In this document: in pieces, positions 1 through 64,000 of the stretch | How the letters are laid out: every line of letters starts with the position of its first letter | How positions within the stretch are numbered: position 1 is the first letter of the stretch | Assembly: GCF_002895485.1 (NCBI RefSeq) | Contig: NZ_AZRK01000002.1 | Location: 62,001 to 126,000 of the forward strand | Reading direction: 5' to 3' | Length of the DNA stretch: 64,000 bases | Source: Petrotoga sp. 9PWA.NaAc.5.4 | GTDB lineage: Bacteria; Thermotogota; Thermotogae; Petrotogales; Petrotogaceae | Notes under the pieces: model-generated | What the model saw: only the letters and a program-made list of their open reading frames with translations | Databases searched by the model: none | Told to the model about the DNA's origin: nothing | Made by a program: the position numbers and the translations under genes

Positions 1-588
1 TATATATATTACGCTGTTGGACAAACTATAGAAGATATAGAAAAGTTACCTCAAATGGAGGCAATAAGAGATAAAGGTTATGAAGTTTTGTATTTAACAG
101 ATGAAATAGACGAATTTTTAATAAAATTAATGCATGATTACCAAGGAAAAGAGTTTAAATCGATAAGTAGTGCAGACATTAAAGATGAAAATATTCAAAA
201 AAAGCAAGAAGAAAGTAAAGATTTACTAAGCAAGATAAAAGAACATTTAAAAGATAAAGTAAAAGAAGTTAGACTGACGAATAAACTTAAAGAATCGCCC
301 GCTTGTATAGTGAGTGCGAATGAAGCGATATCTTTAAAAATGGAAAGAACGTTGAAAAATTTAGAGCAATTGCCCTTTGAAGCAGAAAAAGTTTTAGAAT
401 TGAACCCCAACCATGAGATTTTTAGGATTTTGCAAGAAATTTATCAAAAAGATCCAGATTCGCAAGAGTTAAAAGATTATTCAGAGATATTGTATAACCA
501 AGCCTTACTAAGAGAAGGGTTAGATATAGATGACAAACATCAATTTGCTAAATTGATAACAGATTTGATAGTAAAAGCTAACAAATAA
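1..588 (+). CDS. htpG: HtpG (Hsp90 chaperone), C-terminal part, 5' end outside the window
   Basis: Open from the first base in frame 1, giving the last 195 residues of a bacterial Hsp90. The reading starts YYAVGQTIEDIEKLP and continues through a typical HtpG C-terminal region: the stretch GYEVLYLTDEIDEF, then a lysine/glutamate-rich linker, then the dimerisation domain with NPNHEIFRILQ and the tail DLIVKANK. Hsp90 is an ATP-dependent cytosolic chaperone. The N-terminal ATPase domain and most of the middle domain lie upstream, so the start cannot be seen. A good intrinsic terminator follows the stop immediately, so this is the end of its transcription unit. Confidence 0.95.
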   Translation, partial: YIYYAVGQTIEDIEKLPQMEAIRDKGYEVLYLTDEIDEFLIKLMHDYQGKEFKSISSADIKDENIQKKQEESKDLLSKIKEHLKDKVKEVRLTNKLKESPACIVSANEAISLKMERTLKNLEQLPFEAEKVLELNPNHEIFRILQEIYQKDPDSQELKDYSEILYNQALLREGLDIDDKHQFAKLITDLIVKANK

Positions 589-610
589 GCCGCTCAGAAA
601 GAGCGGCTTT
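589..610 (+). terminator. Intrinsic terminator after htpG
   Basis: A perfect 7-bp GC-rich stem, GCCGCTC / GAGCGGC, with the loop AGAAA follows directly after the htpG TAA. A short T run comes after it (TTT, then a mixed T-rich stretch). It sits between convergent genes, htpG and galM, and could serve both strands. Confidence 0.85.
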
Positions 611-614
611 CGTA

Positions 615-1691
615 TCATTTTATTAAAAATTTGTATACTGTTACCGATTGATATACTTCATCGGGTTTCAAAACTGTTGAAGGGAAATTAGGTTTGTTAG
701 GAGAGTCAGGAAAATGTTGAGTTTCTACAGCAAATCCAGAATATTTAGCATAAAATTTTCCTTCTTTTCCCCACGTATTAACCTTGTTACCTGTGTAAAA
801 TTGCAATCCTGGCTCAGTTGTGTATATTTCCATAATTCTTCCACTAATAGGTTCTTCTACTCTTGCCGCTAATCCAAAAACATTTTGTTTTTTATTAAGA
901 ACAAAATTATGGTCAAAACCTTTTGAAGAATCACCTTCTAATTTTTCAATCTGATTTCCAATGATTTTAGAGGTTGTGAAGTCAAAAGGTGTACCTTTTA
1001 CAGACTTAATTTCACCAGTAGGAATTAAAGAAGCGTTTACTGGTGTATAGTTGTCAGCTTCTAATAATAATTTATGTTCAAGAATATTACCGTTGCCTTC
1101 TCCTGCTAAATTAAAATAACTATGGTTAGTTAAATTAATAATAGTTGTTTTATCAGTAGTAGCGTAATAACAAATCTTTAACTCATTATTGTTGGTTAAA
1201 GTATAGGTTATGCTTGCTTTTAAATTTCCAGGGTATCCTTCATCCCCGTCGTGACTTAAATATTTAAATCGAATTGATGGACCTTCTGGTGATAACATAG
1301 GAATAGCTTGAAATACATGTTTTTGAAAACCTTTTAAACCACCATGCAAGTGATTAGAACCGTCATTTTGTGCCAAAGTGTAAGTTTTTCCATTCAATAC
1401 AAATTGTCCATTAGCAATCCTATTGGCGTATCTTCCAACAGTTGCCCCAAAATAAGGATTTTGAGGGGTGAACTTCTCATAATCACTAACAGAATCAAAT
1501 CCCAAAACTATATCTTCTAAATACCCTTTTTTATCAGGGACATATAATCCCACCAATGTAGCACCATAATTAGTAATTTTAGCTATTAGTCCGTTGTTGT
1601 TAGTTAAAGTGAATAATTCTACCGGAATTCCTTCTGTAGTTATCCCCCACGGAGAGTTTAGTATCTTTTGGATGATTGAACCATTCTCCAT
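615..1691 (-). CDS. galM: Aldose 1-epimerase (galactose mutarotase)
   Basis: 358 residues, the normal length for GalM. The enzyme interconverts alpha and beta anomers of galactose or glucose in the cytosol. Family landmarks are visible: GRYANR (about 86-91), HGGLKGF (116-122), the catalytic histidine in NHSYFNL (His190) and the catalytic glutamate in ETQHFPDS (Glu323). The ATG is preceded by GGAGGCGGTAAC at good spacing. It lies head-to-tail downstream of the PglX-like gene with 21 bp between them, so the two may be co-transcribed. There are no galK or galT neighbours in the window, so its sugar pathway is not indicated by context. Confidence 0.95.
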   Translation of the reverse strand: MENGSIIQKILNSPWGITTEGIPVELFTLTNNNGLIAKITNYGATLVGLYVPDKKGYLEDIVLGFDSVSDYEKFTPQNPYFGATVGRYANRIANGQFVLNGKTYTLAQNDGSNHLHGGLKGFQKHVFQAIPMLSPEGPSIRFKYLSHDGDEGYPGNLKASITYTLTNNNELKICYYATTDKTTIINLTNHSYFNLAGEGNGNILEHKLLLEADNYTPVNASLIPTGEIKSVKGTPFDFTTSKIIGNQIEKLEGDSSKGFDHNFVLNKKQNVFGLAARVEEPISGRIMEIYTTEPGLQFYTGNKVNTWGKEGKFYAKYSGFAVETQHFPDSPNKPNFPSTVLKPDEVYQSVTVYKFLIK

Positions 1692-1712
1692 ATGTTACCG
1701 CCTCCAATATAA

Positions 1713-4658
1713 TTAAAGATTTTTAAAAAATTTCTTTTTATTTTTCAATACCCCATCTTCAATATTTATATCAAAATTTTTTGAGCTTATTGTTGTTAAG
1801 ACTTCTTTTTTATTTTTAAATGTTTTATGATTTTTTAAAAACTCCAAAATATTCATTTTTGTAATTTCAGTTAAATTGTGAAAATGAATAAAAAAACAAC
1901 AGTTCCTTAACCCAATTTTCCACACCAAAGGAACATTTTTATATAATTTTTCATGATTTTCAAGATACTCTTTAATTATATATTCTCTTAGATTCATATG
2001 AAGAAGATTTTCAATTAAGCTAATTTCTTCTTCTTTAAACAAAGAATATAAAAAATGTTCTTCATTATTTTTATCAAAGCCCATAGGAATAAAACCTTTT
2101 GAAGAATTTAAAAGATAATGTTGTATCTCATAATCTATTTTTAAAATAGCTAATTCTTTTGAAAGCTTATCATCATTATGGAACTCTTTAAAAACGCTAA
2201 TAGGATTGCAAGAAGTTTCTTCGCACATATTTTCTATATTATTTAGGTAAGCTTTTTTGTGTTGCCTTTGATTATTTTTATTATTTTGATTAAACTGGAC
2301 TTGAATAATTGACATTTTTTCACTATAAAAATCTTTCAAAACTTTTTCTATATATTTTATATCTTCAGAACTTAAAGCCATTTCTATCAAAAAATCCTCT
2401 TTAATTAGAGATACCAAAGAAGGTAAAAAGTTAAAATCTTTTTTGTCAACTATAGGATAAAAAGCCCACGGAACCTTTTCACTCGAGTATATTTCTTGGA
2501 AGTTTTTTACATTCAGATTGTACAACTTTAATATTAAAATATCTATTAATCCTTCAGAAAGCAAAAGGTAAGTATCAAGAGCGTTTTTAGTATAAACAAA
2601 CTCAGAAAATTTAGAAACATTTTTTATAAGATCTTTGTTAAAATGCCATTCTGTAGGATATATCTCGGTATTTTGTTTTTTAATAGTGATATTCAACTTA
2701 GAAAGTATCTCCAAATTTTTTGTTTCAACACTTTTTTTAAAGATACTTTCTGGAATAGGTAACTTTTTCAGATCTCCTACTTCAAGGTCAACGCTTCCGG
2801 CAATAAACCTTTCAAGATAAGAAAAAAGACTATTGTTAAGTATTCCCAAAAATCTAAATATTAAAGCGTCATTCTTAAAAAATATTGAGCTTCCTTTACA
2901 ATCAAACAAAAAATTTTCAGGTAAATATCTAAAAGTTGAGCCTTTAGAAGTAGTCATCGTATAGGTTATACCTTTTTTAAAATAATATTTTTTATTTGGA
3001 AGGTTGTTTCCCATATTATTTAAAAGATTGTAATTCTCTTCATCAAAAGCAATAACCCACCATAGATTGCCATACCATTTGTTGTAAGGTCCACCTTTAG
3101 CATATGGTACCCATTTTTTATGATCTTCGTTGTAATTAAAACTAATATCATCTCTTTTTACTTCCCAAAAATATCTTAAAAACTTTTTGTTATCGCCTGT
3201 AGCTATACCTTGTCTTACATCTGCAAACTTATTCAAAGGTTTATATTCAAATATTGATAAGATTTCATCACTTATCCAATATATAAAAGGATATCTTGGA
3301 ACTTTTAAAAACCTATTTTTATCTACATGGTATACATATCGTGAAATATATTCTTGATTTCTTTTTTTCCATATTTCCATTAGAGCATGTTTTTTTGAGT
3401 CTTTTCTCTTGAAAGACGTTAAATCTATGAATTCTCCAAAATCTTCTCCTGATGTCTTTTTTAAGACAAACATCGCAGTATCAATAAGAGCTTCTTCAAA
3501 AACTCCCCCTAAATCGAAATGAACTAATTTATCTATATTAAAATTATCAATTATAAATTTTCTAGTTTTTTCATAACTACTTATAAACATAAAAGTTTGA
3601 GGTGTTATCATGCCAACAAAACCTTCGTTTTTCAAAAGTTCGTAGCTTTTTATTATAAAGCAGGCATATAGGTTTTTTCTAAATTTTTTGTAATCTTGAT
3701 CTATATATTTTTTGAGTTGCTCATCATAATCAGACGAGTCTATATACGGAGGATTTGTTAATACTATATCATATTTAAGAGATAAAATTTCTATTAGTTT
3801 AATCAAATCTTTGTCTTCCAGCCTTAAATCTTTTATAAGGGTTAGATCTTTTTTTGTGATTAAACTTCCTAATACTTCTAACTTTTCAAGAAGTCCAATA
3901 TCGCTATTTTGTTTGAAAACTATAGCGATATTAGGTTCTATAGGTTCTCTTACGCCATCTTCTAAAATCTTTAACTTTAAAATCTTTCTTGTAATTTCGG
4001 CAGCTTTGCTATCTTTATCAACTCCATATAAATTCTTTGAAATAATATTTTGACAGGCTTTTTTAGAAGAATAACCTCTATTTAAATAAGCTTCTTTTAA
4101 AGAATCATACAAAGCAATAATAAAGTTTCCGCATCCACAAGCCGGATCTATAATTTTTATGGTTTCAATATCAAAATTAGTATTATTTGCATAATGTTTG
4201 ACAAAAGTATTCTCTATTAAGTATTCAACGATCCAATCTGGAGTATAAAATTGTGACGTAACTTCTGAATTATTTTTAGAATCGTGATTGTAATGTTCAT
4301 AACTCCAAGCGATTATTTCTTCTTTTTTCCAGTCTTCAGTTTGTACTGTATTGAGTATTTTTGATGCTTCTTCAATAAATTCGCATGAGATTTTGCCTTC
4401 AATTTCCATTATGTTATAGAAGTATCCAAGAGTTTCATTCAAAAAACATATGCGAGAAAAAAATATATTTAAAAGGTTTTGCATAGAATTTTGATTATTA
4501 AAGATTTTTTGAGAATCTTTCGTTAGACCCTTTACCTCTAAAATTTTTATAAAAACTAAACTCAACATGACCTGTAGGGAAAGGTCTTGATCATTTGTAA
4601 TATATTGATTAATCAGATTTTTTAAATCTAAAATCATCTTTTTAACAGAATTATTCAA
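1713..4658 (-). CDS. Solitary PglX/Eco57I-like adenine-specific DNA methyltransferase
   Basis: 981 residues, with a TTG start 6 bp after GGAGG. The N-terminal ~130 residues are helical with no PD-(D/E)XK nuclease motif that I can see. An N6-adenine methyltransferase core follows: SAM-binding DPACGCGNF (171-179) and catalytic NPPY (302-305). The middle region contains RQGIATGDNKKFLRYFWEV (about 480-500) and KWVPYAKGGPYNKWYGN, which resemble the target-recognition region of BREX PglX and type IIG/Eco57I enzymes. PglX is the modification methylase of BREX phage defence, but no BREX partner (BrxA/B/C/L, PglZ) is in the window. It could be a stand-alone methylase, a type IIG enzyme with an unrecognised nuclease, or an orphan left from a defence locus. 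Confidence 0.75.
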   Translation of the reverse strand: MNNSVKKMILDLKNLINQYITNDQDLSLQVMLSLVFIKILEVKGLTKDSQKIFNNQNSMQNLLNIFFSRICFLNETLGYFYNIMEIEGKISCEFIEEASKILNTVQTEDWKKEEIIAWSYEHYNHDSKNNSEVTSQFYTPDWIVEYLIENTFVKHYANNTNFDIETIKIIDPACGCGNFIIALYDSLKEAYLNRGYSSKKACQNIISKNLYGVDKDSKAAEITRKILKLKILEDGVREPIEPNIAIVFKQNSDIGLLEKLEVLGSLITKKDLTLIKDLRLEDKDLIKLIEILSLKYDIVLTNPPYIDSSDYDEQLKKYIDQDYKKFRKNLYACFIIKSYELLKNEGFVGMITPQTFMFISSYEKTRKFIIDNFNIDKLVHFDLGGVFEEALIDTAMFVLKKTSGEDFGEFIDLTSFKRKDSKKHALMEIWKKRNQEYISRYVYHVDKNRFLKVPRYPFIYWISDEILSIFEYKPLNKFADVRQGIATGDNKKFLRYFWEVKRDDISFNYNEDHKKWVPYAKGGPYNKWYGNLWWVIAFDEENYNLLNNMGNNLPNKKYYFKKGITYTMTTSKGSTFRYLPENFLFDCKGSSIFFKNDALIFRFLGILNNSLFSYLERFIAGSVDLEVGDLKKLPIPESIFKKSVETKNLEILSKLNITIKKQNTEIYPTEWHFNKDLIKNVSKFSEFVYTKNALDTYLLLSEGLIDILILKLYNLNVKNFQEIYSSEKVPWAFYPIVDKKDFNFLPSLVSLIKEDFLIEMALSSEDIKYIEKVLKDFYSEKMSIIQVQFNQNNKNNQRQHKKAYLNNIENMCEETSCNPISVFKEFHNDDKLSKELAILKIDYEIQHYLLNSSKGFIPMGFDKNNEEHFLYSLFKEEEISLIENLLHMNLREYIIKEYLENHEKLYKNVPLVWKIGLRNCCFFIHFHNLTEITKMNILEFLKNHKTFKNKKEVLTTISSKNFDINIEDGVLKNKKKFFKNL

Positions 4659-4729
4659 AAAACTTCCTCCTAAAAGCTATTCTTTTTTAATTATGATACC
4701 ATTTATTTTCTTAAATTATAATACAGCGC

Positions 4730-5090
4730 ATCCAACTTTTTGTAGAAGGGAAATGGCAGAGCCCTTCCCCTCTTTTTCGTTACATGTAGCGAAAAAGTTA
4801 AAGAAATCAAGAATTATATAGGATTTTAGAAATAAAGTGTTTTTAAAAATAAGTATTTGAATTTATGACGGGGTCAGGGCAGAGCCCTCTCCCCTCTTTA
4901 GCTACATGTAGCGAAGAAGTTAAAAAAATTCTTAGTTAGACAGGAACTTTAGAAATGATAATTTTCAGAAAATGAGCATTTGAATTTAAAATGGGTCCAG
5001 GGCAGAGCCCTTCCCCTCTCTTTCGTTATACGTAGCGAAAAAGTTAAAGAAATCAAGAATTATATAGGATTTTACAAACGAAGATAAAAA
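4730..5090 (+). repeat. Tandem array of three repeat-family modules, period 123 bp
   Basis: Three copies of the intergenic module. The core GGCAGAGCCC occurs at 4755, 4878 and 5001, an exact spacing of 123 bp. Each is followed by the C-rich arm and a second hairpin such as TTCGTTACATGTAGCGAA. Internal copies of TTTAGAAAT separate the modules. The 490-bp gap holds no gene. This array runs opposite to both flanking minus-strand genes, the only unambiguous exception to the orientation rule seen elsewhere. The outer ends are not sharp. Confidence 0.8.
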
Positions 5091-5106
5091 TATAATAACC
5101 AAAAAT

Positions 5107-5128
5107 AAAAAGGGCTTTAAGCCCTTTT
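5107..5128 (-). terminator. Intrinsic terminator after the FMN-binding gene
   Basis: A symmetrical hairpin, AAAAGGGC ... GCCCTTTTT, lies about 20 bp beyond the stop of the minus-strand FMN-binding gene. Read on the minus strand the stem is followed by a T run. Confidence 0.8.
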
Positions 5129-5148
5129 TGTTTTAATAAAAAATTAAC

Positions 5149-5865
5149 TTAAAATTTAAATCCCGCTTTTTCCATCGCATCCTCAACAGCTTCCATCCAC
5201 ATATTTGAGCTACTGGTTGCACCTGTGTATATATCAACAGGAAGACTACCTTTTTCTAATATTTTTTTTGCTATTTCTTCTTTTGCTTGATGGAAAGGTT
5301 CGTATGGATAGCTATCCTTTTCTTTAGGTTTTACCGTGTTATATATATCTTGATACTCATTTAAAACTACTTCCGTTATTTTTCCTTCTTTTACAATTAT
5401 TATTGCATTAGCTCTATCATTTCTTGAAGATATTTGAGAGTGACCAACGTAAATGCCATCTATTACTCCTTCAAAACCTTCAGCTCTCTTTAGCGCTCTT
5501 TCAACAGCTTGAATTGCCATTTCAGAAGAGTGAGTTGCACCTGTAAATACGTCTATTTCAGAACCATTTACTTCGACAAATCTCTTTGGCAACTCTTTCA
5601 TAGCTTCTTGCCATGGTTGCCATGGATAATTTTCGTCTTTAGGTAATCCTGTAGGAATATTGATTTCTTCAAGTATGACTTCAACAATTTTCCCTTTTTT
5701 TATCTTTACAACAGCTTTTGTGTAAGTTCTATCAGATGCATCAGAATATCCAATGTAAGTTCCGTCTTTCCAAGAATTGTTAGATTTTCCGAAAATTGCC
5801 GAAAAACTCGAAGACATAAACAAAGAAACAATTAACATTACAAAAAATATTCTTTTTACCTTCAT
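5149..5865 (-). CDS. Secreted protein with two FMN-binding (flavinylation) domains
   Basis: 238 residues. A signal peptide is evident (basic MKVKR, hydrophobic core to about residue 23), with no lipobox cysteine. Two copies of the FMN_bind domain follow, each beginning DGTYIGYS or DGIYVGHS and ending in the ApbE flavinylation motif: TGATHSS (108-114) and TGATSSS (214-220). In this family the last threonine or serine of the motif carries covalent FMN attached by ApbE, and such proteins carry electrons outside the membrane (as in RnfG, NqrC and fumarate-reductase partners). No ApbE, membrane quinone module or flavin reductase is beside it, so the electron donor and acceptor are unknown. It starts with ATG close to an element of the intergenic repeat family. 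Confidence 0.85.
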   Translation of the reverse strand: MKVKRIFFVMLIVSLFMSSSFSAIFGKSNNSWKDGTYIGYSDASDRTYTKAVVKIKKGKIVEVILEEINIPTGLPKDENYPWQPWQEAMKELPKRFVEVNGSEIDVFTGATHSSEMAIQAVERALKRAEGFEGVIDGIYVGHSQISSRNDRANAIIIVKEGKITEVVLNEYQDIYNTVKPKEKDSYPYEPFHQAKEEIAKKILEKGSLPVDIYTGATSSSNMWMEAVEDAMEKAGFKF

Positions 5866-5901
5866 CCTCTTTCATCCTCCTTTGATTTGAAAAACATGTT
5901 T

Positions 5902-6103
5902 GCTTTAGAAATTATAAAATCTGCCTTTTATATATTGTTTAGAGTTAAATTTTTATAAAAATAACTCCATAACTCTAATATTTACTAACTATGAATTTCT
6001 TTAACTTCTTCGGTATTTGTACCGAAGGGAAGAGGAGAGGACTTCGCCCTGAGCCCATTATAAATTCAAAATATTATTTTTCAAAACGCTCTATTTCTAA
6101 AGT
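5902..6103 (-). repeat. MITE-like intergenic element, full length (202 bp)
   Basis: Bounded by GCTTTAGAAAT (5902-5912) and ATTTCTAAAGT (6093-6103). It is in the reverse orientation relative to the plus strand. Its hairpin is TTCGGTA...TACCGAA, whereas other copies have TTCGCTA...TAGCGAA: a compensatory change. It lies in the divergent gap between the FMN-binding gene and the purine region. Confidence 0.8.
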
Positions 6104-6363
6104 GTCTATTTGAAAAAACAAATTTTTCAAATTACAAAAATCACAAATATTATAAAAACGAACTTCCAACTTTCATATTGGAAAGGATAAGAAGAAAAGG
6201 CTTTAAGTAGCAAAATAGTAGAAAAAGATCAGATCTTATAACTCAAAAAATTAAAAAAATGTGATAATTTCTCGTTTAAAATTATAACAAATAGTATTAC
6301 AATTGTCAATATTAATAAGTTAAACGAAAGTAAAGTCAGTAATTTGCTTTTTAAAATAATAAA

Positions 6364-6412
6364 AGGATATTTTTAAAATTATTAAATATACTTAATTAAA
6401 AAGAAATATCCT
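6364..6412. promoter_or_regulatory. Inverted repeats in the leader of the purine region
   Basis: In the otherwise featureless A+T-rich stretch 6104-6625 there is a 9-bp inverted repeat, AGGATATTT (6364-6372) and AAATATCCT (6404-6412). Separately, TCGTTTAA (6272-6279) pairs with TTAAACGA (6320-6327). The 9-mer TAAACGAAA (6321-6329) recurs inverted as TTTCGTTTA (6462-6470), inside the promoter spacer. These are candidate operator sites and no regulator is identified. I see no gene and no riboswitch I recognise in this gap. Confidence 0.35.
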
Positions 6413-6454
6413 AAATTAAAAGTAATTAATAACTTTTAAATCTTTAAAAATCAT

Positions 6455-6484
6455 TTTACAATTTCGTTTAGAAAGTAGTATAAT
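6455..6484 (+). promoter_or_regulatory. Sigma-70 type promoter for the PLP enzyme / purine region
   Basis: TTTACA (6455-6460), an 18-bp spacer, then a perfect TATAAT (6479-6484). The ATG at 6626 is about 140 bp downstream, leaving a long untranslated leader. The spacer contains TTTCGTTTA, an inverted copy of a motif further upstream, so a repressor could act here. Confidence 0.6.
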
Positions 6485-6625
6485 ATTCAGAAAACAAAGT
6501 TATTTAATTGGTAAAAAAATTTGAGGTATCTTAAATATTTTTAGCCACTTTGAAAATTAATAATTTTTAAAAAAGAAAGTTTGAATTTTTAATTGAGTAA
6601 TAATTTTTTTAATTGGAGGTTAATC

Positions 6626-8095
6626 ATGATTGATTTAACAGTAAATGAAGAGGTTTTAGTTAAGGTTTTAGAAAGGGCAAAAGAAAAGAACATAATTATT
6701 CCAACAATAGAACAGATGAGGAATCCTGAATTAATACCTCAAAAAATAAGAAATGAATTAAAAAATATAGGTTTGTGGGATATTAATTCATACAATCTGT
6801 TTAGAATAACCTGGAAAAATGAACCTAAAGAAAAAGGTGGATTATTTGGAAAGGTCAACTATATGGAATTGCCACCCGAACTTACAGGGGTTAAAGCTCG
6901 GATAGTAGCGCTAGTAGGAAAGTGGTTTCCAACGGGATCGCATAAGGTTGGTGCGACTTTTGGATGCTTGGTTCCAAAGTTAGTAACAGGACAATTTGAT
7001 CCTACTACACAAAAAGCTGTTTGGCCTTCTACAGGTAATTATTGTCGTGGAGGAGCTTATAACGCACAACTTTTAGGATGTGAATCTATAGCTATATTAC
7101 CAGAAGGTATGAGTAAAGAAAGGTTTGAATGGCTTTCTAAGGTTGCTGGAGAGGTTATAAGTACTCCTGGCAGCGAAAGTAATGTCAAAGAAATTTTCGA
7201 TAAGTGTAATGAGCTAAAAGCCAAATTTGGAGATAAAATTGTTGTTTTTAATCAGTTTGATGAAATGGGAAACAGATTATGGCATCATGAAGTAACAGGG
7301 TATGCGATGCGAGAAGTGTTAACAGAATTAATGGGTGAAAACGATAAGTTAAGTGGCGCAGTTTTTACTTCTGGCTCTTCTGGGACTATGGGATCTGGTG
7401 AGTATTTAAAAGAGATCTTTCCAAATAGTAAGTTAGCTGTTGGTGAAGCTTTACAATGTCCTACTCTATTGTATAACGGATATGGGGCCCACAGGATCGA
7501 AGGCATCGGGGATAAACATGTCCCGTGGATTCACAACGTGAAAAATACTGATATGGTAATAGATATCGATGATAATGATGCTATTAATTTAATAAGACTT
7601 TTTAACGAACCTGCTGGTAAAAAATTTTTGAAAAAACAAGGTGTTAATTCCGAATTGGTTGAAAATCTTTCTTGTTTAGGGATTTCTTCTATAGCGAATA
7701 CCCTTGGTGCTATCAAATTTTCTAAATATTACGAATTAACTGAGAACGATATCGTTATGACTGTGTTCACAGATTCAATGGAGTTATATGGTTCAAGACT
7801 TCAAGAATTAAGAAATCAGTATGGAGAGTACAGTGAAAAGCAAGCAGCTATAGATTACTTTGAGCATCTTATAGGTATAAAAACTGATTATATGCAGGAA
7901 CTTAACTATAACGATAGAAAAAGGATTCACAATTTGAAATATTATACATGGATTGAACAACAAGGCAAAGATTTGAGTGAATTGAATGAACAATGGTACA
8001 ACAGCGAAGAATATTGGGGACATTTATCAGAAATTGTCGAGAAAATAGATGCGTTAATAATGAACTTTAACGAAAGGACAGGCTTACTGAAGTAA
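6626..8095 (+). CDS. PLP-dependent fold-type-II enzyme (cysteine synthase/TrpB-like), substrate unknown
   Basis: 489 residues. The start is the ATG at 6626, which has GGAGG 6 bp upstream; an in-frame start 33 bp earlier has no such site. The protein is a fold-type-II (beta family) PLP enzyme: Schiff-base lysine in TGSHKVGA (Lys107), substrate-loop-like STGNYCRGGAYNAQ (about 135-148) and a glycine-rich phosphate loop, SGSSGTMGSG. It is longer than cysteine synthase and has a C-terminal extension. It stands alone upstream of the purine operon, separated from it by a repeat array. By context it could deaminate a small amino acid released by purine breakdown, the job of 2,3-diaminopropionate ammonia-lyase YgeX in related clusters, but its sequence does not look like YgeX. 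This role is inference. Confidence 0.75.
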   Translation: MIDLTVNEEVLVKVLERAKEKNIIIPTIEQMRNPELIPQKIRNELKNIGLWDINSYNLFRITWKNEPKEKGGLFGKVNYMELPPELTGVKARIVALVGKWFPTGSHKVGATFGCLVPKLVTGQFDPTTQKAVWPSTGNYCRGGAYNAQLLGCESIAILPEGMSKERFEWLSKVAGEVISTPGSESNVKEIFDKCNELKAKFGDKIVVFNQFDEMGNRLWHHEVTGYAMREVLTELMGENDKLSGAVFTSGSSGTMGSGEYLKEIFPNSKLAVGEALQCPTLLYNGYGAHRIEGIGDKHVPWIHNVKNTDMVIDIDDNDAINLIRLFNEPAGKKFLKKQGVNSELVENLSCLGISSIANTLGAIKFSKYYELTENDIVMTVFTDSMELYGSRLQELRNQYGEYSEKQAAIDYFEHLIGIKTDYMQELNYNDRKRIHNLKYYTWIEQQGKDLSELNEQWYNSEEYWGHLSEIVEKIDALIMNFNERTGLLK

Positions 8096-8109
8096 CTTTA
8101 ATATTAAGA

Positions 8110-8580
8110 ATTTTAGAAATGGAAAATTTTCTAAAAACGAAGTTTTGAATTTTAAATGAGTTCTGGGCGGAGCCCTCTCCCCCTTCTTCGCTACAAGTAG
8201 CGAAAAAGTTAAAGAAATTAAGAATTAGTGAGAATTATGTAGAGACTTTAGAAAATATAATTTTTCAGAAAATAAGCATTTGAATTTATAGCGGGTCCAG
8301 GGCGGAGCCCTTTCCCCCTTCTTCGCTACAAGTAGCGAAAAAGTTAAAGAAATAAAGAATTAGTGGGAATTATGTAGAGACTTTAGAAAATATAATTTTT
8401 CAGAAAATAAGCATTTGAATTTATAGCGGGTCCAGGGCGGAGCCCTTTCCCCCTTCTTCGCTATAAGAAGCGAAAAAGTTAAAGAAATTAAGAATAGGTC
8501 AAAATTAAAATAGTGGAGGTATTTTTGAAAAACATAAATTTAAAAAAATTTATAAAATATAAGTTTCATAATTTCTAAGG
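8110..8580 (+). repeat. MITE-like element with three tandem modules, period 135 bp
   Basis: Left end ATTTTAGAAAT (8110-8120) and right end ATTTCTAAGG (8571-8580). The core GGGCGGAGCCC occurs at 8165, 8300 and 8435, exactly 135 bp apart. Copies one and two carry a perfect hairpin, TTCGCTACAAGTAGCGAA, and copy three a variant. The whole gap between the PLP gene and the threonine-synthase-like gene is this array. Its right end overlaps the AAGGAGG ribosome binding site of the next gene. Confidence 0.85.
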
Positions 8581-8591
8581 AGGACCTTATT

Positions 8592-9839
8592 TTGAAATAC
8601 GTTAAAAATTTAGTATGCATCAATTGTGGAGAAAAATATGAAGCTCTTCCCACACAATATCTTTGTCCTCTTTGTGGTGAAAAGGGGATATTAGATGTAG
8701 AGTATGATTATGAAAAGATAAAAAGAGACTGGAACAAAGAAATTTTGAAATCAAACAAAGATTTTTCAATTTGGAGATATACTCCGTTATTACCGGTAGA
8801 ATCAGATACCCCTAAACCCCTTTTGAGAATCGGATGGACTCCTTTATATACAGTTAAAACTCTTGCAAAAGATTTAGGGATTGAGACTTTATATATCAAA
8901 GATGATGGTTTAAATCCTACTGGTTCTTTAAAAGATCGTGCATCAGCTGTTGCAGTTGTTAAAGCACAGGAGGCAGGAAAGAAAGTTGTATCATGTGCAT
9001 CGACAGGGAATGCAGCGTCTTCGCTAGCTGGTAATATTGCTTCTATGGGAAATGACATGAGAGCGGTAATTTTTGTTCCTGAACGTGCTCCTATAGGTAA
9101 AGTTACTCAACTTTTAATTTTTGGTGCGGTTGTAATTTCTGTGAAGAGTACGTATGAAGAAACTTTTTATTTATCTGAAGAAGCTATAAAAAAGTGGGGA
9201 TGGTACAACAGGAATGCAGCCATAAATCCATATTTAGTTGAAGGTAAAAAGACTTCTTCAATAGAATTTGCTGAACAGTTGAATTGGGATATGCCGGATT
9301 GGTTGGTTTATTCAGTTGGGGATGGCTGTACTATAGCTGGGGCATGGAAAGGTTTGTATGATTTAAAACAAATAGGGTTTATAGATAAAATGCCAAAGTT
9401 ATTAGGAGTGCAGGCACAAGGATGCGCACCAATAACACAGGCGTTTAGAAGCGGAAATGATTTGATAGTTGTTCCGGAAAATACCATTGCAGATAGTATA
9501 GCAGTTGGAAAGCCACGAAATTATATAAAAGCAATTAAAGCTGTAAAAGAATCCAAGGGGGATATGATTAACGTTAGTGATGATGAAATATTAAATATGA
9601 TGAAAGTTTTGGGTAAAAGAGTGGGGATTTTCGGCGAGCCTGCAGGTGTTGCCGGGCTTGCCGGAATTAAAAAAGCAGTGGAATTAGGAATAATTAAGCA
9701 TTATGAAAGTATTGCGGCTGTTATTACTGGAAATGGTTTAAAGGATATAAAAAACGCTGAAAAAGCTGTGGGTAGACCTTTAATTGTAAATCCTGATTTT
9801 AAAGAGTTATCAGAATTACTTGAAAGTTATGATCTATGA
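8592..9839 (+). CDS. Threonine-synthase-like PLP enzyme
   Basis: 415 residues, TTG start behind AAGGAGGACC. The N-terminus is a zinc ribbon with CxxC pairs at Cys9/Cys12 and Cys25/Cys28. The fold-type-II PLP core follows, with Schiff-base lysine in NPTGSLKDRAS (Lys114) and GNAASSLAGN. This is the architecture of one class of threonine synthases (O-phosphohomoserine to threonine). It heads the long purine catabolism operon and no homoserine pathway genes are present, so it may act on another amino acid, for example diaminopropionate or a related product. A gene of threonine synthesis cannot be excluded. First gene of a run that continues with gaps of a few tens of bases at most to 28836. Confidence 0.75.
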   Translation: MKYVKNLVCINCGEKYEALPTQYLCPLCGEKGILDVEYDYEKIKRDWNKEILKSNKDFSIWRYTPLLPVESDTPKPLLRIGWTPLYTVKTLAKDLGIETLYIKDDGLNPTGSLKDRASAVAVVKAQEAGKKVVSCASTGNAASSLAGNIASMGNDMRAVIFVPERAPIGKVTQLLIFGAVVISVKSTYEETFYLSEEAIKKWGWYNRNAAINPYLVEGKKTSSIEFAEQLNWDMPDWLVYSVGDGCTIAGAWKGLYDLKQIGFIDKMPKLLGVQAQGCAPITQAFRSGNDLIVVPENTIADSIAVGKPRNYIKAIKAVKESKGDMINVSDDEILNMMKVLGKRVGIFGEPAGVAGLAGIKKAVELGIIKHYESIAAVITGNGLKDIKNAEKAVGRPLIVNPDFKELSELLESYDL

Positions 9840-9881
9840 TGTCAATATGGTAATTAAAAATGTAAGGAGGCTTAGCTTTAT

Positions 9882-11084
9882 ATGGACTACAAAAAAATTT
9901 TGTCAAAATCTGAAGAATATAAAAAAGATATGTCAAAGTTCCTAAGGGATATGATTGCAATTCCAAGTGAAAGTGGTCAAGAAAAAGAAGTTATCTTAAG
10001 AATAAAAGAAGAAATGGAGAAAGTCGGTTTCGACAGAATAGACATAGACCCGATGGGAAATATATTGGGGTATATTGGTACAGGGAAACATTTGATTGCG
10101 ATGGATGCACACGTCGATACTGTAGGTATTGGCGATATTAATTTGTGGAATTACGATCCATATAAGGGTTACGAAGATGATGAAATTATTGTTGGTAGAG
10201 GTGCGAGTGACCAAGAAGGTGGAATGGCATCGATGGTGTATGCAGCGAAAATTATTAAAGAACTTGATTTAAGTGATGATTATACTCTTTTAATTACAGG
10301 TACTGTTCAAGAAGAAGATTGTGATGGACTTTGTTGGCAATACATTATAGAAAAAGACCATATCAAACCTGAATTTGTAGTCATTACGGAACCTACCTCT
10401 TGTAATGTGTATAGAGGTCAAAGAGGTAGAATGGAAATAAAAGTGACGACACACGGTATTAGTTGTCACGGCTCTGCTCCAGAAAGAGGAGATAATGCTA
10501 TATATAAAATGGCAGATATCGTAAATGAATTGAAGGTACTACACACATGTTTAAAAGAAGACAATTTTTTGGGGAAAGGGAGCTTAACTGTTTCTGAGAT
10601 ATTTTCTTCATCGCCTTCTCGATGTGCTGTTGCAGATGGTTGTTCAATTTCGATTGATAGAAGACTTACTTGGGGAGAAACATGGGAACATGCGTTAGAA
10701 GAAATCAAAAATTTGCCTTCATCGAAAAAATACAGAGTAGATGTTGAATTGTACGGTTACGATAAGCCTTCTTATACGGGCCTGGTTTATCCGAGTCAAG
10801 CATACTTTCCATCTTGGGTTTTGGAAAAAAGTCATCCTGCATGTAAAACTTTAGTGGATGTTTATGAAGATCTATTTGACAAGGAACCATTTGTGGACAA
10901 ATGGACGTTTTCTACCAATGGAGTCTCGATTATGGGAAGATATGGTATACCTTGTGTTGGATTTGGGCCTGGACATGAAGATCAAGCTCATGCTCCAAAC
11001 GAAAAAACATGGAAAAGTGAATTGGTTAAAGCTGCTGCTATGTATGCTGCTATACCTAAAACTTATGTTCAAAAGTATGTCTGA
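9882..11084 (+). CDS. ygeY: YgeY-family M20 metallohydrolase
   Basis: 400 residues, ATG behind AAGGAGG. M20 zinc-hydrolase residues are clear: [10 protein letters not shown] (His77, Asp79), [12 protein letters not shown] (Asp110), TVQEEDCDG (Glu144/Glu145) and a late histidine in DQAHAPNE. The overall pattern fits the YgeY family, which clusters with selenium-dependent molybdenum hydroxylases and belongs to the anaerobic urate/purine gene set (ygeX, ygeY, ygeW, ssnA, hyuA). It probably hydrolyses an N-carbamoyl or ureido intermediate after ring opening. The hydantoinase gene begins about 20 bp downstream. No selenium genes (selD, yqeB, yqeC) are in the window. Confidence 0.88.
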
Positions 11085-11104
11085 AAATTAAGGGGATGAA
11101 TCTT

Positions 11105-12472
11105 TTGTTGATAAAAAACGGAATGGTCGTAACCTCTGAGAAAAGTGAAAAAAAAGATATTAGAATAAAAGATGAAAAAATTGTTGAGATTAATTATAAT
11201 TTAAAGCCGCTGGAGAATGAAGAAGTTATAGACGCGGAAGGTAAATTAGTTTTGCCTGGCGTTATAGATAGTCACACACATTTTAGTTTACATTCCAGAG
11301 GAACGGTAACTGTTGATGATTTTTATTGGGGTGGGCGATCTGCGGCTTTTGGAGGAGTTACTACACATATTGATTTTGCGGATATAGAAAATGGTTCTTT
11401 AATATACGGTTTGAACAAAAGATTCAAAGAAACATATGACGCTGTAATAGATTTTCATTTTCACATGGTAATTAACGACGAATTTGATCCTATTAAAGAT
11501 GATTATCAATTAAAAGAACTTCGAAATTATGGGATTTCGAGTTTGAAAGCTTTTACAACTTACAAAGATATATATATGTTATCTCAGGAAAAATGGGAAC
11601 CTTTGTTTAAAAAAGCAAGAGAAAATGATTTGATTGTAGCTGTTCATGCAGAAGATGATGAAATTATTCAAAGAAATATTTCGAAATATGCTTTTGAGAA
11701 TAAGCTTGATGTTTGTTATCACCCTGATATCAGATCTGATCAGGCAGAGGAAAAAGCTGTTAGAAATATGTGTAAGTTAGCAAAAAAAGTTGGAGGTTCT
11801 CTTTACATAGTACACCTTTCTTCTAAAAAAGGTTATGAAGTTATAAAAGAATTTAAAAATTTTGAGGCCAATGATACTTTTAATTTATATGTTGAAACTT
11901 GTCCTCATTATCTTTTATTAACAAGAGAGGTATTAGAAGGAGAAAGGGCAAGATTATTTCTTATGACTCCACCTTTGCGTGAAAAGGAAGATAATCAGGC
12001 TCTGTGGAATGGAATAAAAGATGGAGTTATAGATGTAATAGCTACAGATCATTGTGCTTATAGTAAGGAACAAAAATTTCAAGGCAAAAATTCTTTGGAT
12101 ATTTTTCCGGGTATTGCAGGTGTAGAAACGCTTTTACCTCTCGTGTATACGTATGGAGTTAAAAGAGGTATAGTAAATGTTAACAAATTGGTAGATCTTC
12201 TTTCAACTAATCCCGCAAAAATTTATAAACTTTTTCCACGAAAAGGAACTATATCAGAAGGTTCTGATGCAGATTTAGTCATTTTTGATCCTCATATTAA
12301 AGTTGTTCTGACAGATAAAATAACTCACTCAAAATGTGGATACACACCATTTAATGGGTTTGAAGTTGAAGGGATGCCAATAATGACAATATTAAGAGGT
12401 AAAGTTATCGTTAAAAACGGAGAGTTTAAAGGTGAAAAAGGCTTTGGAAAGTTCATCAAAACTAATTATTAA
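11105..12472 (+). CDS. hydA: Dihydropyrimidinase / hydantoinase-type amidohydrolase
   Basis: 455 residues. I place the start at TTG 11105 because AGGGG (11091-11095) abuts the ATG at 11096 with no spacing but stands 9 bp before this TTG; the ATG remains possible and adds three residues. Cyclic amidohydrolase signatures: SHTHF metal ligands, the carbamylated-lysine position in SSLKAFTTYK, VHAEDD, YIVHLSS and IATDHCAY. The family opens cyclic ureides such as dihydropyrimidines or hydantoins to N-carbamoyl amino acids. Within this operon it matches HyuA/HydA of anaerobic purine pathways, acting on a ring-opened purine intermediate, with YgeY and YgeW following in the route. Confidence 0.9.
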   Translation: MLIKNGMVVTSEKSEKKDIRIKDEKIVEINYNLKPLENEEVIDAEGKLVLPGVIDSHTHFSLHSRGTVTVDDFYWGGRSAAFGGVTTHIDFADIENGSLIYGLNKRFKETYDAVIDFHFHMVINDEFDPIKDDYQLKELRNYGISSLKAFTTYKDIYMLSQEKWEPLFKKARENDLIVAVHAEDDEIIQRNISKYAFENKLDVCYHPDIRSDQAEEKAVRNMCKLAKKVGGSLYIVHLSSKKGYEVIKEFKNFEANDTFNLYVETCPHYLLLTREVLEGERARLFLMTPPLREKEDNQALWNGIKDGVIDVIATDHCAYSKEQKFQGKNSLDIFPGIAGVETLLPLVYTYGVKRGIVNVNKLVDLLSTNPAKIYKLFPRKGTISEGSDADLVIFDPHIKVVLTDKITHSKCGYTPFNGFEVEGMPIMTILRGKVIVKNGEFKGEKGFGKFIKTNY

Positions 12473-12492
12473 ATTAATTTGGAGGTCAAAAT

Positions 12493-13503
12493 ATGAACAC
12501 ACTTTTTAGGGGAAAGGATTTTATAACCACACAAGAATGGACTAAAGAAGAATTAGAAACAGTTTTTGATTTATCAAAAGAACTTAAGCTGAGATTTGCT
12601 TTAGGAGAGCCAACAGATCATTTGTTGAGAGCAAAAACCGTTTTTATGATGTTTTTTGAACAATCTACAAGGACTCGAAATTCTATTGAGGCTGGTATAA
12701 CCCAACTTGGCGGTCACGCACATGATTTAACTCCAGACAAAATGCAATTATCTCATGGTGAGTCTGCCAAAGATACAGCCATTGTTTTAAGTAGATTTGG
12801 TCATGCGATTGCTATCAGAAACTGTTTTTTTGGAATTGGTAATAAATATTTAAGAGAAGTGGCAAAATATGCTGACGTACCTGTTCTTAATTTGCAAGAC
12901 GATATTTATCATCCTATGCAAGGGTTGGCAGATTTAATGACAATAAAAGAAAAATGTGGTAATGATTTAAAACATCTCAAGGTCACTATTTCATGGGCTT
13001 ATGCCACGTCTCATGCTAAACCTTTATCAGTACCACAGACTCAAGCGTTATTATTTACAAGGTATGGTATGGATGTTACAATAGCCCATCCAAAAGAATT
13101 TCCTTTAATGCCAGAAATTTTAAGACAAGCCGAAGAAAACGCAAAAATGTATGGTGGAAGTTTAAAAATAACCGACAATATGGATGAAGCTTTTGAAGGT
13201 GCACAAATTGTTATCCCAAAAAATTGGGGAGGATTTTTAGGAGTTGAAGATCCCGATTCAGAAGAAGGGAAAAGATTGATGAAAGAAAATCTTGAAAAAC
13301 ATAAAGATTGGATATGTGATGAAAGAAGGATGTCCTTAGCAGACAAGGATGTGTTGTATATGCATGCTATGCCTGCAGATAGGGGAAAAGAAGTGACAGA
13401 TGTGGTTATAGATGGTCCACATTCGATAATTTATGATGAAGCTGAAAATCGATTACATACAGCGAAAGCAATAATGGCTTTAACTATGGGCGGCAGACCG
13501 TAA
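12493..13503 (+). CDS. ygeW: YgeW-type knotted carbamoyltransferase
   Basis: 336 residues, ATG behind GGAGGTC. The aspartate/ornithine carbamoyltransferase fold is shown by the carbamoyl-phosphate motif EQSTRTRNS (STRTR at 58-62) and HPMQGLADL in the middle. The binding regions after them (SWAYATSHAKPLS, AHPKEFPLMPE) differ from those of OTC and ATC and suit YgeW, whose substrate is still debated. In purine clusters it is thought to phosphorolyse a carbamoyl product to carbamoyl phosphate, which a carbamate kinase turns into ATP. No carbamate kinase gene is in the window. It is followed by the first molybdenum hydroxylase. Confidence 0.9.
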   Translation: MNTLFRGKDFITTQEWTKEELETVFDLSKELKLRFALGEPTDHLLRAKTVFMMFFEQSTRTRNSIEAGITQLGGHAHDLTPDKMQLSHGESAKDTAIVLSRFGHAIAIRNCFFGIGNKYLREVAKYADVPVLNLQDDIYHPMQGLADLMTIKEKCGNDLKHLKVTISWAYATSHAKPLSVPQTQALLFTRYGMDVTIAHPKEFPLMPEILRQAEENAKMYGGSLKITDNMDEAFEGAQIVIPKNWGGFLGVEDPDSEEGKRLMKENLEKHKDWICDERRMSLADKDVLYMHAMPADRGKEVTDVVIDGPHSIIYDEAENRLHTAKAIMALTMGGRP

Positions 13504-13518
13504 AGGAGGTGTGTAAAA

Positions 13519-15807
13519 ATTTTTGAGAATGTTAATAAACCACGACCACGAATCGATGCATATGAAAAAGTTACTGGAAAAGCAAAATTTGCGGACGATT
13601 TAGACTTTCCAAATATGTTGTATGCGAAAGTTTTAAGAAGTAAGTACCCTTCAGCTAAGATAGTTAAGATAAATCTTGAAGAGGCTGAAAAAGTAGCTGG
13701 AGTAAAAGCTATTATTACATCAAAAGATATTCCAAACAATGAGTTTGGAGTAATCGTTCCTGATCAACAGGTTTTAGCAAAAGAAAGAACTTATTATATA
13801 GGTGACGGGATAGCAGTTGTAGCAGCGGAATCATGGGAAGCTGCGCAAAAAGCAATAGAAAAGATTTACGTTGAATACGAAGAAATTTCAGGGATTTTTG
13901 ATCCTATAGAAGCAAGAGAATCATCTCCAATACATCCTGAAAAGAATAATAACGAAGTTATACATCATAAATTGAGAAAAGGTGATATAGAAGAAGGGTT
14001 TAAAAATTCTGATGTAGTAATAGAAAGAGAATATCAAACCCAATTTGTTGAGCATTCTTATTTGGAGCCAGAAGTAGTTATAGCCGTACCTTATGAAAAT
14101 AATACTATGGTTACTATATATGGTTCTATCCAAAATCCATTTGCCTGTAGAAATGCTGTCGCGAGTGTGTTAAAGGTTGGTTTAAACCAAGTTAGAATAA
14201 TTCAAAATCATATTGGTGGTTCTTTTGGTGGAAAAGATGAAATTATATCTTCCATGGCCTGTAGAGCTGCCGTTTTAGCTTTGAAGACAAATCGCCCCGT
14301 GAAATTAAAAAATTCAAGGGAAGAGTCTATTATAGAAAGTTATAAAAGACATCCCTATAGAATGAAGTACAAAGTTGGTGCAACAAAAGATGGAAAATTA
14401 ATGGCTATGGAAATAGAAGCGATCGCAGATAGTGGCGCTTATGCGTGTCAAACACCTTTTGTTACATGGAGATCTGTTGTGCAAGCTACTGGGCCGTACG
14501 AAGTTCCAAATGTTAAAACTGATACCTATGGGTTTTACACAAACAACGTCTATACAGGAGCTATGAGAGGATACGGTTCACCTCAAGTAATATTTGCTCA
14601 AGAATCTCTAATGGATGAACTTGCGGAAATTTTGGGTATGAGCCCTATAGAATTAAGATTAAAAAATATCTTTCACAACAATTCTGTTACAGCAAGCGGT
14701 CAGGTTCTTGACAATCATTATGTAAGCCTCGAAGAAGTTATAGAAAAAGCGGTAAAAGAGATAAATTTTTTAGAGAAATATAAGGAATATTCCAAACCTC
14801 AAAAGGGAGATAAAAGAAGAGGTATAGGAATGGCTATAAGCTATAGGGGATGCAGTTTAGGTGCTGAAGCAGTGGATGCAGCTGGTATAGTATTGAACAT
14901 CCAAAAAGATGGAACTGTTGTTTTGTATAGTGGTTTAGCGGAAAATGGACAGGGTTTGAAAACCGTATTTTCTCAAATTGTTGCCGAAGAGTTAGGAATA
15001 GATATAAATAGAATAAATTTTATGGTTGTAGATACTTTGATTTCTCCAGACAGTGGTTCAACGGTAGCTTCCAGATCGACATTGGTAGGAGGCAATGCAT
15101 GTTCTGAAGCAGCAAAGAATCTCAAAAAACGTTTGTCAGATTTTTTGATAAGAAAGTATAATCTTCCCTATTCAGAAATGAAATTTAAAAACGATAAAGT
15201 TTATTCTCCCAACAACGAAGAATTTAAATCTTTTCAAAAAGTTGTTTTAGAAGCAGTTAATGATGGTGTGCCTTTGTATTCTTATGGATGGTATAAGTCT
15301 CCAGAGATTACTTGGGATGAAGAAACAGGTCAAGGAAAACCTTATTTTACCTATGTGTACGGATGTCAAATTGCAGAAGTGGAAGTTGATATAAATACAG
15401 GAGAAATAAAAGTTCTTAGAATGGTAGCAGCACATGATGTTGGAAGGGCAATAAATCCAGCTACAGTTTTAGGTCAAATTTATGGTGGGGTAGTAATGGG
15501 AATTGGATACGGTATTATGGAAGAAGTGATTACTGAAGATGGTTATATTGAGAGTACTAATTTTGATGAGTATTTGATACCAACTTCTAAAGATATGCCA
15601 GAAATTATTCCTATAATCGTGGAAAATCCTGATCCTAATGGACCTTATGGGGCAAAGTCTGTAGGAGAACCAACCTTAGAACTTGGAGCCGCTGCTATTG
15701 CAAATGCTGTTGCTCAAGCAACCGGCAAAAGGATTCGGTCGTTACCTTTAAATTTGGAAAAGGTCTTAATAGGGCATTCTTTGAAAAAAGGAAGGAAGAA
15801 AAAATGA
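13519..15807 (+). CDS. xdhA: Molybdenum hydroxylase (xanthine dehydrogenase type), Mo-cofactor subunit; probable ATT start
   Basis: 762 residues from the proposed start. The conserved N-terminus PRPRIDAYEKVTGKAKFADD lies upstream of the first in-frame ATG (13615). In that frame the only plausible initiator is ATT at 13519, 8 bp after GGAGGT. Domains: N-terminal ald_xan_dh_C domain, then two MoCo-binding halves including GSFGGKDE, AMRGYGSPQ, YSGLAENGQG and GPYGAKSVGEPTLELGAAA (the carboxy-terminal motif with the catalytic glutamate). The enzyme hydroxylates N-heterocycles, here likely hypoxanthine/xanthine or 8-oxidation of purines. The FAD-subunit gene overlaps its end by 4 bp and the 2Fe-2S gene follows. 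A frameshift near the start is the alternative to ATT. Confidence 0.88.
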   Translation: MFENVNKPRPRIDAYEKVTGKAKFADDLDFPNMLYAKVLRSKYPSAKIVKINLEEAEKVAGVKAIITSKDIPNNEFGVIVPDQQVLAKERTYYIGDGIAVVAAESWEAAQKAIEKIYVEYEEISGIFDPIEARESSPIHPEKNNNEVIHHKLRKGDIEEGFKNSDVVIEREYQTQFVEHSYLEPEVVIAVPYENNTMVTIYGSIQNPFACRNAVASVLKVGLNQVRIIQNHIGGSFGGKDEIISSMACRAAVLALKTNRPVKLKNSREESIIESYKRHPYRMKYKVGATKDGKLMAMEIEAIADSGAYACQTPFVTWRSVVQATGPYEVPNVKTDTYGFYTNNVYTGAMRGYGSPQVIFAQESLMDELAEILGMSPIELRLKNIFHNNSVTASGQVLDNHYVSLEEVIEKAVKEINFLEKYKEYSKPQKGDKRRGIGMAISYRGCSLGAEAVDAAGIVLNIQKDGTVVLYSGLAENGQGLKTVFSQIVAEELGIDINRINFMVVDTLISPDSGSTVASRSTLVGGNACSEAAKNLKKRLSDFLIRKYNLPYSEMKFKNDKVYSPNNEEFKSFQKVVLEAVNDGVPLYSYGWYKSPEITWDEETGQGKPYFTYVYGCQIAEVEVDINTGEIKVLRMVAAHDVGRAINPATVLGQIYGGVVMGIGYGIMEEVITEDGYIESTNFDEYLIPTSKDMPEIIPIIVENPDPNGPYGAKSVGEPTLELGAAAIANAVAQATGKRIRSLPLNLEKVLIGHSLKKGRKKK

Positions 15808-16670
15808 TTGAATTTGAATTTTTATCTGCAAAGAATATAGAAGAAGCTATAAATTATATGCATAATTATAAGCTTTCAAAACTTTTAGCGGGTGGAACAG
15901 ATTTATTGGTAGATATTCACAAGGAAAGTCCAAGATTAGGGGAATTTTCATATGTTATCGATATATCAAATATCGAAGAACTTCGTTTTATAAAAGAGTA
16001 TGAAGATATTGTAGAAATAGGTCCTTTAACTACTCATACAATGTTAATTGAATCTCCTATAATAAACAAATACTTTCCATTACTTGCAATCGCTGCTAAA
16101 ACCATCGGTTCTCCTCAAATTAGAAATAGAGGCACAATAGGGGGCAACATATCCAATGCTTCTCCTGCAGCAGACCTTGTTCCACCTTTGATGGTTCTCA
16201 ATGCTGAGTTGGAATTGAAATCAATGGATGATAAGAGATTTGTTCCTATAGAAGAATTTATTGTTGGTCCTTACAAAACAAGTAAAAAAGATGATGAATT
16301 GATAACTTCTATAAGAATACCAAAGCTCGATGAAAGTTATAAAGGCAATTTTCAAAAGATTGGAAGAAGACAAGCATTGAATATAGCAAGGTTAAATTTA
16401 GCTCTAATAGCAAAAATTGACGAAGCAAACAAAAAAATAGAAGATATAAGAATAGTGCCTGGATCAGCCACTCCATATCCATTAAGATTTAAAAATTTAG
16501 AAAGAGAAATTGAAGGTAAAACATGGAATCAATTAGACTTAGATTATTTATCTCAAAAGATAGGAGAAGAGATGATTTCAATTACAGGAGAAAGATGGTC
16601 AACACCTTACAAAAAGCCTGCTTTAGGTGGAATATTAAAAAAAGCAATGAATGAATTGTTGAATTTTTAA
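15804..16670 (+). CDS. xdhB: Molybdenum hydroxylase, FAD-binding subunit (first enzyme)
   Basis: 288 residues, the standard size for a separate FAD subunit of the xanthine dehydrogenase/CO dehydrogenase family. FAD-binding motifs: LLAGGTDLLVDI near residues 31-42 and the isoalloxazine region GSPQIRNRGTIGGNISNASP (about 101-120). The C-terminal CODH_FAD domain ends in LGGILKKAMNELL. It carries electrons from the 2Fe-2S clusters to an external acceptor. The ATG overlaps the end of the Mo subunit (ATGA), a sign of translational coupling. Confidence 0.93.
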   Translation: MIEFEFLSAKNIEEAINYMHNYKLSKLLAGGTDLLVDIHKESPRLGEFSYVIDISNIEELRFIKEYEDIVEIGPLTTHTMLIESPIINKYFPLLAIAAKTIGSPQIRNRGTIGGNISNASPAADLVPPLMVLNAELELKSMDDKRFVPIEEFIVGPYKTSKKDDELITSIRIPKLDESYKGNFQKIGRRQALNIARLNLALIAKIDEANKKIEDIRIVPGSATPYPLRFKNLEREIEGKTWNQLDLDYLSQKIGEEMISITGERWSTPYKKPALGGILKKAMNELLNF

Positions 16671-16683
16671 GGAGGACCTTTCT

Positions 16684-17157
16684 ATGAAAAATATAGTTGT
16701 CACATTATTTGTTAACGGTAAAAAAGAAGTTTTAGAAGTTACTTCAAAAGAAAGGCTTTTAGATACATTAAGAGATCAATTGAATTTGAAAAGTGTGAAA
16801 GAAGGTTGTGATGTAGGAGAATGTGGAGCTTGTACAGTTATTTTGAACGGACAAGCAGTGAATTCTTGTTTGGTTTTAACGGCTCAAATTGATGGGTATG
16901 AGGTTTATACTACTGAAAGTTTGGAAAATAAAGGTAATTTACATCCCCTTCAGCAAGCTTTTATAGACTACCATGCGATACAATGCGGTTTTTGTACCAC
17001 AGGAATGTTAATGTCAGCTAAAGCTCTCTTAGACAAAAATTCTAATCCCTCTCGAGAGGATATAAAAACAGCTATAGAAGGAAATCTTTGTAGATGTACA
17101 GGATACGAGCAAATAATTCAAGCGATAGAGAGTGTATCGAAGAAAGTGAAAGGGTGA
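16684..17157 (+). CDS. xdhC: Molybdenum hydroxylase, 2Fe-2S subunit (first enzyme)
   Basis: 157 residues, ATG behind AAGGAGGACC. It has a plant-type ferredoxin domain with the cysteines of EGCDVGECGACT plus a later NSC. The alpha-helical second domain binds the proximal cluster through QCGFCTTGM and LCRCTGYEQI. Together with the two preceding genes this completes the L-M-S set of a molybdenum hydroxylase. The gene order Mo subunit, FAD, FeS differs from that of the second set further on. Confidence 0.94.
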   Translation: MKNIVVTLFVNGKKEVLEVTSKERLLDTLRDQLNLKSVKEGCDVGECGACTVILNGQAVNSCLVLTAQIDGYEVYTTESLENKGNLHPLQQAFIDYHAIQCGFCTTGMLMSAKALLDKNSNPSREDIKTAIEGNLCRCTGYEQIIQAIESVSKKVKG

Positions 17158-17163
17158 TTCAAG

Positions 17164-18531
17164 TTGTCAAATATTTTGATAAAAAATATAGATACTATTG
17201 TTACTATGGATAAAAACAGTAGTATATTAAAAGGGTACAGCATTTTAATTGTAGATGATAAGATAGAAAAAATAGATGAAAATATAGATGTAAGTAATAA
17301 GAATATAGATGAGATTATAGATGGAAGTAGTTACATATGTTATCCTGGTTTAATAAATACTCATCATCATTTTTATCAAACGTTAACAAGAAATATTCCG
17401 CAAGTGCAAAATGTAGAACTATTCGATTGGTTAAAATTTTTATATCCTATATGGTCAAAATTAACTCCCGAAGCTGTGTATTACAGCACTTTAGTAGCGA
17501 CGGGAGAACTATTGAAAACTGGATGTACTACCACCGTTGACCATTATTACGTCTTTCCAAAGAATCAGCCTCCAAATTTGCTTGATAATGAATTTTATGC
17601 TGCTAAAGAAATAGGAATAAGATTACATGGTTGTCGAGGTAGTATGTCTTTAAGCGAAAAAGATGGCGGATTGCCACCAGACTCAGTTGTTCAAAGTGAA
17701 AAAGAAATACTTGCTGATTCTCAAAGAGTTATAGAAAAGTTTCATGATTCTTCTCCTTTTTCAATGAGTCGAGTAATTTTAGCTCCCTGTTCTCCATTTT
17801 CTGTTACTTCAGAACTTTTAAAAGAATCAATAAAATTAGCAAGACAATGCAATGTCTGTAGCCATACTCATCTTGCCGAAACTAAAGATGAAGAAGAATT
17901 TTGCCTTGAAAAATTTGGGATGAGACCGCTCGAATATATGGAAAGTTTAGAATGGATAGGAAACGATGTTTGGTATGCACATGGTGTTCATTTTACTCAT
18001 GAAGAAATAGAAAGATTGGCAAGAACCAAGACAGGGATTGCACATTGTCCTGTATCAAATCAGAAGTTAGCTTCGGGTGGTGCCAACGTTCCATATATGC
18101 TTGAAAAGGGTGTAAAGGTCAGCCTTGCAGTTGACGGAAGTGCGAGTAACGATTCGTCTAATATGATATTGGAAATGAAAGCTGCGTTTTTAATGAGTCG
18201 CTTGATATATGGAATAAAAGCTATGACAGCTAAGGATGTTTTTTCTATAGCAACTCGAGGTGGAAGTGAAGTTCTGAACCAACCAGAAGTAGGGAGCTTA
18301 GAAGAAGGGAAAGCAGCCGATATGTTTTTAATAGATTTTGAGAAATTAGGCTACGCAGGTGGATTATATGATCCTGTTTCTTTAATTATAAACACAGGGG
18401 ATACACAGATTGTTGATATGACAATAGTTAATGGAGAGATTGTTGTAAGAGAAGGACAGTTAGTTAAAGTTGATGAAAAAAAGATAATAGAAAATGCCAA
18501 TAGAATTTCTAAAGCTATGTTCGAATTGTAG
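17164..18531 (+). CDS. Amidohydrolase, probable 8-oxoguanine deaminase
   Basis: 455 residues, TTG start behind AGGGTGAT. Cytosine-deaminase/TRZ-ATZ-type amidohydrolase: NTHHHFYQTLTRN (metal ligands and a helix typical of the 8-oxoguanine/guanine branch), HTHLAET, HGVHFTHEE and VDGSASNDSSN, in which the aspartate is the catalytic metal ligand. The DGSASND signature and LAPCSPFSVT are those I associate with 8-oxoguanine deaminase, which turns 8-oxoguanine into urate plus ammonia. That fits a urate-directed purine operon. Guanine deaminase is the main alternative. Confidence 0.8.
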   Translation: MSNILIKNIDTIVTMDKNSSILKGYSILIVDDKIEKIDENIDVSNKNIDEIIDGSSYICYPGLINTHHHFYQTLTRNIPQVQNVELFDWLKFLYPIWSKLTPEAVYYSTLVATGELLKTGCTTTVDHYYVFPKNQPPNLLDNEFYAAKEIGIRLHGCRGSMSLSEKDGGLPPDSVVQSEKEILADSQRVIEKFHDSSPFSMSRVILAPCSPFSVTSELLKESIKLARQCNVCSHTHLAETKDEEEFCLEKFGMRPLEYMESLEWIGNDVWYAHGVHFTHEEIERLARTKTGIAHCPVSNQKLASGGANVPYMLEKGVKVSLAVDGSASNDSSNMILEMKAAFLMSRLIYGIKAMTAKDVFSIATRGGSEVLNQPEVGSLEEGKAADMFLIDFEKLGYAGGLYDPVSLIINTGDTQIVDMTIVNGEIVVREGQLVKVDEKKIIENANRISKAMFEL

Positions 18532-18553
18532 AAAAAGGAGTAGGGGGTAGACA

Positions 18554-19885
18554 ATGCTCATAATAGGGAATGCTAAAATTTTAAGTTTTGATGAAGACAT
18601 GAATATCTTTAATGAAGCGGCAGTTGTTATAGAAGGTAAAACAATAAAAGAAATAGGAAAAACTGAAAAAATGAGAGAAAAATATCCGCAAGCTTCTTTT
18701 AAAGATGCGAAAAATAAAGTTGTAATGCCAGGATTAATAAATACGCATACACATTTATATAGTACTTTTGCTAGAGGAATGGATTTGAAAACTAATCAAC
18801 CTCCAAGAAATTTTTTAGAAATCTTGGAAAAGTTATGGTGGAGACTCGATGAAACTTTAAATGAAGAAGATATCTACTATAGTGCTATATATGCTCTAAT
18901 TGAATGTATAAAGAATGGAGTTACAACGATTTTTGATCACCATGCAAGTTTTAACTTCATAGAAGGAAGTTTGGATATAATAACTGATGCTGTTATTGAA
19001 AGCGGCATAAGAGCTAATTTATCTTTTGAAGTTTCTGACAGACATGGTAGAAAAAAAGGTGAAGCAGCTTTAAAAGAAAATGAAAGGTTTATAGAAAAAT
19101 TAAAAAATTCCAATTTAGAAAAAATAAAAGGGTTAATTGGACTCCATGCGTCTTTTACGCTCGAAGACGAAACCTTAAAAAAAGCTGCTGATTTAGCAGA
19201 TCACCTAAATGTTCCTTTACATGTACATGTAGCAGAAGGAATAGAAGATTGGCAGGATAGTGTGCAAAGAGGATACATAGGTGTAATTGATAGATTAAAG
19301 AAGTTTAATATTTTGAGACCTCATACGTTGGCAGTTCATGGAGTACACATACAAAGTGAAGAAATTCCTTTATTAAAAGAGAGTGAAGCATATTTGATAC
19401 ACAATCCTGAATCAAATATGAATAACGCTGTGGGAACAGCACCATTAAAACAATTGTTTGAATCTGGTATATTAGTTGGTTTAGGAACAGATGGATATAC
19501 TCATGACATGTTTGAAAGTTTAAAAGTGGCTAATTTGCTACAAAAACACGAATTGAAGGATCCTCAAGCTGGAGGAAATGAAGTCTACAGAATGGTTTTT
19601 GTAAATAATAAAAAAATTGCCTCAGAACTTTTGGGTATAAATGTTGGAATGTTGAAAGAAGGATTTCCAGCGGACTTAATAATTGTAGATTATTTTCCTC
19701 CTACACCTATAGAAAAGGACAACATTTACTCACATATTCTTTTTGGTATGAATGGGGGAATGGTTTCGACGGTCATGGTCGATGGGAAGATTCTTATGGA
19801 TAACAAGGAGGTGACAATTTTAGACTATGAAAGAATTAAACGCAGAACCATACAACAAGCAAGAAATTTCTGGGAAAGATTCTGA
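18554..19885 (+). CDS. ssnA: SsnA-type aminohydrolase
   Basis: 443 residues, ATG behind AGGGGG. Amidohydrolase motifs: NTHTHLYSTFARGM, DHHASF, VHVAEG, VHGVHI and LGTDGYTHDMF. The NFLEILEKLWWRLDETL helix and PESNMNNAVG are typical of SsnA, a putative aminohydrolase found with selenium-linked molybdenum hydroxylases in anaerobic purine clusters. Substrate unproven; a ring-opened or oxidised purine is likely. The last 59 bp encode, in another frame, the start of the next gene, whose perfect ribosome binding site AAGGAGGTGA lies inside this coding region. Confidence 0.9.
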   Translation: MLIIGNAKILSFDEDMNIFNEAAVVIEGKTIKEIGKTEKMREKYPQASFKDAKNKVVMPGLINTHTHLYSTFARGMDLKTNQPPRNFLEILEKLWWRLDETLNEEDIYYSAIYALIECIKNGVTTIFDHHASFNFIEGSLDIITDAVIESGIRANLSFEVSDRHGRKKGEAALKENERFIEKLKNSNLEKIKGLIGLHASFTLEDETLKKAADLADHLNVPLHVHVAEGIEDWQDSVQRGYIGVIDRLKKFNILRPHTLAVHGVHIQSEEIPLLKESEAYLIHNPESNMNNAVGTAPLKQLFESGILVGLGTDGYTHDMFESLKVANLLQKHELKDPQAGGNEVYRMVFVNNKKIASELLGINVGMLKEGFPADLIIVDYFPPTPIEKDNIYSHILFGMNGGMVSTVMVDGKILMDNKEVTILDYERIKRRTIQQARNFWERF

Positions 19886-20750
19886 TTTTAAAGATTATTT
19901 TGCACCCATGTCTTTAAAAGAAGCTGTTGAATTATTAGAACGTTATGCTCCTGCTGTTAAAGTAATTGCAGGTGGAACAGATGTTTTAGTAGATTATTTC
20001 GGTCGTATGTATAAAATTGAGAGATGGTTAGATCTAAAAAATATTGAAGAATTGAAAAAGATTGAGATAAGAGATCAAAAAGTAGAAATTGGGGCACTTG
20101 TTACACATGATGAACTCGAAAAATCTGAGATTATTCAAAGATATTTTCCTGTTCTTAGACAAGCAGCATGGGATATAGGATCCCCACAAATAAGAAACAT
20201 GGGAACTATTGGTGGAAACATAGTTACTTCTTCGCCGGCCGGAGATTTATTAGCTCCATTAATGGCATATGACGCGTATTTTGTATTAACTTCGACTGAC
20301 GGAGATAGGAGAGTTAGAGCAAAAGAGTTTTTTGTTGGACCCAAAAAGAATGTTTTGAGAAAAGACGAATTGGTTACAAAAATTGTTATCCCTATTCTTT
20401 CAAAGAATACATATGGTAAATGGATTAAAGTTGGTAAAAGAAAAGCTCTAATTATTTCGAGTATAACTCTTGCTTTAGTGATTTCTTTAAATGACAAAGG
20501 ATTGATAGAAAAAGCAAAATGTTGTCTTGGTTCGGTTGCGCCTACTCCTTTTGAAGTAGAAGAGTTTAACAGTTTAATGGTAGGAAAGAAAATGGAAGAA
20601 TTGAACTATGAAGAATTGGCCAATGTTGTTTCAAAAAGTATCTCTCCGATAGATGATATAAGAGGTACAAAGGAATATCGGAAAGATGTTGCTAAAAATC
20701 TTACTATTAGTTCATTAAAGGAAATAGAAAGGATGGTGAGGGTAGATTGA
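19827..20750 (+). CDS. Molybdenum hydroxylase, FAD-binding subunit (second, NDH-type enzyme)
   Basis: 307 residues from ATG 19827, which lies inside the end of ssnA. A perfect AAGGAGGTGA (19805-19814) precedes it, though at a long spacing of 12 bp or more. The first ~27 residues are a hydrophilic extension ahead of the domain. FAD motifs: VIAGGTDVLVDY and GSPQIRNMGTIGGNIVTSSP. This is the counterpart of NdhF in Eubacterium barkeri nicotinate dehydrogenase (about 33 kDa). The next gene overlaps its stop by 4 bp (TTGA), so translation is probably coupled. Confidence 0.92.
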   Translation: MKELNAEPYNKQEISGKDSDFKDYFAPMSLKEAVELLERYAPAVKVIAGGTDVLVDYFGRMYKIERWLDLKNIEELKKIEIRDQKVEIGALVTHDELEKSEIIQRYFPVLRQAAWDIGSPQIRNMGTIGGNIVTSSPAGDLLAPLMAYDAYFVLTSTDGDRRVRAKEFFVGPKKNVLRKDELVTKIVIPILSKNTYGKWIKVGKRKALIISSITLALVISLNDKGLIEKAKCCLGSVAPTPFEVEEFNSLMVGKKMEELNYEELANVVSKSISPIDDIRGTKEYRKDVAKNLTISSLKEIERMVRVD

Positions 20751-21241
20751 AGATAAAATTCACAATAAATGGAGAAGAAAGAACGTGCGACGTTAATTCG
20801 ACTACCCGACTTTTAGATGTGATTAGAGACGATTTAAAGTTAACAGGAACAAAAGAAGGTTGCGGAAAAGGAGAATGCGGGGCTTGTACAGTTATAATGA
20901 ACGATAAATTAGTAACTTCTTGCTTAGTTTTAGCATATCAAGCAGAAGGAGCCGACATAATTACAATTGAAGGGTTAGTAAAAGATGATGAAATGCACCC
21001 TGTGCAGGTAGCTTTTATAGAAACAGGAGCAGTACAATGTGGGTTCTGCACGCCTGGTTTTATTTTAGCAACTAAAAAACTTTTGGATGAAAATCCAAAT
21101 CCTACAGAAGAAGAAATAAAAAGGGGCTTATCTGGAAATATATGTAGGTGTACTGGTTATAAAAAAATTATCGATGCGGTCAAATTAGCTTCAAGGAAGT
21201 TTCTTGAAACGAAAAGAGGTGAAGAAGTTGAAGCCGAATAA
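20747..21241 (+). CDS. Molybdenum hydroxylase, 2Fe-2S subunit (second, NDH-type enzyme)
   Basis: 164 residues, TTG start overlapping the FAD-subunit stop. Cysteine motifs of both 2Fe-2S domains are intact: EGCGKGECGACT with a later SC, and QCGFCTPGF with ICRCTGYKKI. The C-terminus is acidic (RGEEVEAE). It corresponds to NdhS. The following Mo-subunit gene starts before this one ends. Confidence 0.93.
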   Translation: MKIKFTINGEERTCDVNSTTRLLDVIRDDLKLTGTKEGCGKGECGACTVIMNDKLVTSCLVLAYQAEGADIITIEGLVKDDEMHPVQVAFIETGAVQCGFCTPGFILATKKLLDENPNPTEEEIKRGLSGNICRCTGYKKIIDAVKLASRKFLETKRGEEVEAE

Positions 21242-22517
21242 ATATATTGGAGAAAATGTGTTTAAAGTAGATGCTAAGGATAAAGTAGTAGGAAACGCTA
21301 TTTATCCTGATGATATATATTTTGAAGATATGTTGTATGTGAAGATAAAAAGAGCTCCTCATCCGCATGCTTACATACAAAAAATAGATACAAATAAGGC
21401 TGAATCTTTATCGGGTGTGGTTAAAATAATCACTGCAAAAGATTTTCCAAACTTGAAAAAATTTGGATTGATAATAAAAGATCAACCAGTTTTGGTTGGT
21501 ATAGGTGAAAAAACAAGGTTTATGGGAGATGCGATTGCAATTGTTGTAGCTAAAAGCAAAGAAGTAGCGACTCAAGCTATTAATTTAATAAACGTTGAAA
21601 TTAAAGAGTTAGAAGTGATTACAGATCCTTTTAGGGCCATGCAAGAAGGTGCTCCCAAGATTCATGAAAAAGGAAATATACTAGTTACTCATTATTTAGA
21701 CAAGGGAGATATTAAAAAAGGATTTGAAGAATCAGAAGTAATAATTGAAAGAGAATATAAGACACAACATGTTGATCAATTACCTTTACAAGTAGAATCA
21801 GGTGTTGCAACATATGACGAAAAAACCGGAGTAATTACTATATGGGCTGCAACACAGTGGTTACATGATACACAAGCTGATATAGCACAAGCTTTAAATC
21901 TACCGAAGGAGAAAATAAGAATAATTCAACCTATTATAGGAGGTGCTTTTGGTAGAAAAGAAGATATTTCTGTTCATATTCATTTGGCTTTAGCAGCAAT
22001 CTCTACAAAGCATCCTGTAAAATTGACTTATACACGAGAAGAATCCATGATTGCTCAATCGAAAAGACATCCTTTGTATATAAAGGCCAAGACAGGAGCT
22101 ACTAAAAACGGTATTCTTAAGGCGTGGCAAGTTGAAGTCGTTGGGGACACAGGAGCATATGCTTCAAGTGGTCCCGCAGTTGTTCATAAAGGAATGTATC
22201 ATTGTACAGGCCCATATAATGTACCCAATGTAAAAGGGGTATCTTATGCGGTTTATACGAACAATACATATGCGGGAGCTATGAGGGGATTTGGAACAAC
22301 ACAAATGGCATTTGCATATGAGTCTCAAATGAATATTTTGGCAGAAAAATTGAAGATGAGTCCTATTGAATTGAGATTGAAAAATGCTTATACAGTTGGT
22401 TCTACAACACCCAATGGTCAAAAGCTTACGCAGAGTGTAAACGTTATTAAAACAATTGAAGAAGCGGTAAAGCTTGCGATAGGAAAAGAAGGTGTTAACT
22501 ATGAAGAAAAAAGGTAG
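21228..22517 (+). CDS. Molybdenum hydroxylase, N-terminal Mo-subunit (NdhL-like half)
   Basis: 429 residues. I choose TTG 21228, which has AGAGGTGA about 5 bp upstream, giving MKPNKYIGENVFKVDAKDKV; an in-frame TTG at 21204 lacks such a site. It contains the ald_xan_dh_C domain and the first MoCo-binding half (GAFGRKED, AMRGFGTTQ). It then ends where the second half should begin. This is the split seen in E. barkeri nicotinate dehydrogenase, where NdhL (about 50 kDa) and NdhM (about 37 kDa) together equal one normal Mo subunit. The gene order FAD, FeS, L, M is also the same. The next gene starts 17 bp before this one stops. Confidence 0.85.
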   Translation: MKPNKYIGENVFKVDAKDKVVGNAIYPDDIYFEDMLYVKIKRAPHPHAYIQKIDTNKAESLSGVVKIITAKDFPNLKKFGLIIKDQPVLVGIGEKTRFMGDAIAIVVAKSKEVATQAINLINVEIKELEVITDPFRAMQEGAPKIHEKGNILVTHYLDKGDIKKGFEESEVIIEREYKTQHVDQLPLQVESGVATYDEKTGVITIWAATQWLHDTQADIAQALNLPKEKIRIIQPIIGGAFGRKEDISVHIHLALAAISTKHPVKLTYTREESMIAQSKRHPLYIKAKTGATKNGILKAWQVEVVGDTGAYASSGPAVVHKGMYHCTGPYNVPNVKGVSYAVYTNNTYAGAMRGFGTTQMAFAYESQMNILAEKLKMSPIELRLKNAYTVGSTTPNGQKLTQSVNVIKTIEEAVKLAIGKEGVNYEEKR

Positions 22518-23502
22518 AGGCATGGCTACAATAATGTTTGGTTATGGATATGGAGAGGGATTTCCGGATTATTCGCACGCAACAATTGAATTGAAAGAAG
22601 ATAAAACAGTTTTAGTACGAACTGCAGCTGCAGATGTAGGACAAGGAGTCTTGACTGTTTTAAGTCAAATAACTGCTCAAATACTTTCTGTTCCTATAAG
22701 CACAGTGAAAATAATTCAAGGAGATACTCATGAGACAAAAAACTCTGGCTCAACATCAGCAACTCGTCAAACTACTTTTACGGGTAATGCGGTCAAGCAA
22801 GCTTGTGAAGATTTATTAGGAAAAATTTATTATTATGCAAGTTTAGAATTTGGAAGTAATTATCCCGAGTTAACTGTTAAAGATGGTAAAGTTTTTCTCA
22901 ATGATAATCCAGAAAGATCGTTAACTTTTTGGGATTTAAAAACTATCGTTGAAAAAAAAGGAGAAAAGTTATACGGAGAAGGAACATATTTTCCAATAAC
23001 TTATCCTCCTGATGCTGAAAATGGTCAAGCAGAAAAAGTTTATGTGGCTTATACTTTTATGACTCAGATTATAGATGTTGAAGTAGATACTGATACGGGA
23101 ATCGTTGAGGTAAAAGATGTTTATACAGCATTAGATTGTGGTAAAGCTATAAATCCTGTTAATGTAGAAGGCCAAATTGAAGGAGGAACTGTTCAGGGAA
23201 TAGGTATGGCATTGATGGAAGAACAAGTTATTAAAAATGGAATTACTTTAAATCCTAATATGACGGGATATTTGGTCCCAACTTCCATGGACATTCCAAA
23301 TTTTCATTCGATATTGGTAGAGAACGAAGACGCTATAGGTCCGTTTGGAGCAAAAGGTGTGGGAGAGCCTACAATTATTGCCGCTTCTCCCGCTGTTGCT
23401 GATGCAATATATAATGCGATAGGAGTACGATTTTACGAACTTCCAATTACTCCAGAAAAGATATTAAAGGCCTTGAAAGAAAAAGGGCGTGTAGATGTAT
23501 AA
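22501..23502 (+). CDS. Molybdenum hydroxylase, C-terminal Mo-subunit (NdhM-like half)
   Basis: 333 residues. The ATG at 22501 has its own AAGGTG (22489-22494) at 6 bp spacing, in the +1 frame relative to the preceding gene. It holds the second MoCo-binding half: ADVGQGVLTVLSQI, ATRQTTFTGNAV and GPFGAKGVGEPTIIAASPAV with the catalytic-glutamate motif. With the upstream half it forms a full NDH-type enzyme. The junction contains a run of six A bases: removing one would fuse the two reading frames, so an assembly error or slippage must be considered. The separate start signal and the known NdhL/NdhM split favour two real genes. The substrate could be a purine or another N-heterocycle. Confidence 0.82.
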   Translation: MKKKGRGMATIMFGYGYGEGFPDYSHATIELKEDKTVLVRTAAADVGQGVLTVLSQITAQILSVPISTVKIIQGDTHETKNSGSTSATRQTTFTGNAVKQACEDLLGKIYYYASLEFGSNYPELTVKDGKVFLNDNPERSLTFWDLKTIVEKKGEKLYGEGTYFPITYPPDAENGQAEKVYVAYTFMTQIIDVEVDTDTGIVEVKDVYTALDCGKAINPVNVEGQIEGGTVQGIGMALMEEQVIKNGITLNPNMTGYLVPTSMDIPNFHSILVENEDAIGPFGAKGVGEPTIIAASPAVADAIYNAIGVRFYELPITPEKILKALKEKGRVDV

Positions 23503-24043
23503 AAAGAATATTTTTTTAACAGGTAAACCAGGTGTTGGAAAATCCAAAATTATTAACAAGTTAGTCTCAGAATTAAACCTTAAAATAGGTGGTTTTGAGG
23601 TAATTAGAGATGGGGATAAAAATGCTTGGACTTCTTTTTATCTTGTGGAAGTAAGTCAAATAAATAAAAGTTTTAATTCGTTAAAATCAGAAATTAATAG
23701 GTTTGCTTTTAGGAAAGATATTAATTCAAAATGGGAAATAAATATTGAAGTATTTAATAAATTAGGAGTTAATTTTCTTTCTAATTTAGAAGACAGAGAT
23801 ATTGTCATAATGGATGAATTGGGAAGATTTGAACTGAAAGCTTATGATTTTCAAAAAAAGATTGAAGAAGTTTTATCAGATGACAAAGTTGTATTAGGGG
23901 TTATAAAAGACGAATCAAACGAGTTTTTAGATCGGATAAGAAATAGAAAAGATGTTGAAATACTAAGGGTTACACAAGAAAATAGAGAGGTAATTTATCA
24001 AAAAACGAAAACGTTATTAATATCGTTTATTTTTAAGGGGTGA
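23495..24043 (+). CDS. Small P-loop NTPase (THEP1/NTPase_1-like)
   Basis: 182 residues; the ATG overlaps the end of the Mo subunit by 8 bp. Walker A is GKPGVGKS (11-18) and Walker B is DIVIMDELGRFEL, the arrangement of the nucleoside-triphosphatase THEP1 family. Being embedded in a molybdenum hydroxylase operon suggests a maturation or cofactor-insertion role, by analogy with other P-loop proteins in such clusters (for example YqeC, which is a different family). That role is inference. A weak resemblance to adenylate-kinase-type proteins is the other possibility. Confidence 0.7.
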   Translation: MYKKNIFLTGKPGVGKSKIINKLVSELNLKIGGFEVIRDGDKNAWTSFYLVEVSQINKSFNSLKSEINRFAFRKDINSKWEINIEVFNKLGVNFLSNLEDRDIVIMDELGRFELKAYDFQKKIEEVLSDDKVVLGVIKDESNEFLDRIRNRKDVEILRVTQENREVIYQKTKTLLISFIFKG

Positions 24044-24049
24044 TCTTGT

Positions 24050-25135
24050 ATGGCTGATATTTCAGTAAATTTGTTCTCAATGTTACTCAAAAATCCTGTT
24101 ATGCCAGCAGCTGGTCCTCCGGTAAAGGATGGAGAATCTGCACATAAAGCTAAAGAAGGTGGAGCTGGAGCTATTGTTACAAAAACAGTTTCTGTAACTG
24201 CGGCAAAGGTACCAAAACCTAACATGGCTCAAGTTAAAAGTGGTTTTATGAACGCAGAGTTGTGGTCTGAATTATCTCTTGAACAATGGATAAACCAAGA
24301 GTATCCAAAAGTCGTTGAAACAGGGTTACCAATAATAATTGGGGTGGGATATACAGCAGATCAAATTAAAGAAATTATTCCAAAGGTAGAGAAATTTGCT
24401 AATGCTTTCGAACTATCGACTCATTATCTTGGAAACGATCCAACTCCAATGATTGAAAGTATAAAGGCAGCTAAAGGATCAACTAACCTTCCAGTTATGG
24501 TGAAATTGAGCCCTCAGGTAGACATACCAACATTTTCTAAAGAAGCTGAAAAGGCAGGTGTCGATGGTATAGTATTAATAAATTCATTTGGACCTACGTT
24601 GGATATTAATTTAGACACTGGTAAACCTTTGCTTGGCAGTGAAAATGGGTATGGTTGGCTTTCAGGACAAGCTATCTTTCCTTTAGCTTTGAGATCAGTT
24701 TTTGAAGCAGTAAGATCTGTTAATATTCCCGTAATAGGTGTTGGAGGTATAACAACTGGTAAAGAAGCAATTAAAATGATTATGGCAGGCGCTCAAGCTG
24801 TCCAAGTTTGTACCGCTGCTATATTAAACGGGTCAAAAATTTATGAAAAGATTGCTAATGAAATCGAAAAATATTTGAATGATCATGGATACAACTCTTT
24901 AAACGATATAAGAGGAATCGCTCAAAAAAGTAGCAAAAAGGAACCGAATTTTGATATTATAATTCCTAATATTAAGGATGAAAACTGTACTGAGTGTGGG
25001 TTGTGTATAAGAAGTTGCATGTATGATGCCATTCATTTAGAGAAAAATGTCCATAGTGTGAGAATTTATGATCAGAAGTGTTCCGGTTGTGGTCTTTGTG
25101 TGACAAGATGTAACTTCAATGCGCTTACTCTGTGA
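24050..25135 (+). CDS. Dihydroorotate-dehydrogenase-like flavoprotein with 2x[4Fe-4S] (PreA-like)
   Basis: 361 residues, ATG behind AAGGGGTGAT. The N-terminal ~300 residues form an FMN TIM barrel of the DHODH/PreA type: NPVMPAAGP, PVMVKLSPQV, GVDGIVLINSFG and PVIGVGGITTGKEA. The C-terminus has two ferredoxin motifs, CTECGLCIRSC and CSGCGLCVTRC, each followed by a distal cysteine-poor loop as in PreA. PreA with PreT reduces uracil and thymine using NADH, but no PreT is here. In this operon it may take the place of YgfK, the reductase of urate-type clusters, feeding electrons to or from a ring-reduction step. Dihydropyrimidine dehydrogenase is an equal option because a dihydropyrimidinase-type gene is present. 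Confidence 0.8.
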   Translation: MADISVNLFSMLLKNPVMPAAGPPVKDGESAHKAKEGGAGAIVTKTVSVTAAKVPKPNMAQVKSGFMNAELWSELSLEQWINQEYPKVVETGLPIIIGVGYTADQIKEIIPKVEKFANAFELSTHYLGNDPTPMIESIKAAKGSTNLPVMVKLSPQVDIPTFSKEAEKAGVDGIVLINSFGPTLDINLDTGKPLLGSENGYGWLSGQAIFPLALRSVFEAVRSVNIPVIGVGGITTGKEAIKMIMAGAQAVQVCTAAILNGSKIYEKIANEIEKYLNDHGYNSLNDIRGIAQKSSKKEPNFDIIIPNIKDENCTECGLCIRSCMYDAIHLEKNVHSVRIYDQKCSGCGLCVTRCNFNALTL

Positions 25136-25150
25136 AAGGAGATTTTTCGT

Positions 25151-26863
25151 ATGTCTAATAAGAATATATTGCCAGTTGCCTTAGGAAAAGAAAAAGCAGA
25201 TTTGGTTTTTAAAAATGGTAAAATAATGGATGTGTTCAATGAAGAAATTATATTAAAAGACTTAGCGGTTTCTAAAGGTGTAATTGTAGGTTTTGGTAAT
25301 TACTCGGGCAAAAAAGAAATAGATCTTAAAGGGCAATATATATCTCCAGCTTTTATAGATGCGCACCTTCATTTAGAAAGCGCTATGGTTAGCATAGAAG
25401 AATTTGCTAAGGTTGTTATTCCTCTTGGAACTTTAACAATAGTTGCAGATCCTCATGAAATTGCAAATGTAGCAGGAGAAACAGGTATAGAATATTTTTT
25501 GAAATTAGGGAATAAATTACCGTGGAATTTTAACTTAATGGTTCCTTCCTGTGTACCCGTAACACCTTTTGATGCAGGTGGAGCTATATTGGATGCCGAA
25601 AAAATTAAACAATTGATTACTGAAAATACTTTTTTTGGCCTTGGAGAAGTCATGGATTACAAAGGTGTAATCAGTGGTCGTAAATATATTTGGGATAAAT
25701 TAGAGGTTATGAAAGATTATTTTATCGATGGACATGCACCGAACTTGACAGGGGAAGCTTTGAATGCTTATCTATTAGCTGGGATAAAAGCCGACCACGA
25801 AACAACAACGTCTCATGAAGCTTTGGAAAAGGTATCAAAGGGAATGTTTGTAATGGTTAGGGAAGGTTCAGTTACACGAGACCTTGAAAGTTTACTGCCA
25901 GCTATTAACGATAAAAATGCGTCATATTTTCTTTTTGCTACAGATGATAGACATCCAGAAGACTTAATAAATGAAGGCCATATTAATTTTATAGTTAAGA
26001 AAGCAATAAAATTGGGGATGAATCCGATTAAAGCAATTAAACTTGCTACGATAAATGCTGCAAGAGCTTTAGGATTGAATAAACTTGGGGCTTTAGCTCC
26101 GGGCTATAAAGCCGATTTGCTTGTAATAGATGATTTAAAAGATTTGAATATTAAACAAGTTTATAAAGATGGAAAGTTAGTTGCAAAAAATGGACAATTT
26201 TTATTTGAAACACAATTAGATAGCTTAGAAAAGCCAGAAAAGATATTTCATTCTGTAAATATTGTACAATTAAAAGAAGAAGTGTTTAAAATTCCAAAGG
26301 GTAAAAAGTTTAGAATTATGACCTTACAGAAAGATAAAATCGTTACAAAAATGGAAGTATTTACATTGCCAGATGATTTTGAAGAAAGTGAGTTCACAAG
26401 ATATAATATAAATAAAATAGCTGTGGTTGAAAGATTCAAAAGATCAAACAACATCGGGTTGGGTTTAATTAAAGGTTTTGGATTAAAGTCTGGGGCAATT
26501 GCAAGTTCCATAGCTCACGATTCTCATAATATAATCGTCTTAGGAACTAATTCTATTGATATGAAAATAGCTGTAGAAAAGATAGAAGCACTTCAAGGTG
26601 GAATAGTTGTTACTAATAATGGAAAAGTCATAGATTTTATTGCTTTGCCTGTAGCTGGATTAATATCTACAGAACCAATTTCGATTGTTTCTGAAAAACT
26701 TCGAAATCTAAAAAGTATAGTTAATAGCTTAGGAGTAGAATTAGCCAGTCCTTTTATGACCTTAGCTTTTATGGGGTTACCGGTTATTCCAGAAATAAAG
26801 ATTACATGTAGAGGATTATATGATGTTGATAATAACTGTTTTGTTTCATTGGTTTTGGAATAA
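25151..26863 (+). CDS. ade: Adenine deaminase
   Basis: 570 residues, the usual length of bacterial Ade. The enzyme converts adenine to hypoxanthine plus ammonia. Signatures: DAHLHLESAMVSIEEF (metal ligands), VADPHEIANVAG, the GEVMDYKGVI region, DGHAPNLTG, ADHETTTSHEA and the FATDDRHPEDL aspartate. The C-terminal Ade domain (GLGLIKGFGLKSGAIASS, AHDSHNIIVLG) is intact. It supplies hypoxanthine to the molybdenum hydroxylases encoded upstream. ATG behind AAAGGAG. Confidence 0.96.
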   Translation: MSNKNILPVALGKEKADLVFKNGKIMDVFNEEIILKDLAVSKGVIVGFGNYSGKKEIDLKGQYISPAFIDAHLHLESAMVSIEEFAKVVIPLGTLTIVADPHEIANVAGETGIEYFLKLGNKLPWNFNLMVPSCVPVTPFDAGGAILDAEKIKQLITENTFFGLGEVMDYKGVISGRKYIWDKLEVMKDYFIDGHAPNLTGEALNAYLLAGIKADHETTTSHEALEKVSKGMFVMVREGSVTRDLESLLPAINDKNASYFLFATDDRHPEDLINEGHINFIVKKAIKLGMNPIKAIKLATINAARALGLNKLGALAPGYKADLLVIDDLKDLNIKQVYKDGKLVAKNGQFLFETQLDSLEKPEKIFHSVNIVQLKEEVFKIPKGKKFRIMTLQKDKIVTKMEVFTLPDDFEESEFTRYNINKIAVVERFKRSNNIGLGLIKGFGLKSGAIASSIAHDSHNIIVLGTNSIDMKIAVEKIEALQGGIVVTNNGKVIDFIALPVAGLISTEPISIVSEKLRNLKSIVNSLGVELASPFMTLAFMGLPVIPEIKITCRGLYDVDNNCFVSLVLE

Positions 26864-26889
26864 CTAATTCAAAAGGGGGTTTTAAGTTT

Positions 26890-28221
26890 ATGGCGAAGGT
26901 AGTAAGCTCTAAAAAAGAGGGTTTTTTAGAAAGAACTTTTAAACTTAAAGAAAACGGTACCAACGTAAGAACAGAAGTTTTGGCAGGTATTACAACTTTT
27001 ATGACGATGGCTTATATTATTTTTGTCAATCCTTCGATACTAAGTGATGCAGGGATGCCTTTTAATGGGGTATTTATTGCAACTATAGCGGGAGCTATTC
27101 TTGGAACAGTTATGATGGCTCTACTAACGAATTATCCTTTTGCTTTAGCTTCGGGTATGGGATTAAATGCTTTTTTTGCTTACTCTGTTGTTATTGGTAT
27201 GGGAGTGCCTTGGCAGACGGCTTTAGGTATTGTTTTCTTAGAAGGTATAATATTTATCATATTGAGTATTACTCCTGTTAGGCAAATGATAGTTAATTCT
27301 ATTCCAATGGGTTTAAAAACAGGTATTAGTTCAGGTATAGGCTTATTTATAGCTTTCATAGGTCTACAGAACGCAGGAATCGTTGTATCGGATCCTGCTA
27401 CACTAGTGAAAATGGGGGACATATTTTCAGGAACAGCTTTAGTTGCAATCCTTGGATTAATAATCACAGGAGTTTTACACGCTTTGAGAGTTAAAGGAGC
27501 ATTATTGTTAGGAATTATCATTGCAACAATCATCGGACTTTTTAACGGAGTAACTCCAACTCCTCAGGGAGTAGTCGCTCTGCCAAGAATGGCAGATTGG
27601 TCACAAGTTTTGTTTAAACTTGATATTGCTTCTGCGTTTAATATAAGTATGATCGGAGTTTTAATTTCTTTTTTGTTTGTTGATCTTTTTGATACTGCCG
27701 GAACTTTGGTTGGAGTTAGTCAACAAGCAGGATTTTTAAAAGAAGATGGTTCTCTTCCAAAGGCTGATAAAGCACTTTTAGCAGATGCTATTGCTACAAC
27801 CGGAGGAGCTCTTTTTGGAACAAGTACTGTTACAACGTACGTTGAATCTGCTTCTGGAGTTTCAGAAGGTGGAAGAACTGGGCTTACGGGTATAGTTGTT
27901 GCTATTTTATTCTTTCTTTCTTTATTTTTTCAACCAATTATTGCTATAGTTCCCGGTGCAGCAACAGCGCCTGCTCTTATAATTGTAGGAGTAATGATGT
28001 TGTCCAATATAAAAAGTATTAAATGGGGCGATTTTACAGAAGTTTTACCAGCTTTTTTGGCAATGATAATAATGCCTTTGACTTATTCCATATCAAACGG
28101 AATAGCTTTAGGTTTCATAACCTATCCTTTAATAAAATTGTTCACAGGTAAAGGAAAAGAAGTGCATTGGTTAGTGTATGTTTTATGTGCAATTTTCATA
28201 GTTTACTTTATATGGCTCTAA
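26890..28221 (+). CDS. NCS2/AzgA-type purine base permease
   Basis: 443 residues with about 12 hydrophobic segments. The N-terminus NVRTEVLAGITTFMTMAYI and the motif ASGMGLNAFFAYSVV identify the AzgA-like branch of NCS2, whose members take up adenine, guanine and hypoxanthine by proton symport. FVDLFDTAGTLVGVS and GTSTVTTYVESASGVSEGGRTG are the conserved substrate-site segments. It lies between adenine deaminase and mocA, as expected for the uptake step of the operon. Confidence 0.93.
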   Translation: MAKVVSSKKEGFLERTFKLKENGTNVRTEVLAGITTFMTMAYIIFVNPSILSDAGMPFNGVFIATIAGAILGTVMMALLTNYPFALASGMGLNAFFAYSVVIGMGVPWQTALGIVFLEGIIFIILSITPVRQMIVNSIPMGLKTGISSGIGLFIAFIGLQNAGIVVSDPATLVKMGDIFSGTALVAILGLIITGVLHALRVKGALLLGIIIATIIGLFNGVTPTPQGVVALPRMADWSQVLFKLDIASAFNISMIGVLISFLFVDLFDTAGTLVGVSQQAGFLKEDGSLPKADKALLADAIATTGGALFGTSTVTTYVESASGVSEGGRTGLTGIVVAILFFLSLFFQPIIAIVPGAATAPALIIVGVMMLSNIKSIKWGDFTEVLPAFLAMIIMPLTYSISNGIALGFITYPLIKLFTGKGKEVHWLVYVLCAIFIVYFIWL

Positions 28222-28245
28222 AATTTTAAGTGGAAGGGAATTTTT

Positions 28246-28836
28246 ATGTTCACTGCAGTAATATTGGCTGCTGGCGAATCCATGAGAATGGGAACGGCTA
28301 AGCAGGTACTTCCGTGGAGGAATAGTACTGTATTAGAAACTGTATTAAAAGCAGTTTTAAATTGTTGCTATGTAGATGATGAGGTTAGAGTCGTTTTAGG
28401 AGGGAATTATGAGCAGATAATTCCCTTCTTTTCAAATTACAAAGATCCACGGATTAAGATTTTGTTGAATAATAGTTATGAAAAAGGTATGATAACAAGT
28501 GTATGGAAAGGTATTGAAAATGTACCAAATAATAGTCAATATATACTATTTACGCTTGGAGATATGCCTTTAATTTCAATTGAGACGTATAATAAATTAG
28601 CAAAATTTGCAATTAAGGAAGGAGTACTCATTTTAGCACCTGTTTATAAAAACAAGAGAGGACATCCGTTAGTTGTACATAAAAGTCAAATAAAAGATAT
28701 ATATGATTTAAAAGGTCCTGGAGGTCTTAGAACTCTTTTGAGTTCACATCCAGAAAGAGTAGTTTTCTATGAGGTTGATGACGAAGGAACTGTTATAGAT
28801 TTGGATACTGTAGAAGATTACAAAAAATATTTATGA
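28246..28836 (+). CDS. mocA: Molybdenum cofactor cytidylyltransferase (MocA-like)
   Basis: 196 residues, ATG behind GGAAGGGA. The nucleotidyltransferase motif LAAGESMRMGTAKQVLPW is at the N-terminus, followed by FTLGDMPLI, the MocA metal/nucleotide segment, and GHPLVV. MocA attaches CMP to molybdopterin to make the MCD cofactor used by xanthine-dehydrogenase-type enzymes, which explains its place at the end of an operon with two such enzymes. MobA-like guanylyltransferases are less likely. A repeat element follows directly and may mark the end of the transcript. Confidence 0.88.
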   Translation: MFTAVILAAGESMRMGTAKQVLPWRNSTVLETVLKAVLNCCYVDDEVRVVLGGNYEQIIPFFSNYKDPRIKILLNNSYEKGMITSVWKGIENVPNNSQYILFTLGDMPLISIETYNKLAKFAIKEGVLILAPVYKNKRGHPLVVHKSQIKDIYDLKGPGGLRTLLSSHPERVVFYEVDDEGTVIDLDTVEDYKKYL

Positions 28837-28841
28837 TACTT

Positions 28842-29160
28842 GCTTTAGAAATGATAATTTTCTAAAAATAAGATTTAAATTTAAAATGAGTCCAGGGCAC
28901 AGCCCTCTTTCCCTTCCTTCGTTACACGTAGCGAAAAAGTTAAAAGAATTAAATGTGGACTTTAAAAATGAGAAATTTCTAAAAATGAGCATTTGAATTT
29001 AAAATGGGTCCAGGGCACAGCCCTCTTTCCCTTCCTTGGTAAAAGTACTGAAAATGGTAAAGAAATTAAGAATTAGTGAGTATTAGAGCTGATAGGGTAT
29101 TTTGTAAAAAAAATCGAATCTAAAAAATACATATAATAAGGATTTTGGAATTTCTAAAGC
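28842..29160 (+). repeat. MITE-like element with two modules, period 118 bp
   Basis: Flanked by perfect 11-bp inverted ends, GCTTTAGAAAT (28842-28852) and ATTTCTAAAGC (29150-29160). GGGCACAGCCC cores begin at 28895 and 29013. The first module has TTCGTTACACGTAGCGAA; in the second the hairpin has decayed. It fills the whole gap after mocA and lies in the direction of transcription. Confidence 0.88.
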
Positions 29161-29197
29161 GAATATATTTATGTTAGAAAAGAGGTGTTTATATAAT

Positions 29198-29638
29198 ATG
29201 TTAAAAGAAAAACTTAATGAAGATTTAAAAAAATATTTAAAAGAAAAAAATTCACTTGCCTTGAACGCAGTTAGATCAATAATAGCAGAAATAAAAAACA
29301 AAGAAGTTGAAAAAGGGTCTGAGTTAACTGAAGAAGAAATCATACAAGTTATTAAGAAACAAATAAAAATGAGAGAAGATTCCATAGAACAATACCAGAA
29401 AGCTCAGAGGAATGATTTAGTCCAAAAAGAAGAACAAGAAATAGAAGTTATTAAAACATATTTACCCCAAGAACTCTCTGAAGAAGAACTCGAAAAAATA
29501 GTTCGCGAGGCAATAGAAGATGTACATGGTGAATCAATAAAGGATTTAGGAAAAGTCATGAAATCAGCTATAAAAAAAGCTCAAGGTAGAGCAGACAGCA
29601 AAAAAATAAATCAAATTGCAACAAAATTGCTCAAATAA
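29198..29638 (+). CDS. yqeY: GatB/YqeY domain protein
   Basis: 146 residues from the ATG at 29198, which has AGAGGTG upstream; an earlier ATG at 29171 lacks a site. Typical YqeY sequence: LNAVRSIIAEIKNKEVEKGSEL, KQIKMREDSIEQYQKA, IEVIKTYLPQELSEEEL and GKVMKSAIKKAQGRADSK. YqeY shares the tail domain of amidotransferase subunit GatB and is thought to bind tRNA or protein; its cellular role is not settled. Length matches the family. Confidence 0.93.
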   Translation: MLKEKLNEDLKKYLKEKNSLALNAVRSIIAEIKNKEVEKGSELTEEEIIQVIKKQIKMREDSIEQYQKAQRNDLVQKEEQEIEVIKTYLPQELSEEELEKIVREAIEDVHGESIKDLGKVMKSAIKKAQGRADSKKINQIATKLLK

Positions 29639-29641
29639 AAT

Positions 29642-29671
29642 TTGAGATAAAAAACAAAAATATGTTATAAT
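29642..29671 (+). promoter_or_regulatory. Promoter for the RnfB-like gene
   Basis: TTGAGA (29642-29647), an 18-bp spacer, then TATAAT (29666-29671). The ATG is 33 bp beyond the -10 box and a strong AGGAGG lies between. A good match to a housekeeping promoter. Confidence 0.65.
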
Positions 29672-29704
29672 AAAAACGAAGAGTAATTATAGGAGGTACC
29701 TCAA

Positions 29705-30061
29705 ATGTCTACAATAGTGAATTCTCTATTATTGTTAGGAATATTAGGTTTTGTAGCAGGAGCTTTTTTGGCGTTTGCCTCCAAGAAATTTGCAGTCAAA
29801 GAGGATTCTCGAACAGAAATAATTAGGGCAGTTTTACCCGGTATAGACTGTGGTTCTTGTGGTTTTCCAGGATGTGCTGGTTTTGCAAAAGCATTTGTTA
29901 AAGGTGAAATTGGGAAAGATGGATGTGTTCCTGGGAAAAATGCAGGAGTACCAGAGCTTCTTGAAAAAATTAGTAAAATGAGTAACGATGAATTAAATGA
30001 GATATATGAAAAAAGTAATGCAGATGAAAAAGAGATAAAAGATTTGTTATTAGCAAAATAA
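29705..30061 (+). CDS. Short RnfB-like protein: membrane anchor plus one Fe-S domain
   Basis: 118 residues. One N-terminal transmembrane segment (about 5-25) is followed by the Rnf/4Fe-4S domain cysteines Cys49, Cys52, Cys57 and Cys74 in CGSCGFPGCAGFAKA. Full-length RnfB continues with ferredoxin domains, and these are missing, so only the N-terminal half exists. No other rnf genes are in the window. It may be a stand-alone membrane-bound iron-sulphur carrier. The stop is followed by a small gene 13 bp downstream that probably shares its mRNA. Confidence 0.8.
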   Translation: MSTIVNSLLLLGILGFVAGAFLAFASKKFAVKEDSRTEIIRAVLPGIDCGSCGFPGCAGFAKAFVKGEIGKDGCVPGKNAGVPELLEKISKMSNDELNEIYEKSNADEKEIKDLLLAK

Positions 30062-30074
30062 AGAGGTGATAAAA

Positions 30075-30305
30075 ATGATTAGCGGAGTATCATCTCAACT
30101 TTATGAACCAATGTATTTGAAGAATTATACTCAAAATGTTGTAAACTCGCAGTCTCATAATAGCAATAATGCTCCTGTTATGTCTAAAGATGAAATAAAA
30201 CAACTAACCTCTTTTATGCTTTATAAGCAAACAGGAATAACTATGAAGTTAGTGAGAACTGTTGGTGCACTGTATGAAGGAAGCAATTTAGATATTTTAG
30301 CGTGA
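30075..30305 (+). CDS. Small hypothetical protein (76 aa)
   Basis: Not recognised. The start is ATG 30075 behind AGAGGTG (30062-30068). The protein is soluble, with an Asn/Ser/Gln-rich N-terminal half and a C-terminal helix region (SKDEIKQLTSFMLYKQTG). It sits directly after the RnfB-like gene and before a strong terminator, so it ends a two-gene unit. Good ribosome binding site and terminator support a real gene. Confidence 0.6.
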   Translation: MISGVSSQLYEPMYLKNYTQNVVNSQSHNSNNAPVMSKDEIKQLTSFMLYKQTGITMKLVRTVGALYEGSNLDILA

Positions 30306-30332
30306 TTTTTACTGAAAAATTTTGAAAAATTC

Positions 30333-30368
30333 AAAATTGCGGGCTAAGTTTGCCCGCAATTTTTACTG
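30333..30368 (+). terminator. Strong intrinsic terminator
   Basis: 12-bp perfect stem AAAATTGCGGGC / GCCCGCAATTTT with a 7-base loop, then T-rich sequence. It closes the RnfB-like two-gene unit. Confidence 0.88.
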
Positions 30369-30369
30369 A

Positions 30370-30594
30370 AGAATATGATTCGGCGAGTTTGGTATAATAA
30401 AAAGAAAGAGAAGCTCCCTTTCCTTTACAGATAACGAAAATATGTAGAAAAAGCTTACATGGTTGACTTTAATAAAACAAAATTGAAAATTTGTATGCAT
30501 AAAATAATTAAACTTGATTACGCAATTAGAAAATTATCCAAATTAGAATAATGAAGAGATTTTTGAAAAAACTAAGTTTTAAAATTTCTAAAGT
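30370..30594 (+). repeat. Degenerate repeat-family element (right end only clear)
   Basis: The right end ATTTCTAAAGT (30584-30594) followed by GAGTA is perfect, but the hairpin core has decayed and the left end is not found. The 323-bp gap before the racemase otherwise holds only the terminator and A+T-rich sequence; TATAAT at 30393-30398 is a possible -10 with no clear -35. Confidence 0.45.
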
Positions 30595-30628
30595 GAGTAA
30601 AAATATTGATTAAAAGGAGAGAGATTTT

Positions 30629-31696
30629 TTGTATCCAAAAATTTATATTTATCTTGATAGAATTTATGAAAATGCTAAATATTTAAAAAGTTTATGTGAA
30701 AAATCAAAGGTTGAAATAGTGGGGGTTACTAAAGTAACGTGTGGAGAACCTTATGTCGCTCAGATTCTTAAAAGTTCTGGTATTAACATAATAGGAGATT
30801 CAAGAATTCAGAATATAAAGAATATGAAAAATTTTGGAATAAACGGACCTTTTATGCTATTAAGAATACCTATGATTTCTGAAATTGATGATGTTGTAAA
30901 ATACGCTGATTATACATTAATCAGTGAATTGAAAGTTGCAGATAAATTAGGCGAAGCATCTAAAAATTTTGATAAAATTTCAAAAGTTATATATATGGTA
31001 GACTTGGGTGATCTAAGAGAAGGAGTCTGGCTTGAAGATGCGATAGATGAAATCTCTAAAGCAATGAGAATAAAAGGCATAGACGTTGTGGGAATAGGAA
31101 CGAATTTAGGGTGCTTTGGCGGGGTTATTCCTGATAAAGATAATATGACTGAATTGATAAATATTAAAATAAAAATAGAAGAACAATTTGGGAATTCTTT
31201 GTATATAGTTTCTGGTGGAAATACTGCAGCACTTCCTTTGATAGAAAATAAAAGTTTGCCTGAAGGTATAAATCAATTTAGGTTGGGAGAATCAATTATT
31301 TGTGGAACAGATGCTACAAACAATAGAGAAGTGCCTGGAACAAGACAAGATACAATAATTTTAGAGGCAGAAATTATAGAATTAAAGGAAAAACCTTCGA
31401 TACCAAAAGGGGCTATAGGTTATGATGCTTTTGGACGTAAACCACAGTTTGAAGACAAAGGTAAAAGACTAAAGGCTATTTTGGCCGTTGGAGAACAAGA
31501 TATTTCTCCTTCTTCAATTATGCCATTAGACGACGAAAATATCGAAATATTACATGCAAGTAGCGATCATGCCATTGTAGACCTTACAGAGTCTACAATT
31601 AGTTACAAAGTTGGAGATAAGATTAGATTTAAGCTTGGATATTCTTCGGTTTTAAAAGCTTTTACGAGTCCTTATGTTGAAAAGGTGATTTTGTAA
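30629..31696 (+). CDS. orr: Ornithine racemase-type PLP enzyme
   Basis: 355 residues, TTG start behind AAAGGAGAG. Alanine-racemase-like TIM-barrel PLP enzyme with the Schiff-base lysine in VGVTKVTCG (Lys35). The sequence matches the Orr branch: GDSRIQNIKNMKNFGI, FMLLRIPM, YMVDLGDLREGVW and FRLGESIICGTD. Orr makes D-ornithine for ornithine 4,5-aminomutase, and exactly that pathway is encoded about 17 kb away on the other strand (oraS, oraE, ord, ortA, ortB). A broader amino-acid racemase is possible, but the pathway fit favours ornithine. Confidence 0.85.
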   Translation: MYPKIYIYLDRIYENAKYLKSLCEKSKVEIVGVTKVTCGEPYVAQILKSSGINIIGDSRIQNIKNMKNFGINGPFMLLRIPMISEIDDVVKYADYTLISELKVADKLGEASKNFDKISKVIYMVDLGDLREGVWLEDAIDEISKAMRIKGIDVVGIGTNLGCFGGVIPDKDNMTELINIKIKIEEQFGNSLYIVSGGNTAALPLIENKSLPEGINQFRLGESIICGTDATNNREVPGTRQDTIILEAEIIELKEKPSIPKGAIGYDAFGRKPQFEDKGKRLKAILAVGEQDISPSSIMPLDDENIEILHASSDHAIVDLTESTISYKVGDKIRFKLGYSSVLKAFTSPYVEKVIL

Positions 31697-31697
31697 T

Positions 31698-31907
31698 ATG
31701 TTCGCTTTTATAAACACCCTTTTTGTCATTGCAGTAATTATTTTTATTATTTCAATATTATTTTTATGGAGATCTGCTAAACTAATAAGAAGCGGTAGTA
31801 AAAGTTCTGATTTAGAAGTTAAAAAAACTGATAGAAAAGGAATAATAGCTCTTTTAATCAGTGTGGGAATTTTTATTTTGTCTTATTTATTAAGTTTGAT
31901 AATTTAA
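31698..31907 (+). CDS. Small membrane protein (69 aa), unknown function
   Basis: Not recognised. Two hydrophobic helices (about residues 5-24 and 48-68) are joined by a basic, hydrophilic loop with LIRSGSKSSDLEVKKTDRKG. The ATG is 1 bp after the racemase stop and dnaB follows closely, so it is read as part of an orr-dnaB unit. Confidence 0.6.
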   Translation: MFAFINTLFVIAVIIFIISILFLWRSAKLIRSGSKSSDLEVKKTDRKGIIALLISVGIFILSYLLSLII

Positions 31908-31922
31908 CAGAGGTGTCTTGGT

Positions 31923-33290
31923 ATGGAAATTACGTCTTTTGTTCCTCCAAACAGCAAAGAAGCTGAGGAATCTGTTATAGGAAGTATTTTTTTAGATCCT
32001 ACTGTCTTACCAGATATTATAGAGGAGATAAGATGGGAAGACTTTTATTATGAAAATAACAAACTTATTTTTAAGTGCATGGAAGAATTATTTGATAAAG
32101 GTGATCCTGTTGATACAGTATCTGTTATTGAAAAGTTAAGAGAGTTAAATCTTTTAGAGAAAATTGGAGGAGAAGATGGAATTATTTATTTAGCACAAGT
32201 AGTTCCTACAACAGCTAATGTTATGTATTACGTTCAAATTATAAAAGAGAAAGCTTTGATGCGAGCATTAATAAACGCTTCTTCGGAAATAGTTGATGCT
32301 GTTAGAAATATTGGAGATGCTCAAGAAGTTTTGGAATATGCAGAAAAGAGGATTTTTTCAATTGCGGAAGCGAGAGCAACAAGAACCTATGATATATTAT
32401 CAAATGTTATGCATGAAGTCTTTGAACAAATAGAAGAGTTAAAAAATCGAGTTCAAAGAGGCGAAGGAGACATAGTTACAGGAATTCCAACAGGATTCTA
32501 CTCTTTAGATCGTATAACTTCGGGGTTTCATAGATCAGAACTTGTTATTGTTGCGGCAAGACCTTCAATGGGAAAATCTTCCTTTGCAGCTAATTTGGCT
32601 ACCAAAATTGCTCTTAAACATGATGCTGCCGTAGCTATTTTCAGTCTCGAAATGTCTAAGGAACAATTAGCCAACAGAATTTTATGTTCAGAAGCGATGG
32701 TAGATTTACAAAAAGTTAGAACAGGTCAAATTTCTGATGAAGAGTGGGAGAAATTAGTTCAAGCTGCGGGAGAGTTATCAAAATCTCGTTTAATTTTTGA
32801 TGATGAGCCCGATTTAACCCCGAGATTACTTCGTGCAAAATCCAGAAGAATGAAAAGGGAGTATGGCATAGATGTCATTTTTATAGATTATTTACAATTA
32901 ATGAGTTCTAAATCAAGAAATTACGAAAGTCGCCAACAGGAAATCACAGAGATTTCACGCTCATTAAAGTTATTAGCCAGAGAACTAAATATTACTGTAG
33001 TTGCTTTGTCACAACTTTCTCGTGCCGTTGAACAAAGAGAAGATAAAAGGCCAAGATTGAGTGATTTAAGAGAATCAGGAGCTATAGAACAAGATGCGGA
33101 TCTTGTGATGTTTTTGTATCGAGATGCTTATTACAAAAGAAAAAAAGAAACAGAAGAAAAAAATATATTAAACGAGCCTCATGAAGCAGAATTAATAATA
33201 GGTAAGCAAAGAAACGGACCAGTCGGAACTGTAAAGCTTGTATTTAATCCTAAGTTAGCAACATTCTACGAGCCAGATTTAAGACATTAA
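31923..33290 (+). CDS. dnaB: Replicative DNA helicase DnaB
   Basis: 455 residues, ATG behind AGAGGTG. The N-terminal domain (PPNSKEAEESVIGSIFLDP) and the RecA-like helicase domain are both complete: Walker A ARPSMGKSS (about 211-219), Walker B VIFIDYLQLM, H4 region ALSQLSRAVEQRE and the arginine-finger segment LIIGKQRNGPVGT. The length is normal and there is no intein. It unwinds DNA ahead of the replication fork. Confidence 0.97.
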   Translation: MEITSFVPPNSKEAEESVIGSIFLDPTVLPDIIEEIRWEDFYYENNKLIFKCMEELFDKGDPVDTVSVIEKLRELNLLEKIGGEDGIIYLAQVVPTTANVMYYVQIIKEKALMRALINASSEIVDAVRNIGDAQEVLEYAEKRIFSIAEARATRTYDILSNVMHEVFEQIEELKNRVQRGEGDIVTGIPTGFYSLDRITSGFHRSELVIVAARPSMGKSSFAANLATKIALKHDAAVAIFSLEMSKEQLANRILCSEAMVDLQKVRTGQISDEEWEKLVQAAGELSKSRLIFDDEPDLTPRLLRAKSRRMKREYGIDVIFIDYLQLMSSKSRNYESRQQEITEISRSLKLLARELNITVVALSQLSRAVEQREDKRPRLSDLRESGAIEQDADLVMFLYRDAYYKRKKETEEKNILNEPHEAELIIGKQRNGPVGTVKLVFNPKLATFYEPDLRH

Positions 33291-33356
33291 AAATAATATA
33301 AATTTGAGTTCTGCATAAAAGTTTTGCATTTTTAATTTCTAAAGATATTATAAAAT

Positions 33357-33495
33357 ATTTAGAAATTTTAAAAATAAAAATTTTCAGAAAATAAGCAGTT
33401 GAATTTAAAATGAGTCCAAAGCGGGGCCCTTTGCCTTTTGGGTAGAAGTATCAAGTACGAAGGTTGGCAAATTAGGTTTTAGAATTTTTTAAGTG
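33357..33495 (+). repeat. Repeat-family element, partly decayed
   Basis: Begins ATTTAGAAAT (33357-33366), continues with the family left arm TTTTCAGAAAATAAGCAGTTG and a changed core, AAGCGGGGCCC. It ends near AATTTTTTAAGTGAGTA. Co-directional with dnaB and rnr; it fills most of the gap between them. Confidence 0.65.
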
Positions 33496-33525
33496 AGTAT
33501 ATACAAAAAATAAAGAGGGAAAATA

Positions 33526-35754
33526 ATGAGCGATAAAAACTTTGAACAAAAAATATTGAATAAAATTAAAGAAAAACCTATGCTACAAAAAGAAATTTAT
33601 AATGAAGTGAATGCTAAAACAAAAAGAGAAAAATCCGATGTTAGAAAAATTTTAAAAAGACTTCAAAATGATGGGAAATTAATAAAAGATTCTCAAAGCC
33701 GCTTTAGAGAAATCGATAATAATATAAAAGTTGGTACTATTGAATTTACTAAAAGTGGGCATATGGCTTTTGTCGAGTGTGAAGATGGAAGCGAGATAGC
33801 TGTAAAAGTAGAGAACTCAGGGATAAGCATTCATAAAGATGTAGTATTAGTTGAAATTATAGGGAAATGGAGAAACTTGCCAGAAGGTAAAGTAGTCAAA
33901 ATATTAAAAAGAGGCTTAAAGTACATTGTTGGAGAATTCGAAAGAAAAGGGATTTTTGGTTTTGTTATACCAATAGATGGAAAAATAAATACAGATTTTT
34001 ATGTATCTCCCGAAAATATTGGTCAAGCAAAAACTGGTCAGATAGTAAGAGCGAAGATAATAAAATATCTGTCTCCGACTAAAAATCCTGAGGTAGAAAT
34101 AGTAGATGTGTTGGGAGATAAAGAAGATCCCGCGATAGATCTTCCTTTAGTTATTTTCAAACATGAGCTACCAGAACCAAACTATTTCTCGAAAGAAGTT
34201 TTAGAAGAAGCAAAAAAGATCCCCGAAAAAGTCTATCCACAAGACATGGTAGGAAGAAAAGACTTTAGAAAGGAAACTATATTCACTATTGATGGTGATA
34301 CTGCTAAAGACTTTGATGATGCTGTTGGAATCAAAAAATTAAAAAACGGGAATTATTTACTTGGAGTTCATATAGCTGATGTCTCACACTACGTAAAAGA
34401 AAATAGTGAAATTGATAAAGAAGCATTCAACAGGGGAACAAGTGTTTATTTAATTGATACAGTGATTCCAATGCTTCATTTTAAGTTATCCAACGAAATC
34501 TGTTCCTTAGTTGAAGGTGAAGACAGATTAACAATGTCTTTGATAATGGAAATAGATAAATACGGTAATTTAGTTGATTCTAAAATCTATAATGGAGTCA
34601 TTAGAAGCAAAAAACGGTTGACTTATAATAAAGTAAATGATCTTTTGTCTGAAAATCCATCAAAAGAAATCGAAGATGAAATAGGCTTTTTAAGGGAAGA
34701 TCTTGAAATGATGAAAGATTTAATGGATATTCTTAGGAATAAAAGAGTTGAAAGGGGATCTATAATAGACATTGAAAGCAATGAAGTTTATTTCGAGTTT
34801 GATGAAAAAGGTTATGTAAAAGATATATTTCCTGTTGAAAGAGGAATTTCTGAAAAGATGATTGAAGAATTTATGGTACTTGCCAATGAGACAGTAGCTT
34901 CATACTTTGACGTAAAAGAATTACCTTTTATATACAGAATTCACGAATATCCTGATGCAGATATTTTATTGCAGTTGCAGAATTATCTCGATATGTTGGG
35001 AATAAAAGTTAATTTAACTCAAAATATAAACCCAAAAGTTTTACAAGATATATTGGATAAAACAAAAAATCATCCTTTAAGTAAAAATATTCAAATGATG
35101 CTTGTAAGATCTATGAAAAGGGCTATATATTCTGAAGAAAATATTGGACATTTTGGACTTGCTTCTGAATCTTATACTCATTTTACTTCGCCTATAAGAA
35201 GGTATCCAGATCTCGTAGTTCATAGATTATTAAAAGAATTTATAAAACATAAGGGAAATCTAACTCAGAAGCAAATTGAACAGTATTCAGAGTTGCTTCC
35301 AAAGATAGCCAAACATTCATCAGAAAGGGAAAGAATAGCGGATCAAGCTGAATGGGATTTAATAGATATGAAAAAGGTAGAGTATATCTCGCGTCACAAA
35401 GGAGATGTTTTTGAAGTTTATATAACGGGTGTTACAAAGTTTGGGTTATTTGTCGAAATACCTGTAAAAATGATAAGTGGATTGATTCATATATCAGAAC
35501 TTAGAGATGATCATTACAATTATGATGAGAAAACTAATTCACTGATAGGCGAAAGGACAGGAAAAACATATAGAATAGGAGATAAAATACAAGCTATGGT
35601 AGTTAGAACCGATAAAATTAGAGCCGAAGTAGATTTTGTTCCATACGAAGAAGATGAGCTGAAAATATTTGCGAAAGAATTTCCCGAAGCAAAAATAAAG
35701 GTAAAGACGAAAAAGAAGAAAGAAAAAACAAAAAATAACAAATCAAAAAAATAA
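33526..35754 (+). CDS. rnr: Ribonuclease R
   Basis: 742 residues, ATG behind AGAGGG. Order of domains: N-terminal winged helix (about 1-65), cold-shock domains (about 70-205), RNB catalytic domain with DGDTAKDFDDAVG (about 256-268), and C-terminal S1 domain (about 626-705). The tail is very rich in lysine, as in other RNase R proteins. It is a processive 3'-5' exoribonuclease for structured RNA. Confidence 0.95.
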   Translation: MSDKNFEQKILNKIKEKPMLQKEIYNEVNAKTKREKSDVRKILKRLQNDGKLIKDSQSRFREIDNNIKVGTIEFTKSGHMAFVECEDGSEIAVKVENSGISIHKDVVLVEIIGKWRNLPEGKVVKILKRGLKYIVGEFERKGIFGFVIPIDGKINTDFYVSPENIGQAKTGQIVRAKIIKYLSPTKNPEVEIVDVLGDKEDPAIDLPLVIFKHELPEPNYFSKEVLEEAKKIPEKVYPQDMVGRKDFRKETIFTIDGDTAKDFDDAVGIKKLKNGNYLLGVHIADVSHYVKENSEIDKEAFNRGTSVYLIDTVIPMLHFKLSNEICSLVEGEDRLTMSLIMEIDKYGNLVDSKIYNGVIRSKKRLTYNKVNDLLSENPSKEIEDEIGFLREDLEMMKDLMDILRNKRVERGSIIDIESNEVYFEFDEKGYVKDIFPVERGISEKMIEEFMVLANETVASYFDVKELPFIYRIHEYPDADILLQLQNYLDMLGIKVNLTQNINPKVLQDILDKTKNHPLSKNIQMMLVRSMKRAIYSEENIGHFGLASESYTHFTSPIRRYPDLVVHRLLKEFIKHKGNLTQKQIEQYSELLPKIAKHSSERERIADQAEWDLIDMKKVEYISRHKGDVFEVYITGVTKFGLFVEIPVKMISGLIHISELRDDHYNYDEKTNSLIGERTGKTYRIGDKIQAMVVRTDKIRAEVDFVPYEEDELKIFAKEFPEAKIKVKTKKKKEKTKNNKSKK

Positions 35755-35804
35755 TCATGTAATATTTTCTTGAGTTTTATTATTAAAACGGAAGGAGTAT
35801 ATCT

Positions 35805-36452
35805 GTGAAAGATTTAGATAATGTAGAAGATTTTACAATAGGTGAAGAAGTAGCTAATGCGGTTATACATGGGATAGGAGCTTTATTAAGTATAATAGCT
35901 TTGGTTTTATTAATTGTATTTTCTGCTATTAACAAAAAACCTTGGAGCATTATGAGTTCGATTATCTACGGTTCATCTCTTATTATTCTATATTTATCTT
36001 CAACTTTATATCATAGCTTTCAAAATCAAAAATTAAAAGATTTATTCGAAATTTTTGATCATTGTGCTATTTATATATTGATAGCGGGAACTTATACACC
36101 CTTTACTTTAATAATATTGAAAGATAAATTGGGCTGGATTTTATTTTCTATTGTATGGGCACTTGCTGCAGTTGGTATAGTGTTCAAAATCTTTTTTGTT
36201 AAGAAGTTTAGAATTTTATCAACATTTTTATATATTGCTATGGGTTGGTTGGTTGTTTTTGCTATGGAACCTTTGATTGCTAACTTAGATCCGTGGGGTA
36301 TTTTTTGGTTAGTAGCGGGAGGGATTTTATATACCTTAGGCACAATATTTTATATTTGGAGAAAAATTCCATACCATCATGCTCTTTGGCATTTAATAGT
36401 TTTGGCAGGTAGTATATGTCACTTTTTTTCTGTATTTTTCTATGTAATATAA
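35805..36452 (+). CDS. Hemolysin III family (YqfA/PAQR-like) membrane protein
   Basis: 215 residues, GTG start behind AAGGAG. Seven hydrophobic segments with the family motifs: EEVANAVIHGIGALLS at the N-terminus, SSTLYHSF, FDHCAIYILIAGTYTPF and HALWHLIVLAGSICHFF. The conserved His and Asp residues (H in TLYHSF, D in FDHC, HxxxH in HALWH) form the likely metal site of this superfamily. The function in bacteria is uncertain and the hemolysin name is historical. Confidence 0.93.
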   Translation: MKDLDNVEDFTIGEEVANAVIHGIGALLSIIALVLLIVFSAINKKPWSIMSSIIYGSSLIILYLSSTLYHSFQNQKLKDLFEIFDHCAIYILIAGTYTPFTLIILKDKLGWILFSIVWALAAVGIVFKIFFVKKFRILSTFLYIAMGWLVVFAMEPLIANLDPWGIFWLVAGGILYTLGTIFYIWRKIPYHHALWHLIVLAGSICHFFSVFFYVI

Positions 36453-36485
36453 GAAGTGGAGAATCAATAGCATTATAAAATAAGG

Positions 36486-36619
36486 ATTTTAGAAATGAAG
36501 CGTTTTGTAAAATGAGGCTTTTAATTTATACTGGTTAAACTGCCCTGTTTGTGGCATAAAACAGTCACAGGTAACGAGTTCTAAGATTTGGCAAACTTAA
36601 GTTTCAGAATTTCTAAAGA
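36486..36619 (+). repeat. Repeat-family element, 134 bp, diverged core
   Basis: Left end ATTTTAGAAAT (36486-36496) and right end ATTTCTAAAGA (36609-36619). The left arm GTTTTGTAAAATGAGGCTTTT follows the family pattern in the plus orientation. The internal hairpins are replaced by unrelated sequence. It lies between two plus-strand genes. Confidence 0.6.
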
Positions 36620-36651
36620 CAATAAAAATTAATTATTTTGGAGGATCAGCA

Positions 36652-38817
36652 TTGGAAATAATAACTACGATATCAGAAGAACTTAATATTAACAAATTTC
36701 AAGTTGAAAATACAGTAGAACTTTTAAATAATGGGAATACAATTCCATTTATAAGTCGTTATAGAAAAGAAAGAACCGGTAATTTAGACGAAGAAAAGAT
36801 CAGAAAAATAGAAGAATTGTATAATTATTATAAGAACTTGGAAGATTACAAGAATACAGTATTAAGAAGTATAGAAGAACAAGGTAAACTTACACAAGAA
36901 TTGAAAGAAAAAATCCTTAATTCTAAAAAGATGACTGAATTAGAAGATTTATACCTTCCTTATAAGAAAAGAAAAAAGACCAACGCTGATAAAGCTATAG
37001 AAGCTGGATTGGAGTCGGCTGCTAACAAAGTACTTATCGGCAATTTAAAGAGTTTAGAAGAGTTCAAAGAATTTATTACAGAAGGATATGAAACAATACA
37101 AAAAGTTACAGAAGGTATTTCCTATATTATTGGACAGTATTTTGCTCATAATAAAGAAAATAGAGAAAGTTTAAGAAAATACTATGAAAAGTATGGTGTT
37201 ATTAAAACCGAAAAGAAAAAAGATTTCTTAGAAGTTCCTACCAAATACGATGTATACCATGAATTTAAGCAAGAAATTGCAAAAATACCCAATTATAGAG
37301 TTTTAGCGATAAATAGAGGAGACAAAGAAGGTATATTAAACGTTAAATTAGTTATAAACGATTTATGGCTTGAAAAAATAAAACAAGATTTTAGAACGAA
37401 CAATGAAATTTGTGATGAAATAATCTTGGCAGGGTTAGATTACGGATTTAAGAATATGTTAGCTCCATCAATAGAAAGAGAGATCAGGCAAAATCTCACT
37501 TTAAAGGCCGAAGAGGATGCGATAGAGCTTTTTGCTAAAAACTTGAGACAGTTGCTTTTAACTCCCCCTTTAAAAAATAAACGCATACTTGCGATAGATC
37601 CGGGTTTTAGAACAGGTTGTAAAGTCGTTGCTTTGGATGAATTTGGGAAATTTCTTGAATATAATACGATATATCCTGTTCCTCCTCAAAACGATGTGGA
37701 AGGAGCGGAAAAAATAGTTTTAAAAATGATTGATAACCATAAACTTAATTTAATTGCGATAGGAAACGGTACAGCTTCACGTGAAACTCAACAATTTATA
37801 GTAGATGTAATTAAGAAAAATGATTTAAAAATAAAATATATTTTTGTAAATGAAGCAGGAGCTTCAGTATACTCTGCCTCAAAACTTGCGAAAGAAGAAT
37901 TCCCCGATCAAGACGTAACCGTAAGGGGAGCTATCAGTTTGGGTAGAAGAGTTCAAGATCCACTTGCAGAGCTTGTCAAAATAGATCCAAAATCTCTTGG
38001 TGTGGGGCAATATCAGCACGATGTGAACCAGAAAAAATTGAAAGAAAAGCTTAACGCTGTGGTGGAAAGTGTTGTAAACAGTGTTGGAGTTAATTTAAAT
38101 ACAGCTTCTTATGCTTTACTTGAGCATGTTTCTGGAATTACTCCTACTATAGCTCAAAAGATAATTAAATATCGAGAAGAAAATGGTCCTTATAAAGAAA
38201 GGAAAGATCTCCTAAAAGTTAAAGGTTTTGGAGAAAAGAGTTTTGAACAAGCAGCAGGATTTTTAAGAATAGTGGAGGGTGAAAATCCTCTTGAAATGAC
38301 AGGGATTCATCCAGAAAGTTATCAAGTTGCTGAAAATTTGATTAATATGCTTGGATATAAGATAGAAGACATAAAAGATAAAGAGAAGTTGCAATCATTA
38401 AAGAACGAAGTTGTTAAGTTATTGAACAACCAAGAAAAAATCCAAGAAGTTTCTAAAAAGTTAGATGTCGGAGAATATACTCTCAAAGATATACTAATGG
38501 AGATACAAAAACCGGGAAGAGATCCAAGAGATGAAATGCCACAGCCACAATTAATGGATGATATTTTGAAATTTGAAGATTTGAAAGAAGGAATGAGATT
38601 ATCTGGTAAAGTAACTAATATAACTGATTTTGGAGCTTTTGTGGATTTAGGAATAAAAGAAAATGGACTTATACATAAATCCAATTTATCAGAAAAATTT
38701 GTTAACCATCCATCCGAAGTTCTCGAAATAAATGATATAGTCGAAGTTGAAATTATAAGTATAGATAAAATAAGAAAAAGAATAGGCTTAAAATTAATAG
38801 AAGTAAAAAACCAATAA
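36652..38817 (+). CDS. tex: Tex-family RNA-binding protein
   Basis: 721 residues, TTG start behind GGAGGATC. The N-terminus has NTIPFISRYRKERTGNLDE, typical of Tex. Next come the YqgF/RNase H-like region (LAIDPGFRTGCKVVALD), helix-hairpin-helix motifs and a C-terminal S1 domain (about 643-718: LSGKVTNITDFGAFVDLG). The length fits the family. Tex binds nucleic acid and affects transcription and translation quality. The gene is followed by a hairpin with a long T run. Confidence 0.95.
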   Translation: MEIITTISEELNINKFQVENTVELLNNGNTIPFISRYRKERTGNLDEEKIRKIEELYNYYKNLEDYKNTVLRSIEEQGKLTQELKEKILNSKKMTELEDLYLPYKKRKKTNADKAIEAGLESAANKVLIGNLKSLEEFKEFITEGYETIQKVTEGISYIIGQYFAHNKENRESLRKYYEKYGVIKTEKKKDFLEVPTKYDVYHEFKQEIAKIPNYRVLAINRGDKEGILNVKLVINDLWLEKIKQDFRTNNEICDEIILAGLDYGFKNMLAPSIEREIRQNLTLKAEEDAIELFAKNLRQLLLTPPLKNKRILAIDPGFRTGCKVVALDEFGKFLEYNTIYPVPPQNDVEGAEKIVLKMIDNHKLNLIAIGNGTASRETQQFIVDVIKKNDLKIKYIFVNEAGASVYSASKLAKEEFPDQDVTVRGAISLGRRVQDPLAELVKIDPKSLGVGQYQHDVNQKKLKEKLNAVVESVVNSVGVNLNTASYALLEHVSGITPTIAQKIIKYREENGPYKERKDLLKVKGFGEKSFEQAAGFLRIVEGENPLEMTGIHPESYQVAENLINMLGYKIEDIKDKEKLQSLKNEVVKLLNNQEKIQEVSKKLDVGEYTLKDILMEIQKPGRDPRDEMPQPQLMDDILKFEDLKEGMRLSGKVTNITDFGAFVDLGIKENGLIHKSNLSEKFVNHPSEVLEINDIVEVEIISIDKIRKRIGLKLIEVKNQ

Positions 38818-38880
38818 TTTCTAAAATAGTATCTTGAATTTTTATAATGACGTCAGGGTGGAGGAGAAGAGAGGTCTTCT
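38818..38880 (+). repeat. Short remnant of the repeat family
   Basis: AATTTCTAAAATAG, then a GAATTTTTATAATG arm and a G-rich fragment (GTCAGGGTGGAG), look like pieces of the element. Both ends are missing. Confidence 0.35.
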
Positions 38881-38904
38881 TTATCTCATTCTAAAAAATA
38901 TACT

Positions 38905-38954
38905 ATATATTAATTTAATATACCGATTAAAATTAATATATTTTTCTTTTTTTT
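38905..38954 (+). terminator. A+T-rich terminator after tex
   Basis: Perfect 12-bp inverted repeat ATATATTAATTT (38905-38916) / AAATTAATATAT (38930-38941) followed by a long T run broken by one C. It has no GC pairs in the stem, so the terminator strength is uncertain. A promoter-like TTGAAA with a GATATT box lies just after it and could serve the MATE gene. Confidence 0.55.
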
Positions 38955-39034
38955 AACATTGAAAATCATTTTTTTTGATAAGATATTAGTAAGGAAACCA
39001 AATTAATTTTGTCGAAGAAAAAGGTGAAGATAAG

Positions 39035-40402
39035 TTGAAGGGAAAAGAAAGTGTAAAAGTCGATCTTTTTAATACGTCAATATGGAAAGGATTATTTACT
39101 TTGGCATGGCCAATAATTCTTGGTAATATTATACATGCGATTTATAATATTACAGACGCTTTCTTTTTGGGAAAATTAGGAGCTATCGAATTATCTGTAC
39201 CAACAGTAGTATGGCCTCTAATTTTTGTATTTGTGTCTTTTTCAACAGGTTTTTCCTATGCAGGAAATTCTTTGGTTGCACAATATACAGGATATGGAGA
39301 TAAACGAAAAGCGGAAAAATCCGCTGCTCAGACTTTATTAGTTATGGTTTTGATTTCTCTTGCTCTAATGGTTGTAATTTTAATTTTTAATAAACCTTTA
39401 TTATCTTTATTGAATCTGCAGGGAGAAATACTTGAGCTTAGTAGTGTTTATTTAAAATTAATGGCAATAGGGCTTCCTTTTACTTTTTTAATGCAAACCG
39501 TTGCGGGTATTTTTAGAGGTTGGGGAAATTCTATTATATCTTTAAAGTTTAATGGTATTTCTATGATATTAAATATAATTCTTGATCCATTGTTTATCTT
39601 TGTACTTGATTTAGGTGTTTTTGGTGCGGCTTTTGCAACGATGATTTCTCAAGCTACAATGTCTTTCGCATTTTTATATGTTTTATTCAAAGGAAAAGAA
39701 GGGTTTAAAGTTCACATAAAAGACTTTTTTCCTGATAAAAAAATCATAAAAAAGGTATTAACTGTAGGATTACCTTCTTCAATTGGCGAATCTTTTACTG
39801 CTGTTGGATTTGCTATTATTATGGGAGTAATTGCTCAGTTCGGAGAAACTGTTATCAGTGGATATGGAATAGGGAACAGGTTGAATAACTTAATAACCAT
39901 GTTTGCTGGTGGAATGTCGTTAGCTCTTGCAACTATGGTGGGACAGTTTGTTGGTGCTCATATGCCAGATAAAGCAAATGAATCTGTAAAAAAAGCATCT
40001 CTTGCTACATTTATAGTTGTGGGAAGTGCTTCAATGATGATGTTTTTGTTTGGAAGAAACATTACTCAATTTTTTATAAATGATCCTGAAGTAATTAAAG
40101 TTGGAGAAGAATTTTTTAGATATGTCTCTTTTTCACTTCCCTTCTTTTCTCTTGTATCGGTTTTTTTGGGAGCATTAAGAGGAACAGGGCACACTATTCA
40201 ATCAACTATAATAGATATAATTAGGCTGTGGGGAATAAGAATCCCGTTGGTTGTCTTCTTTTCAAAGACTCATGGGTATATAGGTGTTTTTATAGCTATG
40301 ATTATAAGTAATTTTGCAGCAATGTTATTGGCTTTAGCTTTCTTAGAATTAGGTAATTGGAAGAAACCAATAATAGAGGAAGCTACTAACGAAAATTATT
40401 AA
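39035..40402 (+). CDS. MATE-family efflux transporter
   Basis: 455 residues, TTG start behind AAGGTGAAG. Twelve hydrophobic segments and the two MATE repeats: SIWKGLFTLAWPIILGNIIHAIYNITDAFFLGKLG at the start and KVLTVGLPSSIGESF in the second half. Members export drugs or cations by sodium or proton antiport. The substrate cannot be predicted. Confidence 0.93.
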   Translation: MKGKESVKVDLFNTSIWKGLFTLAWPIILGNIIHAIYNITDAFFLGKLGAIELSVPTVVWPLIFVFVSFSTGFSYAGNSLVAQYTGYGDKRKAEKSAAQTLLVMVLISLALMVVILIFNKPLLSLLNLQGEILELSSVYLKLMAIGLPFTFLMQTVAGIFRGWGNSIISLKFNGISMILNIILDPLFIFVLDLGVFGAAFATMISQATMSFAFLYVLFKGKEGFKVHIKDFFPDKKIIKKVLTVGLPSSIGESFTAVGFAIIMGVIAQFGETVISGYGIGNRLNNLITMFAGGMSLALATMVGQFVGAHMPDKANESVKKASLATFIVVGSASMMMFLFGRNITQFFINDPEVIKVGEEFFRYVSFSLPFFSLVSVFLGALRGTGHTIQSTIIDIIRLWGIRIPLVVFFSKTHGYIGVFIAMIISNFAAMLLALAFLELGNWKKPIIEEATNENY

Positions 40403-40429
40403 CATCAAAGTGCATATAGTTTTGTAGCG

Positions 40430-40554
40430 ACTTTAGAAATGAGGTTTTCTTAAAAAACCTTTAAATTTAAAGTTGGGTCAAAGGCAGAGCCCTTTCTCTT
40501 TAGTTACACTTAGCGAAGAAGCTAAAGAAATTCATAGTAAATAGCTTTTTCTAA
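40430..40554 (+). repeat. Repeat-family element ending inside a ribosome binding site
   Basis: Left end ACTTTAGAAAT (40430-40440), core AAAGGCAGAGCCC, a weak hairpin TTACACTTAGCGAAG, right end TTTTTCTAAGG. The right end runs into the AAGGAG (40553-40558) of the next gene. It is in the direction of the flanking genes. Confidence 0.7.
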
Positions 40555-40567
40555 GGAGATTGAATGT

Positions 40568-41452
40568 ATGAGAAACTTTAAAGAACTCATTAAAAAGGCT
40601 AAAATCATGAAAAAGAAAAATCTTGTTCTAATTGGAGCGGAAGATATTGAAGCTGTCAAAGCTATTTCATATGCTTATGAAGAAGGGATTATTAGCCCCG
40701 TTCTTATTGGCAATAAAGAAAAAATACAAAATAATTTAAAAATTGTAAATAAAGACTTTGACATTATAGAGGCAGAAAATTCTCAACAAGCAGCACAAAT
40801 AGGAGTAAGACTTGTTTCAAGTGGAGCTGCAGATCTTATTATGAAAGGTAAAATAAAAACCTCTGAACTTTTAAAAGCAATTTTAAATAAAGAATGGGGT
40901 TTAAGAAATGAAAATTTACTTTCGCATGTTGCTGTTTTAGATATACAAAATTTAAATAGATTGATTATAATTACAGACGGTGGAATGGTTATAAAACCTG
41001 ATTTGAATCAGAAGGTACAAATTATAAACAATGCACTTAAAGTTGCGAATAGTCTCGACATTGAAATTCCTAAGGTTGCAGTTTTGGGTGCGGTGGAAGT
41101 CGTTAATCCTGATATGCCTGAAACAGAGGATGCTGCAATATTAACTCAAATGAATAAAAGAGGGCAAATAAAGGATTGCATAGTGGATGGGCCCTTAGCA
41201 CTTGATAATGCGATAAATGAAGAAGCTGCATCAATAAAAGAAATAAAAAGTCCTGTGGCAGGAAAAGCTGATATTTTATTGGTTCCAGATATACATTCAG
41301 GAAACTTTTTGGGAAAAGCAGCTGTTTATATGGCTAATGGAAATATTGCAGGAATAATAATTGGGGCTAAAGTTCCGGTAGTGTTGGTTTCTCGGGCAGA
41401 TAATGCTCAATCAAAATTAGCCTCCGTTGCGCTTGGGGTTATAAATTCTTAA
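40568..41452 (+). CDS. Phosphate butyryl/acetyltransferase family protein
   Basis: 294 residues, ATG 9 bp after AAGGAG. It is the phosphate acyltransferase fold: ENSQQAAQIGVRLVSSGAADLIMKGKIKT, ITDGGMVIKPDLNQK and VPDIHSGNFLGKAAVYMANG. The length matches phosphate butyryltransferase (Ptb), shorter than many phosphotransacetylases. Such enzymes turn an acyl-CoA into acyl phosphate, which a kinase uses to make ATP, the last energy step of amino-acid and sugar fermentation. No butyrate or acetate kinase is beside it. The 3' end overlaps the convergent acetyltransferase gene by 14 bp. Confidence 0.88.
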   Translation: MRNFKELIKKAKIMKKKNLVLIGAEDIEAVKAISYAYEEGIISPVLIGNKEKIQNNLKIVNKDFDIIEAENSQQAAQIGVRLVSSGAADLIMKGKIKTSELLKAILNKEWGLRNENLLSHVAVLDIQNLNRLIIITDGGMVIKPDLNQKVQIINNALKVANSLDIEIPKVAVLGAVEVVNPDMPETEDAAILTQMNKRGQIKDCIVDGPLALDNAINEEAASIKEIKSPVAGKADILLVPDIHSGNFLGKAAVYMANGNIAGIIIGAKVPVVLVSRADNAQSKLASVALGVINS

Positions 41453-41996
41453 AGGAATTAAAAACATCTTCTCTCAAAATCTCCATGTATAATATATCAT
41501 ATCTTTGGTTTTTGTAATATTTTGCTTGTTTTCTTCTACCGAATTCTTTAAAACCAGCTTTTTCGTAACATTTTATAGCTCTTCTGTTGTAACTAAAAGT
41601 ATTGAGCATAATATTATTCATATTTAAATATTCAAATCCATAATTTACAAGTAATTTTACAGCTTCAGTGCCGTAGCCTTTTGATAAATAATCTTTATCT
41701 CCTATAAAAATTCCTAAAGTTACTGTTTGGTTTATATTATCAATATTATGTAGGCCGCAATTCCCTATAAGGTTATTTGTCGACATATCGACTATAGCAA
41801 AGGTAGTCTCATTGCTTTTAGCCATTTTTTCTAAAATATCTTTTTCTTTCAGCAAAGAAATTATATTATCTGTAACCATAAGATTTTCGTAAATTTCTGG
41901 ATCATTTAACCATTGTGTATATTTTTCATAATCGTTAGGGTCTATAGGAGACAAATAACATTTTTCTCCAACAATTTTCTTAAAATATTTACCCAT
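41439..41996 (-). CDS. GNAT-family N-acetyltransferase
   Basis: 185 residues, ATG at 41996 with AGGAGG about 10 bp upstream; an in-frame start 90 bp further out lacks a site and would run into comM. RimJ/RimL-type GNAT domain: YLSPIDPNDYEKY near the N-terminus, GIFIGDKDYLSKGYGTEAVKLL (acetyl-CoA loop) and YNRRAIKCYEKAGFKEFGRRK. It probably acetylates an amine, such as a protein N-terminus or a small metabolite. Downstream of comM by 19 bp, so likely co-transcribed. Confidence 0.85.
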   Translation of the reverse strand: MGKYFKKIVGEKCYLSPIDPNDYEKYTQWLNDPEIYENLMVTDNIISLLKEKDILEKMAKSNETTFAIVDMSTNNLIGNCGLHNIDNINQTVTLGIFIGDKDYLSKGYGTEAVKLLVNYGFEYLNMNNIMLNTFSYNRRAIKCYEKAGFKEFGRRKQAKYYKNQRYDILYMEILREDVFNSFKNL

Positions 41997-42015
41997 AATA
42001 ATATCTTCCTCCTGT

Positions 42016-43515
42016 TTAAAGTATCTTTCTTCCTCTGTAATTGAGTGCTTCTGATATATGAGATATTTCAATATACTTTGAATCAAATGAATCTGCTATA
42101 GTTCGAGATATCTTTATTATTCTGTTTACGGATCTTGCTGTTAATTGTAAACTAATAGCCGCTTTTCTTAAAAAATCTTCCGCTTTTTCTTCAAGATAAG
42201 CGTATCTTTTTAATTCTTTATTTGTAAGTTTACCGTTCAATTTATTTTGCCTTCTTATTTGAATTTCAGCGGTTCTTGAAACTCTATCTTTTATGTTTTT
42301 TGAACTTTCTCCATCTTCTTTGGACATTAACTCTTCAATCTTTACTCTTGGAACTTCTATTCTTATATCTATTCTATCCATAATCGGACCAGATACCTTT
42401 TTATTGTAATTAATAATTTGATTCATAGAGCAAGAACATTCTATTTCTTTATCTCCATAATAACCACAGGGGCATGGATTTTGTGAAGCAATCAACATAA
42501 ACTTTGCGGGGAAGTTTGCAACTGATTTGGCTCTAGTAATTGTTACTTCTCCGTCTTCCAAAGGCTGTCTTAACGACTCTATGACATCTGTTCTGTACTC
42601 TGGAAATTCATCCATAAACAAAACTCCATTATGGGCTAAGCTTATTTCTCCAGGTTTAGGAATGGCTCCCCCACCGACTATTGAAGAAGTCGATGCAGTA
42701 TGATGCGGAGCTCTAAAAGGTCTTTTATCTATTATAGTGTTCATGTATCCAGCGACTGAATAAATCATTGTAGACTCTATTATTTCTTCTCTTGTCATAT
42801 CTGGTAAAACTGTAGGCACTCTTTTAGCGATCATAGTCTTTCCAGATCCAGGAGATCCTCTCATCAAAACATTATGAAATCCACTGGCTGCAATTTCCAT
42901 TCCCCGTTTTGCAAAAGTTTGGCCCCTTATTTCTTGAAAATCAACAATAAAAGGAGTTTGAACTGGTTCCTCGTACTGTGGAGTAAAACAATCCATTATA
43001 CCCAAAGATAAATTTTCAATATCTTTTAAACTATCTATCACATAAACATCTTCCTTTGGTACAAAAACACTTTCTCCTTGGTTCCCTCTTGGTATTATAA
43101 ATTTTGCTTGTTGATCTCTTTCTTTAATATACATAAGAAACAAAGCTATACCAGGAACAGGTCTTACTTCACCGTTTAATCCTAATTCTCCAAATATAAA
43201 AAAACTTTTGTTAAGTTCTTTTATTTGTCCTGAAGCTTCAAGAAGAGATATTGCAATTGGTAAATCAAAATGAGACCCCTCTTTTCTCATAGAAGTTGGA
43301 GAAAGGTTAGCAACAATGGAACCATTTGGAACTCTGAACCCAATATTTCTAATTGCACTTATTACCCTTTTTTCGCTTTCTAAAACCGAGGCGGAAGGCA
43401 TGCCAACAATTTTAAACGTTTGAAGAGTTGAGCGGGAGTTTATATCAATTTCGACAAGTATATTTTCGACTTTAAAACCATCAATGCACCCAGTTTTAAT
43501 CTTGGAATATTTCAT
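42016..43515 (-). CDS. comM: YifB/ComM-type Mg-chelatase-like AAA ATPase
   Basis: 499 residues, ATG behind AAGGAG. The ChlI-like N-terminal domain (DINSRSTLQTFKIVGMPSASVLESEKRV) is followed by the AAA core: Walker A RGSPGSGKTMIAKRVP, Walker B VLFMDEFPEY and the family signature RPFRAPHHTASTSSIVGGG. The helical C-terminal domain has ARSVNRIIKISRTIAD. ComM is a helicase for branch migration during natural transformation. The gene is intact. Confidence 0.94.
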   Translation of the reverse strand: MKYSKIKTGCIDGFKVENILVEIDINSRSTLQTFKIVGMPSASVLESEKRVISAIRNIGFRVPNGSIVANLSPTSMRKEGSHFDLPIAISLLEASGQIKELNKSFFIFGELGLNGEVRPVPGIALFLMYIKERDQQAKFIIPRGNQGESVFVPKEDVYVIDSLKDIENLSLGIMDCFTPQYEEPVQTPFIVDFQEIRGQTFAKRGMEIAASGFHNVLMRGSPGSGKTMIAKRVPTVLPDMTREEIIESTMIYSVAGYMNTIIDKRPFRAPHHTASTSSIVGGGAIPKPGEISLAHNGVLFMDEFPEYRTDVIESLRQPLEDGEVTITRAKSVANFPAKFMLIASQNPCPCGYYGDKEIECSCSMNQIINYNKKVSGPIMDRIDIRIEVPRVKIEELMSKEDGESSKNIKDRVSRTAEIQIRRQNKLNGKLTNKELKRYAYLEEKAEDFLRKAAISLQLTARSVNRIIKISRTIADSFDSKYIEISHISEALNYRGRKIL

Positions 43516-43544
43516 TTTAAACTCCTTATTAATATTTTATGATG

Positions 43545-43749
43545 TCTTTAGAAATTCTAAAACTTATATTTTATAGATATTCTATAAATTTAAATTTTTA
43601 TAAAATAACTTCTAAATCGTACATTAGAAACATACAAGTTGCATGCCTCTATAAAAGCACGATATATATTCTAAAGAAAAGGGAAAAAGCTCCTTCTGAA
43701 TCCATTATAAATCAAACGTTTATTTTTAGAAAATCTTTGTTTCTAAAGT
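43545..43749 (-). repeat. Repeat-family element, 205 bp
   Basis: Left end TCTTTAGAAAT (43545-43555), right end TTTCTAAAGT near 43749. The length matches the full-size copies. It is in reverse orientation, as are the flanking minus-strand genes. The GGGC/GCCC core has decayed. A plus-strand reading frame of 85 codons across it is not a gene. Confidence 0.7.
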
Positions 43750-43792
43750 TTCTAATTTTAATGAACATTAGAAAAAATGATTTGTGTGTAAA

Positions 43793-44929
43793 TTAGTTTT
43801 CTAATAATTTTACTTGTTTTAATTTTTGAGTAATATAAATTATTAAACTAAAGGTTATAAAAGGTATCATATAAGAGATATTAAAATTAAAATCACCTAT
43901 AACTCCCATAGCTGTTGAAATAATCATGGCTCCAATGCCAGTTGCACCAAAGGCGAGACCATTGTACAAGCCTAAAATTCTTCCTGGAAGGTTTTGATTG
44001 GAATATTTTTGAATAGTTGGAAAAATCGGAGATAAACTAAACCCAACAAATAAAAAAAAGATGTAATTTCTAAAGACTAATAATAATATTATACTTATTA
44101 TAAGTGAAATGGAAAAATAGATTATAGTACCTAATTCTGTTAGTTTTTTATTTAAAAACTCTGTTATCAACCTTCCGAATGTAAAAACTATCCAAAATAA
44201 ACTAAGTATTATAGAAGAAAATTCTTTTGAGTAAGCAAATACATCGTGAAATAAATTGGCGCTCCATGTTATAATGCCAATTTCGGTTCCAGAATATAGT
44301 AAAAATATCAGTAAAGATAAATAAACAAACTTTCTTTTTACTATACTGATCGCTTCTGTGATTTTAATTGTTTCGTATTTTATATTTGGAATGGGTTTAA
44401 ATACTGTTACTGCGATTAAAATGAAAACTGCTAAAGCTAAATGTATAAAATATATAAACCTAAAGTCAAAATTTAGGGACAAAAATAAGCTAACAATCAA
44501 AGGTCCAATAATTCCACCTATTCCAAAGCAAGCGTTTAAAAAGCCGAAGTTTTGATTTTTCCTATCCAGATGAGAGAAAACAGTTGTTAATGTCATAAAT
44601 GAAGCACCTGTAGCACAACCCAAGAGAAAAACTGAAAGTACAATCATTGAAAAGTTTGTGGCGGTGGCAAATGAAAATAGACCAATAATCTGAATGACTA
44701 TAGCTGTTGTAATAAAATTTTTGAATCCTATTGAAGATATAAAAAAACTACCTATAAAGTTAGAAATCATAGTTCCGAGAGTACTTATAAAAGGTAAGGT
44801 AGATGATAAAGCTATTGAAACAGAGAATCTTTCCTGAATAGAAGTCATTAGTGGGGCAAGAGTATTCATCACCATTGAGAATATTATCATCAAAAAGAAA
44901 ATAAAATTTCGGGTACCTTTTTGGGTCAA
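43793..44929 (-). CDS. MFS transporter
   Basis: 378 residues, TTG start behind AGAGGTGAC, 12 hydrophobic segments. The segments and the GSFFISSIGFKNFITT loop (motif-A position) fit the major facilitator superfamily, of the short type that includes sugar and efflux carriers. Substrate unknown. It is 5 bp downstream of the endonuclease V gene, so it is probably in the dnaN-ispF-nfi unit. Confidence 0.85.
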   Translation of the reverse strand: MTQKGTRNFIFFLMIIFSMVMNTLAPLMTSIQERFSVSIALSSTLPFISTLGTMISNFIGSFFISSIGFKNFITTAIVIQIIGLFSFATATNFSMIVLSVFLLGCATGASFMTLTTVFSHLDRKNQNFGFLNACFGIGGIIGPLIVSLFLSLNFDFRFIYFIHLALAVFILIAVTVFKPIPNIKYETIKITEAISIVKRKFVYLSLLIFLLYSGTEIGIITWSANLFHDVFAYSKEFSSIILSLFWIVFTFGRLITEFLNKKLTELGTIIYFSISLIISIILLLVFRNYIFFLFVGFSLSPIFPTIQKYSNQNLPGRILGLYNGLAFGATGIGAMIISTAMGVIGDFNFNISYMIPFITFSLIIYITQKLKQVKLLEN

Positions 44930-44934
44930 CTAAG

Positions 44935-45600
44935 TCACCTCTGCTTTAAAGTTTGAGTATATAAGTGAGCTTGCCGAGTTATTTCGGGAATCCTGTACTT
45001 TCCAACAAAATTTAATGTAAATACCAACGTATCGTTAAAATCTACCCAATTACCAGGAGATATAAAAACAGGTTTTACATTGTCTTTGGTCCTTAAAACA
45101 ACGCCAATTTTTTCATCTTGATGATATAAAAATGTATATTCTCCTTTTTTGTAGTCGGGATTTTGATAATTACCTATTAGTTTTGATTTCGCAATTCCTA
45201 TTGTGGGTTTTTCAATAAAAAAAGATGCATGAGAAGCGATCCCCATTCTTCTTGGATGAGCATAGCCTTGACCATCAAAGAAAACAATATCAGGTTCTAT
45301 CTCTAATTTTTTCCAAGCCTTCAAAAAAATTGGAAGTTCTCTGAAAGCAAGTAACCCCGGAATATATTGGAATTTCACTTCGTCAATTGCAAAAGTGACA
45401 TCTAATATTGTAAGATTTTTATAATCTAAAGTTACTATTACTGCTAAAGCTTTATTCTTTTGAAAAGAAAGGTCCACTCCACTTACTATTTTGGGACAGT
45501 TTCCATAAGGAAATATTTGTAAATTTTTTGCTAAGTCTTTTTGAATTTTAACCATTTCTTGTTTTGATAAATCAAAGCTATGAATCTTTTTGTATTTCAC
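44935..45600 (-). CDS. nfi: Endonuclease V
   Basis: 221 residues, GTG start. The enzyme cuts DNA beside deoxyinosine, a purine deamination lesion. Catalytic and recognition segments are complete: SGVDLSF (Asp43), YIPGLLAFRELP (wedge, about 79-90), FFDGQGYAHPRRMGIASH (Asp109) and GIAKSKLIG. The start lies inside the end of ispF (23-bp overlap). Confidence 0.94.
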   Translation of the reverse strand: MKYKKIHSFDLSKQEMVKIQKDLAKNLQIFPYGNCPKIVSGVDLSFQKNKALAVIVTLDYKNLTILDVTFAIDEVKFQYIPGLLAFRELPIFLKAWKKLEIEPDIVFFDGQGYAHPRRMGIASHASFFIEKPTIGIAKSKLIGNYQNPDYKKGEYTFLYHQDEKIGVVLRTKDNVKPVFISPGNWVDFNDTLVFTLNFVGKYRIPEITRQAHLYTQTLKQR

Positions 45601-46078
45601 TTACATCACCCAGTATAACACAGTAAACTTCTATACCTTCGTCTGTTCCAGCCGATCCTAATCCATTTCCACTTTTCCCTTTTATATTAATTTGATTTTC
45701 TTCTATTTTTAATATTCTCGCAACATTTCGTTTTATTTGATACGAGATAGGAGAGATTGCAATGCTTTTTGATATTATAGTTGAATCTATATTGTTTATT
45801 GTGAAACTGTATTCATTGTTTATCAAATTCAATATCTTTTCCAAAAGAAAAGCGCTATTTGCATCTTTGTACTCTTTCGTTTCAGGGAAAAAATCTCCTA
45901 TGGATCCTACTCCACACATTCCTAAAATAGCATCTATAAGAGCATGGAAAAAAACGTCTGCATCCGAATGTCCACTTAATCCTAATTTTAATGGGTGCTC
46001 TACTTCAACACCGCCAATTATTAACTTTCTATTTTTAACCAAAGCATGAATATCATAACCAAACCCAATTTTTAACAT
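45578..46078 (-). CDS. ispF: 2-C-methyl-D-erythritol 2,4-cyclodiphosphate synthase
   Basis: 166 residues, normal length. It forms the cyclic diphosphate in the MEP isoprenoid pathway. Motifs: GFGYDIHAL (Asp8, His10 zinc ligands), GLSGHSDADVFFHALIDAILG and GSAGTDEGIEVYCVILG. The ATG is directly after the dnaN stop (1-bp gap), so the two genes are co-transcribed. Confidence 0.95.
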   Translation of the reverse strand: MLKIGFGYDIHALVKNRKLIIGGVEVEHPLKLGLSGHSDADVFFHALIDAILGMCGVGSIGDFFPETKEYKDANSAFLLEKILNLINNEYSFTINNIDSTIISKSIAISPISYQIKRNVARILKIEENQINIKGKSGNGLGSAGTDEGIEVYCVILGDVSEIQKDS

Positions 46079-46079
46079 G

Positions 46080-47192
46080 TTAGGCTTTCCTTTTTGGCAT
46101 GATTATGAACATATAACTATCATCCTGGAAAGGCTTTAATATAGTAGGCGTTTCTTCTCCTGAGATATTAAATTCAAATTCAACCGTTTCTATTCTTTCT
46201 AAAGCCTCTCTAAAATATCTTGGAGAATATGCGATCTCAATGTTTTTGCCTTCTTGTTCTACATCTATTTCTTCTCTTGCTTCTCCTACATCCGGAGAAC
46301 TTGCATAAAATATAATATGTCCTTCTTCTATGTTTAACAATGCATATTCATCCTTTCCTGCTGCTATTGACAGCCTTTTCATGATATTTAAAAAATCGGA
46401 TGTTTTTGTTTTAATCTTTGTGATAAAACTTCCCGGAATTATTTTTAAATAGTCAGGATATTCAGCTTCTACTACATTAAAAAGCACTTCTATTTCATCA
46501 TCTTCAAATTCAAAAAGTACCTGAGAACCACTTTGAATGATCTTTATTTTTTCGCTTTTTGCAGAAGACAAAATAGATCTCAATTCATCCATACTTTTTA
46601 GAGATAAAAGAAAGGAAGAGAGTACACTTTCATTTTCCAGTTGTTTTTCAGAGAGAGCTAATCTATAACCATCTGAAGCAACTAAATTCAAAAATCCGCC
46701 TTTTCTAAAATCCCAATAAACTGCATTTAAGTTTCTTGAAAGAGAGGAAGAATCTTTTTGAGCACAAAATATTACTTTATCTATCATGTTTGAAATAATA
46801 TTTCTTTCTATAACTATAGAATTTCCAAGAACATCGAAAACTAAAGAGGGGTATTCTTCTGGATCCATAATGGGGAGTTTAAAGTTTGAATTATCTGCAC
46901 TTATTTTTAACACACTATCTAAAGAAAGCTTTGCCTTTTCAGCTGAAAGGTTAGACAATATTTCTAAAAAAATTCTTTGTTCAACAACACAACCAAAAGC
47001 GCCATCAGTATTTTCTACTTTCAACCATTTATGAAATCCGGTTTGTAAATCAGTGGCATATATATGTAAAAAATTTTCTTTGGTTTCTAATTTTACTCCA
47101 GATAAGATAGGATTTGTGGTCTTTTTTGATACAGCGTTGTTCGTTAGTTCTACAGCATTTTTTAAAGCTTTAATATCTACTTCGATTTCCAT
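46080..47192 (-). CDS. dnaN: DNA polymerase III beta subunit (sliding clamp)
   Basis: 370 residues, ATG behind AAGGAGG. Three clamp domains: AVSKKTTNPILSGVKLETKE at the N-terminus, VASDGYRLALSEKQL in the second domain and FKPFQDDSYMFIIMPKR at the C-terminus (C-terminal part of the peptide-binding cleft). It is not next to dnaA, and I see no run of DnaA boxes nearby, so this is not an obvious origin region. First gene of a dnaN-ispF-nfi-MFS unit. Confidence 0.95.
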   Translation of the reverse strand: MEIEVDIKALKNAVELTNNAVSKKTTNPILSGVKLETKENFLHIYATDLQTGFHKWLKVENTDGAFGCVVEQRIFLEILSNLSAEKAKLSLDSVLKISADNSNFKLPIMDPEEYPSLVFDVLGNSIVIERNIISNMIDKVIFCAQKDSSSLSRNLNAVYWDFRKGGFLNLVASDGYRLALSEKQLENESVLSSFLLSLKSMDELRSILSSAKSEKIKIIQSGSQVLFEFEDDEIEVLFNVVEAEYPDYLKIIPGSFITKIKTKTSDFLNIMKRLSIAAGKDEYALLNIEEGHIIFYASSPDVGEAREEIDVEQEGKNIEIAYSPRYFREALERIETVEFEFNISGEETPTILKPFQDDSYMFIIMPKRKA

Positions 47193-47225
47193 TTGTCTTC
47201 CTCCTTTTGGAGAATCTAATTACTT

Positions 47226-47385
47226 ACTTTAGAAATTCCATAATCCTTATTATATATTTTAGTTTTGATTTTTTACAAAATACCTTTTTGGTACTCGTCC
47301 CAACAAAGGGAAACACTCCGCCGTGAACCCTTAAAGTTCAAAAGATCATTTTCTGAAAATTTCTATAAAGTCCTAAAGAATCTAA
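47226..47385 (-). repeat. Repeat-family element upstream of dnaN
   Basis: Left end ACTTTAGAAAT (47226-47236); the right end near TCCTAAAG is imperfect. The hairpin TTGGTACTCGTCCCAA pairs at six of seven positions, with different bases from other copies. The remaining 230 bp up to the pseudogene are A+T-rich and I see nothing in them. Confidence 0.65.
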
Positions 47386-47619
47386 GAATATCATTATTAT
47401 TTTACACTAAAAATTAAACAAAAACAAGAATAAAATAAAATTAGAATCATTTAAAGAAAATATTATTAATTTAGAAAGTTTTTAAATTAAAGTTTTATAT
47501 TTTCATAAAACATTTATAAATAACAAATTTCTTTTTAAAACATCCAAATACATTAAAATATTTATATATTTGCCTATAATCTTGATTAAAACAATTTAAT
47601 CAGTTACCAGTCTATATAA

Positions 47620-48297
47620 ACGGAATGGTTTCCTTTAGTTGAACAACTCGGAGGGGTCTTATTTAGTGAAGACGGTCAAACTGCCATAATAAATGATGAT
47701 GCATGATTAAAAGCACTTAAGTTCATGAAAGAATGGGACCTAAATGGCAAAAATTTGGGTTCTCCAACATACCAGCCAGCAAGAAATAAATTCAATAGAG
47801 ATAATAATACAGTTACTATGTGCATGTTGGGTTTATATCAAATAGATAGAATCAAAGCTCAAAATCCGGATTTTTATGAGAGCAAAGAATGGATGGTAGT
47901 ACCCTTCCCAGTGTTTGAAAATGCTGTTAATGAAGTTAAATGTAACTATTATGGACATTATTATATGGTGAATGCAGAAAGTTCTAAGGAAAAACAAGAA
48001 TATGCTTGGAAATTTATTAATTTCATGCTTAGCCATTCTGATGAGTATTTGATGAACTGTGGATTAATACAACCGAAGAAAACTCTTTTGGAGTCTGAGG
48101 TTTTCAAAAATTATCCATATGCGGATGTATTTTTGTCTGATTTAGAGAAATCCCATTCGGTTCCTCTTCATCTGAAGGGACCTCAATTTGAGCAACTAAT
48201 TAGGGAAACTATTGAATCAGTTATGTTAACTACTACGACTCCGGAGCAAGCATTAAATGTTCTTAAAAGAAAAGCTAATGAGCTTCTACAAAAATAA
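47620..48297 (+). pseudogene. Sugar-type extracellular solute-binding protein, C-terminal fragment with in-frame stop
   Basis: The frame reads TEWFPLVEQLGGVLFSEDGQTAIINDDA, then TGA at 47704, then LKALKFMKEWDLNGKNLGSP and on to a natural end near 48297. This is the C-terminal half of a family-1 (MalE-like) binding protein. The N-terminus with the signal peptide is missing and the upstream frame has stops. From the ATG at 47725 a 190-residue protein could still be made, but it would be non-secreted and lack a ligand cleft. It is dead or dying, together with the permease remnant that follows. Confidence 0.85.
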
Positions 48298-48324
48298 ATA
48301 ATAAATTTAGCTCAAAATTCTCAT

Positions 48325-48351
48325 CAGGCGAGCAAAGCTCGCTTGTTTTTT
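48325..48351 (+). terminator. Hairpin between binding-protein and permease remnants
   Basis: GCGAGC-AAA-GCTCGC stem followed by TTGTTTTTT. Such partial terminators are usual after the binding-protein gene of sugar ABC operons, where they raise its mRNA level over that of the permeases. Confidence 0.75.
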
Positions 48352-48363
48352 GGAGGGAGATTC

Positions 48364-48640
48364 CTTGAAAAAGTCAATAAATTTAGAAAAAAAGAAAGCT
48401 ATTTGGGGATTCATTTTTACCATTCCTGCAATTATTTTTTTGACATCTTTAGTTTTTATCCTATTATAAATGCTTTTTGGACAAGCTTTTATAAAAAGGA
48501 TATACTTTCGTTAGCTAAACCTATTGGAATTCACTGAAAGCAACAGGAATATTTACAATTGGGACTTTTGTTCCATTAGTGATTGTTAGTTTAATTTTAG
48601 AGGTTCCAATCTTTGCACCAATATCCATAAATCCTCCATG
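48364..48640 (+). pseudogene. Sugar ABC transporter permease remnant (MalF type), frameshifted and truncated
   Basis: TTG start after GGAGGGAG; the frame reads MKKSINLEKKKAIWGFIFTI and goes on through a first membrane segment (PAIIFLTSLVF), where a one-base loss shifts the frame. The next frame continues FYPIINAFWTSFYKKD. After a deletion a third frame reads NSLKATGIFTIGTFVPLVIV, the usual next membrane segment. Everything after that is lost. Partner of the dead binding-protein gene upstream. Confidence 0.75.
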
Positions 48641-48800
48641 AGCTCCTGCTATAAGTAATATTGCCCCTATGAAAGTATAAACAAATTCTTTAATTATTTT
48701 TAGAAAAGAGTATTTAGATAATTTAAATAATGTTATACCTATAGGAACAATTGTGAAATTCATAATCAATACGATGATAATAATAGGAAGTACTAAGATA
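48600..48800 (-). other. Possible membrane-protein remnant, unassigned
   Basis: On the minus strand an 82-codon frame has hydrophobic segments and the stretch AGAHGGFMDIGAKIG. This is faintly like the glycine-rich repeats of DUF1538 transporters, a weak resemblance only. Its end overlaps the last permease-like reading on the other strand, so part of it must be spurious. No good ribosome binding site. I see no intact gene in 48640-48880. Confidence 0.2.
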
Positions 48801-48879
48801 TTTTTAGAGTTGAATTTAAACGCTTAATTAACTATAACCTAAAAATAAATATCAAAGTCAAGTTAAAGAATAACCAAAA

Positions 48880-48909
48880 ATAACCAGGAAGAATTTCTTC
48901 CTGGTTATT
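48880..48909 (-). terminator. Terminator of the ornithine operon
   Basis: Long perfect hairpin AATAACCAGGAAGAA / TTCTTCCTGGTTATT around the oraE stop, with the stop codon inside the stem. On the minus strand the stem is followed by TTTTTGGTTATT. It closes the ord-ortA-ortB-oraS-oraE unit. Confidence 0.75.
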
Positions 48910-51097
48910 CTAATTTCTCTTTTAACTTTTTTGCTAGAAAAGTCGCTACATGATTTCCTTTTGTTCCTCTTCCAAATCCCGCATCCATATAATTACTTAC
49001 AGCTAAATCATTTGTTATCTGCGTACCACCTACGATTAATAATAATTTATCCCTTACACCTTTTTCAACAGCTATTTCGTGTAGCTTCTTCATATTTTCT
49101 ATATGAACGTCGTTATGCGTTACTATCATGGAAGCTAAAACTGCTTGTGCACCAACTTCTATTGCTGCATCTATAATTTTTTCTGGTGGAACAGAGGTAC
49201 CAAGATAAACGTAAGATATTCCATATTTTTCAATACCTCCATGTTTTATATCGAGGATTTCCCTTATCCCTATGTTGTGTTCATCATTACCAATAGTTCC
49301 CGCAACGATTTTAACTTTCTGTTTACTAAAGAATTCAAAAAGTTCTTCATCGCTCATAACTTCTGTTTTCTTCGGCAATTCTAATTCATCTTTTTTTATA
49401 AAAAATGGAACCTTTGCTTTCAATTCAAGGTAAGTACCTTCTGAAGGGTGTAAAATACTTTTTCCTATAACTTGGATTTCTTCCAAACCCATTTTATTAC
49501 ATATTTCTATAGCGGCTGCTTCTGCATATGCTTGCGGTTCTGGTATGGTCATATCCAATTGTATCCATCCATCATAGCTCCATTCAACTTCTGGCTTTAT
49601 AAGGTTTTGTTCCTTATATTCTTTAACTTCTGAAAGTCTTTTTTCAACATTATCATTTTCATCTAATTCATCTATAAATTGTATCTTTTCTCTATTGTGT
49701 AAAGTGCAACCATCGATTAAGTCGCAAGGTTTTTCTATGTCTTTAGGTAAATTGTTGTATCCAAAATGTTCACAAACTGGTGCCATATAATCGTTATCTC
49801 TAGGGACAACAGTTGCAGCTGCAATTCCTCCATTTTTCGGTCTTGCAATTCCGTCTCCCGCTCTTTCCGGGTAGTATCCGTTATCAACAAACATTCCATT
49901 TTCAAGAGCCTCAAAATATCCTCCCATTTCAATTATCTCTTCTAACATAAGGATTGCTCTCATTTTAAGCTCTCTTACTTCTTTTTTTATATTTTCTTCG
50001 TTAATTTTTACGTAATTTTTAATTCCATCCATTGATATTAAAGTATGTTTTGCAGTTTCAATACCTCGTATTGAATTAATATGCCAAGGTACGTTACGTC
50101 CTTCATCTGGAGTTATAGTTGATTGAATATCTGCAGAAGTTAATCTTGAAATTGCGGTGTTTAAAACATGTATTCTTGTTGCATCAAATAAATCTGATTC
50201 AATGTATCTTGTGTTCATTTGAGATCTAAATTTGTAGTCTTTAAATAGTTCTCTTAAAGTTACAGCATAAACCAAATTTATTCTAAATTCAGGTGCAGGG
50301 GATACAACAGGAGGAACAGTAGATAAAGCAATATTTTCTTTTTTCATTCCTACTTTAACAGAATAAAGTGAGTTTATAGCATGTTGAACAAGAAGTTCGG
50401 GCATCACGTTTCTTGATTTTTTAGCAGATGCATTTGCGTTGTGTGCTCCATCAATTTGAAGCATATTTACCGATGCCATTATTTTTTTTGCAACAGCCGC
50501 ATCTACAAAAGAACGAATAGGGTTGATTCCTCTGTAAAGAATGTTGTACTGAGGGTCTTGATGAGCTCCATTTACTCCTTCTTCGGCAAATAAAACGGCT
50601 ATTTCAGGTCCAGCAACACCTGACACATAGCTATGAAAATTAATTTCTCTTCCTACTTCTTCTTCTATTAAATCGAGAGCTTTTCTTGTAGCTCTTAGTT
50701 GTTTTCTTGTTATAGGAATTCCTCCGATTCCTTCTGGAGTTCCTTCAATTAGTCCGTCAATGTGGCTTTGTCCTAAAGTTCTTATAACCATTATGTGGTC
50801 AGCTCCATGCCATGCTGCCATTCTCATTCTTCTAATATCTTCTTCAAATCTTCCGGAAGCAATTTCTGAGGTAATTATGGTTTCGGGTTGAGGGTCTATG
50901 TTGTCAAAATAATGTGAAGCAGGTAAAGGAACGGAGTTTTTTAAATCTTCGCTTATTTGATAATATTCAAAATCGCTTTTTTTAGTACCTTCTGGAAGTT
51001 TTTTTCTCCATGTCCATCCCTTCCTTTTAGGTACGTAATTTTTTAAGTCTTTTAATATTTCTTCGATTTTAATCTTCTCATTCGGATTTAATTTCAT
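48905..51097 (-). CDS. oraE: D-ornithine 4,5-aminomutase, large (B12/PLP) subunit
   Basis: 730 residues from the ATG at 51097, which has AAGGTGG about 9 bp upstream; earlier in-frame starts lie inside oraS. Adenosylcobalamin and PLP enzyme that moves the terminal amino group of D-ornithine to C4, giving 2,4-diaminopentanoate. The B12-binding domain is at the C-terminus, with the cobalamin histidine in DEHNIG (His607) and LLIVGGTQ. The TIM-barrel part includes SYVSGVAGPEIAVLFAEEG. The 20-bp overlap with oraS suggests coupled translation. No reactivase (MutL-like) gene is present. Confidence 0.95.
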   Translation of the reverse strand: MKLNPNEKIKIEEILKDLKNYVPKRKGWTWRKKLPEGTKKSDFEYYQISEDLKNSVPLPASHYFDNIDPQPETIITSEIASGRFEEDIRRMRMAAWHGADHIMVIRTLGQSHIDGLIEGTPEGIGGIPITRKQLRATRKALDLIEEEVGREINFHSYVSGVAGPEIAVLFAEEGVNGAHQDPQYNILYRGINPIRSFVDAAVAKKIMASVNMLQIDGAHNANASAKKSRNVMPELLVQHAINSLYSVKVGMKKENIALSTVPPVVSPAPEFRINLVYAVTLRELFKDYKFRSQMNTRYIESDLFDATRIHVLNTAISRLTSADIQSTITPDEGRNVPWHINSIRGIETAKHTLISMDGIKNYVKINEENIKKEVRELKMRAILMLEEIIEMGGYFEALENGMFVDNGYYPERAGDGIARPKNGGIAAATVVPRDNDYMAPVCEHFGYNNLPKDIEKPCDLIDGCTLHNREKIQFIDELDENDNVEKRLSEVKEYKEQNLIKPEVEWSYDGWIQLDMTIPEPQAYAEAAAIEICNKMGLEEIQVIGKSILHPSEGTYLELKAKVPFFIKKDELELPKKTEVMSDEELFEFFSKQKVKIVAGTIGNDEHNIGIREILDIKHGGIEKYGISYVYLGTSVPPEKIIDAAIEVGAQAVLASMIVTHNDVHIENMKKLHEIAVEKGVRDKLLLIVGGTQITNDLAVSNYMDAGFGRGTKGNHVATFLAKKLKEKLE

Positions 51098-51464
51098 GAG
51101 CATCGCCACCTTTAAAGATACTTTGTGCTTCATCCCAATAGTTACCTTTTAATAGTTCTTCTCCTGCTTTCATGACGTCAATATTTTTCAATTTGGCTAT
51201 TTGGTATACAATATTTCCGGCTCCTTTTGATAAGAGTCCTACTTCTAAAATTTTATCTACAAGAGCCTTTGCTTGTAATGAGTTAAATCCCATTCTTAAT
51301 AAAACAGATCTTTCAATAGAGGGAGAAGTATGTGTTTTGGCTAATTCAATTAGAGGATCAACTACTTGAGCAACCAATTTCCAAAAATATTCATCGAGTT
51401 CTTCGTTCGTCATATTTTGTAACTTTATTGATCTTTCTTTAAAATCATCAATTCTCTCTTTCAT
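51078..51464 (-). CDS. oraS: D-ornithine 4,5-aminomutase, small subunit
   Basis: 128 residues, ATG with TAAGGAGG upstream (an in-frame earlier start is unsupported). Matches OraS in length and in RSVLLRMGFNSLQAKALVDKI and GAGNIVYQIAKL. It assembles with OraE as a heterotetramer. An element of the repeat family separates it from ortB. Confidence 0.92.
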   Translation of the reverse strand: MKERIDDFKERSIKLQNMTNEELDEYFWKLVAQVVDPLIELAKTHTSPSIERSVLLRMGFNSLQAKALVDKILEVGLLSKGAGNIVYQIAKLKNIDVMKAGEELLKGNYWDEAQSIFKGGDAHEIKSE

Positions 51465-51495
51465 AAAAACCTCCTTAATTCTAATTTTTTTACTC

Positions 51496-51697
51496 ACTTT
51501 AGAAATTTTAAAAACTGTTTTTTCTGTATATTTTATTGTTAAATTTTTTATAAAACGCCTCAATGACTCTAATCCTTACTAACTATGAATTTTTTAATTT
51601 TTTAGCTACGCGTAACAAAGGAAGGGAGAGAGGGCTCTGCCCTGAACCCGTTATAAATTCAAAAGCTTATTTTTTATAAAATTCTTATTCCTAAAGG
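51496..51697 (-). repeat. MITE-like element, full length (202 bp), inside the ornithine operon
   Basis: Ends ACTTTAGAAAT (51496-51506) and ATTCCTAAAGG (51687-51697). It has exactly the length of the copy at 5902-6103. Core GGGCTCTGCCC and hairpin TAGCTACGCGTAACAAA. Oriented with the operon. Confidence 0.85.
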
Positions 51698-51713
51698 ACA
51701 TATTATTATGTTT

Positions 51714-53126
51714 TTAATCCAAAAGGACTTTATCTATTAAATCCTTTACAATTTTTTTATTTTCCCTTATATCCTCAGCTATAAAATCAATTTCTTTTTG
51801 GGTGAAAGTATTTTTATTCCATCTTTTAACAATTTCTTTTACATAAGATTCTTTTAATTGAAACATAGGAATTTCTATATAACCTATTTGTGAAGGGTGT
51901 TTTGGTATTACTATTCTTTTACCAGGTTTATCTTCTTTTATTGGATCTCCTATTTTTATTTCTATCCCGTTTTGTTTTGCAAACGTCAGCTGCGCACTTG
52001 GTAGTTTTCCTGCTCCGGTATATTCGGTTTCATTTACAACTATAACTTCGTCTTCGTTCATTTCCTTTGCTATTGCGAAAGCAGCAGCTAAAGAAGTATT
52101 ACCTGCAGGACCTCTTTGAATACCTTCAAGTTTTGCAAGTAGCTCAGTAATATAAAAAACCTCTCCTTGGGTAACGAGTACGTATCGATCCATATATCTT
52201 AATACACGTGCAGCGTTTCTGGGTACATCTGATCTATCTGGGAATACCGCAAAAGGTATTCCAAAACCAGTATGCCCAGTCGTAAAGGATTTTCTATTAA
52301 AGTCTCTATCTGAAGCCATGTGAAGCCCTCTTAAATCTACACTTGCTCCAATTATTTTTGTATTTGTTGCACCGGCTTTTCTCAATCCTCTTGCTGTTCC
52401 TGTTGTTAAACCTCCTCCTGCATGTGTACTAACCACAACTTCTGGGAATTTACCAATCATTTTTTTGGTCTGTGAAGCTATCTCCCAGCCTAAGGTTTCG
52501 ATACCTGCTATACCAAACGGAGAATACAAAGAAGCATTGAAAAAACCTGTTTCATCAAGTAACAACAACGTATAATAAAAAAGTTCTGGACCGACACTTA
52601 CTTGAACCACTTCACTTCCATAAGCTGCACAAGCTCTTTCTTTTTCTAAGATTTCTGGTTGCCCAATACCTTTTGAATCAAAACATTCTTGAACAATAAT
52701 CGATTTTAATCCTCTTTTGGCAGCTTGAGAAGCTACTGCAGCACCATAATTTCCGCTTGTTGCAGCTATAACCCCTTTGTATCCCATTTCTTTAGCTTTA
52801 TAAACGCTTATAGAGGCTCTTCTGTCCTTAAAAGAACCCGAAGGATTAGTTTGCTCATCTTTTATAAAAATTCTTGCGCCTTTCCCTTTTTCAGATAGTT
52901 TTTTTACAAGTTTGTTTATGTTTTTCAATTCTATCAATGGAGTTTGACCTACTCCAGTTTCTTGTTGTATTTTTTGTATTTCTTCAATAGAGTAACCTGC
53001 GTCTTGCATCATTCTTTCATAGTCGAAAGCAATCCCTTCTATTTCGTATTGGTTATAATCAACTCCCACAGATTTTTTAATTATTTCTACTTGTCTTTGC
53101 ATTATTGATTCGTAAGATTTACTCAT
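51714..53126 (-). CDS. ortB: 2-Amino-4-ketopentanoate thiolase, beta subunit
   Basis: 470 residues. Fold-type-II PLP protein with the Schiff-base lysine in TNPSGSFKDRRAS (Lys100) and SGNYGAAVASQAA. OrtAB cleaves 2-amino-4-ketopentanoate with CoA to acetyl-CoA and alanine. The order with ortA and ord is that of Clostridium sticklandii. The start overlaps ortA by 8 bp. Confidence 0.93.
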   Translation of the reverse strand: MSKSYESIMQRQVEIIKKSVGVDYNQYEIEGIAFDYERMMQDAGYSIEEIQKIQQETGVGQTPLIELKNINKLVKKLSEKGKGARIFIKDEQTNPSGSFKDRRASISVYKAKEMGYKGVIAATSGNYGAAVASQAAKRGLKSIIVQECFDSKGIGQPEILEKERACAAYGSEVVQVSVGPELFYYTLLLLDETGFFNASLYSPFGIAGIETLGWEIASQTKKMIGKFPEVVVSTHAGGGLTTGTARGLRKAGATNTKIIGASVDLRGLHMASDRDFNRKSFTTGHTGFGIPFAVFPDRSDVPRNAARVLRYMDRYVLVTQGEVFYITELLAKLEGIQRGPAGNTSLAAAFAIAKEMNEDEVIVVNETEYTGAGKLPSAQLTFAKQNGIEIKIGDPIKEDKPGKRIVIPKHPSQIGYIEIPMFQLKESYVKEIVKRWNKNTFTQKEIDFIAEDIRENKKIVKDLIDKVLLD

Positions 53127-53421
53127 CTACATCACCTATTTTTAAGATATCGCTATTAATATGCAAAAGTTCTGGTATAGGCTCTCCAAAATTATGTTCA
53201 TATCTTGGATTTATCTTTTCTAATCTTCCTTTAATTAATCTTCCAATTGGTGTTTTTATTGTAACAATTTCATTTAATTCGGCTTCTTTATCTTCTAGGA
53301 AACCTTTAATTCTAATTTCAAGTGGAAGTTTCTTAGTATCATCTGGTAGATGCTCTGATCTTTCTTCTGGATTTAAAGCAATAAAGTGGATTTGTACCCA
53401 ATCACCTTTTTTTGCTTGCAT
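53119..53421 (-). CDS. ortA: 2-Amino-4-ketopentanoate thiolase, alpha subunit
   Basis: 100 residues, ATG behind GGAGG. Small beta-rich protein with the OrtA pattern: GDWVQIHFIAL, LPLEIRIKGFL, GRLIKGRL and NPRYEHNFGEPIPELL. It forms the thiolase with OrtB. Placed between ord and ortB with overlapping ends. Confidence 0.92.
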   Translation of the reverse strand: MQAKKGDWVQIHFIALNPEERSEHLPDDTKKLPLEIRIKGFLEDKEAELNEIVTIKTPIGRLIKGRLEKINPRYEHNFGEPIPELLHINSDILKIGDVDE

Positions 53422-53437
53422 TTTATATGCTCCTCCT

Positions 53438-54454
53438 TTAATAAATTTCTCCGATCAGTGATCTAGGAACAGGTAAATCGGCCATCGTTAAAAGTCCTGG
53501 ATCAGCTTCAACAACTAAAGGAATCATATTTGTTGCAATGGCTATAGTACCTTTTCCACCAGGAATTTCTGGTTTTATAGACATCGAAATATTTGGATTC
53601 CCTTCAATATTTATATAATCTCCAGTTTGAACATTTTCAATTTCTGGGAGTACTTGTTGAGGGTGTTCGAGTTCTATTACAAGTTCACCGTTTGAATATG
53701 CTCTTGCTATATGTCTGCAACCTGCTACATTTCCTGGTTGAACTTTGACATATTTTGTTTCTCTTAATGCCTTTGAAATTATTGGTTCTCTGACCTGTTC
53801 AATATTATCTATCTTCCATCCCAATGCTTCAGCTATCATATGTATGGATTGTTCAAAACCAATATGCCCCACAATTTTTCCGTTTTTTAATCCTTCTTCA
53901 AATTCTTCGGGGGTAGTTCCAACTCCCTGTGTTTCCATAACAGTAGGCCCAAAAGGTGAAAGATCGTTTATTCGAGCAGCTTTTATTTTTTTAACATTTA
54001 AGCATGCCCCGGTTAAAGCTATAATCAACGTATCAAGAACAAAACCAGGGTTTATTCCTGTACCCAAAACAGATACATTATGTCTTATAGCTATGTTATT
54101 GATCTCGTTAGCTGCTTCAAAATTTGTGTAGAAAGGATGAGCCATTTCTTCAGCTATAGTGATAACATTTATGTTTTCTTTTAAAATCGAAATAATCTGA
54201 TCTTTTACAACAGAGATAAAGGAATTTGTAGCTATAACGACAAGATCTGGATTAGTTTTTTTAATCATTTCTATTGGATTATCGTAGACCTTTACGCCTG
54301 TTTTTTCCAATCCCAATAAATTTCCTACATCTTTTCCTATATATTCTGTTCTAACATCGTGAACTCCAACCAATTGTAATTCATATTTGCTCAAGATATT
54401 TCGTGCAATTCCACTTCCCATAGCTCCGAAGCCCCATATTGCAACTCTATACAT
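53438..54454 (-). CDS. ord: 2,4-Diaminopentanoate dehydrogenase
   Basis: 338 residues, ATG behind GGGAGG. Dihydrodipicolinate-reductase-like NAD(P) enzyme with the Rossmann motif [15 protein letters not shown] (about 7-21). It oxidatively deaminates 2,4-diaminopentanoate to 2-amino-4-ketopentanoate, the step between OraSE and OrtAB. First gene of the operon, with its own promoter upstream. Confidence 0.93.
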
Positions 54455-54496
54455 CTTAAAACCTCCCTATGAATTTTTTTTCATGTATATAAATAT

Positions 54497-54524
54497 ATTA
54501 TAACGTTTTGCAAAAATCTTCAAA
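54497..54524 (-). promoter_or_regulatory. Promoter of the ornithine operon
   Basis: On the minus strand TTTGAA (54519-54524), a 16-bp spacer, then TATAAT (54497-54502). The ord ATG is about 45 bp further on. No operator dyad is evident. Confidence 0.65.
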
Positions 54525-54552
54525 CCTTATTATTCATGATTACAATAGAATA

Positions 54553-54590
54553 AAAGCGTTTAACCGCTCTGAAATGCGATTAAACGCTTT
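54553..54590 (-). terminator. Terminator after the hypothetical gene
   Basis: Perfect 11-bp stem AAAGCGTTTAA / TTAAACGCTTT. On the minus strand it is followed by TTTA. It separates the 54.6-55.2 kb gene from the ornithine operon. Confidence 0.65.
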
Positions 54591-54620
54591 AAACATGGTT
54601 TTTCTGACAATATTTTTTAT

Positions 54621-55217
54621 TTATATAGCAGCATACCCTTCTTTTTTCTGGAAATATTTAGATAGTGTCTTTATTCTATTGTCTTGTAATAAGTCTTTAA
54701 AGAATGTTTCTTGTTCTGGTTCTGTTTTGTACCAATTATTTATTAAATCAAGAAAACCTATATCTTTATCTTCTTGTTTAATATATAACCTTGCAAAACC
54801 GTATTTATTCCATATATTCATTTGAACCATATAATCATATGATAAAGATTCTATAATATTTCCCAACTTTTCTCTACTTTTTGCTATGGATTCTTTTTCT
54901 TTTTCTAATAATGTGAGCAAAAAAAATAGAAACTCTTTTCCCACTTCATTCGAGATAATTTCATTTTTTTCAGAAGAGTTTTCGTCGAAGTCGTAATAAA
55001 TTTCATTTTTCTGGACAGAATAGCCAGGAACTATTTCAAAATTTTTTAAAACGTTTAAAACGTCAAGAATTTCTCTTTTATTTTTTACTTCTTTTCTAAA
55101 TCTGTTTATATCTTCTCTTTCATAAGTTTCAAAACCCAAATGTCTTATTACTTCCAATTGATTATCGTTTAAAACATCTAAATAGTATGCTAAATATAAC
55201 TTTATCACTCTGTTCAT
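54621..55217 (-). CDS. Hypothetical protein (198 aa)
   Basis: Not recognised. A soluble, charged, mainly helical protein. No signal peptide, membrane segment or known motif. The N-terminus is amphipathic (MNRVIKLYLAYYLDVL), a central region is acidic (EIYYDFDENSSEKNE) and helices with many leucines follow. It has its own terminator and stands apart from the ornithine operon and from the metal-efflux gene. Coding use looks like its neighbours. Confidence 0.65.
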   Translation of the reverse strand: MNRVIKLYLAYYLDVLNDNQLEVIRHLGFETYEREDINRFRKEVKNKREILDVLNVLKNFEIVPGYSVQKNEIYYDFDENSSEKNEIISNEVGKEFLFFLLTLLEKEKESIAKSREKLGNIIESLSYDYMVQMNIWNKYGFARLYIKQEDKDIGFLDLINNWYKTEPEQETFFKDLLQDNRIKTLSKYFQKKEGYAAI

Positions 55218-55392
55218 TCCACTCTTTTCGTTTATTCTATTTTTGGTACTTCATAGTATAAGTTCAAACAGAATTTTTTTGCAAATTTTTCTTTCTTTTG
55301 GTTTAGTTTGCTCTTTTCTTTACGGATTAATATTTTATCACATTCCGTTAAGTCATTGCCAAAATTTCTGAAGATTTATAGATAATAAATAA

Positions 55393-57507
55393 TCATCTTA
55401 AAATTCTTAAAGAGTTAAAAATAGTTAGTAGAGTAACACCCACATCAGCAAATACCGCTCCCCACATGTTTGTTAGTCCTAAAGCCCCTAAAATAAGGAA
55501 CAAAAACTTTATTGTTAAAATAAAAGATAAATTTTGCCAAGAGATTCTTGCAGTTTTTTTTGAAACATTTATTAAATCTATTAATTTTGAAAGATCATCG
55601 TCCATTATTACAATATCTGAGGCTTCTATTGCGGCGTCAGATCCCAAGCCTCCCATTGCTATTCCTACATCAGCCCTTGCTAATACGGGTGCATCATTTA
55701 TTCCATCTCCAATAAAGGCAACTGAGGGTTTTTCTTTCAAATATTTTTCTAATAGTTTTACTTTATCTTCTGGAAGGAGTTTAGCATAATATTCGTCTAT
55801 TTCAAGGTTTAAAGCGATGTTCCTACCAATTTTTTCATTATCTCCTGTTAATAGGACAGTCTTTTTTATTCCCAATTTTTTTAATTCTTTAATTGTTTCC
55901 TTTGCCATAGGTTTAATTTTATCTGATATTTTTATATATCCTGCTAGATTTTTATTAATGGCTATATATACTATAGTCTCGTAACTATCAAAAGAAGGAA
56001 CTTCAATTCCGTATTTTTCTAATAATTCTTTGTTTCCAATTAATATATCATCATTGTTTATTTTTGATATAACACCTTTCCCTGCTATTTCCTCATGTTC
56101 TTTTATAAGATTTTCATCAATTTCATGATGAAAATATTCCTTAATGGACTTTGCAATAGGATGATTAGAATGACTTTCGGCATAGGCTGCTATTTTTAAT
56201 AAAGCTTCTTCATTTAAACCATTTAAAGGTTTAATCTCGGATACTTCAAATAGTCCTTTTGTTAATGTCCCTGTTTTATCAAAGATTATAGTGTCCACAT
56301 TTTTTAAAGTTTCAAGGTAGTTTCCTCCTTTAACAAGAACGCCTTTCTTGGAAAGTTTACCAATTCCTGCGAAATAGATCAAAGGAATAGAAATAACCAA
56401 TGCACATGGACAAGATATTACAAGAAAAATCAAGGCTCTATACAACCACTGACTAAAAGCTCCTCCAACTATTAAAGGGGGTATAAAGGCTAAAGCAATA
56501 GCTGAAAATACAATGACAGGTGTATAATATTTAGCAAATTTTGTGATGAATTTTTCTGTTTTAGCCTTTTTATTTGAAGCGTTTTCTACTATATCTAAAA
56601 TTTTAGAGAATGTTGACTCACTGTATTCATTTTGAACTCTTATTGTAATAGTGCCGTTGAGATTTATAAAACCACTCAAAACTTCATCATTTTCTTTAAC
56701 TCTTTTTGGAACAGATTCTCCAGTCAAAGCAGATGTGTCTACAGTAGATATGCCTTTTACAACGATTCCATCAAGAGGGACTTTTTCTCCCGGATTAATT
56801 AAAAGGAGATGCCCTACTTTCACTTCTTCCGGAGATACTTTTAATACTTTATCTCCTTTCAAAAGATTGGCATAAGTTGGTCTCATATTTAATAAAGATT
56901 TTATGGATTTTCTTGAATTATCAACAGCTTTATCTTGAAGAAAATCACCAAATTCATAAAATAGCATAACTCCCACTGCTTCTGGGAATTCTCCTATGGT
57001 GAAAGCACCTATTGTTGCTATACTCATTAAAAAGGTTTCATCAAAAATCGTACCATTTAAAATGTTCTTAAAAGAACGAAATAAAACTTTCCAACCAGAA
57101 ACTAAGTAAGATACAATAAACAAAGATAGTTTCAAAGCAAAAGGTTCTTTAATCAGTAAAGCTAAGATAAAGAACGTTAAACTGAAAAGTAGTCTTCTTA
57201 TTTCAGCTTTATCAACTTCATCTTCATCTTCATATTCCTTTGAGGCATTATTTTTTTGTTCAATTTCGTTTTGAGATTTATTTTTTGGTATATTTTTATC
57301 GTAAATTTTTACATCTGGTTCAACTTTTTTTACTATTTTTTCTATTTCTTCGGGTTTTATTTCGCTACTTATTTTAAGTGTCAATGTTTTATTAACAAAA
57401 TTTATGTTCGCTTCGTTAACACCTTCTAATTTTTTAACGTTTTCTTCTATTTTTGTCGCACAATTAGCACAATTTAAGCCTTCAAGTAAAAACTCTTTCT
57501 TTTCCAT
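55393..57507 (-). CDS. Heavy-metal P1B-type ATPase (Cd/Zn/Co type)
   Basis: 704 residues. N-terminal heavy-metal-associated domain with CANC (13-16), then a hydrophilic linker rich in Asn, Lys and Glu. The membrane ion site is CPC (SCPCALVISIP), the phosphorylation site DKTGTLTKG, and the hinge GDGINDAPVLARAD. Ion-site and regulator types (CadC-like, next gene) point to cadmium, zinc or lead export. ATG behind GGAGG. Confidence 0.93.
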   Translation of the reverse strand: MEKKEFLLEGLNCANCATKIEENVKKLEGVNEANINFVNKTLTLKISSEIKPEEIEKIVKKVEPDVKIYDKNIPKNKSQNEIEQKNNASKEYEDEDEVDKAEIRRLLFSLTFFILALLIKEPFALKLSLFIVSYLVSGWKVLFRSFKNILNGTIFDETFLMSIATIGAFTIGEFPEAVGVMLFYEFGDFLQDKAVDNSRKSIKSLLNMRPTYANLLKGDKVLKVSPEEVKVGHLLLINPGEKVPLDGIVVKGISTVDTSALTGESVPKRVKENDEVLSGFINLNGTITIRVQNEYSESTFSKILDIVENASNKKAKTEKFITKFAKYYTPVIVFSAIALAFIPPLIVGGAFSQWLYRALIFLVISCPCALVISIPLIYFAGIGKLSKKGVLVKGGNYLETLKNVDTIIFDKTGTLTKGLFEVSEIKPLNGLNEEALLKIAAYAESHSNHPIAKSIKEYFHHEIDENLIKEHEEIAGKGVISKINNDDILIGNKELLEKYGIEVPSFDSYETIVYIAINKNLAGYIKISDKIKPMAKETIKELKKLGIKKTVLLTGDNEKIGRNIALNLEIDEYYAKLLPEDKVKLLEKYLKEKPSVAFIGDGINDAPVLARADVGIAMGGLGSDAAIEASDIVIMDDDLSKLIDLINVSKKTARISWQNLSFILTIKFLFLILGALGLTNMWGAVFADVGVTLLTIFNSLRILR

Positions 57508-57536
57508 GAGTTTCCTCCTTCTTATAAACTTTTCCC

Positions 57537-57720
57537 ACTTTAGAAATTATGAAACTTATATTCTATAAATATTTTGATGTTTAATTTTTTCAAAAGTATC
57601 TCCTCAGTTCTAATCCTTATTAATTCCTAATTTTTTTAACTTTTTCGTTACGTGTAGCGAGAAAGAGGGGGAGGGCTTCGCCCTGGACCCATTTTAAATT
57701 CAAAACCTTAGTTTAATCGC
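57537..57720 (-). repeat. Repeat-family element between repressor and pump genes
   Basis: Left end ACTTTAGAAAT (57537-57547); core GGGCTTCGCCC and the hairpin TTCGTTACGTGTAGCGAG are well kept. The right end is not clear. Orientation as the genes. It separates the metal-pump gene from the operator site at 57734. Confidence 0.8.
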
Positions 57721-57733
57721 TATAAATACAAAA

Positions 57734-57763
57734 TATATGAACAATTATTCAACTGTTCATATA
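57734..57763 (-). promoter_or_regulatory. CadC/ArsR-type operator, copy 1
   Basis: Perfect inverted repeat TATATGAACA (57734-57743) / TGTTCATATA (57754-57763). Its left part read on the minus strand, TTGAATAATTGTTCATATA, is identical to the operator at 58180-58203, which lies in the opposite direction. It lies 14 bp beyond the repressor stop, upstream of the pump gene. Confidence 0.75.
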
Positions 57764-57777
57764 AAATAAAAAATAAA

Positions 57778-58158
57778 TTAGCTTTCTCTAATATGTGAAA
57801 ATCCTACATCAAGGATTTCTTTTACATGTTCGTCACTCAGAGAATAGTATACGACTTTTCCCTCTTTTCTAAACTTAACTAATTTAGCTTGTCTTAAAAT
57901 TCTTAATTGATGAGAAATTGCAGAGGGAGTTTTATCAAGAACATTTGAAATATCACAAACACACATCTCATTGGCAATAAATAAAGCATATAGTATTTTT
58001 ATTCGGGTTTGATCCCCCATTATTTTAAAAAATTCTGATAGCATGTTCAAAGCTTCTTCGTTTGGTGTATTTTCTTTAACCTTTTTTATAACATCTTCAT
58101 GTATTTCAAGAGTTTGACAAACATCTAATTTTTTTTCTTTTTTTATATTTTTAACCAT
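57778..58158 (-). CDS. ArsR/SmtB-family metal-responsive repressor (CadC-like)
   Basis: 126 residues from ATG 58158. Winged-helix repressor with the metal-site motif EMCVCDISNVLD in the alpha-3 region and an N-terminal cysteine (DVCQTLEIHED), the pair that binds cadmium, lead or zinc in CadC. The recognition helix is TPSAISHQLRILRQA. It should leave its DNA sites when metal binds and so release the pump gene downstream. Confidence 0.93.
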   Translation of the reverse strand: MVKNIKKEKKLDVCQTLEIHEDVIKKVKENTPNEEALNMLSEFFKIMGDQTRIKILYALFIANEMCVCDISNVLDKTPSAISHQLRILRQAKLVKFRKEGKVVYYSLSDEHVKEILDVGFSHIRES

Positions 58159-58179
58159 TTTAATCACCAACACAATATA

Positions 58180-58232
58180 ATATTTGAATAATTGTTCATA
58201 TATATTATAACATTTTTAAAGATTTAAATCAA
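58180..58232 (-). promoter_or_regulatory. Repressor-gene promoter with CadC/ArsR operator, copy 2
   Basis: On the minus strand TTGATT (58227-58232), a 17-bp spacer, TATAAT (58204-58209). The dyad ATATTTGAATAATTGTTCATATAT (58180-58203, given here only as a landmark of the site) covers the transcription start. It shares TTGAATAATTGTTCATATA with the other operator. This is the standard layout for autoregulation. Confidence 0.8.
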
Positions 58233-58240
58233 ATATATAG

Positions 58241-58406
58241 ACTTTAGAAATGATAACTTTTTAAAGATGAACTTTTGAATTTAAAATGGTTTGTGACGGA
58301 ATACTCTCGATTCTTCTTTACACCTGCAAGTTCGAATCACTATGAGGTATTTTTGAAAAAGCAAAATCCAAAACGTTTATAAAAGCAAGTTTGAAATTTC
58401 TAAAGT
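58241..58406 (+). repeat. Repeat-family element, 166 bp, diverged core
   Basis: Perfect 11-bp inverted ends, ACTTTAGAAAT (58241-58251) and ATTTCTAAAGT (58396-58406), followed by GAGTA. The left arm is conserved, while the GGGC core and hairpin have decayed. It lies between divergent promoters. Confidence 0.8.
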
Positions 58407-58482
58407 GAGTATAAATCAAATAAAATATAAAGTTTAATTAATACTTTTTCTTGTCAACTAATTAAAAATTTTTCTTTTTATA

Positions 58483-58491
58483 TGGTATAAT
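58483..58491 (+). promoter_or_regulatory. Extended -10 promoter of the alcohol dehydrogenase
   Basis: TGG followed by TATAAT (58486-58491) is an extended -10. No convincing -35 at 16-18 bp. The ATG is 61 bp further on. Confidence 0.45.
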
Positions 58492-58552
58492 TTTCATGAA
58501 TACTCCCCTATAGTAAATAAGCGTAAAAAATATGACGAAGGAGGTCGTTAAT

Positions 58553-59719
58553 ATGTTAGATTTTGAATTTGTAAGTCCTACAAAGATAATTTTTGGGAAA
58601 AACTCCGAATTAAAGGTTGGTGAATTAGTTAAGAAATATTCTAATAAGGTTTTGTTTCATTACGGTCAAGAAAGTATCAAAAAAATAGGCTTGTACGATA
58701 AAGTTGTTGATTCTTTGAAAAAGGCTGATGTTGAATTTGTTGAACTTGGTGGTGTTCAACCAAATCCGAGACTAAGTTTAGTCAGAAAAGGTATAGATAT
58801 ATGTAAGAAGGAAAATATTAATTTTATTCTTGCTGTTGGGGGAGGAAGTGTAATAGATTCTGCAAAAGCTATAGCTGCTGGGGTCAAATATAAAGGTGAT
58901 GTTTGGGAATTGTATGAAGGAAAAGGAACGTTGGAAGAAGCACTCCCTGTTGGAGTTATTTTGACAATACCAGCTGCAGGCAGCGAAGCAAGCATGGGTT
59001 CGGTTATAACAAATGAGGATGGATGGTATAAAAAGGCCATAAATTATGACATATTAAGACCTGTATTTGCTATAATGAATCCAGAATTGACATATACTCT
59101 GCCCCCTTTTCAAACGGCTGTTGGTGCAGTGGATATGTTAACTCATGTTATGGAACGTTACTTTACTAATACAAAGAATGTTGAATTAACTGATAGATTA
59201 AGTGAAGCAACTATGAAAACAATAATAAAGTATGCACCTTTAGCTATAAAAGATCCATATAATTATGAGGTAAGAGCCCAGATTATGTGGTCAGGTACAG
59301 TTGCTCATAATGGACTTTTGGGAACAGGTAGAGAAGAGGATTGGGCAACACATGATATAGAGCATGAAGTTAGTGGTTTATACGATGTAGCTCATGGAGC
59401 TGGACTTGCTGTGTTGTTTCCAGCTTGGATGAAATATGTATATAGGCATGATATAGATAGATTCGCTCAATATGCCAACAGGGTTTGGAACGTTGAGCCA
59501 GATTTTTTCAATCTTGAGAAAACAGCTCTTGAAGGCATAAAAAGATTAGAGAAGTTTTATAGCGAAGAGTTAAACTTACCTATAACTTTAAGTGGCTTAA
59601 AAGTACCAGATGACAGGTTTGAAGAAATGGCACAAAGAGCAACAGAAAAGGGGCCTTTAGGAAATTTTGTGAAACTCTATAAAGAAGATGTTTTAAATAT
59701 ATTGAAATTAGCAAAGTAA
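58553..59719 (+). CDS. Iron-containing alcohol dehydrogenase (butanol dehydrogenase type)
   Basis: 388 residues from ATG 58553, behind AAGGAGG. Family III alcohol dehydrogenase: FGKNSELKVG, NAD(P) motif VGGGSVIDSAKAIA, and the metal-binding region with Asp and His residues (VDMLTHVMERYF, HDIEHEVSGLYDVAHGAGLAVLFPAW). Close to the BdhA/YqhD branch that reduces aldehydes with NADPH. It has its own promoter and terminator, so it is monocistronic, and probably disposes of fermentation reducing power. Confidence 0.93.
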   Translation: MLDFEFVSPTKIIFGKNSELKVGELVKKYSNKVLFHYGQESIKKIGLYDKVVDSLKKADVEFVELGGVQPNPRLSLVRKGIDICKKENINFILAVGGGSVIDSAKAIAAGVKYKGDVWELYEGKGTLEEALPVGVILTIPAAGSEASMGSVITNEDGWYKKAINYDILRPVFAIMNPELTYTLPPFQTAVGAVDMLTHVMERYFTNTKNVELTDRLSEATMKTIIKYAPLAIKDPYNYEVRAQIMWSGTVAHNGLLGTGREEDWATHDIEHEVSGLYDVAHGAGLAVLFPAWMKYVYRHDIDRFAQYANRVWNVEPDFFNLEKTALEGIKRLEKFYSEELNLPITLSGLKVPDDRFEEMAQRATEKGPLGNFVKLYKEDVLNILKLAK

Positions 59720-59722
59720 AAA

Positions 59723-59756
59723 CCAAAAACACCCTATAAGGGTGTTTTTGGAGGTT
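59723..59756 (+). terminator. Terminator after the alcohol dehydrogenase
   Basis: Stem CCAAAAACACCCT / AGGGTGTTTTTGG with loop ATA, then AGGTTTTTT. It also serves as a barrier between the convergent dehydrogenase and lipoprotein genes. Confidence 0.88.
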
Positions 59757-59774
59757 TTTTCGTTCCCTAAAATG

Positions 59775-60560
59775 TTATAAAGTCGGTGCATTTTCTTGAA
59801 TTACGTTTCTATCAACAATTTGTCCGTTTGCAGTTATATCAAATACATACCAGTAAAGTCCCGTGCCAGAACTCGGAACATTATATGTTTTAACTAATCC
59901 ATTTTGATTATAAATACTTACTACAGCTGAAGATGTATTAAGTTGCCCCGTACCCGCATAATGGTGTACATAATATTTGTAAGGTTGATTCAATCTTCTA
60001 TATATGGTTACTGTTTCAGGACCAAAGCTTGTAGTATCATCTATATCAAGATATGCATATGGATACTGGTCTGAATTATTTGTTCCTCGGTTGTTATAAT
60101 AGATATGATACCCTTGACTTGCATTTGAGTCAGAAGTTGGAACAAGCAAATGACTGTCTAAATCACGAGGATCTTGACCCCAAGTTAATACGATTCTAAA
60201 CGTCTCATTTGCACTAAGCGCTGGTGAAAGAGCAAAATTAACAACCTTTTGTTCGTTTTCTGCTAAACTTAATGGATAAGATAATGCTATATAACCACTT
60301 TTAGAAGCTTGGATAGTAGTATTTGATGTGGGTACTTTATTGAGAGTATACTTTCCATCTGCACCTGTTGTTGCTGAAATATCTCCAGACTTCACAGTTG
60401 CACCATTAATAGGCTGACCGTTTGTTGCATCTGTAACTATACCAGTAACAGTTCCTGTTGTTCCTCCAAATAATCCTCCAAAATCTAACAAAGAACATCC
60501 ACTCAAAATAAAAATGACGCAGGTAAACAATAAAGTAAAATAGATAAACCTCTTTTTCAT
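59775..60560 (-). CDS. Lipoprotein with a carboxypeptidase-regulatory-like domain
   Basis: 261 residues from ATG 60560 behind AGGGGTGG. Signal peptide with lipobox LSGC (Cys22), so membrane-anchored. A Gly-rich linker is followed by a CarboxypepD_reg-like beta domain (GIVTDATNGQPINGATVKSG, GADGKYTLNKVP). The second half (FRIVLTWGQDPRDLDSHL, then YYNRGTNNSDQY and a beta-rich tail) looks like an extracellular domain of unknown ligand. The TWGxDPRDLDSHL motif occurs in secreted proteins with several such repeats. Probably a cell-surface or periplasmic binding or structural protein. The upstream inverted repeat probably regulates it. Confidence 0.82.
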   Translation of the reverse strand: MKKRFIYFTLLFTCVIFILSGCSLLDFGGLFGGTTGTVTGIVTDATNGQPINGATVKSGDISATTGADGKYTLNKVPTSNTTIQASKSGYIALSYPLSLAENEQKVVNFALSPALSANETFRIVLTWGQDPRDLDSHLLVPTSDSNASQGYHIYYNNRGTNNSDQYPYAYLDIDDTTSFGPETVTIYRRLNQPYKYYVHHYAGTGQLNTSSAVVSIYNQNGLVKTYNVPSSGTGLYWYVFDITANGQIVDRNVIQENAPTL

Positions 60561-60568
60561 AATAACCA

Positions 60569-60605
60569 CCCCTTTATATAAATTTATTTTCATTATATAA
60601 AGGGG
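60569..60605 (-). promoter_or_regulatory. 13-bp perfect inverted repeat over -10 and ribosome binding site of the lipoprotein gene
   Basis: CCCCTTTATATAA (60569-60581) and TTATATAAAGGGG (60593-60605) with 11 bp between. On the minus strand the far arm contains a TATAAT and the near arm contains AAAGGGG, part of the ribosome binding site. It could be a protein operator, or an mRNA hairpin hiding the ribosome site if transcription starts upstream. Confidence 0.6.
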
Positions 60606-60644
60606 ATCTAAAAAAAATCTAAAACTAAAAATTTTATTAGAAAT

Positions 60645-63600
60645 TTATATTTGAAATTCACTTATAAAATTCAAAATTTCTTTTGAAGGGAACTCCATTC
60701 CTAAATCTTTTGAATATAGTTCTTTTACATAGTTATAATAATTTACAGCCCGTTTAACATCTCTTTCAATAAGTAATAGTTTAATATATTCTGTATTCAT
60801 TTCATATGAATAAGGATCAATGTTTAGATATTCTTCTAAAAATATACGAGATTTTTCTATATCGCTTCCTTTTTCGATAGTATATAATTTTGATAATATT
60901 TGTAGATAGATTTCTTGAGCATGATTAATTTTTGATATTGCCCAATCGTCATAAATATTAGAAGGTAAAAGACCGACATTATATAAGTTTTTAGCTAATA
61001 TATATTTTTCTTTTGCTTTAAGATACAGTTTATTATTGAATAATTTTGTAGCTTCTTTAAAAGAATTTAGGAACTCTTCGTAATCTAAATAATAAGGGGT
61101 TTGATTATTAAATTTATAGTTTTTATTTTGAGAAATAATGAGTTCTTCTTCTAATCCTATTTCTTTTAATTTTTTCCTAATGTCGTGAAGAGCAACATAT
61201 AACGTTTGACGTGCTTTATCGAAAGGTAAATCTTTCCAGAAGTATTCTATTATCATATCTTGAGAAAGCCATTTGTCAAAATTCAAGACAATAAATTTAA
61301 AGAGATCAAGAGCTTTCTTGTTTTTTATATCTTTTATACTCAACAAGTTATTACCGAAGACTAATTTGAACTCTCCAAAAAGATATACTTTCGGAAAATA
61401 CGAATATTTTTCTTTTTCTGAGAAGGTTCCAATAAAACTATCTGAATTAATAATTTTTTTAGTTTCTTCTTTGATACTATCCATTTCTATTTTTTCATCT
61501 AAAATTTTGTGAACATATTTTGAAAGATAAGGATTTTTGTCAAATATAAAATAGTAGTCATTGTTTTTAATAAGTTCTAAGAAAAGGTTTTGTTCTTCTT
61601 CTACCATTAAAAATCTTAGAAAATAACTTAAAGCTATCTTATAGAATAAAGCTTCTGCTAATATTAATTTTGTTTGCCCTTCGGAAGATGTTTTAATAAT
61701 TTTATCAATTATCGGCAGAGCGCTTTCATATTTCTCGCTAAAAAGCAGTATATTAACTTTTTGTAGTTCAAAATCCAGTATTTGGTATTTGTTAAAGAAA
61801 GTGCTGCCAATTTTTATTGCTTTATCGATGGTCGATAGAGATTCTTCACTTTTACCCACTTTAAATAAGTAATCTGCCAGTACTGAAAGATAATTTGACA
61901 TTAAGAATTTTGATCGATAAGAGAAACTTTCAGCTTCTTTTAAATGCTTATCTGCTTCTTTTAAACTACCGCTTCTAAGATCTATCTTTGCTTGTAATAT
62001 ATTTTCTATAGGTAAATAAGCAATATTTTGGGTTTTTAAATAAATTTCCTTAAAGAAATTGAGCATTTGTTGAGCTTTAGATTTATTATTAATTTCCAAA
62101 TAAAAATCTGTAAGGTTAGCATACAATAAGGCTTTTCCATAAATATCTTCTGTATTTTTAAAAATTTCAAGTGAAGTATTGTAACTTTCTTCAGCTTTTT
62201 TAAGATCTCCTTTAACCAGGTAAACATTATAAGCTAAATTATTTAAAATCCAAGGTTTCATATCGGTATTTTTATATTTTTCGCATAATAATAGTGCCTC
62301 GTTTAAATATTTTTCACTATCATCTAAATTAGATAAATAAGATAAGCTTGTCCCCAATAGATTATACAAAGGTATTTTATAATTCTCATTTTCCTGGCGG
62401 ATTTTTTTCAGTAATTCCATACACAAATCTCGAACTTTTTCATATTCTTCCTTATGCCAATAAATACCTATTATTTGAATTTCGATATCAATTAGAGAGA
62501 AGTTTTTTTCATTAATCTTGTCAAAATTTTGTTTTGCAATAATGTAATCATTAAGTGCTTCATCAAATTTAGAGTATTTCTCTTTTACAAGTCCTCTATA
62601 ATAATGTAAAATATAATATTTATCAAAAGTTGATTGTGGGAGTGAATCCAACCAACTTTCAATAAATGGAAAATCTTTTATTAACTCTTCTGAATGCTGC
62701 ATAAAAAAAATTATAGTTTCTTCTATATTTCCTAACTGCATTATACAGTAAAATTGTTCTATAAAATTATTTTCTTTTCTATAAATATTTTGGAGTTCCT
62801 CATATATTTTTTCCTTTTCCGAATCTTGCATTTTACTTCTTAGATAGTTTTTTATAATTTCAGGAATATAATAATTTTGATCATCTAATTTTTCCAAAAA
62901 ATGTAAATCTACCAGTTTTTCTAAATATTCTAAAATTACAATCTCATCTTTGAAGTTAAAATATTTTTTGCAAATGTTTATATCGATGTTATTAAGTAAA
63001 CTTATAAAACATAAAAATTTTAATAAATTTTTATCAAGGGTATTAAATAAAGTATCCAGGTATAAAGTCAAATCATATGTAATTGGTAATTCGTATTTAT
63101 CTAATTTATCCAAAGATAGTTTGTTTTCCGAAATAGCAGCGGAAAAAATCATTATTAAACCTGGCCAACCATCAAATATTGAATATAATTTTAAAAGAGT
63201 CTCTTTATTAATTTTTATTTTTCTCTTATTTAGAAACTCTTCAAATTCTTCAAAAGTAAATTTGAGATCATTTTCTTCAAAAACACAGACATTATCGTTC
63301 ATTTCAAGTTTTAAAAGAGAGATAGGAAGGCTTTCTTTAGAAGAAAAAATAAAGTGTATGTTTTCATTCGAAAAATTAATTAGCAAATTTAAAATGGGCT
63401 TTAGCTCATCAGTTATCTTAATATTTTCAAATCCATCAAAAAAAATATACACATTTCTTTTTATTTTGGAAAAAACACTTAATAACATTCCTACTTTTTC
63501 TTCTTCATTAAAATAATCGTAAGCATAATAATCCCACTTAAATTTAATATCTTCAATTTTAGTTAAACCAAGCATTAAATGATTCAATAACTGATTGAAA

Positions 63601-63815
63601 TCAAAACAATTTTCTGGACAACTTATCCATAACTTATTTTCTTTCAATTTTTCATAATACATACCTAAGGAAATTGTTTTTCCAAAACCAAAAGGTGCTT
63701 TCAAAAGAAGCACTTTTTTTTCTTTATTCTCAAGCATCTCATTTATAAGATTTTCACGATAAACGTAATCAGACTTTATTATTGGTGGTTTTAAAACAAA
63801 ATTCATAATTTCCAT
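60645..63815 (-). CDS. Large MalT/BTAD-type transcriptional regulator
   Basis: 1056 residues, ATG behind GGGTG. N-terminal STAND-type ATPase (Walker A APFGFGKT, 40-47; Walker B NVYIFFDGFENI), helical arm, then TPR-like repeats (about 380-780). A winged-helix OmpR-type DNA-binding domain is at about 809-905 (KVYLFGEFKL, KARQTLYVALHDIRKKL) and a BTAD domain at about 910-1050. This is the SARP/BTAD order but with the ATPase and repeats placed in front. Such proteins sense a ligand and activate nearby operons. The lipoprotein is the next gene downstream, and a PfkB-type kinase lies upstream. Confidence 0.85.
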   Translation of the reverse strand: MEIMNFVLKPPIIKSDYVYRENLINEMLENKEKKVLLLKAPFGFGKTISLGMYYEKLKENKLWISCPENCFDFNQLLNHLMLGLTKIEDIKFKWDYYAYDYFNEEEKVGMLLSVFSKIKRNVYIFFDGFENIKITDELKPILNLLINFSNENIHFIFSSKESLPISLLKLEMNDNVCVFEENDLKFTFEEFEEFLNKRKIKINKETLLKLYSIFDGWPGLIMIFSAAISENKLSLDKLDKYELPITYDLTLYLDTLFNTLDKNLLKFLCFISLLNNIDINICKKYFNFKDEIVILEYLEKLVDLHFLEKLDDQNYYIPEIIKNYLRSKMQDSEKEKIYEELQNIYRKENNFIEQFYCIMQLGNIEETIIFFMQHSEELIKDFPFIESWLDSLPQSTFDKYYILHYYRGLVKEKYSKFDEALNDYIIAKQNFDKINEKNFSLIDIEIQIIGIYWHKEEYEKVRDLCMELLKKIRQENENYKIPLYNLLGTSLSYLSNLDDSEKYLNEALLLCEKYKNTDMKPWILNNLAYNVYLVKGDLKKAEESYNTSLEIFKNTEDIYGKALLYANLTDFYLEINNKSKAQQMLNFFKEIYLKTQNIAYLPIENILQAKIDLRSGSLKEADKHLKEAESFSYRSKFLMSNYLSVLADYLFKVGKSEESLSTIDKAIKIGSTFFNKYQILDFELQKVNILLFSEKYESALPIIDKIIKTSSEGQTKLILAEALFYKIALSYFLRFLMVEEEQNLFLELIKNNDYYFIFDKNPYLSKYVHKILDEKIEMDSIKEETKKIINSDSFIGTFSEKEKYSYFPKVYLFGEFKLVFGNNLLSIKDIKNKKALDLFKFIVLNFDKWLSQDMIIEYFWKDLPFDKARQTLYVALHDIRKKLKEIGLEEELIISQNKNYKFNNQTPYYLDYEEFLNSFKEATKLFNNKLYLKAKEKYILAKNLYNVGLLPSNIYDDWAISKINHAQEIYLQILSKLYTIEKGSDIEKSRIFLEEYLNIDPYSYEMNTEYIKLLLIERDVKRAVNYYNYVKELYSKDLGMEFPSKEILNFISEFQI

Positions 63816-63849
63816 ATTTCGACACCCATTAAATGATTTTAATTTTAAT

Positions 63850-64000
63850 TTAATTTTTATTTTTTATTAACGTTTCACTTAGTTCATCGGCTACGGTTTT
63901 TAAACTTTTTAGGGTTATTCTTGACGCATTAATACCATAAGTTATGCAATTTTCTATACTTTCATTTTTATAAAGACCGTATATAACTCCAGCTGTAAAA
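63850..64000 (-). CDS. PfkB-family carbohydrate kinase, C-terminal end (gene continues beyond the window)
   Basis: The minus strand is open from the window edge to TAA at 63850-63852. It encodes 49 residues beginning FTAGVIYGLYKNESIENCI and ending ASRITLKSLKTVADELSETLIKNKN. This is the end of a PfkB kinase (after the catalytic GDAF), of the type with GxxAS and a TVxxEL tail, found in pseudouridine kinase and other sugar kinases. Too short to tell the substrate. The regulator gene follows 34 bp downstream. Confidence 0.75.
   Translation of the reverse strand, partial: FTAGVIYGLYKNESIENCITYGINASRITLKSLKTVADELSETLIKNKN

Follow-up and report, generated by a model that had tools for sequence, protein, structure and literature searches.

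Results

A purine operon headed by two PLP enzymes

The window, a 64,000-nucleotide stretch of the genome of Petrotoga sp. 9PWA.NaAc.5.4, carries a run of 19 genes on the forward strand (6626–28836), and the ORF listing places two genes for PLP enzymes, P0001 (6626–8095) and P0002 (8592–9839), at its head. P0001 encodes a 489-residue protein with a CysK/CBS-like core; its frame is open from an ATG at 6626 to the stop at 8095, with GGAGG just upstream, and an alternative TTG start at 6593 would give 500 residues. P0002 encodes a 415-residue threonine-synthase-like enzyme with a four-cysteine ribbon (C9, C12, C25 and C28), open from a TTG at 8592 to 9839 with AAGGAGG upstream, and is the protein that we propose as a replacement for YgeX. 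These ORFs and the family scores given below agree with the description of the pair in the earlier note. Three head-to-tail copies of a 135-nt repeat lie between the two genes (8112–8516), and an Rfam search of 5800–8700 returned no match up to an E-value of 0.1. P0001 adjoins P0002 in all six related genomes, where the two are spaced by 0–1 nt or overlap, in contrast to the repeat array seen here; YgeY comes next in five of these and the contig ends in the sixth. Such constant adjacency argues that the pairing is not due to chance.

The genes that follow on the same strand include a YgeY hydrolase (9882–11084; TIGR03526, 701.2 bits against a cut-off of 321.5), a HyuA/D-hydantoinase-family amidohydrolase (11096–12472; TIGR02033, 430.5 against 393.25) and SsnA (18554–19885; TIGR03314, 559.2 against 455.5), all of which exceed their own family cut-offs, and an 8-oxoguanine deaminase-type amidohydrolase (17164–18531; NF006055, 593.3 against 532). 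A carbamoyltransferase of 336 residues occupies the place of YgeW (12493–13503) and scores below the YgeW cut-off (222.2 against 453), with OTC models giving about 239 against cut-offs of 281–306. There are two xanthine-dehydrogenase-type sets: the first (13615–17157) comprises Mo, FAD and Fe-S subunits, and all family scores of its Mo subunit fall below the curated cut-offs; in the second (19827–23502) the Mo subunit is split into two overlapping ORFs (21204–22517 and 22492–23502). The FAD and Fe-S labels in both sets are tentative assignments by inspection, as are the names of the adenine deaminase-like, purine permease-like and MocA-like genes that close the operon in the ORF listing (25151–28836). 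Between these and the second set lies a reductase with a dihydroorotate-dehydrogenase fold and a 4Fe-4S domain (24050–25135; PF01180 and Fer4 models), for which we take the name UacX-type from PMC12507026; this protein provides the reductase, YgfK or UacX, that is expected of a reductive uric acid cluster.

P0001 and P0002 in relation to known families

P0001 belongs to the PALP family (PF00291, 51.9 bits against a cut-off of 35), and all of its NCBIfam matches are below cut-off, the best being cysK (102.3 of 351) and cysKM (96.5 of 344); with a separate true CysK present in the genome, we reject P0001 as its cysteine synthase. The predicted structure (AF2 pLDDT 81) has yeast CBS (6c4p) as its best Foldseek match, and the core fold and catalytic pattern are common to cysteine synthases and cystathionine beta-synthases, with 18–26% identity among the 50 best fold matches. 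The CysK pattern (K107, S135-T136-G137-N138, Q210 and G250..T254) is intact in 88/88 aligned rows, and we take its PLP lysine, S/T-G-N loop, glutamine and G-x-x-G-T loop to be the catalytic residues. P0001 departs from these families in its additional N- and C-terminal parts, in HKVGA instead of KDR around the PLP lysine, and in D296-K297-H298, found in 88, 87 and 88 of the 88 rows, respectively.

P0002 passes the threonine synthase model TIGR00260 (215.6 bits against 167.1), comes close to PRK08197 (299.9 against 303), and resembles ThrC in fold and overall sequence, with 38% identity to the Aquifex protein; Aquifex ThrC (2zsj) is also the best Foldseek match to its predicted structure (AF2 pLDDT 87.5). 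It differs from ThrC in gene context, in forming a separate clade (support 97/97; a length limit left 2 of the 79 rows out of the tree) and at five positions that are invariant in 14 ThrC rows. In the numbering of the genome's own ThrC, these are R161, which becomes L, T, M or Q in P0002 relatives, T89 (to A), N190 (to D), T241 (to D) and R244 (mostly to A or S), as counted over 16 rows from the phylum, 44 external rows, of which L177 falls outside the P0002 clade, and three haloarchaeal rows. We presume that R161 and T89 of ThrC bind the substrate (phosphate). Five zinc-ribbon ThrC-like paralogues (L206–L210), which branch apart in the tree and were rejected as ThrC, also lack R161, T89, N190 and R244, and the loss of these residues is therefore not special to P0002; aspartate in place of N190 and T241 is seen in the P0002 relatives but not in these paralogues. 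E80 and E344 of the P0002 alignment were rejected as telling positions, since the haloarchaeal relatives have glutamate there, like ThrC.

Six PALP proteins are encoded in the genome. Four of them, CysK, ThrC, TrpB and OrtB, exceed the cut-offs of their respective families; the other two are P0001 and P0002. The separate ThrC (G000:C8) scores 331.9 bits against 167.1 with TIGR00260 and adjoins homoserine dehydrogenase, so P0002 is neither the genome's ThrC nor its sole threonine synthase. A sole threonine synthase in P0002, or a true YgeX elsewhere, would have told against the earlier note, and neither came to light.

Absence of YgeX

YgeX/DpaL (TIGR03528, TIGR01747) has PALP family membership in common with P0001 and P0002, and would share their place in the pathway. 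As the earlier note had it, neither protein looks like YgeX: neither passes TIGR01747, TIGR03528 or NF006058, the diaminopropionate ammonia-lyase model, with which P0001 scores 17.9 bits against a cut-off of 276, and no YgeX-type family is among the best 25 of the 43 families matched by P0002. A profile search of the genome found no TIGR01747 match over cut-off, and a YgeX hidden elsewhere was rejected because the sole weak match (18.8 bits) falls inside TrpB. Across the phylum, YgeX was found in 0/103 genomes at E≤1e-60, with the E. coli control detected.

Distribution and gene neighborhoods

In the same 103 genomes (cut-offs E<1e-40 for P0001 and E<1e-80 for P0002), both proteins are present in 61, one of the two alone in seven (4+3) and neither in 35; the Fisher values calculated on the co-occurrence counts take no account of relatedness. 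In 12/103 genomes P0002 is present with no SsnA match at E≤1e-100, and only 7/54 SsnA matches in the sample pass the curated cut-off. Among phylum loci hand-picked from the matches rather than randomly drawn, a purine-pathway gene lies within two ORFs on the same strand in 26/30 for P0002 (in one by the MocA-like gene only) and in 16/21 for P0001; P0002 directly adjoins the UacX-type gene in 14 of the 30, and in 10 of the 21 P0001 loci a gene for an Xdh Mo subunit is no more than two ORFs away. Eight phylum genomes have P0002, and not P0001, inside a YgeY-YgeW-HyuA-SsnA-UacX run, and at one locus (L095) P0001 is directly upstream of YgeY.

The pair extends to other bacterial groups. A sample of 249 Anaerolineae genomes (cut-offs 1e-80 for P0001 and 1e-75 for P0002, where P0002 matches near the limit may include other ThrC-like proteins) holds both in 141, P0001 only in 19, P0002 only in 34 and neither in 55; YgeX occurs in five. 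The clostridial sample has P0001 in 4/245 genomes, one of them the centre genome. By tblastn over 80 P0001 loci of other groups, where the ORF caller had overlooked the P0001 ORF in seven, a P0002-like gene is present in 46, always on the same strand and within 1,500 nt in 41. Chloroflexota loci often place the pair beside carbamoyltransferase and carbamate kinase genes, and a compact locus (L117) has the order DctP, small gene, DctM, YgeY, YgeW, P0002, P0001, with no Xdh seen. Neither P0002 nor a purine gene lies within the fetched, often short, flank of 25/80 loci, and P0001 may therefore have another role. Relatives of P0001 at 38–39% identity are found on Rhizobium and Bosea plasmids near TauE/SafE, in Bosea also near RidA.

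YgeX sometimes coexists with the pair, which counts against a strict swap. It accompanies P0001 in 5/50 P0001-bearing genomes (2/44 taken in list order and 3/6 added by choice, one of these already known to be YgeX-positive), and stands in the same locus as the pair in 2/80 (L192 and L193).

Haloarchaeal plasmids carry purine clusters of the selenium-linked reductive type in which a P0002 relative (47–48% identity), labelled thrC, is the sole fold-type-II PLP gene to have been annotated. These clusters hold SsnA-like and HyuA-like amidohydrolases, both below cut-off (260 of 455.5 and 244 of 393), Xdh, yqeB, yqeC and selD, and differ from the Petrotoga operon in using an LLM-class reductase, a D-aminoacylase and a carbamoylase and in having no P0001 orthologue on the plasmid searched. 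Because the P0002 relative is the only such enzyme there, P0002 is the better stand-in for YgeX and P0001 a frequent, not universal, partner. In the selenium-dependent molybdenum hydroxylase locus of Haloarcula marismortui (PMC2276186), the relative lies between nucleobase symporter and amidohydrolase genes, and ygeX is blank for this species in Table 1 of Haft and Self (2008).

Discussion

We read the operon as most probably encoding a variant, with P0001 and P0002, of the reductive route for uric acid (purine) breakdown that was described recently. It has YgeY, HyuA, SsnA, UacX-type and Xdh genes, along with a carbamoyltransferase in the place of YgeW, in common with the E. coli and C. difficile cluster (Li et al., 2025; PMC12507026), which has YgeX where the Petrotoga operon has the pair. 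Section 9 of that paper names Bacillota, Pseudomonadota, Chloroflexota, Actinomycetota, Spirochaetota and Elusimicrobiota, and scores YgeX by PF00291, a model that P0001 and P0002 also match. A literature search at the level of listings found no title or abstract on the pair or on a replacement of YgeX.

We consider it probable that YgeX, a PLP-dependent 2,3-diaminopropionate ammonia-lyase, has been replaced in this operon by the non-orthologous P0001 and P0002. The sequences themselves show which genes are present, that YgeX matches are lacking, how the genes co-occur and are ordered, how they relate to known families and which residues have changed; from these observations we infer the substrate, the products and the division of work between the two proteins. 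The earlier note's idea of a replacement holds insofar as YgeX is missing, neither protein is the genome's ordinary ThrC, CysK or TrpB, and relatives lie near pathway genes elsewhere; the genomes that have both YgeX and the pair speak against a strict exchange. Its suggestion that the end product may be a different compound is not supported: as YgeY, HyuA, YgeW-like, SsnA and UacX-type genes are all retained, 2,3-diaminopropionate (DAP) is still the expected intermediate.

P0002 is best read as the candidate replacement that converts DAP to pyruvate and ammonia. It would have derived from the threonine synthase family with loss of ThrC-invariant residues, and most likely takes the beta-amino group off DAP by alpha,beta-elimination, with aminoacrylate as the intermediate on the way to pyruvate and two ammonia. 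The role of P0001, a candidate partner, is less certain; apparently derived from the cysteine synthase/CBS family with that family's catalytic pattern intact, it would most likely carry out a beta-elimination of this type as well, its substrate being either the DAP isomer not used by P0002 or a ureido precursor.

An unlikely alternative is that the roles are reversed, with P0001 as the DAP lyase and P0002 serving another task such as product assimilation. The intact CysK pattern of P0001, its position at the head of the Petrotoga operon and its place next to YgeY in L095 would fit, but the haloarchaeal clusters and the eight phylum genomes with P0002 inside the pathway run do without it there. 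With two genes here against one in E. coli, the pair might instead make a beta-replacement product from DAP, for example serine or cysteine, which would give the pathway a usable amino acid as its end point in place of pyruvate. The addition of water by threonine synthases and of sulfide by cysteine synthases, in both cases to PLP-bound intermediates, would fit. We think this improbable, as we saw no sequence feature indicating a bound nucleophile, and in E. coli YgeX on its own takes the pathway to pyruvate (PMC12507026).

The proximity of P0001 to the Xdh Mo subunit raises the thought that P0001, and perhaps P0002, acts outside the carbon pathway and serves cofactor supply for the molybdenum enzymes, for instance by donating sulfur or selenium; the company of carbamoyltransferase and carbamate kinase in Chloroflexota and the Xdh-free L117 locus make this very unlikely. 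It is harder still to believe that both proteins hitch-hike in the operon, P0002 as an ordinary threonine synthase additional to ThrC and P0001 as a cysteine synthase. The TIGR00260 score of P0002 would allow it, but true ThrC and CysK are present in the genome, P0002 relatives form their own clade with ThrC-invariant residues changed, and the clustering with purine genes recurs in several phyla.

Beyond the replacement of YgeX by the pair, we offer only tentatively the possibility of a two-enzyme end module of undescribed chemistry (one DAP isomer for each enzyme, or albizziin for one of them, or beta-replacement of DAP to serine or cysteine). Such a module would have an origin separate from that of YgeX, would have passed between bacteria and archaea, and would be hidden by labels such as 'threonine synthase'. 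P0002 is a candidate for the final enzyme of reductive purine breakdown in the phylum studied here and in most of the sampled Anaerolineae, where no YgeX was found, and also on the haloarchaeal plasmids; for Haloarcula marismortui, its relative would fill the place left blank under ygeX in the 2008 table (PMC2276186). Some 'threonine synthase' labels may conceal a catabolic enzyme, and if the activity on DAP is true, there would be more enzymes to consider for uric-acid-lowering probiotics.

Results

The window is taken from contig C2 (62001-126000) of a 2.22-Mb genome in 45 contigs. The DnaN and endonuclease V of this genome have as their clearly best PDB matches 1vpk and 2w35, proteins of Thermotoga maritima, and on this basis we take it to belong to the Thermotogota. 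A run of 19 genes at 6626-28836, all on one strand in the ORF listing, opens with two PLP enzymes, the CysK/CBS-like P0001 (6626-8095, plus strand, 489 residues) and the ThrC-like P0002 (8592-9839, plus strand, 415 residues), followed by YgeY, HyuA, a carbamoyltransferase, an Xdh set, an 8-oxoguanine-deaminase-type gene, SsnA, a second Xdh set and a UacX-type reductase. In a profile search of the operon proteins YgeY, HyuA and SsnA exceeded their curated cut-offs, and by gene content the operon corresponds to the reductive uric acid pathway. As outlined in PMC12507026, this pathway leads from uric acid through yanthine, ureidomethyl-hydantoin and diureidopropionate to 2,3-diaminopropionate (DAP), which YgeX converts to pyruvate and ammonia.

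The carbamoyltransferase in the place of YgeW (12493-13503) is short and scores closer to ornithine carbamoyltransferase than to YgeW. The N-terminus of the first Xdh Mo subunit seems to lie 5' of the first ATG, with 13507-13614 reading in frame as N-terminal residues; no ATG, GTG or TTG start was found upstream of 13615 in the ORF listing, and the 730-residue ORF is the same in four related genomes (L038, L040-L042). The second Xdh Mo subunit is split into overlapping ORFs, MoCoBD_1 (21204-22517) and MoCoBD_2 (22492-23502), a split also found in the sole related genome checked (L094, 6642-7922 and 7919-8920). A dispersed intergenic repeat of 67-135 nt occurs at 4701-5081, 8112-8516, 28856-29094, 33340-33446 and other places; three head-to-tail copies lie in the P0001-P0002 gap, and an Rfam search of 5800-8700, which covers these copies, gave no match. 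The minus strand at 48905-54454 is probably an ornithine fermentation operon, with OrtB at 820 bits against a cut-off of 550 and genes that we take to be OraE, OraS and Ord.

The earlier note proposed that P0001 and P0002 may replace YgeX. A search of the genome with the YgeX-type model TIGR01747 gave nothing above the cut-off, and at E<=1e-60 the same model found none among 103 genomes of the Thermotogota, while the E. coli control was detected. Of the six PALP-family proteins of the genome, four score above the curated cut-off of another family (CysK, ThrC, TrpB and OrtB), and those remaining are P0001 and P0002. The ordinary ThrC adjoins homoserine dehydrogenase, and P0002 is not the genome's only protein of the threonine synthase family. 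With no YgeX match and a separate ThrC, the proposal is left standing on both counts.

Presence was called in the 103 Thermotogota genomes at E<1e-40 for P0001, E<1e-80 for P0002 and E<=1e-100 for SsnA matches, only 7 of 54 of which lie above the curated cut-off. P0001 and P0002 occur together in 61 genomes, P0001 only in 4, P0002 only in 3 and neither in 35; for P0001 and an SsnA match the corresponding numbers are 53, 12, 1 and 37. At fetched loci of the phylum a pathway gene lies at most two ORFs away on the same strand for 26/30 P0002 and 16/21 P0001 genes. Eight fetched genomes (L078-L085) share the order YgeY-YgeW-HyuA-SsnA-UacX-P0002, and P0002 therefore sits within the operon. For five of them the P0001 locus was fetched as well (L044, L047, L050, L051, L054); there P0001 is separate from P0002 and is accompanied by genes for an Xdh Mo subunit and for adenine deaminase. 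In a related genus, six genomes have P0001 and P0002 side by side, as the window does. P0001 and P0002 are associated with each other and with the pathway. At another locus of the phylum (L097, 7523-9938, genome G094) a 306-residue CysK-like gene adjoins a P0002-like gene (40%), with no purine genes nearby.

A tree of 80 rows separates a 57-row P0002 clade from ThrC (support 97/97) and clusters the window P0002 with Halanaerobiales (100/99), not with the 13 further rows from its phylum. Identities of the window genes to the Halanaerobiales locus L114 agree with this placement (P0001 72%, P0002 69%, carbamoyltransferase 82%), and because these three are nearer to L114 than to most of their own phylum, the operon at 6626-28836 looks to have been exchanged between the two lineages.

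The closest structure to the P0002 model (pLDDT 87.5) is ThrC. We compared 14 ThrC rows with 63 P0002-type rows (16 from the phylum, 44 external and 3 haloarchaeal) at positions invariant in the former, in the numbering of the genome's own ThrC: R161 is arginine in 0/63, T89 is alanine in 63/63, N190 and T241 are each aspartate in 62/63, and R244 is alanine or serine in 60/63. Four of these residues, R161, T89, N190 and R244, are missing from five zinc-ribbon ThrC-like paralogues too, but these carry no aspartate at N190 or T241; the aspartates are therefore the more telling change. T89 and R161 presumably bind the substrate phosphate in Thermus ThrC; a protein that has lost such residues and gained two aspartates would be suited to a diamino substrate. 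P0001 (model pLDDT 81, closest structures CBS and CysK) retains the CysK pattern in 88/88 aligned rows, with additional D296 (88/88), K297 (87/88) and H298 (88/88).

One scan recovered at least 580 P0001 relatives, the best 80 of which (61-72% identity) come from Halanaerobiales, Bipolaricaulota, Synergistota, Chloroflexota, Asgard archaea, Clostridia and others. By tblastn, these 80 loci hold a P0002-like gene in 46 cases (same strand in all 46, within 1,500 nt in 41), a uricolytic-type gene in 47 and YgeX in 2; 25 have no P0002, uricolytic or Xdh Mo match in the flank, which was often ended by the contig. Whole genomes of 50 of these loci contain P0002 (E<=1e-75) in 38 cases and YgeX in 5; two of these five are among the 44 loci that followed the list order and three among six chosen ones, including L192, already known to carry YgeX. 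Of 249 genomes from the class to which an Anaerolineaceae locus belongs, 160 contain P0001, 175 P0002, 141 both and 5 YgeX; of 245 from the class to which an Anaerotignum locus belongs, only 4 contain P0001. L117 is a compact run of TRAP transporter genes, YgeY, YgeW, P0002 and P0001, with YgeY and YgeW both exceeding the cut-off; here the pair adjoins enzymes that remove ureido groups.

Three Asgard genomes (L122, L141, L153) have P0001 but no P0002 at E<=1e-75, and at some clostridial loci P0001 is distant from purine genes; it may thus have an additional role. Distant P0001 relatives (38-39%) are found on Rhizobium and Bosea plasmids (L221, L222), where the surrounding genes include TauE/SafE sulfite exporters, M20 hydrolases and amino-acid or TRAP transporters; this setting hints that the substrate could be a sulfur-bearing amino acid cleaved by beta-elimination.

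Discussion

The proposed replacement of YgeX is supported by the absence of YgeX and by the pathway genes adjoining both enzymes; as a strict swap it fails, since some genomes carry YgeX too. We propose that P0002 would eliminate the beta-amino group of DAP, and that the resulting aminoacrylate would decay to pyruvate and ammonia; P0001 may perform similar chemistry on the other DAP isomer or a ureido precursor. Aminoacrylate is handled by RidA-type proteins. In Haloarcula hispanica a Rid-family gene lies at the far end of the stretch that holds the P0002 relative, some 24 kb away from it, and RidA-type genes lie near the Bosea P0001 relative and, with a threonyl-tRNA synthetase gene, directly before the adenine deaminase-Xdh-P0001 run of L047; these offer only a hint of aminoacrylate chemistry.

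The clearest case is provided by haloarchaeal plasmids: P0002 matches at E<=1e-60 occur in 20 plasmid records, 19 of them haloarchaeal. At the four loci inspected (H. hispanica, H. marismortui, Haloterrigena turkmenica and Natrinema halophilum) the P0002 relative (47-48% identity, annotated thrC) stands with two amidohydrolases, an LLM-class reductase, a D-aminoacylase and a Zn-dependent hydrolase, the last a carbamoylase-family protein where tested. The best models for the H. hispanica and H. turkmenica amidohydrolases are SsnA and allantoinase/hydantoinase, all below cut-off, and the longer stretches from these species also hold two Xdh sets, yqeB, yqeC and selD. No other fold-type-II PLP gene appears among the annotated genes of the loci, in plasmid gene tables that are incomplete; when the ORFs from two stretches were compared by BLAST with YgeX, P0001, CysK, OrtB and ThrC baits, only the P0002 relative matched. 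Plasmid records of the inspected species yielded no P0001 orthologue, and the three haloarchaeal P0001 matches, in other genera, are partial (27-28%). By annotation, the D-aminoacylase and the LLM-class reductase are similar to variants described in PMC12507026, UacY and the F420 type.

In Table 1 of Haft & Self (PMC2276186) the H. marismortui locus is listed with ygeZ (pNG7258) and ssnA (pNG7259), and ygeX is left blank; the P0002 relative would fill this entry. The association of P0001 and P0002 with the pathway is real and reaches wider than could be seen from the window, with functions that are predicted, and their operon is a variant of an already known pathway rather than a separate kind of system.
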